Shown: positions 1 through 64,000 of the stretch, piece after piece
Numbering within the stretch: position 1 is the stretch's first letter
How the letters are laid out: the number at the start of each line of letters is the position of its first letter
Origin: Veillonella sp. VA142
GTDB taxonomy: Bacteria > Bacillota > Negativicutes > Veillonellales > Veillonellaceae
Length of the DNA stretch: 64,000 bases
Direction: 5' to 3'
Assembly: GCF_003992135.1 (NCBI RefSeq)
Contig: NZ_RQVN01000003.1
Coordinates: 62,001-126,000, forward strand
Made by a program: the position numbers and the translations under genes
The notes under the pieces: model-generated
Seen by the model: the letters and a program-made list of their open reading frames with translations, nothing else
Database searches by the model: none
Told to the model about the DNA's origin: nothing

Positions 1-569
1 TAATAATGGGCTAGAATCGACAAGGGTACGCAATACATAATGGGGATATGCAATACTGTACGGATGGAGTCTCTTGTAGTTAGTTTTCCTTTACCAGCTT
101 GATAAAACCCAAGAGAATTACAAAAAATAGTTTGGATAATGAATGTGGCAATGATGGCTATGACTCCATCATGTAAATAAGGGGTAGTACCGTTTATTAC
201 ATAAGGATCATTAGCAAAGACAAAGGTACCCAATGCGACACCTAGATTACCAATGTTAGAGAACATAGTCGCATTGCGGACAATTTCTGTTTTTCCAAGA
301 CTGTAGCCTTGCCATTTGGCTACAAGACCAGCTAAGAGGCTATTGGTAAATAAAATAATCAGAGCACAACCGAAAATGACAAAACTTTCATGGGTCAGGT
401 CAGTGACATAAAAGGATTTCAAAATATAGGCAGGTAAAAATAAATAAAAGTTTAATTTGCTCAAGGTTCGTAAATCAAGGTGAAACCAACGATCTAATAG
501 GACGCCCATGAGGGTAAGTAATAAAATAGGGATGATACTGGTGAGAATGATGTGAAAAAATAAATCCAT
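1..569 (-). CDS. AEC-family permease (auxin efflux carrier-like), partial at left edge
   Basis: The reading frame runs leftwards from an ATG at 569 and is still open at base 1, so only about 189 N-terminal residues are visible. A GGAGG lies about 10 bases upstream of the start. The translation begins MDLFFHIILTSIIPILLLTL and is strongly hydrophobic, with several membrane segments and the loop R-N-A-T-M-F-S-N-I-G-N-L-G typical of the AEC (membrane transport, PF03547) family. These proteins are inner-membrane exporters or uniporters for organic acids such as malate or for auxin-like compounds; the substrate cannot be read from the sequence. It diverges from the molybdate operon, separated by 146 bases. 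Another secondary transporter is possible but less likely. Confidence 0.75.
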   Translation of the reverse strand, partial: MDLFFHIILTSIIPILLLTLMGVLLDRWFHLDLRTLSKLNFYLFLPAYILKSFYVTDLTHESFVIFGCALIILFTNSLLAGLVAKWQGYSLGKTEIVRNATMFSNIGNLGVALGTFVFANDPYVINGTTPYLHDGVIAIIATFIIQTIFCNSLGFYQAGKGKLTTRDSIRTVLHIPIMYCVPLSILAHY

Positions 570-591
570 AGGTATAACCTCCTTAGGTTGT

Positions 592-662
592 ATTGTTATC
601 ATCCTTATTGTACCATATGTAACTAAAATCATTTGGTATAACAATGCTTTTTTTAGTATAAT
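592..662 (+). promoter_or_regulatory. mod operon promoter with overlapping inverted repeat
   Basis: TTGGTA (633-638) and TATAAT (657-662) are 18 bases apart and point to modA. An inverted repeat ATTGTTAT (592-599) / ATAACAAT (638-645), with a second inner pair TACCA (611-615) / TGGTA (634-638), covers the -35 region. This is a plausible operator or cruciform in the divergent intergenic region. It is not a clear ModE box, because the arms lie about 38 bases apart. Confidence 0.45.
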
Positions 663-715
663 GAGAATATATAGTAAACCTCTAATTGTATAGTATTTGA
701 AAGGGGGAGATTATT

Positions 716-1507
716 ATGAGGCGTCACTGGTTAATGGGGGTAGTGATGGTAGGCATGTTGGCATTGGCTGGATGCGGTGGACAACAAAGTGCGAATACAT
801 CTATAGCGCCATCCACAAATGAAACCATCACTGTGTCAGCAGCAGCTAGTATGCAAGGGGCGTTAGAAGAGTTAAAAGCAGACTATGTGAAACAACATAA
901 CCTAAAACCTGAGCAAGTGAATATCGTCTATGCAGGTTCTGGCACTTTGCGTCAACAAATTGAAGAAGGGGCACCATCCAGTATCTTTATTTCTGCGAAC
1001 AAAAAAAATATGGATCAATTGAATGAAAAAGGGTTAATGGATAAGATTCGACCATTCGTAGCGAATACATTGGTGATGATTGTACCAAAAGGTAAAGAGG
1101 CGGTCACATTGGACAATATTACCAATGCAAAACGCGTAGCTATCGGTACAATAGAAACAGTGCCAGCTGGTAAATATGCGAAAGATTCCTTAACAAAAGC
1201 GAATTTGTGGGATGCGGTAGAACCTAATGTTGTTTTTGCCAAAGACGTAAAAGCAGTGGGGGCATATATTGCTGAAGGTGCTGCTGATGTAGGCTTCGTA
1301 TATAAAACAGATGCCTTAGCATTGAAAGATAAAGTGGATATTTCTGCTATAGTGGATGCCAAATTACATGGGCCAATTGAATATCCAATCGGTATTGTGA
1401 AAAAGAACCAAAATAAATTGACAGAAGATTTCTATGCGTTCTTAACAAGTAAAGAAGCGAGCGAAGTATTGGCTAAATGGGGCTTCGCTGAACCGGTTCG
1501 ACAATGA
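716..1507 (+). CDS. modA: Molybdate ABC transporter substrate-binding lipoprotein ModA
   Basis: Captures molybdate (possibly also tungstate) outside the inner membrane and delivers it to ModB. The 263-residue product starts with a lipoprotein signal, MRRHWLMGVVMVGMLALAGC, in which LAGC at residues 17-20 is the lipobox. The mature part shows the ModA pattern: V-S-A-A-A-S-M near residue 40, Y-A-G-S-G-T-L near 72, I-S-A-N-K near 91, and G-A-A-D-V-G-F-V-Y near 190. The start has a strong AAGGGGGAG ribosome site. The stop overlaps the modB start by 4 bases (ATGA), which indicates coupled translation. Molybdate import fits the molybdenum hydroxylase cluster at 14-21 kb. Family assignment is firm; molybdate rather than tungstate is inferred. 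Confidence 0.93.
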   Translation: MRRHWLMGVVMVGMLALAGCGGQQSANTSIAPSTNETITVSAAASMQGALEELKADYVKQHNLKPEQVNIVYAGSGTLRQQIEEGAPSSIFISANKKNMDQLNEKGLMDKIRPFVANTLVMIVPKGKEAVTLDNITNAKRVAIGTIETVPAGKYAKDSLTKANLWDAVEPNVVFAKDVKAVGAYIAEGAADVGFVYKTDALALKDKVDISAIVDAKLHGPIEYPIGIVKKNQNKLTEDFYAFLTSKEASEVLAKWGFAEPVRQ

Positions 1508-2163
1508 TGACCTTACAGTTATCTATTGAAGTAGCGTTCCTAGCGCTCCTCATTAATGTGGTGGTAGGCCTTAGTCTTACCTATGTGATGAAACGATATT
1601 CTTTTCCAGGAAAATCTTTGATTGATTCCTTTTTTACACTGCCCTTAGTCTTACCACCGGTTGTATTAGGCTTTATGTTGCTCATCATATTTTCGCCAGG
1701 CAATGCGTTTGGGGCTTGGCTAGAATCTCATGGTATCCGAGTAGTATTCTCTAAGTTAGGGGCTATTATTGCATCCGCCGTGGTCAGCTTTCCCCTCTTC
1801 TATCAGTCCGTACGAACAGCGCTGGCCGCTATCGATCGCGATATGGAAGACGTAGCTCGCACCTTGGGGGCCTCCGAGTTTCGAGTGTTCTGGACAATTT
1901 CCTTGCCTTTAGCATGGAAAGGGATCCTTAGCGGATCCATCCTGTGTTTTGCTCGTGGCTTAGGTGAATTTGGGGCCACTATTTTGATTGCTGGAAATAT
2001 TCCGGGGGTCACAAGGACGATGCCTCTAGCTATTTATTCTCTTGTAGAATTCGGCGATTATAGTGGTGCATTTGAGCTTGTGATTTATATTTGTGTATTA
2101 ACATTGGGGCTTGTGTGGGCTATTCAAGTCCTAACAAAAGGTTCCCTCTTCTCAAATCGGTAA
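1504..2163 (+). CDS. modB: Molybdate ABC transporter permease ModB
   Basis: Inner-membrane channel of the molybdate importer, 219 residues, about the usual ModB length. Five or six hydrophobic segments are visible. The conserved cytoplasmic coupling loop is E-D-V-A-R-T-L-G-A-S near residue 115, followed by F-W-T-I-S-L-P-L-A. The segment G-L-G-E-F-G-A-T near residue 153 is also typical of ModB/CysT-type permeases. It starts within the modA stop and is followed 9 bases later by modC, so the three genes form one operon. An internal ATG three bases downstream is an alternative start. Confidence 0.93.
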   Translation: MMTLQLSIEVAFLALLINVVVGLSLTYVMKRYSFPGKSLIDSFFTLPLVLPPVVLGFMLLIIFSPGNAFGAWLESHGIRVVFSKLGAIIASAVVSFPLFYQSVRTALAAIDRDMEDVARTLGASEFRVFWTISLPLAWKGILSGSILCFARGLGEFGATILIAGNIPGVTRTMPLAIYSLVEFGDYSGAFELVIYICVLTLGLVWAIQVLTKGSLFSNR

Positions 2164-2172
2164 GGAGGTACT

Positions 2173-2796
2173 ATGATTTCCTTTGATATCGTCATAGAAC
2201 GAGGTTCTTTTATTGTGAAAGCCCAAGGTACATTACAAGAAGGTATTACTACCTTGATGGGGCCTTCTGGTAGTGGAAAAACTACATTTTTGAAAGCTTT
2301 ATGTGGATTGCTGACACCAAAAGAAGGTAGGATTATAGCGAATGATACGATATGGTTCGAAAAGGGAAGGAGCACACCTACCCAAGAACGACACATTGGC
2401 TATATGCCACAAGGCAATATTGTATTTCCCCATATGACTGTCGAGGAGAATATTCGGTATAGTAAACAAGGTTCTCCAGAGCTATTCGATCATATTGTGG
2501 AGCGATTACGATTGACACCACATCTTAAGAAAAAAGCTAAAGGCTTGTCTGGTGGGGAGCAACAACGAGTGGCTTTAGGACGAGCGTTGTACTCTAAGCC
2601 AGTGCTACTGATCTTAGATGAACCGCTCACCGCCTTAGATGTGAACCTACGCGCCCAGTTGCAACAAGACTTAGTCTCTATTATTTCGGAATGGGCGATC
2701 CCTTGCTTGTGGGTCACTCACAGTGAAGAAGAAGCTGCTGCCGTAGGGAATCATCATTTGCTATGTGAAGGTGGCATCATCTCAGGAAAAATATAA
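2173..2796 (+). CDS. modC: Molybdate ABC transporter ATPase ModC, short form
   Basis: ATP-hydrolysing subunit of the molybdate importer. The 207 residues contain a complete nucleotide-binding domain: Walker A G-P-S-G-S-G-K-T at 30-37, Q-loop near 80, signature L-S-G-G-E-Q-Q-R at 125-132, Walker B L-L-I-L-D-E at 145-150, and the switch histidine in V-T-H-S at 183. It ends soon afterwards, so the C-terminal regulatory domain (TOBE/MOP) found in long ModC proteins of about 350 residues is absent. The start follows an AAGGAGGT site directly after modB. A terminator hairpin lies just downstream. As an isolated ATPase it would only be called a generic importer ATPase; the neighbours give the substrate. 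Confidence 0.9.
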   Translation: MISFDIVIERGSFIVKAQGTLQEGITTLMGPSGSGKTTFLKALCGLLTPKEGRIIANDTIWFEKGRSTPTQERHIGYMPQGNIVFPHMTVEENIRYSKQGSPELFDHIVERLRLTPHLKKKAKGLSGGEQQRVALGRALYSKPVLLILDEPLTALDVNLRAQLQQDLVSIISEWAIPCLWVTHSEEEAAAVGNHHLLCEGGIISGKI

Positions 2797-2803
2797 TGGT
2801 ATG

Positions 2804-2842
2804 AGAGGAATGTTGAGACATTGTCATCAGCATTCCTCTTTG
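2804..2842 (+). terminator. Terminator after modC
   Basis: A 13-bp stem (2804-2816 with 2827-2839, one G-U pair) with a 10-base loop is followed by a short T run. It closes the mod operon. Confidence 0.65.
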
Positions 2843-2866
2843 TGTATGGGTCAATTCGTTTATTTC

Positions 2867-2896
2867 TTTACAGTTATTACTCATATGAAGTATAAT
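2867..2896 (+). promoter_or_regulatory. Promoter of the glmS leader
   Basis: TTTACA (2867-2872) and a perfect TATAAT (2891-2896) are separated by 18 bases. The transcript would start near 2903, about 90 bases before the ribozyme cleavage site. Confidence 0.65.
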
Positions 2897-2990
2897 ACTA
2901 CTGATTATTGCTATTTTTAATACACGAAGGCATAGTCAACAGAACTGTCGAAACATAGGCAAAGGAGGAACTAAATTCGTAAATGCGAAT

Positions 2991-3140
2991 AGCGCATGCA
3001 CTGGAAAGAGACAGCTTTTACAGTGGACGAGGTGGAGGAGTATCGAATGTCAGCGGATGCCTCTCGGCGAGCTTCCGTCGTAGAAGTAGAGCAAAACACG
3101 TAGGTGACTAGGTGCACAAAGACTACTTTCAGAAGCCATA
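2991..3140 (+). ncRNA. glmS ribozyme (glucosamine-6-phosphate-activated self-cleaving RNA)
   Basis: The leader of glmS contains the conserved blocks of the glmS ribozyme in order. These are AGCGC at the cleavage site (2991-2995; expected cut between A2991 and G2992), the P2/P2.1 core with ACTGGAAA and CAGTGGACGAGG, then GGAGTATCGA, CAGCGGATGCCTC, the conserved TAGAAGTAGAGCAAAACAC, and the GGTGAC and AAGACTACTTTCAG end. It lies between a promoter and the glmS ribosome site. In known cases, glucosamine-6-phosphate acts as cofactor for cleavage and the message is then degraded, giving feedback on cell-wall precursor synthesis. Recognition rests on sequence blocks and position; the pseudoknotted fold was not computed. 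Confidence 0.9.
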
Positions 3141-3169
3141 TAGAAGAATTAATCAAGGAGGTACATACC

Positions 3170-5997
<2,828 letters not shown>

Positions 5998-6003
5998 TGA
6001 TGA

Positions 6004-6046
6004 AGATGTAATGAGATGCGTATACAGTATTTCATTACATCTTTTT
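6004..6046 (+). terminator. Terminator after trpS
   Basis: A perfect 11-bp stem (6004-6014 with 6032-6042) is followed by a T run. Confidence 0.85.
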
Positions 6047-6115
6047 AATCATGCATACTAAGACATGGTACATAGGAACATTATAGAGGTTGGAGTGCTG
6101 TTTAGGAGAGGAACT

Positions 6116-6616
6116 ATGAAACGTGAAGAAGTAGAAGAATTATTTCCTTGTGGCAGGATAGAAGAAGAACTACATAATTCCTCTGTTATGGTATGGGGGT
6201 TTCAACTAGTGTATGCAGCTATTGCCGCTTGGGGGCTGTATCGTGGAGTACTTCTATATCGAGAACTGGGTCATAGCTTCAATATGTGGATGCTTCTTCT
6301 TATGGTGGTATCTGTCTACGCATTATTGCGCATGTACCAGCAAGACGATGTGGAGATTTATATTGCTACAGAAGGGCTCATTCTAAAACGAACACCTATA
6401 TTAGTAAAAGAACGAATTGAACGATTCTTTGCACCAGATGTATACCTGACCTTTGTTCATTATCAAGGCATCATGGGGTTCGGAGAGGACTGGAAAACTT
6501 TATATGTGCAAACAGAAACGGGCGGTATATATATCGTGCCCATTAGCTTACAGTTTCTGAGCCATCAAGATAAAATGAAAGTCTTAGCGGCACTGAATCG
6601 ATATAAAAATACTTGA
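6116..6616 (+). CDS. Unknown protein with two membrane segments
   Basis: Not recognised. The 166-residue product has two adjacent hydrophobic segments near residues 25-47 and 57-74 (about V-W-G-F-Q-L-V-Y-A-A-I-A-A-W and W-M-L-L-L-M-V-V-S-V-Y). The remaining roughly 90 residues look like a soluble cytoplasmic beta-rich domain (Y-I-A-T-E-G-L-I-L-K-R near 85, then Y-V-Q-T-E-T-G-G-I-Y-I-V-P). This layout resembles small membrane proteins with a PH-like domain, but no motif proves it. The ATG at 6116 is preferred because AGGAGAGG precedes it; an in-frame ATG at 6065 has no such site. A second small membrane protein follows about 90 bases later. Confidence 0.7.
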   Translation: MKREEVEELFPCGRIEEELHNSSVMVWGFQLVYAAIAAWGLYRGVLLYRELGHSFNMWMLLLMVVSVYALLRMYQQDDVEIYIATEGLILKRTPILVKERIERFFAPDVYLTFVHYQGIMGFGEDWKTLYVQTETGGIYIVPISLQFLSHQDKMKVLAALNRYKNT

Positions 6617-6707
6617 ATAGGATTATAAAACATGTTACCCTTATGGCAAGAAGCAATATCTGTTTGTTATTCGGCAGGGTCTATTTTCATACAAGGGGGA
6701 AATCTAT

Positions 6708-7001
6708 ATGTTTGGTGCTTTTCTGCTTCATGCTGTCTATGCAGTCTTAATGTATGCCTTTAGTTATAGAATCATGGTGATTCCCCATGCTATTGTAGTA
6801 GCACTTATGGGAATTTTTATGATTTTTGATAAAGGACTTATCATCGCACCTATTCTTTCGTTTATCTATTCGTTCTTTGCTATTGGCATAGCACTTGACG
6901 ATAATTTCGGTTGGGAAGATGGTACTGGAAATGAAATGATTTGGTGGTGGGTACTCTTATGTACTATGCTATCATTTGTTATTTTTGAGTATCTCAACTA
7001 G
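6708..7001 (+). CDS. Unknown small integral membrane protein
   Basis: Not recognised. The 97-residue product consists almost entirely of hydrophobic stretches (three or four membrane segments). A short charged loop, D-D-N-F-G-W-E-D-G-T-G-N-E, lies near residues 64-76, and it ends in F-V-I-F-E-Y-L-N. AAGGGGGAAATCTAT gives a good ribosome site before the ATG. It lies between another unknown membrane protein and a nuclease remnant. No function is proposed. Confidence 0.6.
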   Translation: MFGAFLLHAVYAVLMYAFSYRIMVIPHAIVVALMGIFMIFDKGLIIAPILSFIYSFFAIGIALDDNFGWEDGTGNEMIWWWVLLCTMLSFVIFEYLN

Positions 7002-7076
7002 CCGTATCATATAGATATAATTTAAAGATCAGCTTAAGGTGTAATCTATAGATTCTAACTTTTTGTTCTGACATAG

Positions 7077-7439
7077 TTTCTTTATAATGATATTTCGAAA
7101 CCGTTGCAACGGTTTTTAGATTATGTGGACGGTCATGCTGCATCGGATGAGTTACTACGAGAAATTGAAAGTGCCGTAGATGAAGCAAAACATTGTGAGA
7201 CTTGGAGGGAGGAATATTCAATGCTATCAATGGATCATTATACATATTGGAAAGAAGGCGTAGCTGAAGGAAGAGCAGAGGGGTTAGTAGAAGGTGAAAA
7301 TCTAGGTAAGGCTAAAGCGAAGACCGAAGTTGTCGTTCAAATGCTTAGAGAGAATATATCCATGCAGATGATTGCCAAGGTTACTAACTTAACGCTAAAA
7401 GAAATAAATGAAATAGGCAAAGCACAGGACTTGATATAA
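7077..7439 (+). pseudogene. C-terminal remnant of an Rpn/PD-(D/E)XK transposase-type nuclease
   Basis: The frame is open from 7077, just after an in-frame TAG. The only usable start is a TTG at 7104 with no ribosome site. The peptide L-Q-R-F-L-D-Y-V-D-G-H, the E-I-E-S-A-V-D-E-A region, and the A-E-G-R-A-E-G-L-V-E-G-E repeat-like helix followed by a small C-terminal helical domain match the C-terminal end of Rpn-family recombination-promoting nucleases. These are normally about 300 residues. The N-terminal nuclease domain is missing, so this is most likely a decayed fragment. It might instead be a short independently made C-terminal product, which is known for some rpn genes. Confidence 0.6.
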
Positions 7440-7455
7440 ACATATAGGTAAAGAG

Positions 7456-7502
7456 AAAAACAGCGATATGGTGAGTATATAACTTACCATATCGCTGTTT
7501 TA
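7456..7502 (+). terminator. Terminator hairpin
   Basis: A long stem of about 15 bp (AACAGCGATATGGT with its complement) has A residues before it and T residues after it, so it can work in both directions. It separates the nuclease remnant from the amino-acid transporter operon. Confidence 0.8.
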
Positions 7503-7575
7503 TACAGTTGGCTATTGGGGGATTGTCAGCATAAATTACCTTCAAAATAAATAATAAAATTTAGCATTTTATCTC

Positions 7576-7604
7576 TTTACAACTTTAATTAACTAAAGTA
7601 TAAT
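7576..7604 (+). promoter_or_regulatory. Promoter of the amino-acid ABC transporter operon
   Basis: TTTACA (7576-7581) and TATAAT (7599-7604) are 17 bases apart, placing the transcript start about 40 bases before the lipoprotein gene. Confidence 0.65.
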
Positions 7605-7651
7605 GTAATCATGAAATAGAGATTACATATCTGTAGAGAGGAGAAAATGCT

Positions 7652-8473
7652 ATGAATTGGTTACAAAAATGTTCAAAAACAGTATTAGCAGCGGCTAGTG
7701 CGTTGGTGATTGTTGGATTAGTGGCAGGTTGTGGGGCGTCTACGAAGCAGGCGAACACAGAGGTGCCGAAAAAAATTGTCATCGGCTTAGATGATAACTT
7801 CCCTCCTATGGGATTTAAGGATGAAAAAGGAGAACTAGTAGGTTTTGATATTGATTTGGCAAAAGAAGTAGCAAAGCGTATTGGTTCTGAAGTGGAATTT
7901 AAATCCATCGACTGGGATAGTAAAGAAGCAGAACTAAAATCTAAACGCATTGACGTGTTGTGGAATGGTTTGACCATTACGAAGGAACGGGAACGCAATA
8001 TTTTGTTCTCCAAACCATATCTTCGTGGAGACCAAATCATTGCAGTTAAAGCTGACTCTGGTATTACAGATAAAGCACAACTTGACGGTAAACGCGTAGG
8101 CGTGCAATCCGGTTCTACTGGGTTGGAAGCGGTGAAAAATGATCCACAATCTAAAAACTTTAAAGAAATCAAAGAATATGGCGATTATGTGAATGCTTTC
8201 ATGGACCTTGAGTTAGGTCGCATCGACGCCATTGTAGTAGATGAAATGGTAGGTCGTTATTTAATCGGCAAAAAAGGTAATAATGTATTCACCGTAGCGA
8301 ATGGTTCCTTTGCCACTGAAAAAGCAGGCGTAGGTATGCGCAAAGAAGATGAAGCGTTGAAAGCTAAAATTGACGCTGCCTTACAAGAAGTGATGAATGA
8401 TGGTACGGCTGACAAATTGGCGCAAAAATGGTTTGGTAGTACATCTATCTTGACGAAAGAGGAGTATAAATAA
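7652..8473 (+). CDS. Polar amino-acid ABC transporter substrate-binding lipoprotein
   Basis: Extracytoplasmic receptor of a PAAT-type amino-acid importer, 273 residues. The N-terminal signal ends in a lipobox, L-V-A-G-C, near residue 28. The mature part has the family pattern: I-V-I-G-L-D-D-N-F-P-P-M-G-F near 47, G-F-D-I-D-L-A-K-E near 65, D-V-L-W-N-G-L-T-I-T-K-E-R near 100, and G-K-R-V-G-V-Q-S-G-S-T-G near 149. The substrate cannot be decided; relatives bind cystine, glutamine, histidine or arginine. The start has GAGAGGAG upstream. The permease follows only 2 bases after the stop, then the ATPase. Confidence 0.9.
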   Translation: MNWLQKCSKTVLAAASALVIVGLVAGCGASTKQANTEVPKKIVIGLDDNFPPMGFKDEKGELVGFDIDLAKEVAKRIGSEVEFKSIDWDSKEAELKSKRIDVLWNGLTITKERERNILFSKPYLRGDQIIAVKADSGITDKAQLDGKRVGVQSGSTGLEAVKNDPQSKNFKEIKEYGDYVNAFMDLELGRIDAIVVDEMVGRYLIGKKGNNVFTVANGSFATEKAGVGMRKEDEALKAKIDAALQEVMNDGTADKLAQKWFGSTSILTKEEYK

Positions 8474-8475
8474 AT

Positions 8476-9135
8476 ATGGACTTACTGGAGTATATGTTAC
8501 AGATAGCACCGGCCATTGCTGGCGGATTCCAAGTGACCTTGTCCTTGTTCTTTATCGTTATCATTTTATCGGTGCCAGGAGGATTGCTCTTGGCGCTACT
8601 CCGATTGAGTACGAACCGAGTGGTGACGACCATCGTGGATGCTTACGTATACGTCATGCGTGGCACTCCGTTGATGTTACAAATTTTGCTCATCTATTAC
8701 GGCCTGCCATTCATGATTGATGGCTTTGAGCTGACGGATATGACGGCGGCGGTGTTGTCTTTCGTGTTGAATTACATTGCCTATTTATGTGAAATTTTCC
8801 GCAGTGGCATTCAATCTATTCCGAAGGGGCAATATGAAGGGGCGAAGGTATTGGGCTTTACTTATGTACAGACCATGTACAAAATTATTTTGCCACAGGT
8901 GATCAAACGCGTGTTGCCACCATTGGCGAATGAAACGATTACATTACTGAAAGATACGTCTTTGGTGTACGTATTAGCTATGAATGATATCTTGCGAATC
9001 ACTCGTAGCATCGTACAACGAGACTTTGATATTACCGCTTTCATCGTAGCCGGCGTATTCTATTTAGCTATGACATTTGTGTTGACGAAGTTATACCAAT
9101 ATTTAGAACGTCGTATGGCGATGTACGAAGATTAG
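8476..9135 (+). CDS. Polar amino-acid ABC transporter permease
   Basis: Inner-membrane channel subunit, 219 residues, of the HisM/GlnP/TcyB type. The opening segment is followed by R-L-S-T-N-R, the V-M-R-G-T-P-L-M-L-Q-I signature near residue 60, and the coupling loop Y-E-G-A-K-V-L-G-F-T near 122. L-P-Q-V-I-K-R-V-L-P-P follows, then L-L-K-D-T-S-L-V near 157. It lies between the receptor (2-base gap) and the ATPase (9-base gap), so one transcript makes the whole importer. As a single permease type it probably forms a homodimer. Confidence 0.93.
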   Translation: MDLLEYMLQIAPAIAGGFQVTLSLFFIVIILSVPGGLLLALLRLSTNRVVTTIVDAYVYVMRGTPLMLQILLIYYGLPFMIDGFELTDMTAAVLSFVLNYIAYLCEIFRSGIQSIPKGQYEGAKVLGFTYVQTMYKIILPQVIKRVLPPLANETITLLKDTSLVYVLAMNDILRITRSIVQRDFDITAFIVAGVFYLAMTFVLTKLYQYLERRMAMYED

Positions 9136-9144
9136 GAGGAAACC

Positions 9145-9912
9145 ATGGCTTTCATAGACATGTTACATATTGAAAAGAACTATGGCTCAGTGGCGGTCTT
9201 GCAAGATGTGTCACTATCCATGGAACGGGGCGAAGTGGTGTCCATCATCGGGCCCTCTGGATCGGGTAAATCCACCTTTCTTCGTTGCTTGGGACAACTA
9301 GAAACCATACAAAAAGGGACCATTATCGTCGATGGGGCAACCTTGGTGGACACTCCGGCGAATGTAGGTGAGGCAGTGTACGTAGGAAAAGAAGAACAGC
9401 AACAAATTTTGCTAAAAATGGGCATGGTGTTCCAATCTTTTAACCTATTCCCGCATATGACGGTCCTAGAAAATATCATGATCGCACCTCGCATGGTGAA
9501 AGGAATGAAAGACGGAGATATTTTACCTATGGCTCAGTCCTTGCTAGAAAAAGTTGGCCTTTGGGATAAACGAGATGTATACCCTAGCACCTTATCGGGT
9601 GGGCAAAAGCAAAGGGTGGCTATTGCTAGAGCACTAGCGATGAAACCAGAAATTATGCTCTTCGATGAACCAACGTCCGCCTTGGACCCAGAGTTTACCA
9701 GCGAAGTATTGCGGACCATCAAAGAACTAGCCGAAGAAGATATGACCATGATCATCGTCACCCACGAAATGGCATTCGCCAGAGAAGTAGCAGACAGAGT
9801 CATCTTCATGGCAGACGGCAAAATACAAGAAGAAGGAACCCCAGAACAGGTCTTTGGGAATCCACAAAACCCAAGGACACAAGCGTTCTTAAACTCTATG
9901 TTAAGAGTTTAA
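9145..9912 (+). CDS. Polar amino-acid ABC transporter ATPase
   Basis: Energises the amino-acid importer, 255 residues. Walker A is G-P-S-G-S-G-K-S-T at about 36-44, the Q-loop is M-V-F-Q-S-F-N-L-F near 99, the signature is L-S-G-G-Q-K-Q-R near 151, Walker B is I-M-L-F-D-E, and the H-loop is V-T-H-E-M. Compared with GlnQ/HisP it has an insert of roughly 15-20 residues between Walker A and the Q-loop (around [10 protein letters not shown]). The ribosome site is TAGGAGGAAACC. A large terminator hairpin follows. Confidence 0.94.
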
Positions 9913-9978
9913 GGTTAAAACATTATAAACGTACCTAAACTTCATGCTACGAGTTTTGGCATCAAATAATGCAAAGCA

Positions 9979-10039
9979 AATGCGACATAACGAGGTACAA
10001 ACCGTATTATATAGTTTGTACTAGGTATGTCGCATTTTT
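9979..10039 (+). terminator. Long terminator hairpin after the amino-acid transporter
   Basis: AATGCGACATA (from 9979) pairs with TATGTCGCATT (10026-10036). An inner stem is formed by GTACAAAC and GTTTGTAC, and five T follow. Confidence 0.8.
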
Positions 10040-10161
10040 GTGCACAAATATTCTTGCCTTATACTTAGTTTCACTAGAATACAAGCAACTAAATGCGCAA
10101 TGTCATTTTGTATAGTTTTAGCTAGAATCATACATATATACAGTAGGAGATAAAGGAACTA

Positions 10162-10320
10162 TCAACAGGTTGGACATCCATCATATAGCTTGGTGACGGC
10201 AGAGGAATAGTAAAAGGGCCCTTCTCTTTTGAGGAACTCCCTCGCATACCGATGATCATACACAATCTTATAGACAGATTCAACATAGATGATTGCCTTT
10301 GACTGATACATAGATATCAT
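10162..10320 (-). CDS. Possible small protein or fragment, unknown
   Basis: A 52-codon frame on the minus strand in an otherwise gene-free stretch encodes MISMYQSKAIIYVESVYKIV, then a charged middle and the end D-G-C-P-T-C. The composition is protein-like rather than random. However, no ribosome site precedes the ATG, and the frame stays open upstream into the palindromic element at 10332. It may be the 3' end of a gene interrupted by that element, or chance. The rest of 10040-10330 shows nothing else recognisable. Confidence 0.22.
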   Translation of the reverse strand: MISMYQSKAIIYVESVYKIVYDHRYAREFLKREGPFYYSSAVTKLYDGCPTC

Positions 10321-10331
10321 GGTACGGCAAT

Positions 10332-10473
10332 ATGAGTAGGCGCTTTTGAAAAATTCACACTAACGCTAAGCAGAATGCGGTGTACTTCCGCAGAAACATT
10401 ACGTAGTGCCGTTTCTGAGGGAGTACACTGCATTCTGCCATTTCGGAGATTCACATCAAAAACGCCTACTCAT
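10332..10473 (-). repeat. Palindromic element copy 1 (inverted orientation)
   Basis: A 142-bp imperfect palindrome. The outer arms ATGAGTAGGCG (10332) / CGCCTACTCAT (to 10473) and the inner arms GCAGAATGC-GTGTACT / AGTACACTGCATTCTGC pair around an apex. On the minus strand the apex reads AAACGGCACTACGTAATGTTT. The apex matches the other three copies (AAACGGTATT-CATAATGTTT), while the stem sequences are entirely different. It sits between the amino-acid transporter and rph. A forward reading frame across it follows from the palindrome and is not counted as a gene. Confidence 0.75.
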
Positions 10474-10512
10474 GAACGACTAAAAGAGCCATCAGTCAAA
10501 GGCGAACATAAA

Positions 10513-10542
10513 TTGCCAATCCACCATGAGATTGTGTATAAT
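10513..10542 (+). promoter_or_regulatory. Promoter of the rph-rdgB fusion gene
   Basis: TTGCCA (10513-10518) and TATAAT (10537-10542) are 18 bases apart. A second TATAAT lies at 10553-10558 with a weaker -35. Confidence 0.55.
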
Positions 10543-10581
10543 AAGAGGTATATATAATCCGATGTTAGAGGGAAATGAGGA

Positions 10582-11925
10582 ATGACGATGCGGATGGATG
10601 GTCGTGGTGTAAAAGATATACGCCCAGTGAAGATCACTAGGCATTACACTGCCTACGCAGAGGGATCTGTCTTAATTGAATGTGGTAATACAAAAGTGCT
10701 TTGTACGGCTAGTGTTGAGGATCGTGTTCCCCGCTTTTTGAAAGGCACTGGTACGGGCTGGGTGACAGCAGAATACTCTTTGTTGCCACGAGCTACACAT
10801 ACCCGTGTACCTAGAGAAGCAGCAAAAGGTAAACAGACAGGGCGCACGGTGGAAATCCAACGTTTGATTGGACGTGCTTTGCGAGCTGTTGTAGACTTAG
10901 AGGCCCTAGGGGAAGTATCCATTACAGTAGATTGTGATGTACTACAAGCTGATGGTGGTACTCGCACAGCTTCTATTACAGGTGCTTTTGTGGCCTTAGT
11001 GGATGCCATCTATTCCATCTATGATGGGTATGGCAAATTTCCAGTAACAGACTATTTAGCAGCTATTTCCATGGGTATCGGTGAAGAGGGTCCTATGCTA
11101 GATTTGTGTTATGAAGAAGATAGCGCAGCTGTTGTGGATATGAATGTGGTCTGTACCGGAAAGGGCCAATTAGTGGAAGTACAAGGTACAGGGGAACATG
11201 GGACTTTTACAAGAGATGAATTAAATAGCCTATTAGATTTAGGTGAAGCTGGTACTCAGCAGTTGATGCAAGCACAACGTGAAGCATTAGGCGAAATTGG
11301 ACATATGGTGGGCCATGAAAATGCACCGAAAGCAGTAGTATTAGCCACACGGAATAAGGGAAAAATTCGTGAGTTCACCGCAGCGTTTGAAGAATTAGGA
11401 TTTGAAGTACGTACCGTGGATGATGTTGTGGACGTGGAAGAACCCGAGGAAGTTGGTACTACTTTTATGGAAAATGCAGAATTGAAAGCTTTATATTATG
11501 CAGAGGCTTGTGGTCTTCCATGTGTAGCTGATGATTCTGGACTAGAAGTAGATGCCTTAGGCGGTGCACCAGGTGTATTATCTGCACGTTTTGCAGGAGA
11601 ACATGGTAACGATGCAGCGAACAACGCGCGATTGGTGAAAGAGCTAGCGGATGTACCAGAAGAAGCGAGAACAGCACGCTATCAATGTGCTCTTGTATGG
11701 GCTATACCAAATGGGCAGTGTATCCGTGCTACCGGTACGTGTGAAGGGCTGATTCAGTTAACACCGATGGGAAAAGGTGGATTTGGTTATGATCCATACT
11801 TTTACATTCCAAAATTAAAAACGACCATGGCTAATATTTCTATGGAACAAAAGCAGACTATTAGCCATAGAGGCAAGGCGTTACGGACGCTAGTGGAGCA
11901 ATTGCGACACACTATAATTAAGTAA
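10582..11925 (+). CDS. rph-rdgB: Fusion of RNase PH and XTP/dITP pyrophosphatase (RdgB/HAM1)
   Basis: One 447-residue frame encodes two enzymes. Residues about 1-245 are RNase PH, the phosphate-dependent 3' exonuclease that trims tRNA precursors: [11 protein letters not shown] at the start, [18 protein letters not shown], and the [15 protein letters not shown] region. Residues about 250-447 are the house-cleaning nucleotide pyrophosphatase: [13 protein letters not shown], then [24 protein letters not shown], and S-H-R-G-K-A-L. The two genes are often neighbours in Firmicutes; here they are joined without a stop. GAGG precedes the ATG at 10582; ATG at 10588 is an alternative start. Both active sites look intact. 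Confidence 0.95.
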
Positions 11926-11960
11926 TTAATAAAAAAATGAAAATTTTATATCGAAAGTCT

Positions 11961-11989
11961 TGAATATATAAATGTAATTCGATATAATA
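11961..11989 (+). promoter_or_regulatory. Promoter of speD
   Basis: TTGAAT (11961-11966) and TATAAT (11984-11989) are 17 bases apart, 36 bases before the speD start. Confidence 0.65.
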
Positions 11990-12024
11990 AAAGTAGGTAT
12001 TATAAGGAAGGCAGATATTAAGTT

Positions 12025-12813
12025 ATGGATACATCTGTAAAATCAAATAAAATGAAGCTTTATGGGTTTAACAATTTAACGAAAACCTTGAGTTTTAATA
12101 TTTATGATATTTGTTATACGCGTACAGAAGAAGAAAAACGCCAATATATTGAATACATTGATGAAGTTTATAATGCACAGCGTTTGACTGATATTTTAAC
12201 AGAGGTTTCACATATTATCGGAGCTAATGTTCTCAATGTGGCAAAGCAAGACTATGATCCACAGGGAGCAAGTGTAACGATTCTGATCTCGGAAGAACCT
12301 GTTGACAAAGTAGAGAAAGATGATGTGGTGATGCATCTCGATAAATCTCACTTGACAGTTCATACTTACCCTGAAAGTCATCCAGATAACGGAGTAAGTA
12401 CATTTCGTGCAGATATTGATGTATCCACGTGTGGTCAAATTTCTCCACTTAACGCATTGAACTATCTCATCGATAGCTTTGATTCAGATATCATTAGCTT
12501 AGATTACAGAGTGCGTGGTTTCACTCGCGATATTCATGGTAAAAAATTATTCATGGATCATCGCATGAACTCCATTCAAAATTACATTAACTCTAAAACT
12601 CGTAATCTCTACAATATGATTGATGTGAATGTGTATCAAGAAAATATTTTCCATACCAAAATGATGCTGAAAGAGTACGATATTAATAATTATTTGTTTG
12701 GTATTACCGAAGAAGATTTGACGCTGAAAGAGCGTAAGCAAATCAACCAACAACTCAAACAAGAGATGGCGGAAATATTCTACGGTAGAAACTTACCATC
12801 ATTGAAAATCTAG
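12025..12813 (+). CDS. speD: S-adenosylmethionine decarboxylase proenzyme, E. coli type
   Basis: Makes decarboxylated SAM, the aminopropyl donor for spermidine synthesis. The 262-residue length and the sequence [14 protein letters not shown] match the longer gamma-proteobacterial class rather than the 120-residue Bacillus class. Self-cleavage, which forms the pyruvoyl group, is expected between K107 and S108 in [14 protein letters not shown]. The conserved cysteine region [14 protein letters not shown] is near residue 137. No spermidine synthase gene is next to it; a malic enzyme follows after 11 bases, an unexpected partner. The ATG at 12025 is preceded by AAGGAAGG. Confidence 0.94.
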
Positions 12814-12824
12814 GAGGTTTTCCC

Positions 12825-14012
12825 ATGGACGTAAAACAAGAAGCAATTGAAAAACGCTTGGAACTAAAAGGTTTCTTGCAAACTGGAACAAAATATGAAT
12901 TAAAAGATGCTCATGATTTAACAGTGGCATACACTCCAGGTGTAGCGGAACCGTGCCTTCACATCAAAGAAGATGAAGACAAATCCTTCGACTTAACATG
13001 TCGTTCTAATATGGTAGCTGTAGTATCTGACGGCACTCGTGTATTAGGTTTAGGCGATATCGGAGCTGCTGCTGCGATTCCAGTTATGGAAGGTAAATCC
13101 TTATTGTTCAAACGCTTTGGTAATGTAGATTGCATTCCTTTGGTGATTGATACAAAAGATCCAGACGTATTAATCAATACTGTGAAATTGGTACAAAAAA
13201 ACTTCGCTGGCATTAACTTAGAAGATATTTCTTCTCCTAAATGCTACGAAATCGAAAATCGCTTGAAAAAAGAATTGGAAATCCCAGTATTCCATGATGA
13301 CCAACACGGTACAGCTATCGCTTGCTTGGCAGGTGTAAAAGCAGCCCTTCGTTTCGTGAAAAAAGATTTGTCCAAAGTAAAAATCGTTGTAAATGGTGCT
13401 GGGGCAGCAGGTGCGAACATCGCTCGTATATTATACTTAGCAGGCGCTCGTGATATTACATTGATGGTAAGCTCTGGCGTATTGAATAAAGACTACAAAC
13501 GTCTTGATTCTTTGCAAGCTGAATTGATCAAAACATTAGGCCAAGAAACAAAAACTGGCAACTTGGCAGAAATTGCAAAAGGCGCTGACGTATTGTTAGG
13601 TGTATCTGCAGCAGGTGCTTTCACAAAAGAAATTTTGGAAAGCTTAGCTGACGATGCTATCGTATTTGCTATGGCTAACCCTAACCCAGAAGTAATGTAC
13701 GATGATGCGAAAGCAGCTGGTGTACGTGTCATGGGTACAGGCCGTAGTGATGCGCCGAACCAAATCAATAACGTGAACGTATTCCCTGGTATTTTCCGTG
13801 GCGCCATCGACGTACAAGCACGTGAAATCAATGATGAAATGAAATTGGCAGCGGCTGACGCATTAGCAGCTCTTGTCACTGATGAAGAATTAGCAGAAGA
13901 CTATGTAGTAGCTAATGCCTTCGATAAACGCGTTCCATTGGCAGTGGCTAAAGCTGTAGCTGAAACAGCTATTAAAACAGGTGTAGCTCGTAAAACAGAA
14001 GTTCCATACTAA
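12825..14012 (+). CDS. Malic enzyme (malate dehydrogenase, oxaloacetate-decarboxylating)
   Basis: Converts malate to pyruvate and CO2 with reduction of NAD(P). The 395-residue protein matches the short prokaryotic malic enzymes: V-A-Y-T-P-G-V-A-E-P near residue 30, S-D-G-T-R-V-L-G-L-G-D-I-G-A near 69, the metal-site region P-V-F-H-D-D-Q-H-G-T-A near 156, the dinucleotide fold V-N-G-A-G-A-A-G-A-N near 189, and A-M-A-N-P-N-P-E near 286. The start has TAGGAGGT upstream. It probably shares a transcript with speD (11-base gap) and ends at a strong terminator. In a lactate/malate fermenter it would connect C4 acids with pyruvate. Cofactor preference cannot be read. Confidence 0.94.
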   Translation: MDVKQEAIEKRLELKGFLQTGTKYELKDAHDLTVAYTPGVAEPCLHIKEDEDKSFDLTCRSNMVAVVSDGTRVLGLGDIGAAAAIPVMEGKSLLFKRFGNVDCIPLVIDTKDPDVLINTVKLVQKNFAGINLEDISSPKCYEIENRLKKELEIPVFHDDQHGTAIACLAGVKAALRFVKKDLSKVKIVVNGAGAAGANIARILYLAGARDITLMVSSGVLNKDYKRLDSLQAELIKTLGQETKTGNLAEIAKGADVLLGVSAAGAFTKEILESLADDAIVFAMANPNPEVMYDDAKAAGVRVMGTGRSDAPNQINNVNVFPGIFRGAIDVQAREINDEMKLAAADALAALVTDEELAEDYVVANAFDKRVPLAVAKAVAETAIKTGVARKTEVPY

Positions 14013-14035
14013 GATAAAGAACTTTTAATATATTA

Positions 14036-14077
14036 TAGAGGTAGGTTGAAGTGTTGACTCAACCTACCTCTATTTTT
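14036..14077 (+). terminator. Terminator after the malic enzyme gene
   Basis: A perfect 14-bp stem (14036-14049 with 14059-14072) has a 9-base loop and ends in five T. Confidence 0.9.
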
Positions 14078-14207
14078 AGGTTCTATAATACATGTGTATA
14101 TGGATTCAGTATATAGAACCTGGATATGTGAGATAATCCATATGCCAAAATCTTCCTATACATGGTACAATAAGTATATAGGGATATTGGAGTCAGGAGG
14201 TATAAGT

Positions 14208-14996
14208 ATGCTTATGTTTATGCAAGTGCAGCAGCCTAAAACAGTAGAAGAGGCGCATGCACTGATGGTGAAGCAAAAGATGGCACCTATCTTAGCAGGT
14301 GGTTGCTGGACACGGTTGGGAAATCGTAAATGGCCTATGGTAATTGACTTGTCTGAATTAGGGCTTCGTTATATTGAAGAAGAGAACACAGAATTTCGTA
14401 TTGGTGCCATGGCTACACAACGGGATGTAGAGGTGTATGAACCATTTAAAACATTCTGTGGCGGGGTGCTCCCAAAAGCTGTGAAAGATATTTTAGGTGT
14501 TCAATTCCGAAGCATGGCTACCATGGGGGGATCAATAGCAGCCAAATTTGGCTTCTCTGATATTATTCCTGCCTTATTAGCATTACGAGCAGAGGTACGT
14601 TTGTTTGAGGCAGGCCGTATGCCAATAGAACAATACTTAACCTATGGAACTAGAGATTTATTACTTGAGATTATTGTGCCTAAACAAGAAACGCCAGTGG
14701 CGATTGAGGCATTGCGGAAATCGACTTCAGATTTCCCATATTTAACGGGATCTGCTCGATTAGATGATCAAGGCTACTCAGTATATATTGGTTGTCGACC
14801 AGGAAAACCTGCATTAGCAACAAAAGCTTGCCAGATAATCAATGAAAAAGGCTTAGATGCTTTGGATGAAGCGGTAAGTTTGATTCAAGAAAACCTATCC
14901 TTTCAAAGTAACTCACATGCAAGTGCAGAGTATCGCTTAGAGATGGCAAAAAACATGTTTAAACGATTGGTAAAAGAGGTGGCACAATGGAAATAA
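14208..14996 (+). CDS. Molybdenum hydroxylase FAD-binding subunit (xanthine dehydrogenase family)
   Basis: Carries FAD and passes electrons from the iron-sulfur subunit to the acceptor. The 262 residues are typical of the CoxM/XdhB family. The N-terminal FAD-binding motif is A-P-I-L-A-G-G-C-W-T-R-L-G near residue 29, and a second FAD loop is R-S-M-A-T-M-G-G-S-I-A near 101. The start at 14208 is chosen because CAGGAGGTATAAGT directly precedes it; an in-frame ATG at 14094 would add a 38-residue tail and has no ribosome site. It overlaps the next gene by 10 bases. The real substrate (xanthine, another purine, nicotinate) is open. Confidence 0.9.
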   Translation: MLMFMQVQQPKTVEEAHALMVKQKMAPILAGGCWTRLGNRKWPMVIDLSELGLRYIEEENTEFRIGAMATQRDVEVYEPFKTFCGGVLPKAVKDILGVQFRSMATMGGSIAAKFGFSDIIPALLALRAEVRLFEAGRMPIEQYLTYGTRDLLLEIIVPKQETPVAIEALRKSTSDFPYLTGSARLDDQGYSVYIGCRPGKPALATKACQIINEKGLDALDEAVSLIQENLSFQSNSHASAEYRLEMAKNMFKRLVKEVAQWK

Positions 14997-15442
14997 TGTT
15001 ACAAGTGAACGGAGTGAAACGAAAAGTTCTCATCGAAACAGATGAAATGTTATTGGAAACATTACGTAACTTAGGTTTTTATAGCGTACGTTGCGGTTGT
15101 GATACCACGAACTGCGGTTTATGTACAGTGTGGGTAGATGGCGATCCTATCTTATCTTGCGCGTACCCTACTTTTAGAGCGGTGAATCATGAGATTACTA
15201 CCCTAGAAGGTGTCGCAGAAGAGGCAGCTCAATTAGCAGATTGCTTAGCAGAAGAAGGTGCTGACCAATGTGGTTACTGCACAACGGGCATGATGATGAG
15301 TGCGATTGCACTACGTCGTAAATACCCAAATGCTACGGACGAAGAAATTAAAGCTTACCTAAACAATAATTTATGCCGTTGTACAGGTTATGAATCACAT
15401 ATGCGGGGGATTCGTAAATTTTTAGGAGGCGAAACACTATGA
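14987..15442 (+). CDS. Molybdenum hydroxylase 2Fe-2S subunit
   Basis: Electron-transfer subunit with two [2Fe-2S] clusters, 151 residues. The N-terminal ferredoxin-like domain has C38, C43, C46 and C58 (G-C-D-T-T-N-C-G-L-C, then S-C). The C-terminal four-helix domain has Q-C-G-Y-C-T-T-G near residue 100 and C-R-C-T-G-Y near 134. All cluster ligands expected of the CoxS/XdhC-type subunit are present. It overlaps the FAD subunit gene by 10 bases and the Mo subunit gene by 4, so the three chains are translationally coupled. Confidence 0.95.
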   Translation: MEIMLQVNGVKRKVLIETDEMLLETLRNLGFYSVRCGCDTTNCGLCTVWVDGDPILSCAYPTFRAVNHEITTLEGVAEEAAQLADCLAEEGADQCGYCTTGMMMSAIALRRKYPNATDEEIKAYLNNNLCRCTGYESHMRGIRKFLGGETL

Positions 15443-17721
15443 AACACTTAGGACAGAGTTATAAGAAAATAGACTCCACAACGATTTTGAGTGGTAAAGC
15501 AGCCTATACAGAAGATTTTATTCCATCGAATGCCTTATGTATTAAGATTCTTCGTAGCCCTCATGCATTTGCTAAAATTGTAGACATTAATATTGAGGCA
15601 GCTTTGAAAGTACCAGGGGTGGAGGCTATTTATACTTATAAAGATGTGCCACAAACTAGATTTACTTTGGCTGGGCAAAGTTATCCAGAACCATCTGCAT
15701 ACGATATGTTGATTTTAGATCAAGTGGTTCGTTATGTAGGAGATGAAGTAGCGATAATCGTGGCTGTGGATGAACGGACAGCATTAAAAGCCATGCCTCT
15801 CATCAAAGTACAATATGAGGTGTATGAACCAGTTTTGGATATACACACAGCAATCGACCATCCAAGTATCATTCATGATGAAGAAGACTTCCACTATAAT
15901 TTTCCAGTAGGGGGCGATCCGAAACGAAATATTGCTTGTTCCTATAGTCATGTGGTGGGGGATTTAGAAGCGGAGTTGGCAAAGTGTGATTATGTAGTAG
16001 AAGAGTCTTACTTTGACCAAGCTACTTTACAATCGGCGATGGAAACGTTTAGAACATTTGCTACCATTGACCAATTTAACCGTCTTGTCATCACGAGTTC
16101 CACACAAGTACCATTTCATATTCGTAGACATGTGGCACGTGCATTAGGGCTTTCAGCGGCTCAAATTCGTGTTATCAAACCTCGTATTGGCGGTGGTTTC
16201 GGATCTAAACAAACAGGCTGCACAGAAATGTTCCCAGCTTTTGTGACGTGGAAATTGAAAAAACCATCCTATATCATATACGATCGTCACGAAGCCAATA
16301 ACTGTTCTACCAGTCGACATGCACGGGATTGGAAAATTCGTGTAGGGGCTACAAAAGACGGCATTATCCAAGTCATTGATATGGTAGCTGTATCTGATGC
16401 TGGCGCACATGGTAGCCATGCGTTGACGACTCTCACAGCAGGGGAACATAAATCCTTGCCATTATATAATAAAACGAAAGCGATTCGTTATGAGTCGAAC
16501 GTTGTATACACGAACCATATGCCAGGTGGTGCATTCCGTGGCTATGGGGCTACAGAAGCCTTGTGGCCGTTGGAGTGTGCTATTACGAAATTAGCACATA
16601 CCATGGGTGTGGACGAAATTGAGTTGCGATTGAAAAACTTAATTAGTGTAGGAGAAACAGCACAATCTTTCGACCCAGGAGAAGTGTTGGAATCGGGTTT
16701 ATTAAGAGAAGCTATCCAAAAGGCGAAAGAAATGTCTAATTGGGATAATCGCCCTAAATCTTGGAAAATTGATGACCGTTATAGAGGCGGTTTGGGGGTA
16801 GCCCTTGCATTCCAAGGTTCTGGGATTGCTAACATAGATACTGCTTCCGTAGAAGTGCGTATGTTGGATGATGGTACTTATATGTTGTTTACAGGTTCTA
16901 CAGATATGGGTCAGGGGTCCAATACGGTATTGGCTCAAATTGCCTGTGAAACCTTGGGCTGTCCGATGGATATGATGGTAGTCTATGAGGCAGATACGGA
17001 TGTGGTACCATTCGACCCAGGCTCCTATGCATCGAGCGCGACTTATGTGACTGGGACAGCTACTAAATTAGCTTGTGACGAATTGAAAGAAAAAATCTTA
17101 CAAGAGTTTGGTCGCATTTTAGACGTGGATCCTAGCACTCTTTCATTTGATGGGGAAAAAGCGTGGACTGCAGATGGTTCTAAAACAATGACGACTCAAG
17201 AATTGGCTCCGAAACTTGTGTTAGGATCGAAAGGTCACTACTTAAGCGGCATGGCTACTTGGGGTAGTGAAACATCGCCACCGCCTTTCATGGTGGGCAT
17301 TGCAGAGGTGAAAGTAGACCTAGAAACAGGTAAGGTCATTCCTCAAGAATACTATGGCGTTGTCGATTGCGGTACCATTGTGAATCGAAACTTGGCACAA
17401 GTCCAAGCCGAAGGAGGCATTGTACAAGGAATTGGTATGGCATTGTATGAAGAAATTCGCTATTCTTCTCGTGGTGTATTAGAAACGAATAACTTTATGC
17501 ATTACAAATTACCAACACGGTTAGATACTGGTAGAATCCATGTGGATTTTGTAGAATCCTATGAACCAACTGGTGCTTATGGTGTTAAATCGATTGGAGA
17601 AGTTGTTATTAATACATCTTGTCCAGCGATTCAAGGAGCAATTTTGAATGCTACAGGTGCTGAGGTGACAACATTACCAATGATTCCAGAACGTGTATAT
17701 ACAGCATTACAAAATAAATAA
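15439..17721 (+). CDS. Molybdenum hydroxylase large (molybdopterin-binding) subunit
   Basis: Catalytic subunit of a xanthine-dehydrogenase-family enzyme, 760 residues. Conserved elements in order are F-I-P-S-N-A-L-C-I-K-I-L-R-S-P-H near 30, G-D-E-V-A near 98, G-G-G-F-G-S-K-Q near 252, G-A-F-R-G-Y-G-A-T-E-A near 362, G-S-T-D-M-G-Q-G-S-N near 486, and the C-terminal G-V-K-S-I-G-E-V-V, whose Glu is the expected catalytic base. Because yqeB- and yqeC-type genes follow, it may be one of the selenium-dependent molybdenum hydroxylases, which hold labile selenium rather than selenocysteine. This is inferred from neighbours only. The substrate is unknown; purines are the most frequent in this clade. 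Confidence 0.92.
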   Translation: MKHLGQSYKKIDSTTILSGKAAYTEDFIPSNALCIKILRSPHAFAKIVDINIEAALKVPGVEAIYTYKDVPQTRFTLAGQSYPEPSAYDMLILDQVVRYVGDEVAIIVAVDERTALKAMPLIKVQYEVYEPVLDIHTAIDHPSIIHDEEDFHYNFPVGGDPKRNIACSYSHVVGDLEAELAKCDYVVEESYFDQATLQSAMETFRTFATIDQFNRLVITSSTQVPFHIRRHVARALGLSAAQIRVIKPRIGGGFGSKQTGCTEMFPAFVTWKLKKPSYIIYDRHEANNCSTSRHARDWKIRVGATKDGIIQVIDMVAVSDAGAHGSHALTTLTAGEHKSLPLYNKTKAIRYESNVVYTNHMPGGAFRGYGATEALWPLECAITKLAHTMGVDEIELRLKNLISVGETAQSFDPGEVLESGLLREAIQKAKEMSNWDNRPKSWKIDDRYRGGLGVALAFQGSGIANIDTASVEVRMLDDGTYMLFTGSTDMGQGSNTVLAQIACETLGCPMDMMVVYEADTDVVPFDPGSYASSATYVTGTATKLACDELKEKILQEFGRILDVDPSTLSFDGEKAWTADGSKTMTTQELAPKLVLGSKGHYLSGMATWGSETSPPPFMVGIAEVKVDLETGKVIPQEYYGVVDCGTIVNRNLAQVQAEGGIVQGIGMALYEEIRYSSRGVLETNNFMHYKLPTRLDTGRIHVDFVESYEPTGAYGVKSIGEVVINTSCPAIQGAILNATGAEVTTLPMIPERVYTALQNK

Positions 17722-17747
17722 GTAAAACTAGCAATAGGAGATACAAG

Positions 17748-18503
17748 ATGGGCGATAAGAAGTACTGGGAGTCTTTGTTAGAGCCAGGGATTATAGCTGT
17801 CGTAGGGGCTGGTGGCAAAACGACAGTCGTATCTAGACTAGGTGCTGTGGCAGTCAGTTTAGAGCGACCAGTTCTGGTAACAACTACAACAAAGATGGGC
17901 TCTGCGCAAGTGGCTCCCTGGAATCCCTACTATGGGGATGACCTAGCACTTGGTGAAACTCATATTGTAGAACAAATGAAACGGGGTCAGATCGGATCTT
18001 GGTTCCAAGCGGTAGCCGGTCATAAAGTAGTAGGCCTAGAACCAGGATTACTGGATACATTGCATGATCATCATCCAGATTGGTCCATTGTTGTTGAGGC
18101 AGATGGGGCGAAAACGAAATGGTTAAAAGCCCCTAAGCCTCATGAACCAGTGATACCCAGTACAACGACGACTACCATTGCGGTAGTGAATATGCAGGTT
18201 TTAGGCAAACCGCTCACAGAGGATTATGTACATCGCATAGAAGAAGTGCAATCCATTATAGGGATTCCCGTGGGAGATGCGATTACACCCGCAGGAGTGG
18301 CAAAGCTATTAGAACATGAGAAAGGAATCTTTCAATATGCTCGCGGGAAGCGTGTTGTTTTCTGTACAGGATGTGATACGGTAACCCCATCGATGAGAGA
18401 TGTATTTTTACAATCATTACAAGCTCTTCCATTACACAAAGTAGTATTGGCTAATGGGTATCGTGAACATTGTTGTATACAGAGGATAGTAACATGGCTA
18501 TAG
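17748..18503 (+). CDS. yqeC: YqeC-like putative selenium-dependent hydroxylase accessory protein
   Basis: A 251-residue protein with an N-terminal P-loop V-V-G-A-G-G-K-T-T-V (about residues 18-27), followed by L-V-T-T-T-T-K-M and V-E-A-D-G-A-K near residue 122. This matches the YqeC family, which co-occurs with selenium-dependent molybdenum hydroxylases; its biochemical role is not established. It starts 26 bases after the Mo subunit gene with ATAGGAGATACAAG upstream. Its 3' end overlaps the next gene by 10 bases. The family call is good; the function is inferred from genomic association. Confidence 0.8.
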   Translation: MGDKKYWESLLEPGIIAVVGAGGKTTVVSRLGAVAVSLERPVLVTTTTKMGSAQVAPWNPYYGDDLALGETHIVEQMKRGQIGSWFQAVAGHKVVGLEPGLLDTLHDHHPDWSIVVEADGAKTKWLKAPKPHEPVIPSTTTTTIAVVNMQVLGKPLTEDYVHRIEEVQSIIGIPVGDAITPAGVAKLLEHEKGIFQYARGKRVVFCTGCDTVTPSMRDVFLQSLQALPLHKVVLANGYREHCCIQRIVTWL

Positions 18504-19147
18504 GGTGTGTATTATTAGGTGCTGGACAATCGAAACGTATGGGAAGCGCCAAGCAATTATTAACGTATCAAGGACGCACCTTATTGGAGATTGCCCTATC
18601 TAAATATAGTATGGTACAGCCACTGGCGGTGGTAATCGATCCACGTATGGGTGTGGATGATATGGTACGTAAGGTACAGGGGATTCCAATTCTTAATGAG
18701 CAACCACAGTTAGGGCAGGGCACATCGATTCGTTTAGGGGTAGAGTCCTTATTACAATGGGAATGTATGCAGAAAGAACGCCTAGAAGCGATTCTATGTG
18801 GTGTCATCGATCAACCCTTATTGAATATACAAGTCATTGATGAATTGTGTCATGCTTTCAGGAATATAGGTGATGAAAAAACCATTGTACAACCTCAGTA
18901 TGGACCGGACAAAGAACGAGGAAATCCCGTCGTATTTGGAAGATATTGGGCAGATGCATTGCGCTTAATTCCTGGTGATAGGGGTGGTCGTGTTATTCTT
19001 AAAGGTGATGGAGCTCCTTATGTGAAACATGTATGGCTTGAAAGGCAATGTACTATGCATAGTGGTATAGATGTTGATACGAAAGAAGACTATGAACGTA
19101 TCGTGAGCGAAGGAGGACCTTATGAAACCAATCATTTTAATCCGTAG
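18494..19147 (+). CDS. MocA/MobA-like molybdenum cofactor nucleotidyltransferase
   Basis: Probably attaches CMP (or GMP) to molybdopterin to make the dinucleotide cofactor of the hydroxylase. The 217-residue product opens with the NTP-transferase signature G-C-V-L-L-G-A-G-Q-S-K-R-M-G-S-A-K-Q-L-L. It also has G-V-I-D-Q-P-L-L near residue 105 and R-G-N-P-V-V-F-G near 143, as in the MocA/YgfJ group. ATG 18494 is chosen because AGAGGATAG precedes it; a TTG eight codons upstream is less likely. It overlaps yqeC by 10 bases and yqeB by 26. Xanthine-dehydrogenase-type enzymes usually need the cytosine form, so MocA is favoured over MobA. Confidence 0.85.
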   Translation: MAIGCVLLGAGQSKRMGSAKQLLTYQGRTLLEIALSKYSMVQPLAVVIDPRMGVDDMVRKVQGIPILNEQPQLGQGTSIRLGVESLLQWECMQKERLEAILCGVIDQPLLNIQVIDELCHAFRNIGDEKTIVQPQYGPDKERGNPVVFGRYWADALRLIPGDRGGRVILKGDGAPYVKHVWLERQCTMHSGIDVDTKEDYERIVSEGGPYETNHFNP

Positions 19148-19925
19148 TGGTGGAGATGTGGCATCTGGTGCTGTGTATCGATTGTGGCGGGCAGGGTATC
19201 CTGTGGTGATTAATGAAATCGCCATTCCTACTATGATTCGTAGAGAAGTATCTTATGGGAATGCCGTACATCGAGGAGAAATGATTTTAGAACGCTTGCG
19301 CTCTCGCCATGTACCCTTGCAAGATGTACCAAAATTGTTAGCTAGCCGTGAGGCAATTCCTGTAGTGACTGAGCCTTATGAAACCTTGTTAGCTACCATA
19401 CAGCCGACTATTGTTGTAGATGCGATTTTAGCAAAGCGAAATATAGGGACTCAAAAAACTGACGCCTCGCTCGTCATCGGATGTGGTCCCGGATTTAACG
19501 CTGGTAAGGATGTCCATGTTGTGGTTGAAACCATGCGAGGCCATACTTTGGGACGATGCATTTATGAAGGACCAGCTCTGGCGAATACAGGTATTCCGGG
19601 CAATGTGGGAGGCTATACTCATGAGCGAGTGATACACTCCCCAGAGGAAGGACTATTTGTTGCGAAAAGCCATATTGGAGATCAAGTGGAGGCAGGCTCT
19701 ATTATAGGCTACGTAGAGAATGTACCAGTGCATGCAAAAATTACAGGTACCTTGCGAGGCATCTTAGCTTCTAATATTTTAGTAACGAAAGGTTTTAAAT
19801 TAGCGGATATAGACGCACGATGTGAAGATAGTCATTGTTTTACTATATCGGATAAAGCATTAGCTGTCGGCGGTGGTGTGATGGAGGCTATCACTGCATG
19901 GGAATATGAGCAGATAAAGGAGTAG
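19122..19925 (+). CDS. yqeB: YqeB-like selenium-dependent molybdenum hydroxylase system protein
   Basis: A 267-residue protein of the EF2563/YqeB family, found next to selenium-dependent molybdenum hydroxylases. Visible features are the N-terminal I-R-S-G-G-D-V-A-S-G-A-V-Y-R-L near residues 7-21, V-V-D-A-I-L-A-K-R-N near 87, I-G-C-G-P-G-F-N-A-G near 105, and a C-terminal half resembling a biotinyl-lipoyl-like fold (G-D-Q-V-E-A-G-S-I-I-G). The exact role is unknown; involvement in selenium insertion or delivery has been proposed for the family. It overlaps the cytidylyltransferase gene by 26 bases and is followed after 4 bases by the XdhC-type gene. Confidence 0.82.
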   Translation: MKPIILIRSGGDVASGAVYRLWRAGYPVVINEIAIPTMIRREVSYGNAVHRGEMILERLRSRHVPLQDVPKLLASREAIPVVTEPYETLLATIQPTIVVDAILAKRNIGTQKTDASLVIGCGPGFNAGKDVHVVVETMRGHTLGRCIYEGPALANTGIPGNVGGYTHERVIHSPEEGLFVAKSHIGDQVEAGSIIGYVENVPVHAKITGTLRGILASNILVTKGFKLADIDARCEDSHCFTISDKALAVGGGVMEAITAWEYEQIKE

Positions 19926-19929
19926 TACC

Positions 19930-20655
19930 ATGAATCTGATGGATATTGCGCAAGAGCGTATGGCAAAAGATGAAGCATCGTTAATCGTAACGATTTTATC
20001 TGGAGAACGACAAGGCGATAAAGTGATGTATAGCTATACCGGCGACGTGTTGTATGGTAATGCCATTGAAGGCTTTACAGTACCGCAAAGAATAGAGCCA
20101 CAATTATTTTCTATTGAAGATATGGAATGCTTTTTGCAACCCATAGAAAAAAATCCAGAAGTTCTTATCTTAGGGGCTGGTCACGTTAGTCGTTGTGTGG
20201 CTGACCAATTCTTATTCATTGGTTGTGGCGTAACCGTAGTGGATGACCGCGCAGAATATTTACGAGAGGACTTTTTTGATCCTCGTGTGAAACGAGTGCA
20301 TTTAGATTTTAAAAATCTACAAGAGCATTTGAATCTTCGTGCATATACAGGCATTGTAGTAGTGACTAGAGCTCATGAGTTCGATAGTGTATGCTTACAC
20401 CAAGTGCGATCTGTGCTACCAACCTATGTAGGTGTAATGGGCAGCCATAAACGTATTTTCCATGCTTTTGAAGTGTTAAAAGAAGAAGGTTGGACACAAC
20501 AAGAACTAGATATGTTATATGGACCTATCGGATTAGATTTAGGTGCCCAAACGCCAGAAGAGATAGCACTTTCTATCGTAGCAGAATATATGGCAGTTAG
20601 CTATCGTAGACGAGGTGGGTTTTTATCAAAAAAGGGGGATGCACATGAAGCATGA
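19930..20655 (+). CDS. XdhC-type maturation factor, Rossmann-domain part
   Basis: The 241 residues correspond to the C-terminal part of XdhC/CoxI maturation factors, which sulfurate or otherwise activate the molybdenum cofactor before insertion. The NAD-binding-like motif V-L-I-L-G-A-G-H-V-S-R near residue 78 and V-V-D-D-R-A-E-Y near 104 are followed by G-V-M-G-S-H-K-R near 174 and G-L-D-L-G-A-Q-T-P-E-E-I-A, the typical XdhC_C ending. The N-terminal XdhC_CoxI domain is not in this chain but in the next gene. The overlap with it is 11 bases, so the two pieces are probably made together. Confidence 0.85.
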   Translation: MNLMDIAQERMAKDEASLIVTILSGERQGDKVMYSYTGDVLYGNAIEGFTVPQRIEPQLFSIEDMECFLQPIEKNPEVLILGAGHVSRCVADQFLFIGCGVTVVDDRAEYLREDFFDPRVKRVHLDFKNLQEHLNLRAYTGIVVVTRAHEFDSVCLHQVRSVLPTYVGVMGSHKRIFHAFEVLKEEGWTQQELDMLYGPIGLDLGAQTPEEIALSIVAEYMAVSYRRRGGFLSKKGDAHEA

Positions 20656-20959
20656 GTTTATAGAATATTTACAACAACATAAACAAGATACACTAGCCGT
20701 GACAACCATTTTAAACACCCATGGATCTACGCCACGTAAAGCGGGAACGACTATGATTGTTCATCCTGATGGCTCTATCTTTGGCACCATCGGTGGTGGT
20801 CGTGCAGAAAATGAAATTCGTTTGAGTGCCGTAGATGCATTGGAAAAGAAAGAAGCTTTCCGACGTATTTATGTGGATTTAAATGATGATGTAGCGGTCA
20901 AAGAAGGCATGGTTTGTGGTGGTAATATGGATGTGTTAATCGAAACCTATCGCCTATAA
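20645..20959 (+). CDS. XdhC_CoxI domain protein (N-terminal-type half of XdhC)
   Basis: A 104-residue protein with the XdhC_CoxI domain: T-H-G-S-T-P-R-K-A-G-T-T-M near residue 29, I-G-G-G-R-A-E-N-E-I near 54, and the conserved cysteine in E-G-M-V-C-G-G-N-M-D-V near 91. It is the N-terminal half of a normal XdhC, encoded downstream of the C-terminal half. ATG 20645 has AAGGGGG seven bases upstream; ATG at 20639 is too close to that site. Together with the preceding gene it gives a complete but split and inverted XdhC. A terminator follows. Confidence 0.88.
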   Translation: MKHEFIEYLQQHKQDTLAVTTILNTHGSTPRKAGTTMIVHPDGSIFGTIGGGRAENEIRLSAVDALEKKEAFRRIYVDLNDDVAVKEGMVCGGNMDVLIETYRL

Positions 20960-21002
20960 GTGTTGCGTTACTAGAAAAAAATACCAATATAGGATACAAT
21001 AA

Positions 21003-21035
21003 AAGGGTACATGCATAAGCATGTGCCCTTATTTT
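21003..21035 (+). terminator. Terminator of the molybdenum hydroxylase cluster
   Basis: A 12-bp stem (21003-21014 with 21019-21030, one mismatch) with loop ATAA is followed by ATTTT. Confidence 0.8.
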
Positions 21036-21061
21036 GTATTAGAAAGGATAGGAGATATTCT

Positions 21062-21889
21062 ATGCTGTTTCAATTACAAACTACATTAGAAACATTACGG
21101 TTCTTAGATGTCATAGACATTCTTGTGGTAGCAACCTTATTCTATTATTTATATCGATTAGTAAGAAACACAAGAGCCCTAGGACTATTAAAAGGCTTGG
21201 GGGTTTTAGTGGTTATTAATATTGTGGCGCATTTTATGGGATTACATACTATCAGTTGGATTATGCAACAAAGTGTGGCAGTCCTTATGATTGCATTACC
21301 CATCGTATTTCAGCCAGAATTACGACGCCTGTTAGAACAATTGGGTAGTGGTACTGGATTTTTCTCATCTCGTACAAAAATTTCTAAAGAAGAATTAACA
21401 TCTATTGTAAAAGAAGTAGTCATCGCTTGCCGTAGCATGTCTCGTCGTAAGATTGGGGCCCTTATGGTCTTTGAAAGAAATATGAAATTAGATGTCTTAT
21501 CCATGCAAGGGACTCGTATCGATGGATTGGTAACGAGTGAATTGTTAATGAATTTGTTCTATCCTAAATCTCCTCTCCATGATGGGGCGGTGATTATCCG
21601 TAATGGTCGAATTGAGACGGCTGCCAGTTTACTTCCAGTGAGTCAAAATCGTGACGTCAGTAAGGAATTGGGGACACGACACCGATCAGCTTTGGGGCAA
21701 AGTGAAGAGAGTGATGCTTTAGTGGTGGTGGTCAGCGAAGAAACGGGACAAATTTCCTACGCTCTAGGAGGTCAGATTCACCGTGGCGTCACAGAAGATA
21801 CATTGCGCACCATTATGTTATCGTTACTTGAGCCAACGCCAAGTGCAGTCAGTTCTTTGCTTAAAATAAAACGAGGTGAATCGAAATGA
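21062..21889 (+). CDS. cdaA: Diadenylate cyclase CdaA
   Basis: Makes the second messenger c-di-AMP from ATP at the membrane. The 275-residue protein has three N-terminal membrane segments (about residues 17-33, 43-60, 66-82), then the DAC domain with the catalytic D-G-A at 174-176 and the R-H-R motif at 206-208 (G-T-R-H-R-S-A-L-G). The ATG at 21062 has GGATAGGAGATATTCT upstream; an in-frame ATG at 21011 lies within the preceding terminator and is rejected. It overlaps cdaR by 4 bases, and glmM follows two genes later, the conserved arrangement linking c-di-AMP with cell-wall precursor synthesis. Confidence 0.95.
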   Translation: MLFQLQTTLETLRFLDVIDILVVATLFYYLYRLVRNTRALGLLKGLGVLVVINIVAHFMGLHTISWIMQQSVAVLMIALPIVFQPELRRLLEQLGSGTGFFSSRTKISKEELTSIVKEVVIACRSMSRRKIGALMVFERNMKLDVLSMQGTRIDGLVTSELLMNLFYPKSPLHDGAVIIRNGRIETAASLLPVSQNRDVSKELGTRHRSALGQSEESDALVVVVSEETGQISYALGGQIHRGVTEDTLRTIMLSLLEPTPSAVSSLLKIKRGESK

Positions 21890-22815
21890 TGCATTGGATA
21901 GTAGGATTAAAACATAATTGGGGAATGAAACTATTTTGCCTGTTTTGTGCGATTGGTATGTGGCTGTACGTTATGAAGGATCAAAATCCGGTGATTGACA
22001 TGACATATACCGTACCAGTGCAAGTGCAAAACTTGGATCAAAGCTATTTAGTAGAAGGGGTACCTAGCGAAGTACGTGTTCATTTACGAGGTCCTCGTAA
22101 TGCTATTTTTGATATTAATCCATCTGTATTGAAAGCCTACGTAAACATGAAAAATGCCCGTGTAGGACAGGAAAATGTAACGATTAATTTTACACCGCCT
22201 ACAGGAACTTTCATAGATGGTATCACACCAGAGAATGTAACCGTCACAGTGGATGAGTATATGGTGAAAGAATTGCAAGTGCAGGCACACCCATTGGGTA
22301 CAGTGCCAAATGACATTGCCATTAAAGAGTCAAAAATTATGCCTACCACAGTTACCATCTCTGGACCTGCTCATTTAGTGAGTAAAGCTTCCTATGCTGT
22401 GATTCGTATTAACTTAGATAATCACCGTGAAAGCTTCACAGAAGTAGGGGATATCCTACCAGTGGATTCGGCAGGTAATGTGGTGGAAGGGTTGACGATT
22501 ACACCTAAAGGTGCACAAATCCAATACGAGCTAGAACGTATTCGGATGGAGAAAAAAGTACCAGTGCAACCTAATATAATAGGGACTGTCCCTGTTGGGT
22601 ATACAGTGAAACGAGTTGTGGTAGAACCAAAGGAATTAACTATTTCCGGGAAGGAGTCCATCCTGAATGGCCTAGATGGAGTCAAAACTATTGATATTTC
22701 AGTCCAAGGCGTTACTGGTAGTTTTACCGGTAGATATAGTTTAGTATTGCCAGAAGGTGTGACAACAACGACAGACCGAGTTGTGGTGAAAGTAGAAATA
22801 GAACCACAGATGTAG
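21886..22815 (+). CDS. cdaR: CdaR, YbbR-domain regulator of CdaA
   Basis: Membrane-anchored regulator of the diadenylate cyclase, 309 residues. One N-terminal membrane segment (about 14-28, M-K-L-F-C-L-F-C-A-I-G-M-W-L-Y) is followed by an extracytoplasmic region of repeated YbbR domains. Recurring patterns are V-R-G-P-R/I-S-G-P-A and V-D-L/I-N-L type strands, about three repeats of 80-90 residues. The start overlaps the cdaA stop by 4 bases. The domain count is by eye. The assignment is supported by position next to cdaA and by the YbbR repeats. Confidence 0.9.
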   Translation: MMHWIVGLKHNWGMKLFCLFCAIGMWLYVMKDQNPVIDMTYTVPVQVQNLDQSYLVEGVPSEVRVHLRGPRNAIFDINPSVLKAYVNMKNARVGQENVTINFTPPTGTFIDGITPENVTVTVDEYMVKELQVQAHPLGTVPNDIAIKESKIMPTTVTISGPAHLVSKASYAVIRINLDNHRESFTEVGDILPVDSAGNVVEGLTITPKGAQIQYELERIRMEKKVPVQPNIIGTVPVGYTVKRVVVEPKELTISGKESILNGLDGVKTIDISVQGVTGSFTGRYSLVLPEGVTTTTDRVVVKVEIEPQM

Positions 22816-22824
22816 GAGAACAGC

Positions 22825-24438
22825 ATGTTACGTATCATTAATTTTCGGATACCCGTGCAAGATGCAGAACGGTTAGAAGAATTACTTGTTAAAAAATATA
22901 GTCCCTTACAAGGGCATATTACAGCTATCCACGTTGTACGACGGGCTGTGGATGCTAGAAAGAAACCACATATTACTTTTGTGTACACTTTATTTTTAGA
23001 AGTAGATCAAGAGCAACAATTGATAAAAAAATTAAGCCGACATAAGGACATTACATTGATGGAACCAGAAATGCCGGAACCCATCGTATGTGGTACTAAA
23101 CCGATGCAACATCGTCCAGTGGTGATAGGATTTGGACCGGCGGGGATGCTAGCAGCGTTCTATTTAGCACGAGAAGGATACCGTCCTATCGTATTAGAAC
23201 GGGGTCAAGATGTAGACCAACGCACTTTGGATGTAGAACAGTTTTGGAAAGAAGGCATTTTTAAACCAGAATCGAATGTACAATTTGGTGAAGGTGGGGC
23301 AGGTACTTTTTCAGATGGTAAATTAACGACTCGTGTGACGCATCCACGACTTTATGAGATTGCCACGTACTTCGTAGAGTTTGGAGCACCAGAAGAAATT
23401 TTATATAAACATAAACCTCATGTTGGGACAGATATTTTACGCCACATGGTAAAAGCTATGCGACAGCAAATTATTGCTTGGGGTGGAGACGTTCGATTTG
23501 GCGCGCAAGTGACAAACATTGAAATGGAGAATCAAGTTGTGACCGGGGTTATTGTTAATGGCACGGAACGGATTTCTGCGGATATCGTCATGTTAGGTGT
23601 GGGCCACAGTGCTCGGGATACGTACCACATGCTCTATGAAAGAGGCGTCCACCTAGAAGGTAAAGCTTTTGCTATCGGCGTGCGTATTGAACATGATCAA
23701 GATGTCATCGACACGTCACAATATGGTGTGGATCCAGCAGATATTGGGTTAGGAGCTGCGGAATATTCTTTAGTGTATCATGATAAAGAGCAAGATCGCT
23801 CTTGCTACAGTTTCTGTATGTGTCCGGGGGGCCAAGTCGTAGCGAGCGCTTCTGAAGAAGGTGGTGTTGTGACCAATGGTATGAGTTTGTACGCTCGTGA
23901 TAGTGGTATTGCCAATAGCGCTTTAGTAGTCACAGTAGGGCCACGAGATTTTGGAGACCATCCATTGGCTGGCGTAGATTTTCAGCGGAAGTGGGAAGAA
24001 CAAGCGTTTATCGTGGGGGGACGCAATTACCATGCCCCTATTCAGACTGTCGGTCATTTTTTAGGCCGTACAACAGCAAATGATGTACAGCGCAAGAACT
24101 ATAGTTATGAGCCAGGGGTCACACCAGCAGATATCCATCAATGCTTGCCGGACTATGTGACACATACATTAGCCAAGGCGTTGTCATATTTTGGGCGACG
24201 CATACAAGGATTTGATGCGGACCATGTGTGTATGACTGGGGTGGAAACACGGACATCAGCACCACTTCGCATCGTACGAGATGAAGATAGACTTTCACAG
24301 TCCACGAAAGGATTATATCCTATTGGGGAAGGTGCAGGATATGCAGGTGGTATCATGAGTGCCGCTTTAGATGGGGCAGAAACGGCCATAGTCATTATGA
24401 ATACCTATGGTCCTTTGAAAGGAGATAGTCATGAGTAG
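22825..24438 (+). CDS. FAD-dependent dehydrogenase (COG2509 type)
   Basis: A 537-residue flavoprotein of unknown substrate. An N-terminal domain of about 90 residues (L-R-I-I-N-F-R-I-P-V) is followed by the FAD-binding motif V-I-G-F-G-P-A-G-M-L-A near residues 96-106, then Q-F-G-E-G-G-A-G-T-F-S-D-G-K-L-T-T-R near 149. The C-terminal end has the flavin-binding G-E-G-A-G-Y-A-G-G-I-M-S-A-A-L-D-G. This combination is characteristic of the uncharacterised FAD-dependent dehydrogenases that often sit near glmM or cdaR in Firmicutes. It lies 9 bases after cdaR and overlaps glmM by 8 bases, so it belongs to the same operon. Confidence 0.88.
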   Translation: MLRIINFRIPVQDAERLEELLVKKYSPLQGHITAIHVVRRAVDARKKPHITFVYTLFLEVDQEQQLIKKLSRHKDITLMEPEMPEPIVCGTKPMQHRPVVIGFGPAGMLAAFYLAREGYRPIVLERGQDVDQRTLDVEQFWKEGIFKPESNVQFGEGGAGTFSDGKLTTRVTHPRLYEIATYFVEFGAPEEILYKHKPHVGTDILRHMVKAMRQQIIAWGGDVRFGAQVTNIEMENQVVTGVIVNGTERISADIVMLGVGHSARDTYHMLYERGVHLEGKAFAIGVRIEHDQDVIDTSQYGVDPADIGLGAAEYSLVYHDKEQDRSCYSFCMCPGGQVVASASEEGGVVTNGMSLYARDSGIANSALVVTVGPRDFGDHPLAGVDFQRKWEEQAFIVGGRNYHAPIQTVGHFLGRTTANDVQRKNYSYEPGVTPADIHQCLPDYVTHTLAKALSYFGRRIQGFDADHVCMTGVETRTSAPLRIVRDEDRLSQSTKGLYPIGEGAGYAGGIMSAALDGAETAIVIMNTYGPLKGDSHE

Positions 24439-25777
24439 ATTATTTGGTACAGATGGGGTACGAGGATTAGTGAATGAATTTTTAACGCCGGAATTGGCTT
24501 ATCATCTAGGTCGTGCAGCGGCATCGTATTTTGGACAATCGGTGGACCGCCCTACTTTCTTGATTGGCCGTGATACACGTATTTCCGGCGGTATGTTAGA
24601 AAATGCGTTGGCATCTGGCATCTGTGCGGTAGGGGGAGATGTCATCATTTTAGGGGAAGCCCCAACACCTGCCATTGCGTACTTAGTACGTCAAAAAAAC
24701 TGTACAGCAGGGGTTGTGATTTCTGCATCCCATAATCCGTACCCAGATAATGGCATCAAATTCTTTGATGGTAACGGCTTCAAATTACCTGACGCGGTAG
24801 AAGATGAAATTGAAAAATTATGTACCGCCAGTGCTGATGATGGTTTGCCACGTCCTACAAAGGGTGATATTGGTCAAATCTTCTATCATCAAGACTGGGT
24901 GGAAGAATATGTGAACTTCGTGGTATCTACTAGCGATACATTGACGGGTCTGAAAGTGGTCTATGATGGCGCCCATGGAGCAGCTTCCTATGTGGGGCCT
25001 AAGATTCTTCGCCAACTAGGAGCAGAGGTAGTAGCCATCAATGTAACACCAAATGGCACGAATATTAATGACAATGCAGGGTCTACGCATTTAGAAGGCT
25101 TGCAAGAGGCAGTACTTCGTGAAGGTGCCCAGGTGGGGATTGCTAATGATGGCGATGCCGATCGTTGCCTAATGGTTGACGAAAAAGGGCAAATCTTAGA
25201 CGGCGACCAAATCATGTTGCTTTGTGGCTTGCATTTGAAAGAGCAAGGTAAATTGAAAGAGAATATGATTGTAGGTACAGTGATGAGTAATATTGGCTTT
25301 CATAAGGCGGCAAAAGAATTGGGTATGCAAACTTGCAGCACAGCCGTAGGGGATCGCTATGTACTTGAAAAAATGCTAGCTGAAGGGTATTCCATTGGCG
25401 GTGAGCAATCGGGGCATGTCATTTTCCTAGATTATAACAGTACAGGAGACGGCCTATTAACGGCGGTGCAAACCTTATCGATTATAAAAGAAAAAGGGAA
25501 ATCTCTATCTGAACTAGCTGGTTTAATGACGAAATACCCACAATTATTGGTGAATGTACGGGTATTGACCAAAGCAGGTTGGGAAACGAATGCAGCTATC
25601 CAAGATGTAATCCGTGAAGCGGAAGAAGAATTGGGTAGCAATGGCCGTATCTTGGTACGTCCATCAGGCACGGAGCCATTGATTCGTGTTATGGCAGAAG
25701 GTCCAGACCAAGAGCAATTGAATGACTTGTGTCACCGTATTGGAGATATCATCCGCATTGAACAAGGAGAAGCTTAA
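24431..25777 (+). CDS. glmM: Phosphoglucosamine mutase
   Basis: Converts glucosamine-6-phosphate to glucosamine-1-phosphate, the step after GlmS. The 448-residue protein has the standard length. It starts M-S-R-L-F-G-T-D-G-V-R-G. The phosphoserine loop is V-V-I-S-A-S-H-N-P with S100 as catalytic residue. The magnesium loop is D-G-D-A-D-R near 239, the sugar loop G-G-E-Q-S-G-H near 323, and the phosphate loop R-P-S-G-T-E-P near 413. It overlaps the upstream gene by 8 bases and shares one base with the next start (TAATG). glmS, at 3.2 kb, is controlled separately by the ribozyme. Confidence 0.97.
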   Translation: MSRLFGTDGVRGLVNEFLTPELAYHLGRAAASYFGQSVDRPTFLIGRDTRISGGMLENALASGICAVGGDVIILGEAPTPAIAYLVRQKNCTAGVVISASHNPYPDNGIKFFDGNGFKLPDAVEDEIEKLCTASADDGLPRPTKGDIGQIFYHQDWVEEYVNFVVSTSDTLTGLKVVYDGAHGAASYVGPKILRQLGAEVVAINVTPNGTNINDNAGSTHLEGLQEAVLREGAQVGIANDGDADRCLMVDEKGQILDGDQIMLLCGLHLKEQGKLKENMIVGTVMSNIGFHKAAKELGMQTCSTAVGDRYVLEKMLAEGYSIGGEQSGHVIFLDYNSTGDGLLTAVQTLSIIKEKGKSLSELAGLMTKYPQLLVNVRVLTKAGWETNAAIQDVIREAEEELGSNGRILVRPSGTEPLIRVMAEGPDQEQLNDLCHRIGDIIRIEQGEA

Positions 25778-26118
25778 TGTTTCGCTTAGTAACAGATGAA
25801 GAAACGTATGAACAAGGCACTTGGGGAGATGTAGAAACGGTGTTACACCAGATTGTGGCAGATGATCGTGTCTTTTTCACTCTATTTTGGGATAGCCCTA
25901 AGGAAAATTGTATATTTGTACAAGCCATTATGGATGAAGACCATCCGGATCAATTAAATCTGGAAGTCGCCTTAGATAAAGATGGATATAACTATATGTA
26001 TGTGAAGAGATATGTGACTATACCATGGTGTATGGATACATTACAAACTATGTGCGAGAAAAATCATTTGCCAGATATGAGCGTGTGGGAGTATGTCGGA
26101 TCCTTTCCGCAGGGATAA
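25777..26118 (+). CDS. Unknown protein in the cdaA-glmM operon
   Basis: Not recognised. The 113-residue acidic product has no signal or membrane segment. It starts M-F-R-L-V-T-D-E-E-T-Y and contains several aromatic residues (V-F-F-T-L-F-W-D near 30, Y-N-Y-M-Y-V-K-R-Y-V near 68). It begins on the last base of the glmM stop codon (TAATG), so it is almost certainly translated, coupled to glmM. A terminator follows. A small cytoplasmic protein of unknown role is all that can be said. Confidence 0.75.
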   Translation: MFRLVTDEETYEQGTWGDVETVLHQIVADDRVFFTLFWDSPKENCIFVQAIMDEDHPDQLNLEVALDKDGYNYMYVKRYVTIPWCMDTLQTMCEKNHLPDMSVWEYVGSFPQG

Positions 26119-26124
26119 ACTTAT

Positions 26125-26170
26125 AAAAAAGAGGAAAGTTGATACTTTTTAATCAACTTTCCTCTTTTTT
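26125..26170. terminator. Bidirectional terminator
   Basis: A 13-bp perfect stem (26131-26143 with 26152-26164) has A residues before it and six T after it. It serves the operon ending at 26118 and the converging gene ending at 26248. Confidence 0.88.
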
Positions 26171-26247
26171 ATTTATGGGCTATTTTGTTATAGTCCTATT
26201 TTATTAGGGACTAGTTTGTTATGGGTCACTTTATAGTTAGCTATAGG

Positions 26248-27183
26248 TTATTCTGCAATCGGTGCCTGTAATAGAGAGTTACCAGTATCCATTCCCACAG
26301 GGGTAGGGCTTACCAAATATAAGCAAAGCACGATGAGGATGGTTAAACCGATAATTAACCAAGAAAATTTACCAGATTTACTGAATCCGTAGTATCCAAA
26401 CATGCGGATACCGAAGGCACAACCAACGGCAGCAATTAAGGAAGCGAGGGAGAATTGGTTTTCTACTACAAATAATACCATGGTGCCCGCAAAGGCTCCG
26501 ATGACAGTAATCATGGGTACAATGCGATCAAAAGGAGATGGGAAATTCCGTCTCACCCCATGAATGTACGAAGAAACATCTAATCCGAATAGACCTAATA
26601 GTAAAGATAAGGAAGGCCAAATAGCGGTCCAAGATTGACGCATAGCATAACGATTAGCCCCTGCATAGTAAGCAAACCAAGTTAAGCCCAGCATGGCAAT
26701 ACCTACTACTAAGAAGTACCACGTATCAGGAATATAGCGGTAAGCTAAAACGCCAACGATGGTCCAACCAGCTGCTAGTAAGGAGGAAACTCCAATTTGT
26801 TGTAACGTAGGGCGTTCTGCTTCTGGAATGCGCTTGTACAAGGCGGCGCCTAATTCTAAGATAAAGAAAAAGATGAATAAACCGATGGATAAGTGCGGAG
26901 ATACGAGGCTCAATCCAAAAGAGATAACAAGAGGGAGGACTAATTTCCACCCTGGAAAGAAGGTTAATTCTTTAAAATCTAATCGTACATCTTGTGTTTC
27001 TAAGGTAAATGTATTATACAAAGTGAATGTTAACATAAATGATACGACTTCTACTGGTGTAGCACCCCAATATAGAAGGGTAGGTACTAGTAAGAAAGAA
27101 ATAGCGATTCCCGTAAACCGAGAGATAAACGCTGCTACGATACCTATCGTAAAGTAAGGTAGTAGGGCAAAGATATACTCCAT
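26248..27183 (-). CDS. TauE/SafE-like integral membrane protein
   Basis: A 311-residue protein with about eight or nine hydrophobic segments, beginning M-E-Y-I-F-A-L-L-P-Y-F-T-I-G. The first part, G-I-V-A-A-F-I-S-R-F-T-G-I-A-I-S-F-L-L-V-P near residue 12, resembles the opening of TauE/SafE (DUF81) permeases, which export sulfite, sulfonates or related anions. The similarity is weak further on, so the substrate and even the family remain tentative. The ATG at 27183 is chosen because AAAGGAGTTCATC precedes it; upstream in-frame ATGs overlap the next gene. It lies downstream of the HTH-repeat gene on the same strand, with a 70-base gap. Confidence 0.6.
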   Translation of the reverse strand: MEYIFALLPYFTIGIVAAFISRFTGIAISFLLVPTLLYWGATPVEVVSFMLTFTLYNTFTLETQDVRLDFKELTFFPGWKLVLPLVISFGLSLVSPHLSIGLFIFFFILELGAALYKRIPEAERPTLQQIGVSSLLAAGWTIVGVLAYRYIPDTWYFLVVGIAMLGLTWFAYYAGANRYAMRQSWTAIWPSLSLLLGLFGLDVSSYIHGVRRNFPSPFDRIVPMITVIGAFAGTMVLFVVENQFSLASLIAAVGCAFGIRMFGYYGFSKSGKFSWLIIGLTILIVLCLYLVSPTPVGMDTGNSLLQAPIAE

Positions 27184-27253
27184 GATGAACTCCTTTTTAA
27201 AAACGATATACCTACCTTTAGTATACGTTACTTTGGAAGTCATAGCAAGGATA

Positions 27254-28150
27254 TCAATGGACAGATTTCCCCTTAGAGGGTATATCTTTGATGATGCGAC
27301 GAATCGTTTCCGGATGGCAGCCGTAGTGGGTGGCAATTTCTGCTACAGATAGGTGCTCCCTTTGGTGTAAACTTTGTATAGCATAGGTGTGATCTCGGAT
27401 GCGTTTTGCCTTTTGGTAGACCCCATGACGCATTAATAGATTGCGAATAGTATGGTATTTAGTATGATGTGTATGAGCTATCATTTGTAAGGGTGTTCCC
27501 TGCAAGTATTGGGAGATAATGCTGTGTTCAGGAATCTGCTCTTTGTTGCCACGCAAGATAATACCTTGTTCCCGCAATCGAGAGGCAATAGTAGACGCTT
27601 TCACTCCGTACAGTTTACCGATATGAATGGTAGATAGTTTGTGTTGTGTATAGAGATGGCAAATATCATCGATGGGTAAGTCAATACGTTTCATACTATT
27701 CCGGAGTGGAATACCGTGACGTTGCAGAATATGGATGATGGTAGAAGGAGCTACATGAAACTCGCGACTGATGGCAGCCGCACTAGTACCCTCTTCATAG
27801 GCTTCTAGGATATACGAAGTTGGTAATGATTTTGGTGTAGAACTAGGGCGTACTTCTTTTAAATGCCATTGATGTAATCGACTATAGATGGTTCTAGGAG
27901 TTACGTGAAAGTGCTGAGCTATGGCTTTGATGGATTCACCTCGTTCATAGAGTTGAGTCAGTTCGTCTTTGGGGATACTAGGGATTCTACTGTGGAAAGG
28001 AATCCCATAGTCTCGTAGTCGTTGACAGATAGTGCTTTGACTGCAGTGTAATTGTTCGGCGATGGCTTTGGTGGTCATGCGTTTTGTTACATACAGTTGG
28101 TATAGTAATTCATAAGGAATAGGAATGATGAACTTTTTTTGCGTGCTCAT
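27254..28150 (-). CDS. Protein built of six tandem helix-turn-helix repeats
   Basis: The 298-residue product consists almost only of six helix-turn-helix units of 43-48 residues, near residues 10-54, 58-100, 108-150, 155-197, 203-244 and 250-290. Each has an L-Y or Y-containing first helix, an I-A-x-x-x-x-V/C turn, and a recognition helix ending R-L-R or similar. Examples are K-A-I-A-E-Q-L-H-C-S-Q-S-T-I-C-Q-R-L, K-A-I-A-Q-H-F-H-V-T-P-R-T-I-Y-S-R-L and A-E-I-A-T-H-Y-G-C-H-P-E-T-I-R-R-I. No catalytic or ligand domain is visible. It is probably a DNA-binding regulator or architectural protein reading a long site. The start at 28150 follows GGGGAGG; an ATG at 28192 is less likely. The target is unknown. 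Confidence 0.75.
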   Translation of the reverse strand: MSTQKKFIIPIPYELLYQLYVTKRMTTKAIAEQLHCSQSTICQRLRDYGIPFHSRIPSIPKDELTQLYERGESIKAIAQHFHVTPRTIYSRLHQWHLKEVRPSSTPKSLPTSYILEAYEEGTSAAAISREFHVAPSTIIHILQRHGIPLRNSMKRIDLPIDDICHLYTQHKLSTIHIGKLYGVKASTIASRLREQGIILRGNKEQIPEHSIISQYLQGTPLQMIAHTHHTKYHTIRNLLMRHGVYQKAKRIRDHTYAIQSLHQREHLSVAEIATHYGCHPETIRRIIKDIPSKGKSVH

Positions 28151-28325
28151 AGGATACCTCCCCGTGAAAGATAGATTACTTTCAGTATGCATAGAATCCT
28201 ACAACTTGTCCACTCACTGATAGGAGGGTGTATGACTGGGAGGAAATTTTTCGTCACCTATGGAGGAAGAGGGTAACCATCGTGTATAATAAAAAGTACA
28301 GTTTTGATTTAAATAAGGAGATACT

Positions 28326-28943
28326 ATGAAAGATATGATTCATTACATTGCGATGCTACCGGCCATAGCCATCGCTATATCTATATTTAACTATGCTCAG
28401 GCAAAGATGGCTATTCGTTTAGGAGATACTACACCAAGGCAATGGGGACGGGACACGATGAATCCTTTTGCCCATATTGACTTACTTGGCATATTAGTGA
28501 TGCTTATTGCTAGCGTTGGGTGGAGCAAACCGATTCCCTTTTCACCATATCACTTTAAAAATCCGCGGACTGCGATGATACAAATTGCCCTTGCAGGACT
28601 AGGTGCTAATATTTTAGTGGCATTTTTAGCCTATCTGGGTATATCTATCGCTATGGATATAGGCACAGTGAGTACAGGTTTACAAATGGTCATGTCCTAT
28701 ATTGTGACCTTGTGTATCGGCTTTGGGGTATTTAACATGCTACCTGTACCTGGATTTATCGGATTCTATGTGTTGTTGCAATATTTGCCTTACGAATGGC
28801 AAGAAAAATTGCTAAAGGCTCAGTTATGGTTCTTTATTGGGATTCTGGTGTTAGGGCAATTTGGATTCCTTGGATCTGTGATTCGTCCAGTGTTTGCACT
28901 GATATTAGGGATTTTTGAAAATATTGTTCATTTGATTTTGTGA
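28326..28943 (+). CDS. Site-2-protease (M50) homologue without metal ligands
   Basis: A 205-residue membrane protein with the layout of small M50 site-2 proteases: L-G-D-T-T-P-R-Q-W-G-R-D-T-M-N-P-F-A-H-I-D near residues 32-52, then F-S-P-Y-H-F-K-N-P-R, an A-L-A-G-L-G-A-N-I-L segment near 93, and N-M-L-P-V-P near 139. The zinc site is gone. Where the family has H-E-x-x-H, this protein has F21-N-Y-A-Q25. The third ligand region L-P-x-P-P-L-D-G reads L-P-V-P-G-F-I-G. It should therefore be inactive as a protease and may act as a binding or scaffolding pseudoenzyme. AAGGAGATACT precedes the ATG. It diverges from the HTH-repeat gene. Confidence 0.8.
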   Translation: MKDMIHYIAMLPAIAIAISIFNYAQAKMAIRLGDTTPRQWGRDTMNPFAHIDLLGILVMLIASVGWSKPIPFSPYHFKNPRTAMIQIALAGLGANILVAFLAYLGISIAMDIGTVSTGLQMVMSYIVTLCIGFGVFNMLPVPGFIGFYVLLQYLPYEWQEKLLKAQLWFFIGILVLGQFGFLGSVIRPVFALILGIFENIVHLIL

Positions 28944-29022
28944 TATACAGGTATGCGATTTGTTTATATATAGATAGTTATGACTATTAATTATAGAAAA
29001 TAATTATAATTAAAAATAAATC

Positions 29023-29051
29023 TTGCTAGTCATTCTCAAATGGTGTAGAAT
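29023..29051 (+). promoter_or_regulatory. Promoter of the DUF4198 gene with a Fur-box-like site
   Basis: TTGCTA (29023-29028) and TAGAAT (29046-29051) are 17 bases apart. The 15-base stretch TGCTAGTCATTCTCA (29024-29038) matches 11 of the 14 defined positions of the 7-1-7 Fur pattern TGATAAT-N-ATTATCA and covers the -35 box. Metal-dependent repression is possible. Confidence 0.4.
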
Positions 29052-29093
29052 AAAGATGTTATAAATTTTATATTTCATAGGAGGATATCCGAG

Positions 29094-29810
29094 ATGAAAA
29101 AAAGTAAATTAGCTATTCTTGCATTGGCGTTAGTAGGGGCTGTTTCTGTAGGTGCAAATGCGTCTGCACATGGTGTGTGGTTTGCGCAACGTATTGATCA
29201 TCCAACACTAGTATTAGGGGAAGGTCCTTTAGATAATGCATACGAACCATCCATGGTAAAAAGCTTTGAAGCTTATGATGTGGGATATAACCCATTGGAC
29301 ATGAAAGTAATCCCTCATGAACACAATGTAACAATTGATAAAAATGAAATGTTAGGTACTACAGCAACTACATTTGACTATGGCTATTTTACTAAAGATA
29401 AAGACGGTAAAACTCATAGAGCAATGATGAAAGATGTACCAAATGCTGTAAAATCTACTCATGCTGTAAAATACAATGTAACATACTGGAATGCAGCAGT
29501 AAAACCTGAACGTTTAAATATGCCAATCGAAATCGTTCCTAGCGTTAACCCATTGACATTACGTAAAGGTGATACTTATGAAATTCAAGTCTTCAAAGAT
29601 GGTATGCCATATGCTAATGCTCCATTGATCAAAGACGTTATCAACGATTTGACTAATGAAAGCCAAGCAGATGCACAAGGTAAAGCTATGGTAACAGTTA
29701 GTGCTAACGGCTTGAACGTAGTAGGTGTAGAAGTAGCGTTCCCAACAGCAACAAAAGGTGAACAAACTAAATACTTCTCTAGCTTGTCCTTCACAATCAA
29801 ACCAGAGTAA
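29094..29810 (+). CDS. Secreted DUF4198-domain protein (probable metal-uptake accessory)
   Basis: A 238-residue exported protein. The signal peptide M-K-K-S-K-L-A-I-L-A-L-A-L-V-G-A-V ends near A-S-A at residues 23-25, so the mature chain would begin with H-G-V-W-F-A-Q. An N-terminal histidine here is typical of DUF4198 proteins, some of which bind metals and sit beside nickel, cobalt or iron transporters. The remainder is beta-rich, with a C-terminal Ig-like part (Y-E-I-Q-V-F-K-D-G-M-P-Y-A-N-A-P). No transporter gene adjoins it here. A Fur-like site over its promoter supports a metal link. It is followed at once by two palindromic elements. A metal role is inferred, not shown. Confidence 0.75.
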   Translation: MKKSKLAILALALVGAVSVGANASAHGVWFAQRIDHPTLVLGEGPLDNAYEPSMVKSFEAYDVGYNPLDMKVIPHEHNVTIDKNEMLGTTATTFDYGYFTKDKDGKTHRAMMKDVPNAVKSTHAVKYNVTYWNAAVKPERLNMPIEIVPSVNPLTLRKGDTYEIQVFKDGMPYANAPLIKDVINDLTNESQADAQGKAMVTVSANGLNVVGVEVAFPTATKGEQTKYFSSLSFTIKPE

Positions 29811-29814
29811 AAAC

Positions 29815-30004
29815 TCACTTGTTCCGCTATACAGCCTGTGGTGGTGTTAACTGAATAGGATAAAGGGAAGCCCATGGCATACTCCTTCTCAAACGGTATT
29901 GCATAATGTTTGTTCAGGAGCACGCCATGGGCTTCTTGCGTTTGTTTGATTTAGTCAGTAGGACCCGCCACAAAGGCTACTACGCCTAACTGCGTTCCTT
30001 AGGT
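29815..30004 (+). repeat. Palindromic element copy 2
   Basis: An imperfect palindrome of about 190 bp directly after a stop codon. The outer arms TACAGCCTGTGG / CCACAAAGGCTACTA enclose the inner arms GAAGCCCATGGC (about 29867) / GCCATGGGCTTC (about 29923). The apex is AAACGGTATTGCATAATGTTT (29891-29911). The tail GCCTAACTGCGTTCCTTAGG is shared with copies 3 and 4 in similar form. A minus-strand reading frame across it is a by-product of the palindrome. Confidence 0.85.
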
Positions 30005-30015
30005 GAAGGTATGTG

Positions 30016-30184
30016 TATCACATTGTCTTGATTTAGGCAAAAGGAAGAGCACAGCATACTCCTTCTCAAACGGTATTGCATAATGTTTGTTCAGGAGCAC
30101 GCCATGGGCTTCTTATGTTTGTGTGATTTAGTCAGTAAGAACCGCCACAAAGGCTGCTACGCCTAACTGCGTTCCTCAGTTGAC
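30016..30184 (+). repeat. Palindromic element copy 3, tandem to copy 2
   Basis: Repeats about 127 bases of copy 2 (29877-30003) almost unchanged at an offset of 177 bases. The right arm, apex and tail are nearly identical. The left arm differs (AAGAGCACAGC rather than AAGCCCATGGC), so its outer stem pairs poorly. This suggests a mosaic made by tandem duplication or recombination. The outermost left arm (AGCCTGTGG) is missing. Confidence 0.85.
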
Positions 30185-30206
30185 GATTTACAGATTTTTC
30201 TGATAG

Positions 30207-30279
30207 TATAATAGACAACTTGATATGGCTCTCAAGAGCTCCTACCGGTTAAGGACAACACTTTGTGTTGTCTTTTTTT
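30207..30279 (+). ncRNA. Short leader/small RNA with purine-riboswitch-like core and terminator
   Basis: TATAAT (30207-30212) may be a -10 box, or part of an aptamer core. It is followed by CTTGATATGGCTCTCAAG, a stem-loop, and then GAGCTCCTACCGG, which resembles the 5' half of purine aptamers (TATAAT, ATATGG loop, CTCTACCG). The 3' half (CCGTAAAT, GACTA) is absent. Instead a perfect hairpin GACAACAC-TTT-GTGTTGTC (30254-30272) with seven T forms a strong terminator. AGACAAC at 30213-30219 could compete for the same GTTGTCT strand. It lies about 195 bases before metE. Ligand control is only a hypothesis. Confidence 0.4.
30254..30279 (+). terminator. Terminator in the metE leader
   Basis: An 8-bp perfect stem with loop TTT and seven T. 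It can end read-through from the left or act as an attenuator for metE. Confidence 0.9.
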
Positions 30280-30381
30280 GGATTCTGAGTTTGTAAATAT
30301 ATCTAGGACAAATAGATTCCAGCTATTACGTATCCACAGGTGAAACTCCTTTGTTATAACATAGACCTATAACCTTCTATC

Positions 30382-30457
30382 TTGTATACATATTATACAA
30401 ATACCTACCTAAGGAGTATAGTATACATATCAAATTGATACTTATCGATGTATACTA
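30382..30457 (+). promoter_or_regulatory. Two inverted repeats before metE (candidate operators)
   Basis: TTGTATA-CATAT-TATACAA (30382-30400) is a perfect 7-5-7 inverted repeat. TAGTATACAT (30419-30428) and ATGTATACTA (30448-30457) form a second, 10-bp pair ending just before the ribosome site. Both contain GTATA-type half sites, suggesting one regulator. A good -35/-10 pair was not found here. Confidence 0.45.
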
Positions 30458-30472
30458 ATGGAGGTACTATAT

Positions 30473-32749
30473 ATGAAATATTCTGTAACAGGGTTCCCAC
30501 GTATTGGGGCAAAACGTGAATTAAAGTTTGCTACGGAGGCGTATTTCCGTGGCGATGTGAGTCTAGAGGAATTAACAAAGGTTGTCCATGAGCAACGTGA
30601 AGTGCAATGGAAAGTACAACAAGCAGCAGGGGCAGACTTCATTCCGTCCAATGATTATTCTTTATATGATAGCGTACTAGATACAGCGTTTACGTTGAAT
30701 GCGATTCCTAAGCGATACCAAGACTTAGGCTTAGGGGAAGTAGATACTTACTTTGCAGCAGCTCGTGGTTACCAAGGGGAAGCGGGGGATGTGAAAGCGT
30801 TCTCTATGAAAAAATGGTTCAACACGAACTACCACTACTTGGTGCCAGAAATCGATGATGATGCCACATTGCAATTGCGTTCCACCGCATTCCTAGATGG
30901 ATATCGTCAAGCGAAGTCTTTGGGTATTACGACAAAACCTGTGTTAGTCGGACCATTTACATTCTTGAAGTTAGCAGACTTTACAGGTCGTAAAGGTATT
31001 GAAGATGTCTTGGATGATGTGGTGAAAGCCTATGCAGAGGCATTCCGAGCGGCTAAGGAAGAAGGCGTGTCTTGGCTTCAACTGGACGAACCATACTTAG
31101 TCTATGATCTTAGTGAAGCAGATGTAGCATTGTTTGCTCGTATCTATGAAAGCTTGCTTCCACAAAAACAGGGCTTACACGTCTTGCTACAAACTTACTT
31201 CGGAGATATTCGTGATGCCTATGACGTGGTCACACATCTTGACTTTGACGGCATTGGCTTAGATTTCATTGAAGGTAAACAAACTGAATCTTTAGTAAAA
31301 ACGCATGGTTTCCCACAAGATAAATTGCTCTTTGCAGGTTTAGTGAATGGTAAAAATATTTGGCGTACTGACTATAAAAAAGTGTTGGCGAAACTTGGTG
31401 AATTACGTGCAGCCGGTATCGACGTGGTGCTTAGCACATCTTGCTCCTTACTTCATGTGCCATACACGGTGGCAAATGAACCGAAACTTTCACAAGAAGT
31501 GTTACAACATTTCTCCTTTGCCTATGAAAAATTAGGAGAATTGAAAGAAATTACCGATCTAGCAGAACTTTCAGATTACGCATCTCACAAAGTGTTCCAA
31601 GCGAACCAATCATTGTTTGCAACATCTGAACTTCGTACCGATGAAAGCGTACAACAAGCGGTAGCAGCTTTGGTAGAAGAAGATTTCAACCGTCCGCAAA
31701 CCATCCAAGAACGTCAAGCGGCACAAAAAGGAATTTTCCAATTGCCATTGTTACCGACCACAACCATCGGATCCTTCCCACAAACAAAAGTGGTGAAAGA
31801 AAACCGTAAATTGTTCCGCCAAGGTGAAATCACTGAAGCAGAATACCGTGCGAAAGCAAAAGAATTTATCAAGGATTGTGTTGCCTTGCAAGAAGAAATT
31901 GGATTAGACGTACTCGTGCATGGTGAGTTTGAACGGAATGACATGGTGGAATTTTTCGGAGAAAACTTATCAGGGTTCGTGTTCACCTCTAATGCGTGGG
32001 TACAATCCTATGGCACACGTGGTGTAAAACCGCCAATCGTATTCGGTGATATTAAACGCAAACAAGCTATCACTACAGATTACAGTGCCTATGCGAATAG
32101 CTTAACCACTAAAGAAGTGAAAGGCATGTTGACGGGTCCGGTGACCATCTTGAACTGGTCCTTCCCTCGTGAAGATATTTCTACGAAAGAAATGATGTAC
32201 CAAATTGGCTTGGCCATCCGTGAAGAAGTACTTGACCTAGAAGCAGCAGGCATTCGCATTATCCAAATCGATGAAGCGGCTCTTCGTGAAAAATTACCAT
32301 TGCGCCGTGCCGATTGGTACAGCGATTATCTTGACTTTGCCATCAAGGCGTTCCGTCTATGTCATGGTAAAGTACAAGTGGGTACACAAATTCACACGCA
32401 TATGTGCTATAGCGAATTTGAAGATATTATCTCTGAAATCGACGCGATGGATGCAGACGTGATTACTTTCGAAGCATCACGCTCTAAGTTAACATTGTTG
32501 GATGCATTATTGGAAAATAACTTCCAAACAGAAGTAGGACCTGGCGTATACGATATCCACTCCCCACGAGTACCAAGCGTAGAAGAAATCAAAGAGGCTA
32601 TACGTTTAATCGTGGCCAAAATCCCTGTAGAACATGTATGGGTGAACCCAGACTGCGGATTAAAAACACGTGGCGAAAGAGAAACGGTAGCTAGCTTACA
32701 GCATATGGTACAAGCAGCCAAAGAAATTCGAGCAGAATTAGCAAACTAA
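30473..32749 (+). CDS. metE: Cobalamin-independent methionine synthase
   Basis: Transfers the methyl group of 5-methyltetrahydropteroyl-polyglutamate to homocysteine, making methionine without B12. The 758-residue protein has the MetE length, with two related barrel domains. It starts M-K-Y-S-V-T-G-F-P-R-I-G-A-K-R-E-L-K. The C-terminal catalytic domain has T-T-T-I-G-S-F-P-Q-T near 426, L-V-H-G-E-F-E-R-N-D-M-V near 480, I-Q-I-D-E-A-A-L-R-E near 597, Q-I-H-T-H-M-C-Y-S-E-F (zinc ligands H and C) near 639, and V-N-P-D-C-G-L-K-T-R-G, which holds the last zinc Cys, near 722. The start at 30473 follows GGAGG. An ATG at 30458 overlaps that site and is rejected. Confidence 0.97.
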   Translation: MKYSVTGFPRIGAKRELKFATEAYFRGDVSLEELTKVVHEQREVQWKVQQAAGADFIPSNDYSLYDSVLDTAFTLNAIPKRYQDLGLGEVDTYFAAARGYQGEAGDVKAFSMKKWFNTNYHYLVPEIDDDATLQLRSTAFLDGYRQAKSLGITTKPVLVGPFTFLKLADFTGRKGIEDVLDDVVKAYAEAFRAAKEEGVSWLQLDEPYLVYDLSEADVALFARIYESLLPQKQGLHVLLQTYFGDIRDAYDVVTHLDFDGIGLDFIEGKQTESLVKTHGFPQDKLLFAGLVNGKNIWRTDYKKVLAKLGELRAAGIDVVLSTSCSLLHVPYTVANEPKLSQEVLQHFSFAYEKLGELKEITDLAELSDYASHKVFQANQSLFATSELRTDESVQQAVAALVEEDFNRPQTIQERQAAQKGIFQLPLLPTTTIGSFPQTKVVKENRKLFRQGEITEAEYRAKAKEFIKDCVALQEEIGLDVLVHGEFERNDMVEFFGENLSGFVFTSNAWVQSYGTRGVKPPIVFGDIKRKQAITTDYSAYANSLTTKEVKGMLTGPVTILNWSFPREDISTKEMMYQIGLAIREEVLDLEAAGIRIIQIDEAALREKLPLRRADWYSDYLDFAIKAFRLCHGKVQVGTQIHTHMCYSEFEDIISEIDAMDADVITFEASRSKLTLLDALLENNFQTEVGPGVYDIHSPRVPSVEEIKEAIRLIVAKIPVEHVWVNPDCGLKTRGERETVASLQHMVQAAKEIRAELAN

Positions 32750-32772
32750 TAGAATAGACAGATACATAACAG

Positions 32773-32805
32773 AGGAACATCGGTAGTATACCAATGTTCC
32801 TTTTT
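32773..32805 (+). terminator. Terminator after metE
   Basis: A stem AGGAACATCGGTA / TACCAATGTTCCT with a three-base loop and one mismatch is followed by five T. Confidence 0.85.
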
Positions 32806-32820
32806 GCATATGGAAAAAGT

Positions 32821-32854
32821 CAATTTGCAATACTGTACAAATTGAGTGTATAAT
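32821..32854 (+). promoter_or_regulatory. Probable promoter upstream of the giant adhesin, with inverted repeat
   Basis: TTGCAA (32825-32830) and TATAAT (32849-32854) are 18 bases apart. The inverted repeat CAATTTG (32821-32827) / CAAATTG (32838-32844) covers the -35 box and spacer and may be an operator. A second TATAAT at 32924-32929 has no good -35. Confidence 0.5.
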
Positions 32855-32929
32855 ATATGCTAATATATGAAAAAAACTCTATTAAATTTATAGGTTTTTC
32901 ATAATTCCTTCATAAAAGATAGATATAAT

Positions 32930-33207
32930 AGTACAATGTGTAAAATAGGAAAAGTGTGTCTCAGAAGAGCAAATGTTTACCTATCGTATTATGTAGATCC
33001 TAATAAGAGGCATATAATGTAATAGATAAGCATTTGCTTAGGTCGTGCAGCACTAAGCAAGGACATGGCCCAGAGTCAGGAGGGTGTTATCGATACAAGT
33101 CAGTTTGAGTTATGTAGTGTCACAATGTAGTAAGAAGTATATATCAGTGAGTCAATAAGATGTAAGTATCGTCGCGTGTTTTGTGTATAAAGGGGTATTG
33201 GATCACC
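32930..33207 (+). promoter_or_regulatory. Long 5' leader of the giant adhesin gene
   Basis: About 280 gene-free bases with local structure. AGCAAATG near 32969 can pair with CATTTGCT near 33028, and GCTTAG / CTAAGC form a hairpin around GTCGTGCAGCA (about 33036-33058). No known riboswitch was recognised. It ends at the AAAGGGGTA site before the ATG at 33208. Confidence 0.35.
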
Positions 33208-36200
33208 ATGAATAAGATATTCAAAGTTATTTGGAGTAAATCTAAACAATGTTATATCGTTGTATCTGAAGTGGCTAAAAATCATTCTGGTAAAAAGAAA
33301 ATTGTAGTAGTAAGTATCTTGGCGGCTATGGCTGTGGGGGCAGATATGAGTGTATCTGTTAATGCGGGAGGCCTAGATGGTGGATACGCGGCCTCTGCAG
33401 GGTCTATTGCCATTGGAAGTAATAGTTATTCCAAGGGAACTCAAGTTGATGGCCAGCACGGTTCTATTGACCCTAGTATTGCCATCGGCGTTAGATCGGT
33501 TGCTATTGGTAACTCCTCCTTAGCAATCGGATTAGATACAGATATTAGAAATTCATATGCCGTTGCCGTAGGTCGTTATTCAAAGGTAACGGGTGATTAT
33601 GGTATTGGTATTGGTTATAATACAAGATCTTCATTACATGGTATAGCCATGGGTGAACAAGCCCGCAGCATGAAAGAAGGGGCTACTACACTAGGTGTTA
33701 GTTCCCGTGGCTATGGTAACGGTGCCATTGCTATTGGTTGGCAATCTCTAGCTGGTGCCGATGTATATACAGTGGGTGTACCAGGTAATGATATTAATAA
33801 TGATAGCTCAAGCAAGATTGACGGCTATAATAGCTGGGGCGATATGTCTGTGGGCTTACGTGCTATGGCAACAGGTGGTAATGCGACAGCCTTAGGTCGT
33901 AATGCAGCGGCTACAGCAGCAAATGCGGTAGCTATCGGTGGTGGCGATGGTAAGAGTTTTAATGATAATGTAGAACGAACAGTAGCCTCTGGAGAAAAAG
34001 CGGCAGCGATTGGCTATAACTCTTCAGCATCAGGGAAAAGTGCATCTGCTTTGGGTACCAAGGCATCCGCCACTGCAGAGAATGCAGCAGCCATTGGTAC
34101 TAGTGCATCCGCTTCTGCAAAAGACACCTTGGCAGCAGGATCAAGTGCACAAGCTACTGCAGAAGGAGCGACAGCGGTAGGTAAAGAAGCAAAAGCCCAA
34201 AAAGCTGATGCTACTGCATTAGGTTCTGGTGCCACTGCATCAGAAACTAATGCCACAGCTCTTGGTAAAGGTGCTACGGCATCAAAAGGAGATGCTACAG
34301 CCGTAGGTTCTGGCGCTCAAGCAACTGAAGCAAATGCAGTCGCTGTCGGTAAAGGTGCTGAAGCATCAAAAGGTAATGCTATTGCGATAGGTAAAGAGGC
34401 AGAAGCAACAGAGGCTAGTGCTACTGCTATCGGTGATGGTGCCAATGCAGAAAAAGCGAATGCTGTTGCCATTGGTAAAGGTGCAATTTCAGGTGGTACC
34501 AGTGGTATTGCCATGGGTAATGATGCGCAAGCACAAGCAAAAGATACTATTGCAGTAGGTAGTTCATCTCGTGCTTCGAATGACAATGCTAGTGCATTTG
34601 GTAATGCAGCTACAGCAGCTGGTAGTGGCTCTACTGCTATCGGTTATCAAGCCAATACTACAGGGGCTAATTCTACAGCCATTGGTGCAGCAGCACAATC
34701 CACAAAAGCCAGCTCTACAGCTCTTGGTAACGGTGCTAAGGCGTTTGGTACATCTGCAATTGCTATTGGTGAGGGGGCGACTGTTGGTATAGCAGAAGGA
34801 AGAACTACAGCAGGGACTACACCAGCTGTGGATGCCCCAAATAGTATTGCCATCGGTAAAAATGCGAAGGTACTGGCTGGTTCTGGTAGCATTGCCTTAG
34901 GAGCAGGAACCGAAATCACCGCTTCAGATGTAGGCACATCTAGTGGGGCTGCACAAAAAACATATCCGTATATGCTAACAAATACAATAGGAACGGATGC
35001 GGTGTCAGATAAAGAGAATGGTATCGTAGCCATTGGTACAAAACGATCGTCTTCGGATACTGGCTTTGCCCGTCGTTTAACAGGTGTAGCAGGTGGTGTT
35101 GGCGATTACGATGCAGTCAACTTGAAACAAGCAAAAGCGATTGAAAGTTCCTTAAAAAAAGGAGAACGCCATATTAAGGCAACTTCCTATACTCCAAATG
35201 GATCAGGCACCATTACGTTAAATTATGTCGATGGTGAAAACAAGGATGTGTCTAATGAGACAGCAACTATTACAGATGTAGCGAAAAAATCTGTAGTAGA
35301 TGGCATTAACACGACAGTGAATACCCATACGACACAGATTACAAATCTTACTTCCGAAGTAGGAGGAAAAGTAAGCCAATCGGATTTTAATACTTTCAAG
35401 GCAAAAGCGATTACTTTCACAGGTGATGATAATGCTGGCGTAGCCCGTACATTAGATACGACGTTAACAGTGAAAGGCGGTGCTAATTACACATCCACCA
35501 CAGCGAATACAAACATTCGTGTAGAAAAAGATGGATCTTCTGGTGCTGCTGGTTTGCTTGTTAAATTATCTGACAAATTGACGGGGATGAAAGAAATCGC
35601 TGGCGATGGAAAAACGGATTTAGTCATCAAAAATGGCACGAATAAAGTAACTATCACACCTGGTAAAGATAATGATAAAGGTACTATTAACTTTGGCGAT
35701 GCAAAAGTTGTGGCATCTAATTTAGAAGCGGACATTACATACCGTGCAAATGGTGTTGCAGATACAGCTGCGAATACAGTGAAATTGAAAAAAGGTTTGA
35801 ATTTCACAGCAGCTACAGACACAACGACAACCACTGATGGTCCTAAATCTGGATTATCCATTACAACAGGTGGAGATGGATTGGTAACCTTTGGTTTAGA
35901 TAAAGCTACTCGTAGCAAAGTAGACAATGCAGCAGATAAAAACTTAAGCAATTTATCTGATAATGGCAAAGACAAAGTCAAAGAATTGGCAAAAACAGCG
36001 GCGCAAGATGCTGTAAAAGTAGCACCTGGTATCAATACAACGGTAACGACAGATACAACCACAACGCCTGGAGTTACTACGTATAAAGTAAATGCAATTG
36101 ATACAACAGTAGCAGTAGGTAGTGATGCATTAACGATTAACGATGCAACTCCAAATGCAAATAAAGTTCGTGCATACTCAGTAGATTTGTCCACTGCCAC

Positions 36201-39200
36201 AAAAGGTAAACTAGCAGCTGTAGGTAACTTGGCAACTGTGATCGGCGGAACCACAATTGCTGCAGATGGCACTGTAACAGGACCAACTTTCAATATTACG
36301 AAAGCGGATGGTGGTACTGATTCTGTAACTACGTTAAAAGGTGCTATCGATAAGTTAAATGCTACTAATGCAGGTCAAAATACGAAAATCTCTGAAACGG
36401 CTGGTAAAGTAGGAACGTTAGAAACAAATGTAACTAATCTAGGGAACACTGTCACTAATCTAGGAAATACAGTAACTAATTTGGGTAATACGGTAACGAA
36501 CAATTACAATGATTTGTCTAATAAAATTACCCAGGCTGGTACAAATGTAGCCTCTACATTGACTGCAAAAGGGTTAGACTTTACAGGTAACGATACAACA
36601 GATACAGGTAAAGTACACCGTGACTTAGGTACTACATTAACCATTCAAGGTGCAGAAAATTTCACGCGAGGAACTACTGATAACAACAATATTAAAGTGT
36701 CTAAAAACGGTAATACTTTAGACGTGAAATTAGCAGAGAACCTTGGCAATATCAAAGAAATCGCTGGAGATGGTACACATGACTTAGTGATTAAAAATGG
36801 CGACACTAAGGTGACTGTAAAAGCTCCTAAAGATGGAAATACTGGTAGTATTGATTTTGGAAATACGAAATTAGTAACTAATAATTTAGAAGCAGATATT
36901 GCCTATAAAGCAGGCGGTGAGTCATCGAAGAAAACTGTTAAATTGCAAACAGGCTTTACATTTGTGGCAGGTGAGGGCACAGTAGCACCAACAACGCCAG
37001 CAACAGGTGCAGCCACTACAACTAGTCCAACAGCATCTACAGATGGTAAAGTAGCTAAGAAAGGGATTGTTATCTCTACCGAAGCTGATGGCGTAGTAAA
37101 CATCGGTTTAGACAGTGATACACGTAGTGCTATCGATAATGCGGCGAACAAGGACTTGAGCAATCTAAATTCAGCTGGTACTAATAAAGTCTCTGAATTA
37201 GCGAAAGCAGCTGCGAAAGAAGCAGTAAAAGTAGACAATGGTATCAACACAACAGTGGATACAGATACAACCACAACACCTGGGGTTACTACGTATAAAG
37301 TAAATGCAATTGATACAACAGTAGCGGTAGGTAGTGATGCATTAACGATTAATGATGCAACTCCAAATACTACTACAAAAGTTCGTGCTTATTCGTTAGA
37401 TTTATCCGATGCGACAAAAAATAAATTAAAAGCGATAGGTAACTTGGCAACGGTGATCGGCGGAACCACAATTACTGCAGATGGCACTGTAACAGGCCCA
37501 ACTTTCAATATTACGAAAGCGGATGGTGGTACTGATTCTGTAACTACGTTAAAAGATGCTATCGATAAGTTAAATGCTACTAATGCAGGTCAAAATACGA
37601 AAATCTCTGAAACGGCTGGTAAAGTAGCAACCTTAGAAACAAATGTAACGAATCTTGGAAACACTGTCACTAACCTAGGAAATACGGTAACTAGCAATTA
37701 TAATGATTTGTCTAGTAAAATTACCCAAGCTGGTACAAATGTAGCCTCTACGTTGACTTCAAAAGGTTTAGACTTTACAGGTAATGATACAACAGATAAA
37801 GTACACCGAGACCTAGGTACTGTTTTAACTATTCAAGGTGCTGAAAACTTCATGCGAGGAAGTACTGATCACAATATTAAAGTGGTTAAAAACGGGGATG
37901 CTTTAGACGTTAAATTAGCAGAAAATCTTGGCAACATCAAAGAAATCGCTGGGGATGGTACGAATGATTTAGTAATCAAAAATGGTACGAATACAGTAAC
38001 TATCACAGCTGGTAAAACTGGCGACAATGGTACTGTTAACTTTGGCAATGCAAAAGTTGTAACCTCTAATTTAGACGCAGATATTGCTTATAAAGCAGGT
38101 ACTGAAACCTCCAAGAATAAGGTTAAATTAGCAGATGGATTTAACTTTGTAGCTGGTACTGGAACAGTAGCGGCAACAACGCCAGCAACGGGTGCAACAA
38201 CACCAGCAGCAGGCACAACAACGCCGGCAGCAGATACAGCAACTACAACTAGCCCAACGTCATCTACAGATGATAAAACAGCTAAGAAAGGGATTGTTAT
38301 CTCTACCGAAGCAAATGGCGTGGTCAACATCGGTTTAGATAGCGATACACGTAGTGCTATCGATAATGCGGCAAGTAAAAGCTATGTAGAAAATGCATTG
38401 ACTAATCTAAATAGTACAATTACAGGCAATGCAAATCTAAACTTTGCTGGTAATGTGACAAAAGATGCACAGGGTCACGATGCAAATAAAATTGGCTTAT
38501 CATTAGCGACTGGTACATTACATATCAAAGGTGATGCGACAGATATTACAACCACTGCAAAAGGTGACACTGTTACCATTGCTTTAACAGAAGGAACACA
38601 AAATAAATTAAAAGCGATAGGTAACTTGGCAAATGTCATTGGTGGTACAACAATTGCTGCAGATGGTACTGTGACAGGGCCAACTTTCAACATTACAAAA
38701 GCAGACGGCACTAATGAAAATGCAAATACCTTAAAAGAGGCCATCGAGAAGTTAAACGCTACAAATGAAGGTCAAAATACAAAAATCTCTGAAACGGCAG
38801 GCAAAGTAGGCACGCTAGAAACAAATGTAACGAATCTAGGAAACACTGTCACTAACCTAGGAAATACGGTAACAAACTTAGGTAATACGGTAACTAGCAA
38901 TTACAATGATTTGTCTAATAAAATCTCCCAAGCTGGTACAAATGTAGCCTCTACGTTGACTTCAAAAGGCTTAGATTTCTCAGGTAATGATACAGCAGAT
39001 AAAGTACACCGAGACCTAGGTACTGTTTTAACTATTCAAGGTGCTGATAACTTCACGCGGGGAAGTACTGATCACAATATTAAAGTGGTTAAAAACGGGG
39101 ATGCTTTAGACGTTAAATTAGCAGAGAACCTAGCGAAAATCAAAGAAATCTCTGGGGATGGATCAAATGACTTAGTCATCAAAAATGGCGACACTAAGGT

Positions 39201-42200
39201 GACTGTAAAAGCTCCTAAAGATGGAAATACAGGTAGCATCGACTTTGGGGATACGAAATTAGTCACTAAGAATTTAGAAGCAGATATTGCTTATAAAGCA
39301 GGCGGTGAGACAGCGAAGAAAACTGTTAAATTGCAAACAGGCTTTACATTTGTGGCAGGTGATGGTACAGTAGCGGCAACAACACCAGCAACCGGTGCAA
39401 CAACACCAGCAGCGGGCGCAACAACGCCAGCAGCAGGTACTGCTACTACAACTAGCCCAACGGCGTCTACAGATGATAAAACAGCTAAGAAAGGGATTGT
39501 TATCTCTACCGAAAATAATGGTGTAGTCAACATCGGTTTAGATAGTGATACACGTAGTGCTATCGATAATGCGGCAAGTAAAAACTATGTGGAAAATGCA
39601 TTAACTAATTTAAATAGTACTATTACCAATAATGCCAATCTAAACTTTGCTGGTAATGTGACTAAGGATGCACAAAATAACGATGCAAATAAAATTGGCT
39701 TATCATTAGCGTCTGGTACATTAAATATCAAAGGTGATGCGACAGATATTACAACCACTGCAAAAGGTGACACTGTTACCATCGCTTTAACAGAAGGAAC
39801 ACAAAATAAATTAAAAGCGGTAGGTAACTTGGCAAATGTCATCGGTGGTACAACAATTGCTGCAGATGGTACTGTAACAGGACCAACTTTCAGTATTACA
39901 AAAGCAGACGGCACTAATGAAAATGCAAATACCTTAAAAGAGGCACTCGATAAGTTAAATAGCACTAATGTAGGTCAAAATACAGCTATTACTACTTTAG
40001 GTACCCGAATTACTAGTTTAGTAGATGGTGGTATGGTATTTGCGGGCGATGATGCGACAGCAGATAAAGTGACTCGTAAATTAGGAGAAACTTTAAACAT
40101 CCATGGTCAAAACAACATCACGGTGAAAAAAGATGCTACAGATGCGACTACATTAAATGTAAAACTAGCAAGTGATTTGAAAAATATCACATCTATCACA
40201 AATGCCGATGCAGATAATAAACCAGGGACTACCATCTCAATTGGTGGAGACAGTGTAACGATTACCAATACACAAGCTCCAGCAACGGGTGCGATTACAG
40301 GGGTAACCAAAACTGTAACTATTGGCAAAAATGGTGTTGATGCGGGTAGCATGAAAATTACTAACGTGGCTGACGCAGAACATGACAATGATGCAGCAAA
40401 CAAAAAATACGTAGATACGGCGATTCGTAATTTAAATACTACAATTACCAATAATGCCAATCTAAACTTTGCTGGTAATGTCACAAAAGATGGTCAAGAT
40501 CACGATACAGATAAAGTAGGTTTAGCGTTAGCGACTGGTACATTACATATCAAAGGTGATGCGACAGATATTACAACCACTGCAAAAGGTGACACTGTTG
40601 AGATTGCCTTAACAAAAGCATTACAGGATAAGTTAAAACAATTAGGTGATACATCGGCAGATGGACGTGATGGAAAATCTGCCACTAGTACGCCAGGAGC
40701 ATCTGGTACAGCAGGTACATCCGGTACAGGCACAGCAGGTGCACCAGGAGCATCCGGTACCTCAGGTGCAGCAGGTACATCCGGTACATCTGGTACAGGC
40801 ACAGCAGGTGCACCAGGAGCATCCGGCACTCCAGGGGCGGCAGGAGCAGCAGGTACATCTGGTACAGGCACAGCAGGTGCACCAGGAGCATCTGGTACTC
40901 CAGGAACAACACCACCGGCATCTGCAGGATCTACAGGCCTAACAGGAGCTGATGGATTAAATGGACATACATTAACAGATAAAGTCAATGCATTGCGTAA
41001 TGGTGAAGCTGGGATCGTTGTCTATACTGATGACAAAGGTGAACGTCTACAGAAAGGTAATGATGGTAAGTATTACTATCCAACAGACCTAAAACCTGAT
41101 GGAACAGTAAAAACAGCAGCAGAAAACAATGGTAAAGAGCCAAAGCCAGTAGATAACCCACAAGCACGTATAGTGAATAGCAGTGGAGATACGAAAATAC
41201 CAACTACGTTCTCTAACATTGCAGATGGCAAGGTAGAAGCTGGTTCACATGATGCTGTTAACGGCGGACAACTGTATACAGTAAAAACTGATTTGACTAA
41301 CGCTGGTTTAGATTTCTACGGCAATGAAGACACTAGAGACGAATCTAAAGTACACCGTAACCTTGGACAAGTTCTAAAAATAAAAGGTGCAGGGAACTTC
41401 GAGCGTGCAGCAACAGCTACAAATAATATTAATGTAGTAAAAAACGCTACTGGTGATGGATTCGATATACAATTAGCAGAGAACCTTAGGGACATAAAAG
41501 AAATCGCTGGTGATGGCTCAAATGACTTAGTCATCAAAAACGGCGATACTAAGGTGACTGTAAAAGCACCTAAAGATGGCGATAAAGGTAGCATCAATTT
41601 TGGGAATACGAAATTAGTCACTAATAATTTAGAAGCAGATATTGCTTATAAAGCAGGCGGTGAGACAGCGAAGAAAACTGTTAAATTGCAAACAGGCTTT
41701 ACATTTGTGGCAGGTGACGGCACAGTAGCATCAACAACGCCAGCAACGGGTGTAACAACACCAGCAGCAGGCGCAACAACACCTGCAGCGGGTACAGCTA
41801 CTACAACTAGCCCAACGGCATCTACAGATGATAAAACAGCTAAGAAAGGGATTGTTATCTCTACCGAAGCAAATGGCGTGGTCAACATCGGTTTAGATAA
41901 AGATACACGTAGTGCTATCGATAATGCAGCAAGTAAATCTGAAGTCAATACAGCCATTACAAGCTTAAGTAAAACCATCTCTAATAATTCAAATCTACGA
42001 TATGCTGGTGATACTAATGTAGGTGCAGCAACGGGTGAAGATCATTTGAACTTAGCATTAGCTACAGGCACATTAAAAGTAGCTGGTACAGCAGGGGAAG
42101 TTAAAACTGTAGCGCAAGCAGGTACAATTACAATTTCTTTAGAACAAGCTGTAAAAGATAAGTTAGCTCAATTATCTGATAAAAATGCAGATGGTCGAGA

Positions 42201-45200
42201 TGGCAAATTAGGCAGCGAAGCGGATGCGATTGCCTCCACAGGCATTGCGAAAGAAGATGGCTTGAATGGTACTACTGCAACGTATAAAGTGAATGCTTTA
42301 CGTCATGGCGAAGCAGGTTCTGTTGTGTACACAGATGCAGATGGTAATCGTATTGTGAAAGCTACGGATGGTAATTACTACAAAGCCACAGAGGTTAATG
42401 CCGACGGTGTGGTAAAAACTGCTGATCAAAACAATGGCATAACTCCTGTAGCAGTAGATAAAACGACTATTGTGGCAACCCTTGTGAACACAGACGGTAC
42501 CACAGCACTAGCAGCAGATGATATCAACAAAGTAGCCACAACGAAGTTGACCAACATCAAAGAAGCTGCCATAACTGCCACTTCTAACGATGCTGTCACA
42601 GGTCGTCAGTTGTATGGATTAAAATCTGACTTAGCAACATACCTTGGTGGCGGTTCTGCAGTAGATGCTAATGGAACTTTCACAGGTCCTACGTACAACA
42701 TCACGAAAGATGATGGAACCAATGGAACGACACCAGTTAAGAGTGTAGGGGATGCAATTAGCAACTTAAATACTCGTATTAACAATGCAAACTCCTCGTT
42801 ATCTACAAAAGGCTTAGATTTCTACGGAAACAAAGACACTGTGGATACAGATAAAGTACATCGTAACCTTGGTGAAACTTTAAAATTAAAAGGTGCTGAG
42901 AATTTTGTTCGTGATGACAAAGCTAAAAATAATATCAATGTAGAAAAAAATACTACAGGTGATGGGTTCGATGTGAAATTAGCAGAAAACCTTGGTAATA
43001 TTAAAGAAATCGCTGGAGATGGAAAAACTGATTTGGTGATTAAAAATGGCGATGCCACAATCACCTTAAAACCGGCAACAGCGGATAAAACCGATCCTGA
43101 TACAGGTGTAGTGACACCAGGTAAAACAGCTACAGTAGACTTCGGCAATACTACATTGGTGGCTAAAAACCTAGAAACCGATATTACCTACCGTGCAAAT
43201 GGTGTTGCAGATACAGCTGCACACAAAGTGAAACTACAAAAAGGTTTGAACTTTGTGGCAGGTACTGGTACAGTGGCGCAACCAGCTGCAAGTACTACGC
43301 CAGCTACAGGCGGCGTGACAACACCAGCTACACCACCAGCAACGGATAGTGAAACAACAAAATCTGGTATTATGATCACAACTGGTGATAATGGATTAGT
43401 TACAATTGGTTTGGATAGCGATACTCGTAATGCTATCGATAATGCAGCCAATAAAGACTTGAGCAATTTGAGTCAAACAGGTAAAGACCAAGTGACTGCA
43501 TTAGCAAAAGCCGCTGCCAAAGATGTGGTAAAAGTTGAGGCTGGTAAAAATACGACGGTAACACCAAAACAAGATGGTGATGTAACGAAGTATGTAGTGG
43601 ATGCATACGATACGAAAGTAGCTGTATCGGGAACAGAGTTGACGATTAGTGGTGGAGAGCTAGATACGAATAATGTTCGTACCTATACATTAGGCTTATC
43701 CGATGATGTGAAAAATAAATTAACTGCAGTGACAAATGTAGGGAATACATCATCGGATGGTCGTGATGGTAAAGCAGCTAATGGCAAAGACGGTGCAGCA
43801 GGTAACGCAGGTGATAAAGGCTTAACTGGCAAAGATGGTCTAAATGGCAGCACATTAACAGATAAAGTCAATGCTTTACGTAATGGTGAAGCTGGTTCTG
43901 TAGTATATACAAATGAAGCTGGGGAACGACTCATCAAAGCCAATGATGGAAATTACTATAAACCTAGTGAAGTGAATACAGATGGTTCTGTGAAAACTCA
44001 GGCTGAAAACAACAATGTGCCTCCAACACCAGTAGCAAATCCACAAGCACGCATAGTGAATGGCAGTGGAGAGACTACGACACCAACTACGTTGTCTAAC
44101 ATTAAAGATGGCAAGATAGCAGATGGTTCACATGATGCTGTTAACGGTGGACAACTCCATACAGTGAAAACTGAATTGACTAAGGCTGGATTAGATTTCA
44201 CAGGCGATGATACGACGGATAAGGTGCACCGTGATTTAGGTACAACTTTAACGATTAAAGGTGGAGAAAACTTTACACGCGGTGCGAATGAAAACAATAT
44301 CAAAGTTGTGAAAAAAACTGATAAAGGTGTTGATAGACTTGATGTACAATTAGCAGAAAACCTTGGCAACATGAAAGGTATTTCTGGTAATGATACAGAT
44401 AGCTTGGTTATCAAAAACGGCGATGCTACGATTACGTTAACACCAGCGAAAGCAGCTGAAACCGATCCTGCTACAGGAACGACAACACCAGCAAAAACAG
44501 CTACAGTAGACTTCGGTAAAAGCAATGTGGTAGCTGAAAACTTGGATACAGATATTACATATCGAGCTAACAGTGTTGCAGATACAGCTGCACACAAAGT
44601 GAAACTGAAAAAAGGTTTAAACTTCGTATCTGCTACAGATACAGATACTACAACAGAAGGGCCTAAATCAGGTTTAACTATTACAACAGGTGATGATGGA
44701 TTAGTAACCTTTGGGTTAGATAAGGCCACTCGTAATGCTATTGACAATGTAGCCAACAAAGACTTGAGCAACTTGACTACAGAAGGTAAAAAAGTAATTA
44801 CCGATGCAGCACAAGGGGCTGTGAAAGTGAAAGCTGGTAACAATGTAACGATTGACCCAGAAACGAAAGACAATGTTACAACCTACACTGTAAACGGTCG
44901 AGATACGACAGTGCAAGCAGCAACAAGAGGCAGTGTATCTGTCACTGGTGGAACTCTAAGTGGCACAGGGGAACGAGCATATACAGTTGATTTGACAGAA
45001 ACAACGAAAACGGAAATCAATAAAATCTCAGGTATCAATACTCGCTTAGGTACAGCGGAAGGCAATATCACTACATTACAACAAGCAGTGCAAGGTGGTC
45101 GTGTCTTTACAGCAGATACTGGAGTGGCTTCTGCAACAGTAGCATTAGGTGAAACATTAGCAATCAAAGGTGGCGCAACAGGTACACTGATAGATGGCAA

Positions 45201-45966
45201 TATCGGCGTGGAATTAATTAAAGCCAATGACACATCACCAGCTACCATGATGATTCGTTTGAAAAAAGATATGGATATGAAAGATGGTTCTACATCCTAT
45301 GTTCATTACATGGATGTGAATGGTACATCTGTAAAGGCAGCTACCACAAAAGTGGATGGTACAGGTGTAACTATCACTCCAGAGGAAGGATCAAATAAAC
45401 CATCTGTTAAGTTAACAGCAGACGGATTATATAATGGTGATAATCCAATTCACAATGTAGGTGTTGGCACAAAACCAAATGATGCAGCGACTGTAGGGCA
45501 AGTAAATGCACTGGCAGGCGCAGTAAGCCAACGTGTGAATAACATTGGAGCGCATGCAGCAGCGTTAGCAGCAATGAATCCATTGAGCTATGATCCATTG
45601 AAAAAATCTCAAGTGATGGCAGGATATGGTTCCTATAAAGGAAGCAGTGCCTTAGCTTTAGGCGTAGCACACTATGCAAACGAAGATACTTTATTCAATG
45701 TAGGTGTCAGCGTAGGCAATGGTGAAAACATGGTGAATGCAGGCGTCACATACCGATTTGGCGGTGAAGACAGCATGATTCCAGAGCGTTATAAAGGTGG
45801 CCCAATTTCTTCCGTATACGTAATGCAAGATGAAATCACAGCATTGAAAGCAGAAAATGCTAGAAAAGACGTAGAAAATGCTAAAAAACAAGCAGAAAAC
45901 GAAGAAATGAAAGCACAAATTAAAATGCTCATCGAACGTGTAACTATGCTAGAAGCAAAAAAATAA
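33208..45966 (+). CDS. Giant trimeric autotransporter adhesin (YadA-like), 4252 residues
   Basis: Outer-membrane adhesin of type Vc secretion. The N-terminus MNKIFKVIWSKSKQCYIVVS is an ESPR extended signal, with a hydrophobic core near residues 33-46. Residues about 60-640 form a YadA-type head of many 14-residue repeats (A-x-A-x-G-x-x-A and A-I-G patterns), closed by a neck (D-A-V-N-L-K-Q-A-K). The stalk consists of repeated 390-500-residue modules marked by G-L-D-F, K-V-H-R-D/N-L-G, L-A-E-N-L and D-L-V-I-K-N-G. It includes a collagen-like stretch (about 2497-2566), short L-G-N-T-V-T-N repeats and P/T/A-rich linkers. The YadA anchor (about 4100-4185) ends in T-Y-R-F-G-G and is followed by a coiled-coil tail of about 65 residues. 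The ATG at 33208 has AAAGGGGTA upstream. A second adhesin gene follows. Binding partners are unknown. Confidence 0.95.
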   Translation: MNKIFKVIWSKSKQCYIVVSEVAKNHSGKKKIVVVSILAAMAVGADMSVSVNAGGLDGGYAASAGSIAIGSNSYSKGTQVDGQHGSIDPSIAIGVRSVAIGNSSLAIGLDTDIRNSYAVAVGRYSKVTGDYGIGIGYNTRSSLHGIAMGEQARSMKEGATTLGVSSRGYGNGAIAIGWQSLAGADVYTVGVPGNDINNDSSSKIDGYNSWGDMSVGLRAMATGGNATALGRNAAATAANAVAIGGGDGKSFNDNVERTVASGEKAAAIGYNSSASGKSASALGTKASATAENAAAIGTSASASAKDTLAAGSSAQATAEGATAVGKEAKAQKADATALGSGATASETNATALGKGATASKGDATAVGSGAQATEANAVAVGKGAEASKGNAIAIGKEAEATEASATAIGDGANAEKANAVAIGKGAISGGTSGIAMGNDAQAQAKDTIAVGSSSRASNDNASAFGNAATAAGSGSTAIGYQANTTGANSTAIGAAAQSTKASSTALGNGAKAFGTSAIAIGEGATVGIAEGRTTAGTTPAVDAPNSIAIGKNAKVLAGSGSIALGAGTEITASDVGTSSGAAQKTYPYMLTNTIGTDAVSDKENGIVAIGTKRSSSDTGFARRLTGVAGGVGDYDAVNLKQAKAIESSLKKGERHIKATSYTPNGSGTITLNYVDGENKDVSNETATITDVAKKSVVDGINTTVNTHTTQITNLTSEVGGKVSQSDFNTFKAKAITFTGDDNAGVARTLDTTLTVKGGANYTSTTANTNIRVEKDGSSGAAGLLVKLSDKLTGMKEIAGDGKTDLVIKNGTNKVTITPGKDNDKGTINFGDAKVVASNLEADITYRANGVADTAANTVKLKKGLNFTAATDTTTTTDGPKSGLSITTGGDGLVTFGLDKATRSKVDNAADKNLSNLSDNGKDKVKELAKTAAQDAVKVAPGINTTVTTDTTTTPGVTTYKVNAIDTTVAVGSDALTINDATPNANKVRAYSVDLSTATKGKLAAVGNLATVIGGTTIAADGTVTGPTFNITKADGGTDSVTTLKGAIDKLNATNAGQNTKISETAGKVGTLETNVTNLGNTVTNLGNTVTNLGNTVTNNYNDLSNKITQAGTNVASTLTAKGLDFTGNDTTDTGKVHRDLGTTLTIQGAENFTRGTTDNNNIKVSKNGNTLDVKLAENLGNIKEIAGDGTHDLVIKNGDTKVTVKAPKDGNTGSIDFGNTKLVTNNLEADIAYKAGGESSKKTVKLQTGFTFVAGEGTVAPTTPATGAATTTSPTASTDGKVAKKGIVISTEADGVVNIGLDSDTRSAIDNAANKDLSNLNSAGTNKVSELAKAAAKEAVKVDNGINTTVDTDTTTTPGVTTYKVNAIDTTVAVGSDALTINDATPNTTTKVRAYSLDLSDATKNKLKAIGNLATVIGGTTITADGTVTGPTFNITKADGGTDSVTTLKDAIDKLNATNAGQNTKISETAGKVATLETNVTNLGNTVTNLGNTVTSNYNDLSSKITQAGTNVASTLTSKGLDFTGNDTTDKVHRDLGTVLTIQGAENFMRGSTDHNIKVVKNGDALDVKLAENLGNIKEIAGDGTNDLVIKNGTNTVTITAGKTGDNGTVNFGNAKVVTSNLDADIAYKAGTETSKNKVKLADGFNFVAGTGTVAATTPATGATTPAAGTTTPAADTATTTSPTSSTDDKTAKKGIVISTEANGVVNIGLDSDTRSAIDNAASKSYVENALTNLNSTITGNANLNFAGNVTKDAQGHDANKIGLSLATGTLHIKGDATDITTTAKGDTVTIALTEGTQNKLKAIGNLANVIGGTTIAADGTVTGPTFNITKADGTNENANTLKEAIEKLNATNEGQNTKISETAGKVGTLETNVTNLGNTVTNLGNTVTNLGNTVTSNYNDLSNKISQAGTNVASTLTSKGLDFSGNDTADKVHRDLGTVLTIQGADNFTRGSTDHNIKVVKNGDALDVKLAENLAKIKEISGDGSNDLVIKNGDTKVTVKAPKDGNTGSIDFGDTKLVTKNLEADIAYKAGGETAKKTVKLQTGFTFVAGDGTVAATTPATGATTPAAGATTPAAGTATTTSPTASTDDKTAKKGIVISTENNGVVNIGLDSDTRSAIDNAASKNYVENALTNLNSTITNNANLNFAGNVTKDAQNNDANKIGLSLASGTLNIKGDATDITTTAKGDTVTIALTEGTQNKLKAVGNLANVIGGTTIAADGTVTGPTFSITKADGTNENANTLKEALDKLNSTNVGQNTAITTLGTRITSLVDGGMVFAGDDATADKVTRKLGETLNIHGQNNITVKKDATDATTLNVKLASDLKNITSITNADADNKPGTTISIGGDSVTITNTQAPATGAITGVTKTVTIGKNGVDAGSMKITNVADAEHDNDAANKKYVDTAIRNLNTTITNNANLNFAGNVTKDGQDHDTDKVGLALATGTLHIKGDATDITTTAKGDTVEIALTKALQDKLKQLGDTSADGRDGKSATSTPGASGTAGTSGTGTAGAPGASGTSGAAGTSGTSGTGTAGAPGASGTPGAAGAAGTSGTGTAGAPGASGTPGTTPPASAGSTGLTGADGLNGHTLTDKVNALRNGEAGIVVYTDDKGERLQKGNDGKYYYPTDLKPDGTVKTAAENNGKEPKPVDNPQARIVNSSGDTKIPTTFSNIADGKVEAGSHDAVNGGQLYTVKTDLTNAGLDFYGNEDTRDESKVHRNLGQVLKIKGAGNFERAATATNNINVVKNATGDGFDIQLAENLRDIKEIAGDGSNDLVIKNGDTKVTVKAPKDGDKGSINFGNTKLVTNNLEADIAYKAGGETAKKTVKLQTGFTFVAGDGTVASTTPATGVTTPAAGATTPAAGTATTTSPTASTDDKTAKKGIVISTEANGVVNIGLDKDTRSAIDNAASKSEVNTAITSLSKTISNNSNLRYAGDTNVGAATGEDHLNLALATGTLKVAGTAGEVKTVAQAGTITISLEQAVKDKLAQLSDKNADGRDGKLGSEADAIASTGIAKEDGLNGTTATYKVNALRHGEAGSVVYTDADGNRIVKATDGNYYKATEVNADGVVKTADQNNGITPVAVDKTTIVATLVNTDGTTALAADDINKVATTKLTNIKEAAITATSNDAVTGRQLYGLKSDLATYLGGGSAVDANGTFTGPTYNITKDDGTNGTTPVKSVGDAISNLNTRINNANSSLSTKGLDFYGNKDTVDTDKVHRNLGETLKLKGAENFVRDDKAKNNINVEKNTTGDGFDVKLAENLGNIKEIAGDGKTDLVIKNGDATITLKPATADKTDPDTGVVTPGKTATVDFGNTTLVAKNLETDITYRANGVADTAAHKVKLQKGLNFVAGTGTVAQPAASTTPATGGVTTPATPPATDSETTKSGIMITTGDNGLVTIGLDSDTRNAIDNAANKDLSNLSQTGKDQVTALAKAAAKDVVKVEAGKNTTVTPKQDGDVTKYVVDAYDTKVAVSGTELTISGGELDTNNVRTYTLGLSDDVKNKLTAVTNVGNTSSDGRDGKAANGKDGAAGNAGDKGLTGKDGLNGSTLTDKVNALRNGEAGSVVYTNEAGERLIKANDGNYYKPSEVNTDGSVKTQAENNNVPPTPVANPQARIVNGSGETTTPTTLSNIKDGKIADGSHDAVNGGQLHTVKTELTKAGLDFTGDDTTDKVHRDLGTTLTIKGGENFTRGANENNIKVVKKTDKGVDRLDVQLAENLGNMKGISGNDTDSLVIKNGDATITLTPAKAAETDPATGTTTPAKTATVDFGKSNVVAENLDTDITYRANSVADTAAHKVKLKKGLNFVSATDTDTTTEGPKSGLTITTGDDGLVTFGLDKATRNAIDNVANKDLSNLTTEGKKVITDAAQGAVKVKAGNNVTIDPETKDNVTTYTVNGRDTTVQAATRGSVSVTGGTLSGTGERAYTVDLTETTKTEINKISGINTRLGTAEGNITTLQQAVQGGRVFTADTGVASATVALGETLAIKGGATGTLIDGNIGVELIKANDTSPATMMIRLKKDMDMKDGSTSYVHYMDVNGTSVKAATTKVDGTGVTITPEEGSNKPSVKLTADGLYNGDNPIHNVGVGTKPNDAATVGQVNALAGAVSQRVNNIGAHAAALAAMNPLSYDPLKKSQVMAGYGSYKGSSALALGVAHYANEDTLFNVGVSVGNGENMVNAGVTYRFGGEDSMIPERYKGGPISSVYVMQDEITALKAENARKDVENAKKQAENEEMKAQIKMLIERVTMLEAKK
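36421..36508 (+). repeat. 21-bp coiled-coil repeat array in the adhesin stalk
   Basis: Tandem 7-residue units N-L-G-N-T-V-T: three full units after N-V-T. Homologous positions near 37640-37695 carry two units and near 38820-38895 three, so copy number differs between paralogous modules of the same gene. The third base differs among units, so each unit has drifted. Confidence 0.8.
38470..39965 (+). repeat. Near-identical duplicated stalk modules
   Basis: The segment from about 38480 to 38760 recurs at about 39680-39960 with only scattered base changes (for example the stretch from AAATTGGCTTATCATTAGCG to AAAAGAGG). Similar high identity links 36060-36560 with 37270-37760. Whole modules of about 1.2 kb are repeated, which indicates recent duplication or gene conversion. 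Confidence 0.8.
40696..40905 (+). repeat. Collagen-like Gly-X-Y region in the adhesin
   Basis: About 70 residues of Gly-X-Y triplets (GAS, GTA, GTS, GAP, GTP, GAA) rich in Ala, Ser, Thr and Pro. The register is broken three times by the dipeptide G-T before G-T-A-G-A-P-G-A-S. The DNA is built from repeats containing GGTACAGGCACAGCAGGTGC. The remainder of the stalk has no such triplets. Confidence 0.85.
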
Positions 45967-46008
45967 TAACCTATACATGAGGAAAATCCCTTAGTGTATG
46001 ACAAACAA

Positions 46009-46044
46009 ATGGACACCCAGTCGTTCGACTGAGTGTCCATTTTG
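46009..46044 (+). terminator. Terminator after the giant adhesin gene
   Basis: A 14-bp stem with one mismatch (TGGACAC-CAGTCG with its complement) and a TT loop is followed by four T. Confidence 0.8.
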
Positions 46045-46239
46045 CGTGTGCCCTTATGAAGTATATGTTCTACATACATTGTAAAAAGAAGAGGTATGAG
46101 GAATTGATATACAGCTTTGAAAAATATAATATAGAAAAATCTTAATCTATTAGGTATAATTTAGATGTATAAAATATACTAGAAAGTACATAATACTGAT
46201 GATATTCTGTGAACAGAACTCATTAACGAAACGTGCAGT

Positions 46240-46285
46240 TTCTCATAATAATAGGGGGGGGTAGAGACTTCTCCTCCCTATTTCT
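46240..46285 (+). promoter_or_regulatory. Hairpin with an eight-G tract between the two adhesins
   Basis: AATAGGG followed by further G (eight in a row, about 46254-46261) can pair with CCTCCCTATT, followed by TCTTTT. It could be a second terminator. The homopolymer is a possible slippage site. The rest of 46045-46310 shows nothing recognised. Confidence 0.4.
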
Positions 46286-46318
46286 TTTGAGAATGTATAA
46301 AGATACTTAAGATTGCAA

Positions 46319-46347
46319 TTGATATTTTTCGATATATTGTATATAAT
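46319..46347 (+). promoter_or_regulatory. Promoter of the second adhesin gene
   Basis: TTGATA (46319-46324) and TATAAT (46342-46347) are exactly 17 bases apart. The leader would be about 178 bases long. Confidence 0.75.
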
Positions 46348-46531
46348 GGTGCAGTATATCCTATATGATATAAAAAAATAAAAAATCATCTAGGATATGC
46401 AAGTAGTATCTATAATGGATGATATTCTCGTAAGAGTTGATCATATACGAGCTAAGTGCTCAATATTAGTTATGATTTACATATAAAATTGAAGTAGTTT
46501 GATGTTTAATAGTTTAGGAGGATGTATCTCA

Positions 46532-49500
46532 ATGAACAAATTATTCAAAGTTATTTGGAGCAAATCTAAGCAGTGCTACATCGTAGTATCGGAAGTAGCA
46601 AAGAATACAACAGGTAAAAAGAAAATCATTGTAGCCAGCGTATTAGCAGCGTTGACAGTAAGTGCGCAAGTAGCAACAGTAGAAGCGGCAATTCAAGAAG
46701 GTACAACATCAGGTGGTGCTTCTGTAGCGCTTGCAAATAGCGCAACAGCTTCTGGTAGTGGTGCTGTAGCCGTTGGTAATAACGCATCGGCAAGCACTAC
46801 GAATGCCTTGGCAGTGGGTACAAGTACTCAATCTACTGGTGATGGGTCTGTTGCGGTAGGTAGTGGCTCCAAAGCAACAGGTACATCTGCAGTAGCCGTT
46901 GGTGCTGGAGCTTATGCAAAAGAACATGGTGCGGTAGCACTTGGTAATAATGTTAACGTAGAAACAAATAAGGCCGTCGGCGTAGGTTTTGCCGTGACTG
47001 TACGTCAGGCAGGTGCTACTAATATTGGTTATTATTCTACGGTAAATACTAACCAAGCGCTCAGTGTGGGTGCTCGAAATGACGTAGATGGGGCAGCTCA
47101 ATATGGTACTGCAGTAGGTTACTTCGTAAAAGTAACTGGTAAAAATGCTGTGGCTATTGGTTCTAGTAATGATAACAGAGGTAACAGCGATTCAGGTAGA
47201 ACATTAGCGTCTGCAGACAGTGCGGTAGCCATCGGTACATCTGCTCATGCGGAAGCAGCACACTCTGTCGGTATGGGTACTTATGCAAGAGCGTCAGCTG
47301 AAAATGCAATCTCCTTTGGTACAAGTTCAGCTGCTAGCGGTGTGCAATCTATTGCTATCGGTGGCGCTATGAAAGGGGCAGAGGCCCCTAGCGCTTCTGG
47401 CACACAATCCATTGCTATCGGTGCAAAAACATCCGCTAATTCTGATAGTTCCATTGCTATGGGTTCAACAGCAACAGCATCTGGTGTAGCTACCACTGCT
47501 ATTGGTTCGGAAGTATTAGCGAAACAACATGGTTCCACAGCGATTGGTAATCAAGTTAAGGTAGAAGGAAATAAATCAGTTGGTCTTGGTTTCCAAGTGA
47601 GTTCCAAACAAGATGGCACTACAGCCATCGGTTATATTACCAATGTATTGGGTAACCAATCTGTAGGTATTGGCTCTAATATGACTGTTGGTGAAAATGC
47701 TGGCGGTGCCGTTGCGATTGGTTACATGTCTAGTGTAACAGGTCAAAGTGGTATTGGCATTGGTTCCAATGGGACATCCGCATCTGCTGATAGCACAATT
47801 GCTCTCGGTAATACGTCAAAAGCATCTGGAACGTCAGCAATTGCAATCGGTAAAAATTCTAATGCTGCCTTAGCTCACTCCGTAGCACTAGGTGAAGGGT
47901 CTACAACAGCAGAAGCTGATGGTAACGCTACAAACGGATACTTAACAAACGATGCTGTTAATAATACAGGTAACGGCGTGATTTCCGTAGGTAATGGTGG
48001 TAGTATCCTACGTCGTATCACTAGTGTTGCGAGCGGTACAAACGATAACGATGCCATCAATGTAAAACAATTGAAAGCACTACGTAATGCATCTATTAGC
48101 ACAGTATCAGTTGTGAATGGGGCGACAACAACGGACCTGGTACCTAGTACGGCAGTAGGTGATACAGATGCTAATAAAGTAAAATTGGTGGCAGGCAAAA
48201 ATATCACATTAACAGCCGCAGGTAATTCTGTGACAATCGCTGCTAAGAGTGAAGTAAACTCTATCACAAGTGGTAATACTGATGCCATTTCTGTATCAAC
48301 TGGTACAGATGGCAAGGTAAGTGTAACTCCAAACTTGGCATCTAACGTGAATACAGCAGGCGATGCCAATAAATTGGTAACAGCGGGTAAAGTAAAAGAA
48401 GCCTTAGCTGACAAAGTAAGCAATGATACGTTAACTACAGAATTAGCGAAAAAAGCAAATGCTGCTGATGTAACTAATCTAACAACCAATAAGTTAGACA
48501 AAACAGCTGAATTACACGTGAAAAAAGGAACATACAGCGTAGCTACTGATGGATCTGTAACATTGGACAAAGCAGATGGCACAGGTGCTACTAAATCTGA
48601 TGAAGCAGTAAAAATTACTGGTTTAGCAAGTAAAGCAAAATTAGATGAATTAAAAACTACTGTTGATGCTAAAGCAGACAAATCCTACGTAGATACTGAA
48701 CTTGGTAAAAAAGTAAGTACAACCGATATGAATACAGCCTTAGCAGATAAAGTAAGTACTGCAAAACTAACGGAAGAATTAAATAAAAAAGCAAATGCGT
48801 CTGATATTACTAATTTAACATCTGATAAAGTAAGCAAAGCCGATGAATTACATGTGAAAAAAGGTACGTTCGCTGTGAATACAGAAGGTAAAGTCACTTT
48901 GAAAAAAGTGAATGGTGCTGGAGCTGAAGCTAATGGAGAAGATGTTGTCATCGAAGGTCTTGCAAGCAAATCTGAAATTACTGCGATTAACACTGAATTA
49001 GCTAAAAAAGTAAGCAACGATACTTTCACGGCGGAGAAAAATCGTGTAAATGGTGAGCTGGCTAACAAATTAGACACTGCTACCTTTGAAACTGCGAAAG
49101 CCACATTGGCAACACATGATGATATCAATGCATTAAAAGAGGTCATTGCTAATAAACTTGATAAAGATACGGCTAATGCATTCGTTGAGGGCATGAAAAA
49201 TAAGGTATCTACTGATGTTTTAAACAAAAAGTTAGAAGATGCAGATAAGGCTAATGCAGATAAATTAAAGGCAGCAAAAGATGAGTTAAATACTGCTATT
49301 ACAAATGCTACCGCTGATAAAGTAAGCAAAGCTGATGAATTGCATGTTGTGGCAGATAGTTACGAAGTAGATCAAGTAGCTGGTACTGTTACATTACGCC
49401 AAGAAAATGGCTTGAACGAACCAAAGGCTGATAAAAACTTCACAATTACTGGTATCGCTACGAAACAAGATGTTACTAATTTAACAACTAAAATCGGTGA

Positions 49501-51565
49501 AAAAGCAGACAAATCTTATGTAGATACTGAGCTTGGTAAAAAAGCAAATGCAGCAGATGTAGCTACAGAATTAGGTAAAAAGGCAGATCAAAGTGCATTA
49601 ACAGCGTTAGAGGGTAAAGTAAATGCTAAAGCGGATGCATCTGCTCTTGCTACAATGGGCGAGAACAAATTAGATAAAGCCGCTGAGTTACATGTGAAAA
49701 CTGGTAATCCATATACAGTTGATGCTAATGGCAATGTGACGTTAAAACAAGAAAATGGTGAAGGTACAGAAGCAGCTGGTAAAGATATTGTTATTGAAGG
49801 TATAGCATCCAAAGCAAACTTAGATACATTAAAAGGTCGTGTAGATACTGCTGATGGTAAGATTGATACATTAACAGAAAAAGTAGCAGGCCATGAAGAA
49901 AAGTTAGGAAAACTTGATGAAAAGTTAACTAATGTAAAAGCTCTCGCAGATGAAAATAAAGGCAAAGTTGATGGTTTAACAACTCGAGTTGACGGTATCG
50001 ATGGTACATTAGCTGATCATACTGCAAAACTTGAAGAGGCTAAAAATGGAATTGATGGCATCAATCAAAACCTTACTAATAACTATGCAACTAATGACGC
50101 TGTAAATAAAAAATTAGATAATCTAAAAACTGAGTTAGGTACTAACACAGTACTCCACTTTGCTGGCGATAAAACTATCGATGAAAACGGTACACCAGAT
50201 AATCCTGCAGATGATGACAATAGTGCGACTAAATTGGCCTTGAACCTAAAAGACCAAACGTTAAAAGTAAAAGGTACTACTGGTGAAATCGAAACCACAG
50301 CAAAAGGTGATACAATCACTCTAGCTTTATCTAAAGCTGTTAAAGATGATTTAGCTAAAGTGGCTCAACTTGGTGATACATCTGCCGATGGTCGTGATGG
50401 TGCTAATGGTACTGCAAAAGATACAGGGTTAACGGCTAAGGACGGCTTGAATGGTAAGACTTTAACGGAAAAAGTAAATGCTATCCGTAATGGCGAGGCG
50501 GGTTCTGTTGTTTACACCGATGATCAAGGAAATCGTTTGACAAAAGCAAACGATGGTAAGTATTACTTGGCAGATGATGTTGGCGAAGATGGTAATAAAA
50601 AAGGGTCAGCTCAACCTGTAGAAACAGATAAATTACAAGTCAATGCAGTGAATCCACTAGATCCAACAAAAGGTGTAAAAATGTCCAACCTTGTGGATGG
50701 GAAGATTGCAGCTAATTCTAAAGATGCCGTGACTGGTAACCAAGTGTATAATACAACAAACTCCATTGCTACAGCCCTAGGTGGTGGTGCTAGTGTAAAT
50801 ACTGATGGAACACTTAGTGAGCCAACATATAATTTGAAAGATAAAAATGGTAATGCGGTTACCAAACATAATGTAGGAGATGCGTTAGCAACCATTAATG
50901 ATCGTTTCGATTCTATTAGCTCTGCTACCAATGTAGAAGTAGATAAGTTGAAAGATATGGAAAATCTTACTGATACAGGCAAAAAAAATATTAAGAGCTT
51001 GGTAGGTGAGGCAATCAATATCAAAGGTGATGGTAAGATTATTGCTACAGCTCATACTGATGAAAGTGGTAATAAAATATTCTCTTTACAATTAAGTCGT
51101 GATATGGCAACGGCAGATCAAGTTAACGAAGTACGTCAAAAAGCGGAACAAAACTCTAAACGTATCAGCGAAGTAGGAGCACACTCTGCAGCGTTAGCAG
51201 CATTAAATCCATTAAGCTACGATCCATTGAGAAAATCTCAAATCATGGCAGGTGTTGGTACATATGCAGGTAACCAAGCATTAGCATTAGGTCTTGCACA
51301 CTATGCAAATGAAAACTTCATGGTAACAGCTGGACTTACAATGGGAGCTGGTAAAAGCATGGCTAATCTAGGTGCTACATACCGTTTCGGCACAGGTGAA
51401 GATGATGCTATTCCAGAACGTTACAAAGGAGGTCCAATCTCCTCCGTATATGTAATGCAAGATGAGATTACAGCGTTGAAAGCAGAAAACGCTAGAAAAG
51501 ATGCAGAAAATGCAGAAATGAAGGCACAAATTAAAATGCTTATGGAACGCATGGGTTTAGCATAA
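46532..51565 (+). CDS. Trimeric autotransporter adhesin (YadA-like), 1677 residues
   Basis: Second type Vc adhesin, in tandem with the first. The ESPR MNKLFKVIWSKSKQCYIVVS is almost the same as in the neighbour, followed by a hydrophobic core. Residues about 55-490 are YadA head repeats, closed by the neck D-A-I-N-V-K-Q-L-K. The stalk differs: it has four modules starting E-L-H-V (near 48510, 48845, 49338 and 49686) with alternating coiled coil rich in K and A-D (K-S-Y-V-D-T-E-L-G-K-K). It also has the shared N-G-E-A-G-S-V-V-Y-T module near 50490. The YadA anchor (A-L-N-P-L-S-Y-D-P-L-R-K-S-Q to T-Y-R-F-G-T-G) is followed by a coiled-coil tail of about 55 residues. The start at 46532 follows TAGGAGGATG. 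Confidence 0.95.
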   Translation: MNKLFKVIWSKSKQCYIVVSEVAKNTTGKKKIIVASVLAALTVSAQVATVEAAIQEGTTSGGASVALANSATASGSGAVAVGNNASASTTNALAVGTSTQSTGDGSVAVGSGSKATGTSAVAVGAGAYAKEHGAVALGNNVNVETNKAVGVGFAVTVRQAGATNIGYYSTVNTNQALSVGARNDVDGAAQYGTAVGYFVKVTGKNAVAIGSSNDNRGNSDSGRTLASADSAVAIGTSAHAEAAHSVGMGTYARASAENAISFGTSSAASGVQSIAIGGAMKGAEAPSASGTQSIAIGAKTSANSDSSIAMGSTATASGVATTAIGSEVLAKQHGSTAIGNQVKVEGNKSVGLGFQVSSKQDGTTAIGYITNVLGNQSVGIGSNMTVGENAGGAVAIGYMSSVTGQSGIGIGSNGTSASADSTIALGNTSKASGTSAIAIGKNSNAALAHSVALGEGSTTAEADGNATNGYLTNDAVNNTGNGVISVGNGGSILRRITSVASGTNDNDAINVKQLKALRNASISTVSVVNGATTTDLVPSTAVGDTDANKVKLVAGKNITLTAAGNSVTIAAKSEVNSITSGNTDAISVSTGTDGKVSVTPNLASNVNTAGDANKLVTAGKVKEALADKVSNDTLTTELAKKANAADVTNLTTNKLDKTAELHVKKGTYSVATDGSVTLDKADGTGATKSDEAVKITGLASKAKLDELKTTVDAKADKSYVDTELGKKVSTTDMNTALADKVSTAKLTEELNKKANASDITNLTSDKVSKADELHVKKGTFAVNTEGKVTLKKVNGAGAEANGEDVVIEGLASKSEITAINTELAKKVSNDTFTAEKNRVNGELANKLDTATFETAKATLATHDDINALKEVIANKLDKDTANAFVEGMKNKVSTDVLNKKLEDADKANADKLKAAKDELNTAITNATADKVSKADELHVVADSYEVDQVAGTVTLRQENGLNEPKADKNFTITGIATKQDVTNLTTKIGEKADKSYVDTELGKKANAADVATELGKKADQSALTALEGKVNAKADASALATMGENKLDKAAELHVKTGNPYTVDANGNVTLKQENGEGTEAAGKDIVIEGIASKANLDTLKGRVDTADGKIDTLTEKVAGHEEKLGKLDEKLTNVKALADENKGKVDGLTTRVDGIDGTLADHTAKLEEAKNGIDGINQNLTNNYATNDAVNKKLDNLKTELGTNTVLHFAGDKTIDENGTPDNPADDDNSATKLALNLKDQTLKVKGTTGEIETTAKGDTITLALSKAVKDDLAKVAQLGDTSADGRDGANGTAKDTGLTAKDGLNGKTLTEKVNAIRNGEAGSVVYTDDQGNRLTKANDGKYYLADDVGEDGNKKGSAQPVETDKLQVNAVNPLDPTKGVKMSNLVDGKIAANSKDAVTGNQVYNTTNSIATALGGGASVNTDGTLSEPTYNLKDKNGNAVTKHNVGDALATINDRFDSISSATNVEVDKLKDMENLTDTGKKNIKSLVGEAINIKGDGKIIATAHTDESGNKIFSLQLSRDMATADQVNEVRQKAEQNSKRISEVGAHSAALAALNPLSYDPLRKSQIMAGVGTYAGNQALALGLAHYANENFMVTAGLTMGAGKSMANLGATYRFGTGEDDAIPERYKGGPISSVYVMQDEITALKAENARKDAENAEMKAQIKMLMERMGLA

Positions 51566-51605
51566 AACTAAATAATAGTAGATAACACTAAATTATGCAT
51601 AGCAA

Positions 51606-51650
51606 AAAGTGGGTACCAACGTCGAAAGACGTGGTACCCACTTTGTTTTG
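51606..51650 (+). terminator. Terminator after the second adhesin gene
   Basis: A long stem AAAGTGGGTACC-ACGTC with its complement, loop GAAA and one bulged A, followed by GTTTTG. A residues on the left side would also let it work for the converging antitoxin gene. Confidence 0.88.
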
Positions 51651-51677
51651 CTATTTTATGTAATTTAACTTGAATAA

Positions 51678-51899
51678 CTACTTAATATTCCATTCCTTAA
51701 TAGCCTCTTCAAATGGTAGGAACTTCATGGAATCTTTTTCTTGTAAATATTCGTTGACGATCGATACATCGTATTCATCTTCTATCTCTTCTAATAGTAT
51801 TGTTTTTATATATTGGGAGATAGTCAATCTTTTACTTTTAACATGCTGACTAACTAGGTTGTATTCACTTTCAGAGAAATATACCGATATAGTAGGCAT
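51678..51899 (-). CDS. Orphan ribbon-helix-helix antitoxin-like protein
   Basis: The 73-residue product begins M-P-T-I-S-V-Y-F-S-E-S-E-Y-N-L-V. This is a ribbon-helix-helix DNA-binding strand and helix, followed by a second helix (L-T-I-S-Q-Y-I-K-T-I-L-L-E-E-I) and an acidic C-terminal tail (D-E-Y-D-V-S-I-V-N-E-Y-L) of the kind that blocks a RelE-type toxin. It resembles RelB/DUF6290 antitoxins. No toxin frame follows: only 110 bases and a terminator separate it from the converging adhesin gene. AAAAGGAGTG precedes the ATG at 51899. The longer upstream extension of the frame has no ribosome site. It may act as a lone repressor or be the remnant of a toxin-antitoxin pair. Confidence 0.75.
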   Translation of the reverse strand: MPTISVYFSESEYNLVSQHVKSKRLTISQYIKTILLEEIEDEYDVSIVNEYLQEKDSMKFLPFEEAIKEWNIK

Positions 51900-51924
51900 A
51901 GAAATCACTCCTTTTCTTGTGGTT

Positions 51925-51952
51925 ATTGTAGAACAGTTCGGGACATTGTCAA
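51925..51952 (-). promoter_or_regulatory. Promoter of the antitoxin-like gene
   Basis: On the minus strand TTGACA (51947-51952) and TACAAT (51925-51930) are 16 bases apart. The spacer holds CGAACTGTTC, a possible operator for self-regulation. 51960-52310 holds no further gene that can be supported. Confidence 0.65.
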
Positions 51953-52315
51953 GACTATAAAATTCAAACGTATTGTATTTGTATAGGTAGATGCCTATAA
52001 TAGTTTGTAGATGGAATGTATACGTTGATACTTTCACAGAGAGATAAGGGGCAAAACTATGGTAGATGCAATGAGCTATTATATCATCATTGATTTTGAT
52101 ATAAATGTAGTAGGTAAAATTCATACATGTTTATCTTTAAGAGCGAAATACCACGGGTTATTGTAAAACACTTGTAAGATGATTAGTGTAAACCCTTTAT
52201 GGGAAAGTTAATGTAAAATGTCTGCAGGGAAAATAAAATAGAAAAAATTCCTCAGAAGTGCTAGAATGTAATCAAATGATATTCTGTATTAAATATAGCT
52301 TAGAAAGGAGTTTCT

Positions 52316-52699
52316 ATGGCAATCGAGATTGGACAAGTGGGTATGGCTACGGTGGTAGTGGATGCTAATAATACGGCGGAATATATGGGTAGTGGTACGT
52401 TACCTGTGTTTGCCACACCTGCGATGGTGGCATTGATGGAGAAAGCAGCCTATACTGGGATTCAAGGTGATTTAGGTGATGGCGAAGGATCCGTGGGGAT
52501 TCGCATGGAAACTAGTCATGAAGCAGCCAGTCCATTAGGTGCCACCATAACAGCGACGGCAACGGTGGTAGCTGTTGACGGTAGAAAAATAACCTTTGAG
52601 GTGGTAGCTAAAGAAGGTGAAAAAGTTATCGGCCGTGGCACACATGAGCGGTTTATTATTAATAACGAAAAGTTTATGTCCAAAATCGTCACGGGTTAA
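52316..52699 (+). CDS. FlK-like acyl-CoA thioesterase (hotdog fold)
   Basis: A 127-residue single hotdog-fold protein related to fluoroacetyl-CoA thioesterase FlK and other small thioesterases. The likely catalytic Thr and Glu are in V-F-A-T-P-A-M-V-A-L-M-E-K-A-A (about residues 38-52) and the His in M-E-T-S-H-E-A-A-S-P-L-G (about 67-78). G-R-G-T-H-E-R-F follows near residue 106. The natural substrate in this organism is unknown. GAAAGGAGTTTCT gives a strong ribosome site. The stop codon coincides with the left edge of palindromic element copy 4. The 416-base region upstream holds TGTAAA-type repeats near 52162-52220 but no recognised operator. Confidence 0.85.
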   Translation: MAIEIGQVGMATVVVDANNTAEYMGSGTLPVFATPAMVALMEKAAYTGIQGDLGDGEGSVGIRMETSHEAASPLGATITATATVVAVDGRKITFEVVAKEGEKVIGRGTHERFIINNEKFMSKIVTG

Positions 52700-52882
52700 G
52701 TTATGTAGCCTGTGGCGTTTGTAACTCAATTATACAAAGAGAAGAGCAGAGCATATTCCTTCGCAAACGGTATTTCATAATGTTTGCTCAGGAACACGCT
52801 CTGCTCTTTTTGTATTAGTATGATGTTGGTAGTAAAAAATGCCACAAGGCTACTACACATAACGGGCGTTCCTTAGTTAAGC
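52698..52882 (+). repeat. Palindromic element copy 4
   Basis: An imperfect palindrome of about 185 bp starting at the thioesterase stop codon. The outer arms TTAAGTTATGTAGCCTGTGGC / GCCACAAGGCTACTACACATAAC and the inner arms AAGAGCAGAGC / GCTCTGCTCTT pair around the apex AAACGGTATTTCATAATGTTT. The inner stem differs in sequence from copies 2 and 3 yet pairs perfectly. It is followed by TTTTTG, so this copy could also terminate transcription. Confidence 0.85.
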
Positions 52883-52888
52883 ATGTAT

Positions 52889-52935
52889 GAAAAAGCCTAA
52901 CGAATGAGGTCTAGCCACCTCAATACGTTAGGCTA
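52889..52935 (-). terminator. Terminator of the B6 salvage operon (minus strand)
   Basis: AGCCTAACG (52894-52902) pairs with CGTTAGGCT (52926-52934), with an inner stem TGAGGT / ACCTCA. On the minus strand five T follow. Confidence 0.75.
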
Positions 52936-52954
52936 TTTCAATTTTAGTACCTTG

Positions 52955-52996
52955 AGATGAGCCTAACGCCTCGACACGTTATTAGCTCTCTTTTAT
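52955..52996 (+). terminator. Possible plus-strand terminator
   Basis: GAGC-TAACG pairs with CGTTA-GCTC around CCTCGACA and is followed by TCTTTTATT. It would stop read-through from the thioesterase gene. Confidence 0.5.
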
Positions 52997-53033
52997 TATG
53001 TCTAGTATACCATACTTTCAACGGTATGCTAAA

Positions 53034-53543
53034 TTATTTATGAGGGATGCGGCGCAAGATCGGGATTAATAGCAAGGCTACTAAGATGCCGATGCCGCTT
53101 GTTAGGAAGGAAGCTGGTAGTCTTGTGACGGCAGCGATATAGCTATCTAGCACGACCCACCAAGCTACGAAGTAACCGGCTGCTGTCCATATGGCACCTA
53201 CAATCATGGCGAAGAGTAAGCGTAAGGTAGATACGGAACGAAGCGGCACGGATGGTCTCCAGCCGACTGTTAGTAAGCCCACGATTACGCCTGCTAATCC
53301 TTTGATTACGATGGAGAATACTGTGTATTGGGAGTGCCCCATGATGAGGTCAAAGATACCAGAGCTGATGGCACCAGCTAGGCCTGCATAGAATCCGCCA
53401 AATACGGAGGCAATGGAGAATAGAGCGGCAGATCCAAGGTGCACCATAGCGCCTGTTGGTAGAGGTACCTTAATGGTTGTAAATACGATACATAGAGCGG
53501 ATAACAATCCGATGTAAATGATATCTTTAATGTTAGTGTTCAT
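53034..53543 (-). CDS. ECF transporter S component (probable vitamin B6 precursor)
   Basis: Substrate-capturing membrane subunit of an energy-coupling-factor transporter. It has 169 residues with about six hydrophobic segments, starting M-N-T-N-I-K-D-I-I-Y-I-G-L-L-S-A-L-C-I. The opening (L-S-A-L-C-I-V-F-T-T), the loop V-P-L-P-T-G-A-M-V-H-L-G and G-G-F-Y-A-G-L-A-G-A-I-S-S-G near residue 48 are typical of S components. No ATPase or EcfT gene is nearby, so it would use a shared energising module. The 9-base gap to the upstream pyridoxamine kinase suggests pyridoxine or a related vitamer as substrate; this is inferred from the neighbour only. Confidence 0.85.
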   Translation of the reverse strand: MNTNIKDIIYIGLLSALCIVFTTIKVPLPTGAMVHLGSAALFSIASVFGGFYAGLAGAISSGIFDLIMGHSQYTVFSIVIKGLAGVIVGLLTVGWRPSVPLRSVSTLRLLFAMIVGAIWTAAGYFVAWWVVLDSYIAAVTRLPASFLTSGIGILVALLLIPILRRIPHK

Positions 53544-53552
53544 AGGATCTCC

Positions 53553-54395
53553 TTATTGTGGATTTGGAATAGAAATTAAACGATCTAATAGCAGTTCAAG
53601 GGCTAAGCCGTCACGGAGGGAACCAATTTCCTCGTGGGTGAACTTCACCGCTTCTGTAGTAAACTCACCAGCAATGCGAGATGCTTCTTCCGGTGTGTAG
53701 CCGCGTAATACAAGGGCTGTTAAGATAGCTGTGAAAGTATCCCCTGTCCCATGTGCCTTTACTTGTACTAATGGATTGGATATCCACGTGATGGTGTCCG
53801 TGCTACCACGATAGACAGCGATAAGGGCAGAGTCCTCGGAAGGTAAGCTAGAAAGAATCACATACTCTGGTCCTTGGGCGTGTAAACGGCGACACATGTC
53901 ATAGATGACTTCTTCCGACTGTGGTGTAGGGTCATAGGGTATATCTAGTAGGAAACAGGCCTCTGTGTAGTTTGGCTTGATGATGAAAGCTTTGGTGATG
54001 AGTTTACGCATTTCTTTTACCATTTCATCGTTGTAGATGGAATAGAGTTTACCATCATCTGCCATAGCAGGATCTACCACGACGAGTTTATCTTTACCGA
54101 ATCGTTCGATCGCATCTTCTACGAGACGAATTTGTTCTGGCGATGCCAAGAAACCACTTTGAATGGCATCGAAGGTGATGTCGTTTCGATTCCAACAGTT
54201 ATAGAAACTTTCAAGATGGTCAGTGATGTCCACCAATTCAAAGTTAGGATATTCTAAATGATTGCAAAGTACTGCTGTTGGTAATGGAATTGGTTGGCAA
54301 CGCAAGGCACTCACCAAAGGGATGAATACTGTTAACGAGCAACGGCCGACGGAACTCATATCTTGTATGGATAGTATAGTAGGTACATGATTCAT
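53553..54395 (-). CDS. Pyridoxamine/pyridoxal kinase
   Basis: Phosphorylates B6 vitamers in the salvage pathway to pyridoxal phosphate. The 280-residue protein is of the ribokinase-like pyridoxal kinase family: I-L-S-I-Q-D-M-S-S-V-G-R-C-S at the start, P-T-A-V-L-C-N-H near 50, the central V-V-D-P-A-M-A-D-D-G-K near 113, I-K-P-N-Y-T-E-A near 141, and the anion-hole/catalytic G-T-G-D-T-F near 234 with Asp as base. The start at 54395 has AAGGAGTG upstream; an in-frame ATG at 54431 lacks a site. It is the first gene of a two-gene operon with the ECF S component. Confidence 0.9.
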   Translation of the reverse strand: MNHVPTILSIQDMSSVGRCSLTVFIPLVSALRCQPIPLPTAVLCNHLEYPNFELVDITDHLESFYNCWNRNDITFDAIQSGFLASPEQIRLVEDAIERFGKDKLVVVDPAMADDGKLYSIYNDEMVKEMRKLITKAFIIKPNYTEACFLLDIPYDPTPQSEEVIYDMCRRLHAQGPEYVILSSLPSEDSALIAVYRGSTDTITWISNPLVQVKAHGTGDTFTAILTALVLRGYTPEEASRIAGEFTTEAVKFTHEEIGSLRDGLALELLLDRLISIPNPQ

Positions 54396-54660
54396 AGGGC
54401 TCACTCCTTGTTGGGTAATATATGCTTTCATCTTGTCATATCTATGGAATAATAGGGTTTGTCATAGGGAAGACAAGATTCGTATATACCATTGTAAACG
54501 ACTAAGATATTTTAAGAATGCTATTAGTATACACTTTCATAGTGTCATACGTAAATGCACAGAAATTATAAAAATAATAGGACAGATATGTAACAACTAG
54601 AAATTATTGCCATGTTAACGTATAATAAAGAGATATATAAGAATAGTTTGGAGAATGAAT

Positions 54661-56217
54661 ATGAGTGTGTTAACTGTAACTAATGTAACCCATGGGTTTG
54701 GGGTACGACAAATATTAGATGATGCCTCCTTCCGGTTGCTGAAAGGCGAACACGTGGGCCTAATCGGCGCCAATGGAGAAGGGAAGTCAACCTTTTTAAA
54801 TATCATTACTGGTCATTTGATGCCCGATGAAGGCAAGGTGGAATGGTCCAACCAAGTAACGGTAGGCTATTTAGATCAGCATAGCGTCCTAGAGAAAGGA
54901 ATGACTATTCGCGATGTATTGCGAGGTGCCTTTGATTCTCTCTATGGTATTGAACAACAATTACAAGACGCGTATCTAGAGATGGGCGATTGTTCTGAGG
55001 ACAGAATGAATGAGCTCATGGAGCTTACCGGCGAATGGCAAGAGATGTTGGAGCAACGTGGTTTCTATGAAATCGATGCGACTATTGAACGGACGGCGCA
55101 AGGTTTAGGCTTGATGGATATCGGCCTTGACCGGGATGTGATGGATTTGAGCGGTGGTCAACGGACGAAGGTGTTGCTCACAAAATTGTTGTTGGAGCAA
55201 CCGACAATTTTACTCTTGGACGAACCGACGAACTATTTAGACGTAGACCATATTAAATGGCTACAGAATTATTTGCAAAATTATGAAAATGCCTTTATCT
55301 TAATCTCTCATGATGTGGAGTTTTTAAATTCCGTGGTGAATGTTATTTACCATATTGAGCAAGCGCAACTTACACGATATACTGGCGATTACTACCAATT
55401 CTTGGCGGCTTACGAAGTGAAAAAGCAACAAGCCTTACGTGCTTACGAGCGGCAACAACAAGAAGTGGCAGATATGAAAGATTTCATTCAGCGTAACAAA
55501 GCTCGCGTAGCCACTCGTGGTATGGCGAACTCCAGAGCGAAGCGCTTAGAAAAAATAGAAATCTTAGAAAAACCACAAGAAAAATTAAAACCATCTTTTG
55601 GCTTTAAAGAGGGACGTACGCCGAGTCGTTTTATTATCGATGCAAAAGATTTGGTACTCGGCTATGATGAACCTTTAACTAGACCAGTGGAGGTAGTGAT
55701 TGAACGAGGTAAGAAAATTGCCATCCAAGGTGTGAATGGCTTAGGGAAAACGACCTTATTAAAAACCTTATTGGGTATGATTCCTGCTCTATCTGGAAAG
55801 ATAGAGAAAGGGGAGTTTTTACAAATTGGTTACTTTGCTCAAGAAGATAGCCGAGATAACTCTAAAACGGCCTTAGATTATATTTGGGATGCCTACCCGT
55901 CTTTAACGAACTCAGAAGTTCGTGCAGCTCTTGCTCGTTGTGGTTTGACCAATGAGCATATTACGAGTCAAATGCGCGTCTTGTCTGGTGGGGAAAATGC
56001 CAAAGTTCGTCTTTGTAAATTGATGCAAGAGTCCTATAATGTACTTGTATTGGACGAACCTACGAACCATTTAGATGTGGATGCGAAGGCTGAATTGGCA
56101 CGGGCATTGCAGGCTTTCAAAGGGACCATTGTCCTAGTTTGCCATGAACCGGAATTTTATGAATCTTGGGTGACTGATATTTGGACTATTGAAGATTGGA
56201 CGACAAAGATTATTTAG
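54661..56217 (+). CDS. ABC-F family ATPase (YkpA/YbiT type)
   Basis: A cytoplasmic ribosome-associated ATPase of the ABC-F group, without membrane segments. The 518 residues hold two nucleotide-binding domains. The first has Walker A G-A-N-G-E-G-K-S-T near 36, signature L-S-G-G-Q-R-T-K and L-L-L-D-E-P-T-N-Y-L-D. A charged linker (about 250-310, A-L-R-A-Y-E-R-Q-Q-Q-E-V) follows. The second has G-V-N-G-L-G-K-T-T, L-S-G-G-E-N-A-K and V-L-D-E-P-T-N-H-L-D. Linker and length fit the YkpA/YbiT branch, thought to act in translation quality or stress; resistance is not implied. ATG 54661 has TTTGGAG at proper distance; ATG 54655 is too close. It directly precedes the folate operon. Confidence 0.9.
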   Translation: MSVLTVTNVTHGFGVRQILDDASFRLLKGEHVGLIGANGEGKSTFLNIITGHLMPDEGKVEWSNQVTVGYLDQHSVLEKGMTIRDVLRGAFDSLYGIEQQLQDAYLEMGDCSEDRMNELMELTGEWQEMLEQRGFYEIDATIERTAQGLGLMDIGLDRDVMDLSGGQRTKVLLTKLLLEQPTILLLDEPTNYLDVDHIKWLQNYLQNYENAFILISHDVEFLNSVVNVIYHIEQAQLTRYTGDYYQFLAAYEVKKQQALRAYERQQQEVADMKDFIQRNKARVATRGMANSRAKRLEKIEILEKPQEKLKPSFGFKEGRTPSRFIIDAKDLVLGYDEPLTRPVEVVIERGKKIAIQGVNGLGKTTLLKTLLGMIPALSGKIEKGEFLQIGYFAQEDSRDNSKTALDYIWDAYPSLTNSEVRAALARCGLTNEHITSQMRVLSGGENAKVRLCKLMQESYNVLVLDEPTNHLDVDAKAELARALQAFKGTIVLVCHEPEFYESWVTDIWTIEDWTTKII

Positions 56218-56226
56218 GAGATGATT

Positions 56227-56793
56227 ATGAAAGAACAAACTCTAGACGGTGTGCACCAATTATTAGAGGGCTTGGGCATCGATCTTGAAGCGCAGGGAAT
56301 GACAGATACGCCGAAGCGTGTGGCCACGTTATTTGAAAGCTTGTTTTCTGGACGTGACAGCACGGGTAAAGAGGCGCTCGGCGATGTATACCCGACGGAA
56401 CATACGGGTCTAGTATCGGTGAACCATATTCCGTTCTATTCCATATGCGAACATCATTTGATGCCCTTCTATGGAAAGGTACACATTGTGTATCAACCAC
56501 GGGATGGCAAAGTATTTGGTTTAGGTCGTTTGAAAGCATTGGTAGATGTCTTTGCGAAACGACCGCAATTACAAGAACGATTCACCCATGATATTGCTAC
56601 ATCTTTAGTGGAAGATGGCGATGTGTTGGGCGCTATGGTGATGGTAGAAGCCACTCATTTATGTATGCTCATGAAAGGCGAAGTAGCACAAGAAACGGTG
56701 GCGAAAACCATAGTAGCCACAGGTATATTAGAGCCTATGGGGGTATTACGAGAGGAAGCGTTGGTGTTATTAGGAGGTAACGATCATGTTTAA
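56227..56793 (+). CDS. folE: GTP cyclohydrolase I
   Basis: First enzyme of folate synthesis, turning GTP into dihydroneopterin triphosphate. The 188 residues contain the zinc-site and pterin motifs: D-T-P-K-R-V-A near 29, F-Y-S-I-C-E-H-H-L-M-P-F-Y-G near 72, G-L-G-R-L-K-A-L-V-D near 98, and H-L-C-M-L-M-K-G near 143, which supplies the second zinc Cys. TAGGAG stands at the right distance from the ATG at 56227, while the ATG at 56221 touches it. It follows the ABC-F gene closely and overlaps folP by 8 bases. Confidence 0.96.
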   Translation: MKEQTLDGVHQLLEGLGIDLEAQGMTDTPKRVATLFESLFSGRDSTGKEALGDVYPTEHTGLVSVNHIPFYSICEHHLMPFYGKVHIVYQPRDGKVFGLGRLKALVDVFAKRPQLQERFTHDIATSLVEDGDVLGAMVMVEATHLCMLMKGEVAQETVAKTIVATGILEPMGVLREEALVLLGGNDHV

Positions 56794-57625
56794 GTACCGC
56801 AAGTACAATTGGCAAGATGGTAAACAATTAGAGCTAAAAGATCGCACATTGATTATGGGTATTTTGAATGGTACTCCTGATTCTTTTTCCGATGGTGGTC
56901 GTTATAATACTTCTGAAACAGCCATAGCACATGCAAAAGAAATGATACAGCAAGGGGCAGATATCCTCGACGTAGGGGTAGAATCTACACGTCCAGGGCA
57001 TACACAAATTTCTGTAGCAGAAGAAATTCAGCGCATGCAAGATATTTTATTGCCTGTCTTAGAGGTAGCAACAGTACCTGTTTCTGTAGATACGTATCGT
57101 GCAGAAACAGCTGATTTTGCCTTGTCTCATGGGGCTCATATCTTAAACGATATTTGGGGCTTAAAATATGATAAAGATATGGCGGCAGTAGCGGCAAAAT
57201 ATGATGTGCCAGTGATTATTATGCACAATCAAAACACCACAGAATATGATGATATTATCGACGATATGAAAGCATTCTTTTTCTCATCTGTGGACTTAGC
57301 CTTGAAAGAAGGTGTAAAACCGCAAAATATATGGCTTGACCCAGGCATTGGCATTAGCTTTGGCAAAGATTATGCCCAAAATGTAGAAGTGATCCAACGG
57401 TTGGGTGAGATTACTGTCTATGAATATCCTGTGTTATTAGCGCCTAGTCGTAAGGGTTTTATCGGTACGATTTTAAATGACCTGCCAGCAGAAGAGCGGG
57501 ATGAAGGAACGGTAGCGACTTGTATTACGGGCATGATTCAAGGTGTTGACATGGTGCGTGTACACAATGTAGAAATGCATAAACGAGCTATCACGGTGGC
57601 AGATGTGCTATTACGAGGTGAGTAA
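56786..57625 (+). CDS. folP: Dihydropteroate synthase
   Basis: Condenses hydroxymethyl-dihydropterin pyrophosphate with p-aminobenzoate; the target of sulfonamides. The 279-residue barrel enzyme has M-G-I-L-N-G-T-P-D-S-F-S-D-G-G near residue 25 (the usual Asn-Val/Leu-Thr-Pro-Asp-Ser-Phe loop, here N-G-T), D-V-G-V-E-S-T-R-P-G near 61, V-S-V-D-T-Y near 98, L-D-P-G-I-G-I-S-F-G-K near 190, and S-R-K-G-F near 221. It overlaps folE by 8 bases and folB by one base. The replacement of the usual V/I before T in the N-x-T-P loop by G is a small variation. Confidence 0.95.
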   Translation: MFKYRKYNWQDGKQLELKDRTLIMGILNGTPDSFSDGGRYNTSETAIAHAKEMIQQGADILDVGVESTRPGHTQISVAEEIQRMQDILLPVLEVATVPVSVDTYRAETADFALSHGAHILNDIWGLKYDKDMAAVAAKYDVPVIIMHNQNTTEYDDIIDDMKAFFFSSVDLALKEGVKPQNIWLDPGIGISFGKDYAQNVEVIQRLGEITVYEYPVLLAPSRKGFIGTILNDLPAEERDEGTVATCITGMIQGVDMVRVHNVEMHKRAITVADVLLRGE

Positions 57626-57987
57626 TGGACAGAATTAACTTGCAAAACATGGCATTTTACGGTTACCATGGCAATCTACCTAGTGAAAATGAATTGGGTC
57701 AACGCTTCTTTGTGGATATTTCTATGGCATTAGATGTATCGGTAGCAGGTCAGTCAGATCAATTAGAAGATTCTATTAACTACGTAGATATCTATGAACG
57801 CACGAAAGCTATCGTGGAAGGAAAGCCTCATCGTTTGATTGAACGGGTGGGAACTTTAATAGTGGAATCCATTTGGGGACACTATGAAGGGTTACAGGGA
57901 CTTTCTGTGACAGTTCGTAAGCCAGAGGCTCCCATCCCAGGGGTGCTGGACTACGTAGAAGTAGTGATTACGCGAGGTCAACTATAA
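57625..57987 (+). CDS. folB: Dihydroneopterin aldolase
   Basis: Cleaves dihydroneopterin to hydroxymethyl-dihydropterin and glycolaldehyde. The 120 residues match the family: N-M-A-F-Y-G-Y-H-G near 7, E-N-E-L-G-Q-R-F-F-V-D near 20 with the conserved Glu, and D-S-I-N-Y near 48. The C-terminal V-R-K-P-E-A-P-I-P-G near 97 holds the catalytic Lys. One base overlaps with folP and one with folK, indicating tightly coupled translation. Confidence 0.95.
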   Translation: MDRINLQNMAFYGYHGNLPSENELGQRFFVDISMALDVSVAGQSDQLEDSINYVDIYERTKAIVEGKPHRLIERVGTLIVESIWGHYEGLQGLSVTVRKPEAPIPGVLDYVEVVITRGQL

Positions 57988-58466
57988 TGTATACCTATTA
58001 TATTGGAATCGGATCTAATCTCGGTGACCGGGAAGGGTATTTAGCGTTCGCTGTATCAGAATTGACGAACATAGACGGGGTTTGTAGTGTCAACCATTCT
58101 AGTTGGATTGAGACCCCTCCATGGGGCCCCGTAGAGCAAGGGCCATTTTTAAATGGTATTTTAAAAGTGGAATCTACCCTAGAACCTCTCGTTATGTTAG
58201 ATACGATATTACATATTGAGCGATTAGCAGGTAGACAGCGAGAGATTCACTGGGGACCTAGAACGTTGGATTTAGATATTGTTTGGGTAGAAGATGAAGC
58301 GGGCCAATGCGTGCGTGTGGAAATCTCTAATTTAGTGGTGCCACATCCATACTTTTGGGAACGCCAATTTGTGTTGGAGCCACTACAAGAGGTATATCCA
58401 ACGTTCACCTATGAAGGCGTTTCTATTGCTAGTCGCCTTGAAAAGTTCCGAGAATTGGAGTCTTAA
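57987..58466 (+). CDS. folK: Hydroxymethyl-dihydropterin pyrophosphokinase
   Basis: Transfers pyrophosphate from ATP to hydroxymethyl-dihydropterin, giving the substrate of FolP. The 159-residue protein shows I-G-I-G-S-N-L-G-D-R-E near residue 6, P-F-L-N-G near 53, and the signature W-G-P-R-T-L-D-L-D-I near 91 with its two magnesium-binding Asp. H-P-Y-F-W-E-R-Q-F-V-L-E-P-L near 124 follows. It is the last gene of folE-folP-folB-folK; no terminator was seen directly behind it, so some transcripts may continue rightwards. Confidence 0.95.
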   Translation: MYTYYIGIGSNLGDREGYLAFAVSELTNIDGVCSVNHSSWIETPPWGPVEQGPFLNGILKVESTLEPLVMLDTILHIERLAGRQREIHWGPRTLDLDIVWVEDEAGQCVRVEISNLVVPHPYFWERQFVLEPLQEVYPTFTYEGVSIASRLEKFRELES

Positions 58467-58567
58467 CAGTCATTACACATAGCCTATCTTAGTTGCAGCT
58501 GCCTGTTGTTATTACTATAACAGTATATCTGCAGTATAAAATAGGAGTAGATAAAGGAGCATACTAT

Positions 58568-59512
58568 ATGGGTTCTTTTTTTAGAAAAGGATGGGTAAAA
58601 TTCATTCTTCTTATGTTTATATTTACGGCTATCACAGCACCTATTGTAGTGCTATTTGGGCCTTTTGATAACATTAAACGTACTGTTGTAGGGGCTGTGT
58701 TGCGGTCTCGCCATCCGCATTATATTACATGGCTCTATACACCTGAGGAAATTCAGAAAATTGTAGGCACTGTAGGTACAGGTGAAAACCAAGAATTATT
58801 TAAGTTTGATGTGAAAGAAGATACATCCTTGAATTTACGCAAAATTGAATCCAATCGGTATATGGGCTTTTTACTAGAAATCCCAGATCCTCGTCGTATT
58901 CAAGTGGCTACAGCGCCACAGCTGAATGAAAAAGGAGAAACCACTAGTAACATTGCGCGCCTTAACGGAGCAGTAGCGGCTATCAATGGCGGTGGTTTCC
59001 ATGATCCAAATGGAACCGGTACAGGTCGTTCTCCATATGGGTTTATTTTGCATGATGGTGAATATGTAATCGGCAAAGACGTAGGACCTGATGAAGATGT
59101 AGATTTCATCGGTTTTACAAAGTCAGGTAACTTGATTGCCGGCACCTATAACAAACGGGAATTGAAAGAAATGGGCGCCAAAGAAGGTTTAACCTTTGGA
59201 CCGCCTCTTATCGTGAACGGTAAGAAGATGATCACCGATGGTGATGGCGGTTGGGGCATTGGACCTAGAACAGCCATTGCCCAAAAGAAAGATGGTACGG
59301 TCCTATTCTTAGTCATCGATGGTCGTCAAGCCTATTCTGCTGGGGCTACTTTGCGTGATGTGCAAGATATTTTATATCAAGAAGGCGCTGTCATTGCAGC
59401 TAACTTAGATGGTGGTTCTAGTACTACATTGTATTATAATGGTAAAACTGTGAACAAACCTGCAGATTTGTTAGGGGAACGTATGATTCCTACTGTATTT
59501 ATCGTAAAATAG
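58568..59512 (+). CDS. Phosphodiester glycosidase family protein (NAGPA domain)
   Basis: A 314-residue exported or membrane-anchored protein. One hydrophobic segment lies near residues 10-30 (F-I-L-L-M-F-I-F-T-A-I-T-A-P-I-V-V). The rest is a NAGPA/DUF2233 domain: A-I-N-G-G-G-F-H-D-P-N-G near 142, Y-G-F-I-L-H-D-G-E near 160, G-P-R-T-A-I-A near 234, V-I-D-G-R near 252, and N-L-D-G-G-S-S-T-T-L near 284. Relatives remove sugar phosphodiesters or act in exopolysaccharide and cell-wall modification; the substrate here is unknown. AAAGGAGCATACTAT precedes the ATG at 58568, which is preferred to an upstream ATG at 58493. The next unknown gene follows after 8 bases. Confidence 0.85.
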   Translation: MGSFFRKGWVKFILLMFIFTAITAPIVVLFGPFDNIKRTVVGAVLRSRHPHYITWLYTPEEIQKIVGTVGTGENQELFKFDVKEDTSLNLRKIESNRYMGFLLEIPDPRRIQVATAPQLNEKGETTSNIARLNGAVAAINGGGFHDPNGTGTGRSPYGFILHDGEYVIGKDVGPDEDVDFIGFTKSGNLIAGTYNKRELKEMGAKEGLTFGPPLIVNGKKMITDGDGGWGIGPRTAIAQKKDGTVLFLVIDGRQAYSAGATLRDVQDILYQEGAVIAANLDGGSSTTLYYNGKTVNKPADLLGERMIPTVFIVK

Positions 59513-59520
59513 GAGAGTCT

Positions 59521-60423
59521 ATGAATACCTTTGGAAAAGTAACCACAGCCTTTTTGCTGGGCTTAGTATTACAAGGTGGGGTCTATTATTATTTAGACCA
59601 AGTATACTTAGCGCCTACCACGAACTTTCAGGTCACCAATGGGGAAGAAGTAGATAAGAATTTTCCTGATGTAAAAGAAGGGACTCGCTATTATTCCCAC
59701 GACCATAAATACATGGCAGTGGTGGAACAGAATCGGGTAGATATTTATACGGCTGGCAAAGAAGCACCGGTGACACTAGATTTAAAAGAGCGAGAAGTAT
59801 CTTATTTTGAATGGATGTCAGATCGTAACTTAGCCATCGTTGGGTTATTTGGTGGTAAACACAATGATGTGGTGTTAGCTCGTATTGATCCAGAAGCACC
59901 AGATCATGAAATTGATACGACTATTAATTCTGTGCCTAACGGAGCGCGCATTACGGATGTAGCCTATTCAGCAGCCACGAATGTAGTCTATATGAAAGTT
60001 CGTGTAGGAGATGGTGCATACCGCGTATACCGTACGGATGCGAACTATGATACTCGCCGGGTGTATATGCAAGCATCCGATATTGGACGCATCGGTATGT
60101 TCTACAATGAAGATCGCTTTTTCTATGACAATGTACGTACTGGCGATGTATTCATGTTCAATGGTACAGAAGGTGGCTGGCGTGCCATCAATCCTCCAGG
60201 CAAATTCCGCCTAATTGGCGTGACTCAGGGACAATTGATTTACATTGTAAAAGTAGATGATAAAAATCGTGCTTTAGAAGCCTATGAAGGTAAATTGGGG
60301 GTTGGATTCAATAAAGTTTACACCTATAGCAATCCAACTGAATTGACAGAAATTACGGTAGATTCTATTCTGAAAGACAAGGAATCTGCTAAAGATAGTA
60401 CTCCTACAGAAAAAAAGAAGTAA
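59521..60423 (+). CDS. Unknown membrane-anchored extracytoplasmic protein
   Basis: Not recognised. The 300-residue product has one N-terminal hydrophobic segment (about 7-24, V-T-T-A-F-L-L-G-L-V-L-Q-G-G-V-Y-Y). The rest is beta-rich with repeated strands such as Y-M-A-V-V-E-Q-N-R-V-D-I-Y, L-A-I-V-G-L-F-G-G-K and V-V-Y-M-K-V-R-V-G-D-G-A-Y-R-V-Y. The pattern suggests a beta-propeller-like fold. The C-terminus is lysine-rich (T-P-T-E-K-K-K). It follows the phosphodiester glycosidase after 8 bases (RBS AGGAG) and is probably co-transcribed, so a shared envelope function is plausible but unproven. Confidence 0.75.
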   Translation: MNTFGKVTTAFLLGLVLQGGVYYYLDQVYLAPTTNFQVTNGEEVDKNFPDVKEGTRYYSHDHKYMAVVEQNRVDIYTAGKEAPVTLDLKEREVSYFEWMSDRNLAIVGLFGGKHNDVVLARIDPEAPDHEIDTTINSVPNGARITDVAYSAATNVVYMKVRVGDGAYRVYRTDANYDTRRVYMQASDIGRIGMFYNEDRFFYDNVRTGDVFMFNGTEGGWRAINPPGKFRLIGVTQGQLIYIVKVDDKNRALEAYEGKLGVGFNKVYTYSNPTELTEITVDSILKDKESAKDSTPTEKKK

Positions 60424-60542
60424 AAATATAGAAAAATTTTATAACTTGCAGTAATATAATTCACTGTATTTTGTAAAAAGCTATAACAATTAGTCATAAT
60501 AGAAACAAATTTGTGGCGCATATGGAAGGGAGGAATGGAAAT

Positions 60543-60863
60543 ATGGCAAAGTTTAAAATCCAAAAAGGATTAAGCGACGCAGATATGATGAAAGGCTTTG
60601 TGGAAACAGAAACATTTGAGACGGCCCTGTTGAAAGATGATGCAAAGGTAGCTAACAAAGTAGTAGGAAAGCCGAAAGAACAAAAAACGGAAGATGGTTT
60701 TTACCAAGAGTTTTTAACAGAGCGGATTAAAACAGAAATTGGTAAGCTGTTACTAGCGATAAAAATGGATTATTTCAAAGATGACGTAAAGGATTTTTCT
60801 ATTCAGGTTAAGCGTAATGGCAACCATATTGTATTAGAAACAGCGCCTAAAAAAGTAAAGTAA
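60543..60863 (+). CDS. Unknown small cytoplasmic protein
   Basis: Not recognised. The 106-residue lysine-rich product has no signal or membrane segment. It starts M-A-K-F-K-I-Q-K-G-L-S-D-A-D-M-M-K-G-F and ends I-V-L-E-T-A-P-K-K-V-K. The ATG at 60543 is preceded by GGAAGGGAGGAATGG; an ATG at 60513 is less well placed. A hairpin (CATGCAT-TGATA-ATGCAT, about 60869-60886) follows the stop without a T run. Confidence 0.7.
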   Translation: MAKFKIQKGLSDADMMKGFVETETFETALLKDDAKVANKVVGKPKEQKTEDGFYQEFLTERIKTEIGKLLLAIKMDYFKDDVKDFSIQVKRNGNHIVLETAPKKVK

Positions 60864-60978
60864 ACCTCATGCATTGATAATGCATAGGGTACTACAAATA
60901 CTGAAACCCCTCTAATCTAATGGAAATATATGGTAGTACATCGATAAAATTCATATGACTAAAAAGCATGTCATTTGG

Positions 60979-61007
60979 TTGACAAATATCACGTTTAGTA
61001 GTCTAAT
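60979..61007 (+). promoter_or_regulatory. Promoter of the carboxyltransferase gene
   Basis: TTGACA (60979-60984) and TCTAAT (61002-61007) are 17 bases apart. It gives a leader of about 105 bases. Confidence 0.65.
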
Positions 61008-61021
61008 ATAGTTATGTACAT

Positions 61022-61098
61022 TATACATGAGATAACTGTTACTCATGTATTTAATAATTCCCCTTCTATCAGGTGGTAGAGTCTTGATAGAGAAGGGT
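61022..61098 (+). promoter_or_regulatory. Two-hairpin leader of the carboxyltransferase gene
   Basis: The first hairpin is ATACATGAG-TAAC / GTTA-CTCATGTAT (61022-61050). The second is CCCTTCTATCA / TGATAGAGAAGGG (about 61051-61098), which ends 10 bases before the GAAGGAGAAGG ribosome site. No known riboswitch was recognised; a role in RNA stability or translation control is possible. Confidence 0.45.
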
Positions 61099-61118
61099 CA
61101 ATGTGAAGGAGAAGGATT

Positions 61119-62525
61119 ATGAGTGCAAAAAGAGTAAGATTAGTAGAAACAGTTCTTCGTGATGGTCATCAATCCATTTTGGCAACACGTATGCGTATGA
61201 AACATATGCTTCCAGCATTACAACAATTGGATGAGATTGGTTATGATGCTTTGGAATGCTGGGGTGGTGCTACATTCGATAGCTGTATCCGTTTCTTAGA
61301 CGAAAACCCATGGGAACGTCTTCGTACATTAAAAGCAAATTTGAAAAACACACCATTGCAAATGTTACTTCGTGGTCAAAACTTATTAGGCTACAAACAT
61401 TATGCTGATGATGTAGTTGAAGCATTCGTTCGTAAAGCTAAAGAAAATGGTATGGATCGCATCCGTATTTTCGACGCATTGAATGACCCTCGTAACATGC
61501 GTGCTGCTATCGAAGCTGGTAACAAAGCAGGCGTTCATGTACAAGGTACTATGGTTTACACAATCAGCCCTGTACACACTAACGAAAGCTTCGTAAAAGT
61601 AGCTCGTGAATTAAAAGAAATGGGTATCGATTCCCTTTGCATCAAAGATATGTCTGGATTGTTAGCTCCATACGATGCAGAATCCTTAGTAAAAGACTTA
61701 CGCAAAGAATTTGGCGAAAAATTCGATATCGACTTACACAGCCATTTCACTTGCGGTTTAGCATCTGCTACATACCTAAAAGCAGTAGAAGCTGGTGTTG
61801 ATATCATCGACACTGCATTGAGCCCATTCGGTCATGCAACAAGCCAACCAGCTACTGAATCTATTGTTGAAATCTTTAGAAACACTCCATACGATACTGG
61901 TTTAGATCTTGCTAAAATGCGTGAATTAGCTACATACTTCCGTGGCGTTCGTAAAGAAATCGCTGATGAATTTGGCTTAACTCCAGCTCATGAAGTATTG
62001 CCAGAAGTTCGTCATTACCAAATCCCTGGCGGTATGTTGTCTAATACTCAAAACCAATTGAAAGAAATGGGTATGGCTGATAAATTCTTCGACGTAATGG
62101 ATGAAATGCCACGTGTTCGTGAAGATCTTGGCTTCCCTCCATTGGTAACTCCAACATCTCAAATCGTTGGTACAATGGCTATGATGAACGTGTTGTTCCA
62201 ATCCCAAGGATTGCCTCGTTACAACACTACACCAGCTGAAGTAAAAGACTTAGTTCGTGGTAAATACGGTCAACTTCCAGCAGCTGTAAAACCAGAAATT
62301 AAAGAATTAATCATTGGTGACGAAACTCCTATTACTCATCGCCCAGCTGATGACGTAGCTCCAGAAATGGAAAAAATGCGTGCTGATCTTGAAGCTAAAG
62401 GTTTCACTGGCGTAACAGAAGAAGATGTATTAACATACGCTATGTTCCCAGAAGTAGCACTTCAATACTTCGAAAAACATGCAACACCTGTAACTCAAAA
62501 AGTATTGAACTACAAAGGTGAATAA
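61119..62525 (+). CDS. Biotin-dependent carboxyltransferase (OadA / PycB / transcarboxylase 5S type), no biotin domain
   Basis: Moves a carboxyl group between carboxybiotin and pyruvate/oxaloacetate. The 468 residues cover the barrel and the C-terminal helical part of the family: V-E-T-V-L-R-D-G-H-Q-S-I-L-A-T-R-M near residue 8, R-I-F-D-A-L-N-D near 114, C-I-K-D-M-S-G near 173 with the lysine expected to be carbamylated, and D-I-D-L-H-S-H near 197 with the metal-binding His pair. It ends at Y-K-G-E without the Ala/Pro linker and M-K-M biotin site of full-length OadA/PycB (about 600 residues). The biotin carrier must be a separate protein, as in transcarboxylase 5S. The codon usage (many GCT, CGT) suggests high expression. 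Confidence 0.88.
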   Translation: MSAKRVRLVETVLRDGHQSILATRMRMKHMLPALQQLDEIGYDALECWGGATFDSCIRFLDENPWERLRTLKANLKNTPLQMLLRGQNLLGYKHYADDVVEAFVRKAKENGMDRIRIFDALNDPRNMRAAIEAGNKAGVHVQGTMVYTISPVHTNESFVKVARELKEMGIDSLCIKDMSGLLAPYDAESLVKDLRKEFGEKFDIDLHSHFTCGLASATYLKAVEAGVDIIDTALSPFGHATSQPATESIVEIFRNTPYDTGLDLAKMRELATYFRGVRKEIADEFGLTPAHEVLPEVRHYQIPGGMLSNTQNQLKEMGMADKFFDVMDEMPRVREDLGFPPLVTPTSQIVGTMAMMNVLFQSQGLPRYNTTPAEVKDLVRGKYGQLPAAVKPEIKELIIGDETPITHRPADDVAPEMEKMRADLEAKGFTGVTEEDVLTYAMFPEVALQYFEKHATPVTQKVLNYKGE

Positions 62526-62549
62526 TTAATCCTTACATTCACATATAAA

Positions 62550-62577
62550 GAGCGACCTCCTTTGGGGGTCGCTTTTT
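62550..62577 (+). terminator. Terminator after the carboxyltransferase gene
   Basis: A stem AGCGACCTCC / GGGGGTCGCT with loop TTT, followed by five T. Confidence 0.9.
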
Positions 62578-62727
62578 AGTGCATGTATTTTGTGAGTGTG
62601 TGGTTCGTTATGGTTCTTTGATATAAGATTAGGAGTAGTCTATCAACTCATTTTGTCCTACAACCCAGAGATTACACTTGTATGAGTGGAGTCACCATGT
62701 AGCATAGAGCCGTTATTGTGAATGAGG

Positions 62728-62758
62728 TTTACACGGAACTGTGGAGATATGCTATAAT
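62728..62758 (+). promoter_or_regulatory. Promoter of the FtsB-like gene
   Basis: An extended -10, TGCTATAAT (TATAAT at 62753-62758), follows TTTACA (62728-62733) with a 19-base spacer. Confidence 0.55.
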
Positions 62759-62825
62759 ACAAGTGTATATAAAACTAGACTAAAGATTAGATAAACGTTG
62801 TAGATAGAAATCGGGAGTGAAGACC

Positions 62826-63125
62826 ATGGAGAAGGGTACTAAAAGACCGAGACGGCCTGTTAGGGCTAAGGCGAGTGGTATTTGGAAAAAGGTGCGCTAT
62901 GGTGTATTCATCTTGTTTGCAATTGTATTAGCGCAGCAAGTGTATACGATTTATAGTTTGCATCAAGAAAAACAGCAGTTAGAACAACAATTACAGGAAC
63001 TGAAAAAGGAAAATGAAAATTTATCAGAGCAAAAGAAATTATTAGAAGATGATAAACATATCGAGGGTGTAGCACGGGAAGAACTAGGTCTTGTGAAACC
63101 AGGGGAAGTTCCCTATGTTCGATAA
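62826..63125 (+). CDS. Septum formation initiator family protein (FtsB/DivIC-like)
   Basis: A small bitopic cell-division protein of 99 residues. A basic N-terminus (K-R-P-R-R-P-V-R-A-K) is followed by one membrane segment (about 26-42, Y-G-V-F-I-L-F-A-I-V-L-A). A coiled coil rich in L, E, Q and K (about 45-77, L-E-Q-Q-L-Q-E-L-K-K-E-N) comes next, and the typical ending is A-R-E-E-L-G-L-V-K-P-G-E near residue 85. This matches FtsB/DivIC, which bridge the early and late divisome. The ATG at 62826 is preferred over a GTG three codons earlier because of its spacing to GGGAG. A terminator separates it from the next gene. Confidence 0.88.
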   Translation: MEKGTKRPRRPVRAKASGIWKKVRYGVFILFAIVLAQQVYTIYSLHQEKQQLEQQLQELKKENENLSEQKKLLEDDKHIEGVAREELGLVKPGEVPYVR

Positions 63126-63128
63126 GGG

Positions 63129-63157
63129 AAAGTGATACAAAAGTATCACTTTTTTTG
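63129..63157 (+). terminator. Terminator after the FtsB-like gene
   Basis: A perfect 10-bp stem AAAGTGATAC / GTATCACTTT with loop AAAA, followed by T residues. Confidence 0.9.
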
Positions 63158-63223
63158 TGCGTACTATAGAGGAACTGAGGATAAAGGTTTGTGTAATCAT
63201 GGATAGAAAGTTGAGTGATATAG

Positions 63224-64000
63224 ATGGAATCATATACAGTACAACAAGGTAGTCGAATCGGAATTGTAGATTTAGGGTCGAACTCATTTCGCGTGCTGTT
63301 GGGTACTTATGATGGAGTGCAGTGGCAGAATGAACCAAAGCAATTATGGACTACACAATTAGGAAAACGACATAGTGATGGCTTATTAACAGAGGAAGCT
63401 ATGAAACGTGGTCTACAAGCACTCCAAGAGATTCGTGAGGCGTTAGATGCTTATGGTGCTACGGTTCGTATCGGTCTGGCTACGAGTGCTATCCGAGAAT
63501 CAGGAAATGGTAAGGAGTTTTTAGACCTAGCTAAGGAAGTGTGTCCTATGGAGTATCGTGTGCTAAGCGGTGAAGAAGAGGCTACTTACGGATTTAAAGG
63601 AGCTACGGTTTATGAAAATCCAGACTTTCACTATGCTACTATCGATGTGGGTGGGGGCAGCACGGAAATTGCTTTGGGGGATGCACATCATGTGTATTTT
63701 GCGAAATCGTATCCTGCTGGTGCGGTGCGTATGCAAGGGATGTCGACAGAGGGTCCACAACGTGTATGGGAAGAAACTGTGCGTATGTGGGATGAATTAC
63801 CTATTGCAGGGCCCTTCGGAGAGTTTATCGGTATTGGTGGTACTGCTACCTCCCTGGCAGCTATGGATTTAAAAATGGAAAGTTACGATCCTAGACGCAT
63901 ACAGGGTTATCGTATGGAGCGTGGTACCATTGAAGCCATGCTACTACAACTTCGCTATATGAGCCGTGAGGAACGGTTACAGGTGAAAGGTTTACAACCA
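63224..64000 (+). CDS. Ppx/GppA phosphatase, partial at right edge
   Basis: Exopolyphosphatase or guanosine pentaphosphatase, with 259 N-terminal residues visible before the window ends. The actin-like ATPase fold motifs are clear: R-I-G-I-V-D-L-G-S-N-S-F-R-V near residue 11, T-S-A-I-R-E-S near 88, S-G-E-E-E-A near 114, I-D-V-G-G-G-S-T-E near 139, and I-G-I-G-G-T-A-T-S near 205. The ribosome site is weak. The first ATG in frame at 63224 fits the usual start just before the first motif. Whether it prefers polyphosphate or pppGpp cannot be told. No stop is reached before base 64000. Confidence 0.92.
   Translation, partial: MESYTVQQGSRIGIVDLGSNSFRVLLGTYDGVQWQNEPKQLWTTQLGKRHSDGLLTEEAMKRGLQALQEIREALDAYGATVRIGLATSAIRESGNGKEFLDLAKEVCPMEYRVLSGEEEATYGFKGATVYENPDFHYATIDVGGGSTEIALGDAHHVYFAKSYPAGAVRMQGMSTEGPQRVWEETVRMWDELPIAGPFGEFIGIGGTATSLAAMDLKMESYDPRRIQGYRMERGTIEAMLLQLRYMSREERLQVKGLQP

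What the first reader, a model, noticed from the sequence alone, without database searches (positions are those of the whole stretch)
45770..51565. Coiled-coil tail after the YadA membrane anchor in both adhesins
In ordinary trimeric autotransporters the last beta-strand of the anchor ends the protein. Here T-Y-R-F-G is followed by 55-65 residues with the conserved I-P-E-R-Y-K-G-G-P-I-S-S-V-Y-V-M-Q-D-E-I-T-A-L-K-A-E-N-A-R-K and a charged coiled coil. The tail would lie in the periplasm as a trimeric coiled coil and might dock to peptidoglycan, OmpM-type tethers or assembly factors.
Basis: partly seen in the sequence, partly recalled or inferred. Interest (0 to 1): 0.62.

Follow-up and report, generated by a model that had tools for sequence, protein, structure and literature searches.

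The report
Periplasmic coiled-coil tail on adhesins
Both giant Veillonella-type surface adhesins carry a real, selectively maintained coiled-coil tail that should hang inside the cell envelope below their membrane barrel; such tails were already reported in 2020, so this is ordinary for the group, but what the coil does is still unproven.

Summary
Both window adhesins are YadA-type trimeric autotransporters whose four-stranded anchor is followed by 68 and 58 residues. They share a 31-residue block (IPERYKGGPISSVYVMQDEITALKAENARKD) that is identical in protein, with 12 DNA differences, all synonymous. All 17 anchors in this genome have a tail, as do 107 of 108 distinct anchors sampled from Negativicutes, Synergistota, Fusobacterium and Neisseria. 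AlphaFold2 puts a flexible spacer and then one helix starting at the Gly-Pro of the motif. Hydrophobic a/d positions stay in phase with the motif for up to eight heptads, and coil lengths differ by sevens (34/41/48/55/62), so it is a true continuous coiled coil. dN/dS of the coil equals the barrel's; that of the motif is lower. A scan for the GPISS motif over about 85,000 species gave 72 places, 70 of them encoding YadA-anchor relatives. The tail itself is already published (Bechon 2020; Poppleton 2017 for the SLH form; a 2026 preprint I could not read). I favour an in-cis trimerisation and lock module under the barrel. Peptidoglycan docking fits the SLH tails only; for coil-only tails it is unsupported. 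New here are the neck motif, heptad-quantised length and selection data.

The parts
45589..45759 (+). YadA anchor (PF03895) of adhesin 1: four beta-strands, ends ..NAGVTYRF
   Evidence: Pfam E 7.7e-12 and 2.8e-14 in the genome scan; AF2 strands 39-48, 51-61, 66-75, 78-87; Foldseek match to Hia, AtaA and YadA anchors
45760..45963 (+). 68-residue C-terminal tail of adhesin 1
45778..45834 (+). Neck motif IPERYKGGPISSVYVMQDE of adhesin 1
   Evidence: near-invariant Y, G, P, Y, Q in anchor-selected relatives; dN/dS 0.03-0.04
45802..45960 (+). Coil helix of adhesin 1, starting at the Pro of the motif
   Evidence: AF2 helix 104-156, pLDDT mostly 79-90; heptad phase
51221..51388 (+). YadA anchor (PF03895) of adhesin 2
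51389..51562 (+). 58-residue C-terminal tail of adhesin 2
51410..51466 (+). Neck motif IPERYKGGPISSVYVMQDE of adhesin 2
51434..51550 (+). Coil helix of adhesin 2
   Evidence: AF2 helix 106-144, pLDDT 77-96
33181..45966 (+). Adhesin 1, trimeric autotransporter, 4261 aa
46499..51565 (+). Adhesin 2, trimeric autotransporter, 1688 aa

Best explanation
The tail is a periplasmic three-stranded coiled coil built onto the inner end of the YadA barrel. A flexible spacer and a conserved neck (Y-x-x-G-P-I-S-S-V-Y-V-x-Q-x-E) bring the three chains from the barrel wall to the axis; Gly-Pro caps the helix and the coil runs in strict heptads to a hydrophobic end. Its most likely job is in cis: (1) it helps three anchor chains find each other in register before or during insertion by the BAM machinery, and (2) afterwards it sits below the barrel as a bulky hydrophilic knob that resists pulling the long fibre out. 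Anchor, topology, coil and selection are shown or follow directly; both functions (1) and (2) are inferred.
For: Tail after every anchor in the genome, across 17 divergent paralogues, and after 107 of 108 distinct anchors sampled. Heptad a/d positions are 60% and 68% strongly hydrophobic against 3-20% elsewhere in 56 non-redundant tails, in phase with the motif even beyond four heptads (contrast 0.47, shuffled sd 0.036), and the same on 35 anchor-selected tails. The distance from motif to the terminal MKAQI block is 34, 41, 48, 55 or 62 in 17 of 21 tails. The penultimate heptad is 92% hydrophobic at a/d, like a trimer nucleus. dN/dS: barrel 0.089, coil 0.084, neck 0.038; 0.077, 0.066, 0.031 without motif-selected loci. 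Sequence conservation is highest next to the barrel and fades distally. The motif is private to YadA anchors: 70 of 72 places in about 85,000 genomes encode anchor relatives, and every own-genome hit lies in an anchor ORF. Known partners do these jobs in trans elsewhere: TpgA-N under the AtaA barrel doubles simulated pull-out force (PMC13082670) and trimeric SadB aids SadA display (PMC3953254).
Against: No trimer model or experiment. Asn is the commonest a-position residue (26%), and Asn at a is more typical of dimers (own knowledge). The near-invariant Tyr and Gln of the neck fall at non-core heptad positions, so the neck may bind something else. Classical TAAs trimerise and anchor without any tail, so the tail is not generally required.
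Confidence: 0.5

Rival explanations
1. The conserved neck is a docking site for a specific periplasmic or BAM-associated partner, and the coil only presents it or stabilises it.
For: Near-invariant Tyr and Gln at non-core positions in two phyla; neck under stronger selection than barrel and coil; periplasmic partners are known for SadA and AtaA.
Against: Eight of 17 anchors in the same genome lack the neck motif yet have tails, so no universal partner needs it; no partner-like gene lies beside the two adhesins.
Confidence: 0.2
2. The tail tethers the adhesin non-covalently to peptidoglycan or to OmpM-type tethers.
For: Sister adhesins in the same genome and order end in SLH domains after a similar coil, and periplasmic SLH is proposed to bind peptidoglycan (PMC5491611, PMC7549365).
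Against: Coil-only tails hold no SLH, OmpA or other PG-binding domain; the distal end that would reach the wall is the least conserved part; coil lengths in one cell vary from about 5.7 to 10.8 nm.
Confidence: 0.15
3. Lpp-like covalent attachment through a C-terminal lysine of the trimeric coil.
For: 12 of 17 tails in this genome end in Lys against 14% of 285 genes in 400 kb of the same genome.
Against: No YkuD L,D-transpeptidase family match in the 99.8% complete genome; many relatives end in GMA, GLA or KKG; basic helix ends are generally favourable (own knowledge).
Confidence: 0.03
4. Functionless read-through extension or an accident of annotation.
For: Anchors without tails work in Hia and YadA.
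Against: dN/dS 0.03-0.09 across neck and coil, zero of 12 differences non-synonymous between the two window necks, heptad-quantised lengths.
Confidence: 0.03

Closest known systems
Veillonella parvula trimeric autotransporters VtaB-VtaI (Bechon et al. 2020, PMC7549365)
   Same: YadA anchor followed by a C-terminal coiled coil or SLH domain; the authors note it in all Veillonella TAAs, other Negativicutes, Synergistetes and Fusobacteria
   Different: In the text read here they give no sequence motif, register, selection or length analysis and state that the coil's function is unknown
Global TAA survey, Dorison et al. bioRxiv 2026 (doi 10.64898/2026.01.22.700529), as cited in PMC13082670
   Same: Cited for C-terminal periplasmic extensions being widespread
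   Different: Not held here, so I cannot say whether it already describes the neck motif or a function
Fusobacterium nucleatum CbpF (PDB 9gh4/9gh5, PMC12012533)
   Same: Matches the query anchor and the start of the tail (E 1e-8; YVVQNEVKRLTVEN aligns with YVMQDEITALKAEN)
   Different: Shorter spacer and no GPISS; anchor region not resolved at high resolution in the cryo-EM map
AtaA with TpgA, Acinetobacter (PDB 9vnj, PMC13082670)
   Same: YadA-type barrel reinforced from the periplasmic side
   Different: The reinforcement is a separate peptidoglycan-binding protein, not a tail of the adhesin
SadB lipoprotein of SadA (PMC3953254)
   Same: A trimeric periplasmic protein with a coiled coil that aids a TAA
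   Different: Separate inner-membrane lipoprotein with additional domains

Membership tests
Type Vc / YadA-family trimeric autotransporter | PF03895 membrane anchor above the curated cut-off | tested here: met
   45.5 and 46.4 bits against cut-off 22.7
Type Vc / YadA-family trimeric autotransporter | Extended signal peptide, YadA head repeats and stalk | tested here: met
   PF13018 and PF05658 in both; PF05662 above cut-off in adhesin 1, just below it (27.7 against 28.4) in adhesin 2
Type Vc / YadA-family trimeric autotransporter | Four-stranded anchor with the fold of Hia and YadA | tested here: met
   AF2 models; Foldseek best hits 3emo, 2gr7, 2gr8, 9vnj, 2lme
Type Vc / YadA-family trimeric autotransporter | Homotrimer at the cell surface | not testable with these tools
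   no multimer prediction or experiment available
TAA with extra C-terminal coiled-coil domain (Bechon 2020 class) | Coiled coil after the YadA anchor, at the C-terminus | tested here: met
   heptad test, helix prediction, tail in 17 of 17 own anchors
TAA with SLH tail | SLH domain after the anchor | tested here: not met
   no SLH in the two window proteins; two other anchors of the genome have it
Lpp-like peptidoglycan-linked trimeric coil | YkuD transpeptidase in the genome | tested here: not met
   no PF03734 match, controls ring

The most novel reading that the evidence does not exclude
The GPISSVYVxQ neck is a dedicated inner-face adaptor of YadA barrels, shared by Negativicutes and Synergistota with a looser form in Fusobacterium, that couples barrel closure to a length-variable trimeric coil and so provides in cis what TpgA and SadB provide in trans in Proteobacteria.
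Probability: 0.35. Interest if true: 0.55.

Novelty: already known. Interest (0 to 1): 0.3.

Why it matters
These adhesins drive biofilm formation in a common member of the human microbiota, and how very long fibres stay in the outer membrane and find their trimer register is an open question. The tail gives a small, deletable part on which to test it. The neck motif and the heptad-quantised length make specific predictions: changes of seven residues should be tolerated, changes of one to three should not.

Tried and rejected
Lpp-like covalent link by a C-terminal Lys: enriched in this genome but no YkuD enzyme and not conserved in relatives. Partner gene beside the adhesins: neighbours are methionine synthase, a thioesterase, a DUF6290 ORF, an ECF transporter subunit and an ABC ATPase. 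Tail in phages: none. Tail alone against solved structures: no match. A named family for the tail in NCBIfam: none beyond general TAA models. Co-occurrence of the neck with a YDP loop before the first strand: 45 of 46 neck tails have it, but so do most SLH and many other anchors, so uninformative. Tree of 93 anchors on 71 columns: neck clustered (5 changes) but too few columns to separate old inheritance from transfer between phyla. E. coli control genomes could not be scanned, so the claim that proteobacterial anchors end at the barrel rests on PDB chains and PMC7549365, and the Neisseria anchors found here do have coil tails.

Full report
What was checked. The finding says that two adjacent adhesins carry 55-65 residues with a shared motif and a coiled coil behind the YadA membrane anchor. 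Both open frames are typical YadA-family trimeric autotransporters with extended signal peptide, head repeats, stalk and a PF03895 anchor. The anchors end at 45759 and 51388, and 68 and 58 residues follow. The 31-residue block IPERYKGGPISSVYVMQDEITALKAENARKD is identical in both; the DNA differs at 12 of 93 positions, all synonymous, whereas the barrels share 34 of 57 residues. So this is a maintained element, not a fresh copy.

How common it is. The window's genome (1.97 Mb, 65 contigs, 99.8% complete) has 17 anchors and every one has a tail of about 40 to 100 residues. Nine carry the GPIS neck in full or in looser form, six another spacer with a coil, two an SLH domain. A scan of 299 genomes of the phylum found anchors only in the window's own class apart from one partial match below the cut-off elsewhere in the phylum. 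Over loci fetched by the anchor alone (five genus-mates, other Negativicutes, Dialister, Negativicoccus, Synergistota, Fusobacterium vincentii, and a Neisseria record), 107 of 108 distinct anchors have at least 37 extra residues; the exception is a Dialister anchor with 14. These loci are the best-scoring ones of each search, not a random sample.

The neck motif. A scan of about 85,000 species genomes with the pattern GPISS[VSI][YL][VT][MLF][QH] matched 72 places, and 70 encode relatives of the query anchor plus tail; they lie in Veillonella, Megasphaera, Negativicoccus, Dialister, unnamed Negativicutes, and in Synergistota (Pyramidobacter and a Synergistales MAG). A few of these matches cover only the motif end because the contig starts there. 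In the own genome every tail-like hit is in an anchor ORF. Because those 70 were chosen by the motif, conservation was measured on anchor-selected sequences only: Tyr, Gly, Pro, Tyr and Gln are invariant or nearly so in 27 non-redundant tails, and entropy rises towards the distal coil. Fusobacterium keeps YVxQxEVxxLxxEN without GPISS; its structurally studied relative CbpF aligns with the query into this stretch (E 1e-8), but its anchor region was not resolved at high resolution (PMC12012533).

Is it a coiled coil. AlphaFold2 with 56 and 26 sequences gives a pore helix, four strands, a low-confidence spacer (pLDDT about 57-63), and one helix that begins at the Pro of Gly-Pro and runs to or near the end. 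The barrel part matches Hia, AtaA and YadA anchors. In 56 non-redundant tails the a and d positions, counted from the motif, are strongly hydrophobic in 60% and 68% of cases against 3-20% elsewhere, and the phase is kept beyond four heptads (contrast 0.47, shuffles sd 0.036). The result is the same on 35 anchor-selected tails. The distance from motif to a conserved terminal block is 34, 41, 48, 55 or 62 residues in 17 of 21 tails; four share a distance of 54. Indels in steps of seven are what a continuous coiled coil demands. Tails with other spacers also show a heptad pattern in 34 of 46 cases at shuffle p up to 0.05.

Is it under selection. In 19 independent ortholog or close-paralog pairs dN/dS is 0.089 for the barrel, 0.038 for the neck and 0.084 for the coil. 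With anchor-selected loci only (9 pairs) it is 0.077, 0.031 and 0.066, and for eight pairs of other tails 0.083 (barrel) and 0.095 (tail). The tail is maintained as strictly as the barrel.

What it most likely does. An even number of strands returns the chain to the periplasm, so the tail lies inside; that is inference from the fold. The membrane-proximal conservation, the hydrophobic distal heptad (92% at a/d), and the freedom in coil length argue for a local job at the barrel: gathering three chains and holding them, first as an assembly aid, later as a lock against extraction. Proteobacteria have separate proteins for such jobs: SadB (PMC3953254) and TpgA, whose N-domain alone doubles simulated pull-out force (PMC13082670). 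The near-invariant Tyr and Gln at non-core positions leave room for a bound partner or for contact with the barrel's inner face. Peptidoglycan docking is plausible for the SLH-tailed sisters but not supported for coil-only tails: no binding domain, poorly conserved distal end, and lengths of 38 to 72 helical residues in one cell (5.7-10.8 nm at 1.5 angstrom per residue). The many C-terminal lysines (12 of 17 against 14% background) invite an Lpp-like idea, but the genome has no YkuD transpeptidase.

What is known. Bechon et al. 2020 (PMC7549365) state that all Veillonella trimeric autotransporters carry an extra C-terminal SLH or coiled-coil domain after the YadA anchor, that these occur in other Negativicutes, Synergistetes and Fusobacteria, that the function of the coil is unknown, and that Streptobacillus has an OmpA version. 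Poppleton et al. 2017 (PMC5491611) describe the SLH form. A 2026 preprint by Dorison et al. is cited for widespread C-terminal periplasmic extensions (PMC13082670); I could not read it. The finding is therefore a correct sighting of a known feature. The neck motif, its restriction to these anchors, the heptad-quantised lengths and the selection figures are added here; whether the preprint already holds them is unknown.

Noticed in passing
L043 (genus-mate G299:C45) and L160 (Neisseria record NZ_CP119142.1): A trimeric autotransporter of a genus-mate is 74% identical over 424 aa, tail included, to one in a Neisseria gonorrhoeae record, suggesting transfer between the two genera.
   Followed up: partly
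own genome, 17 anchors; window 45961-45963: Twelve of 17 adhesin tails end in lysine against 14% of 285 genes in the same genome; unexplained beyond helix-end charge.
   Followed up: partly
L098 and three relatives: Four Veillonella tails have the motif-to-end distance 54 instead of 55, a one-residue skip in otherwise heptad-spaced coils built of repeated SSVKxDNxRMQ units.
   Followed up: no
51678-52124 (-): A DUF6290 ORF (possibly an antitoxin-type small protein, from memory) lies just after adhesin 2.
   Followed up: no
own genome C28:246-16782: Four anchors lie within about 17 kb on contig C28, an adhesin cluster like the one reported for V. parvula.
   Followed up: no
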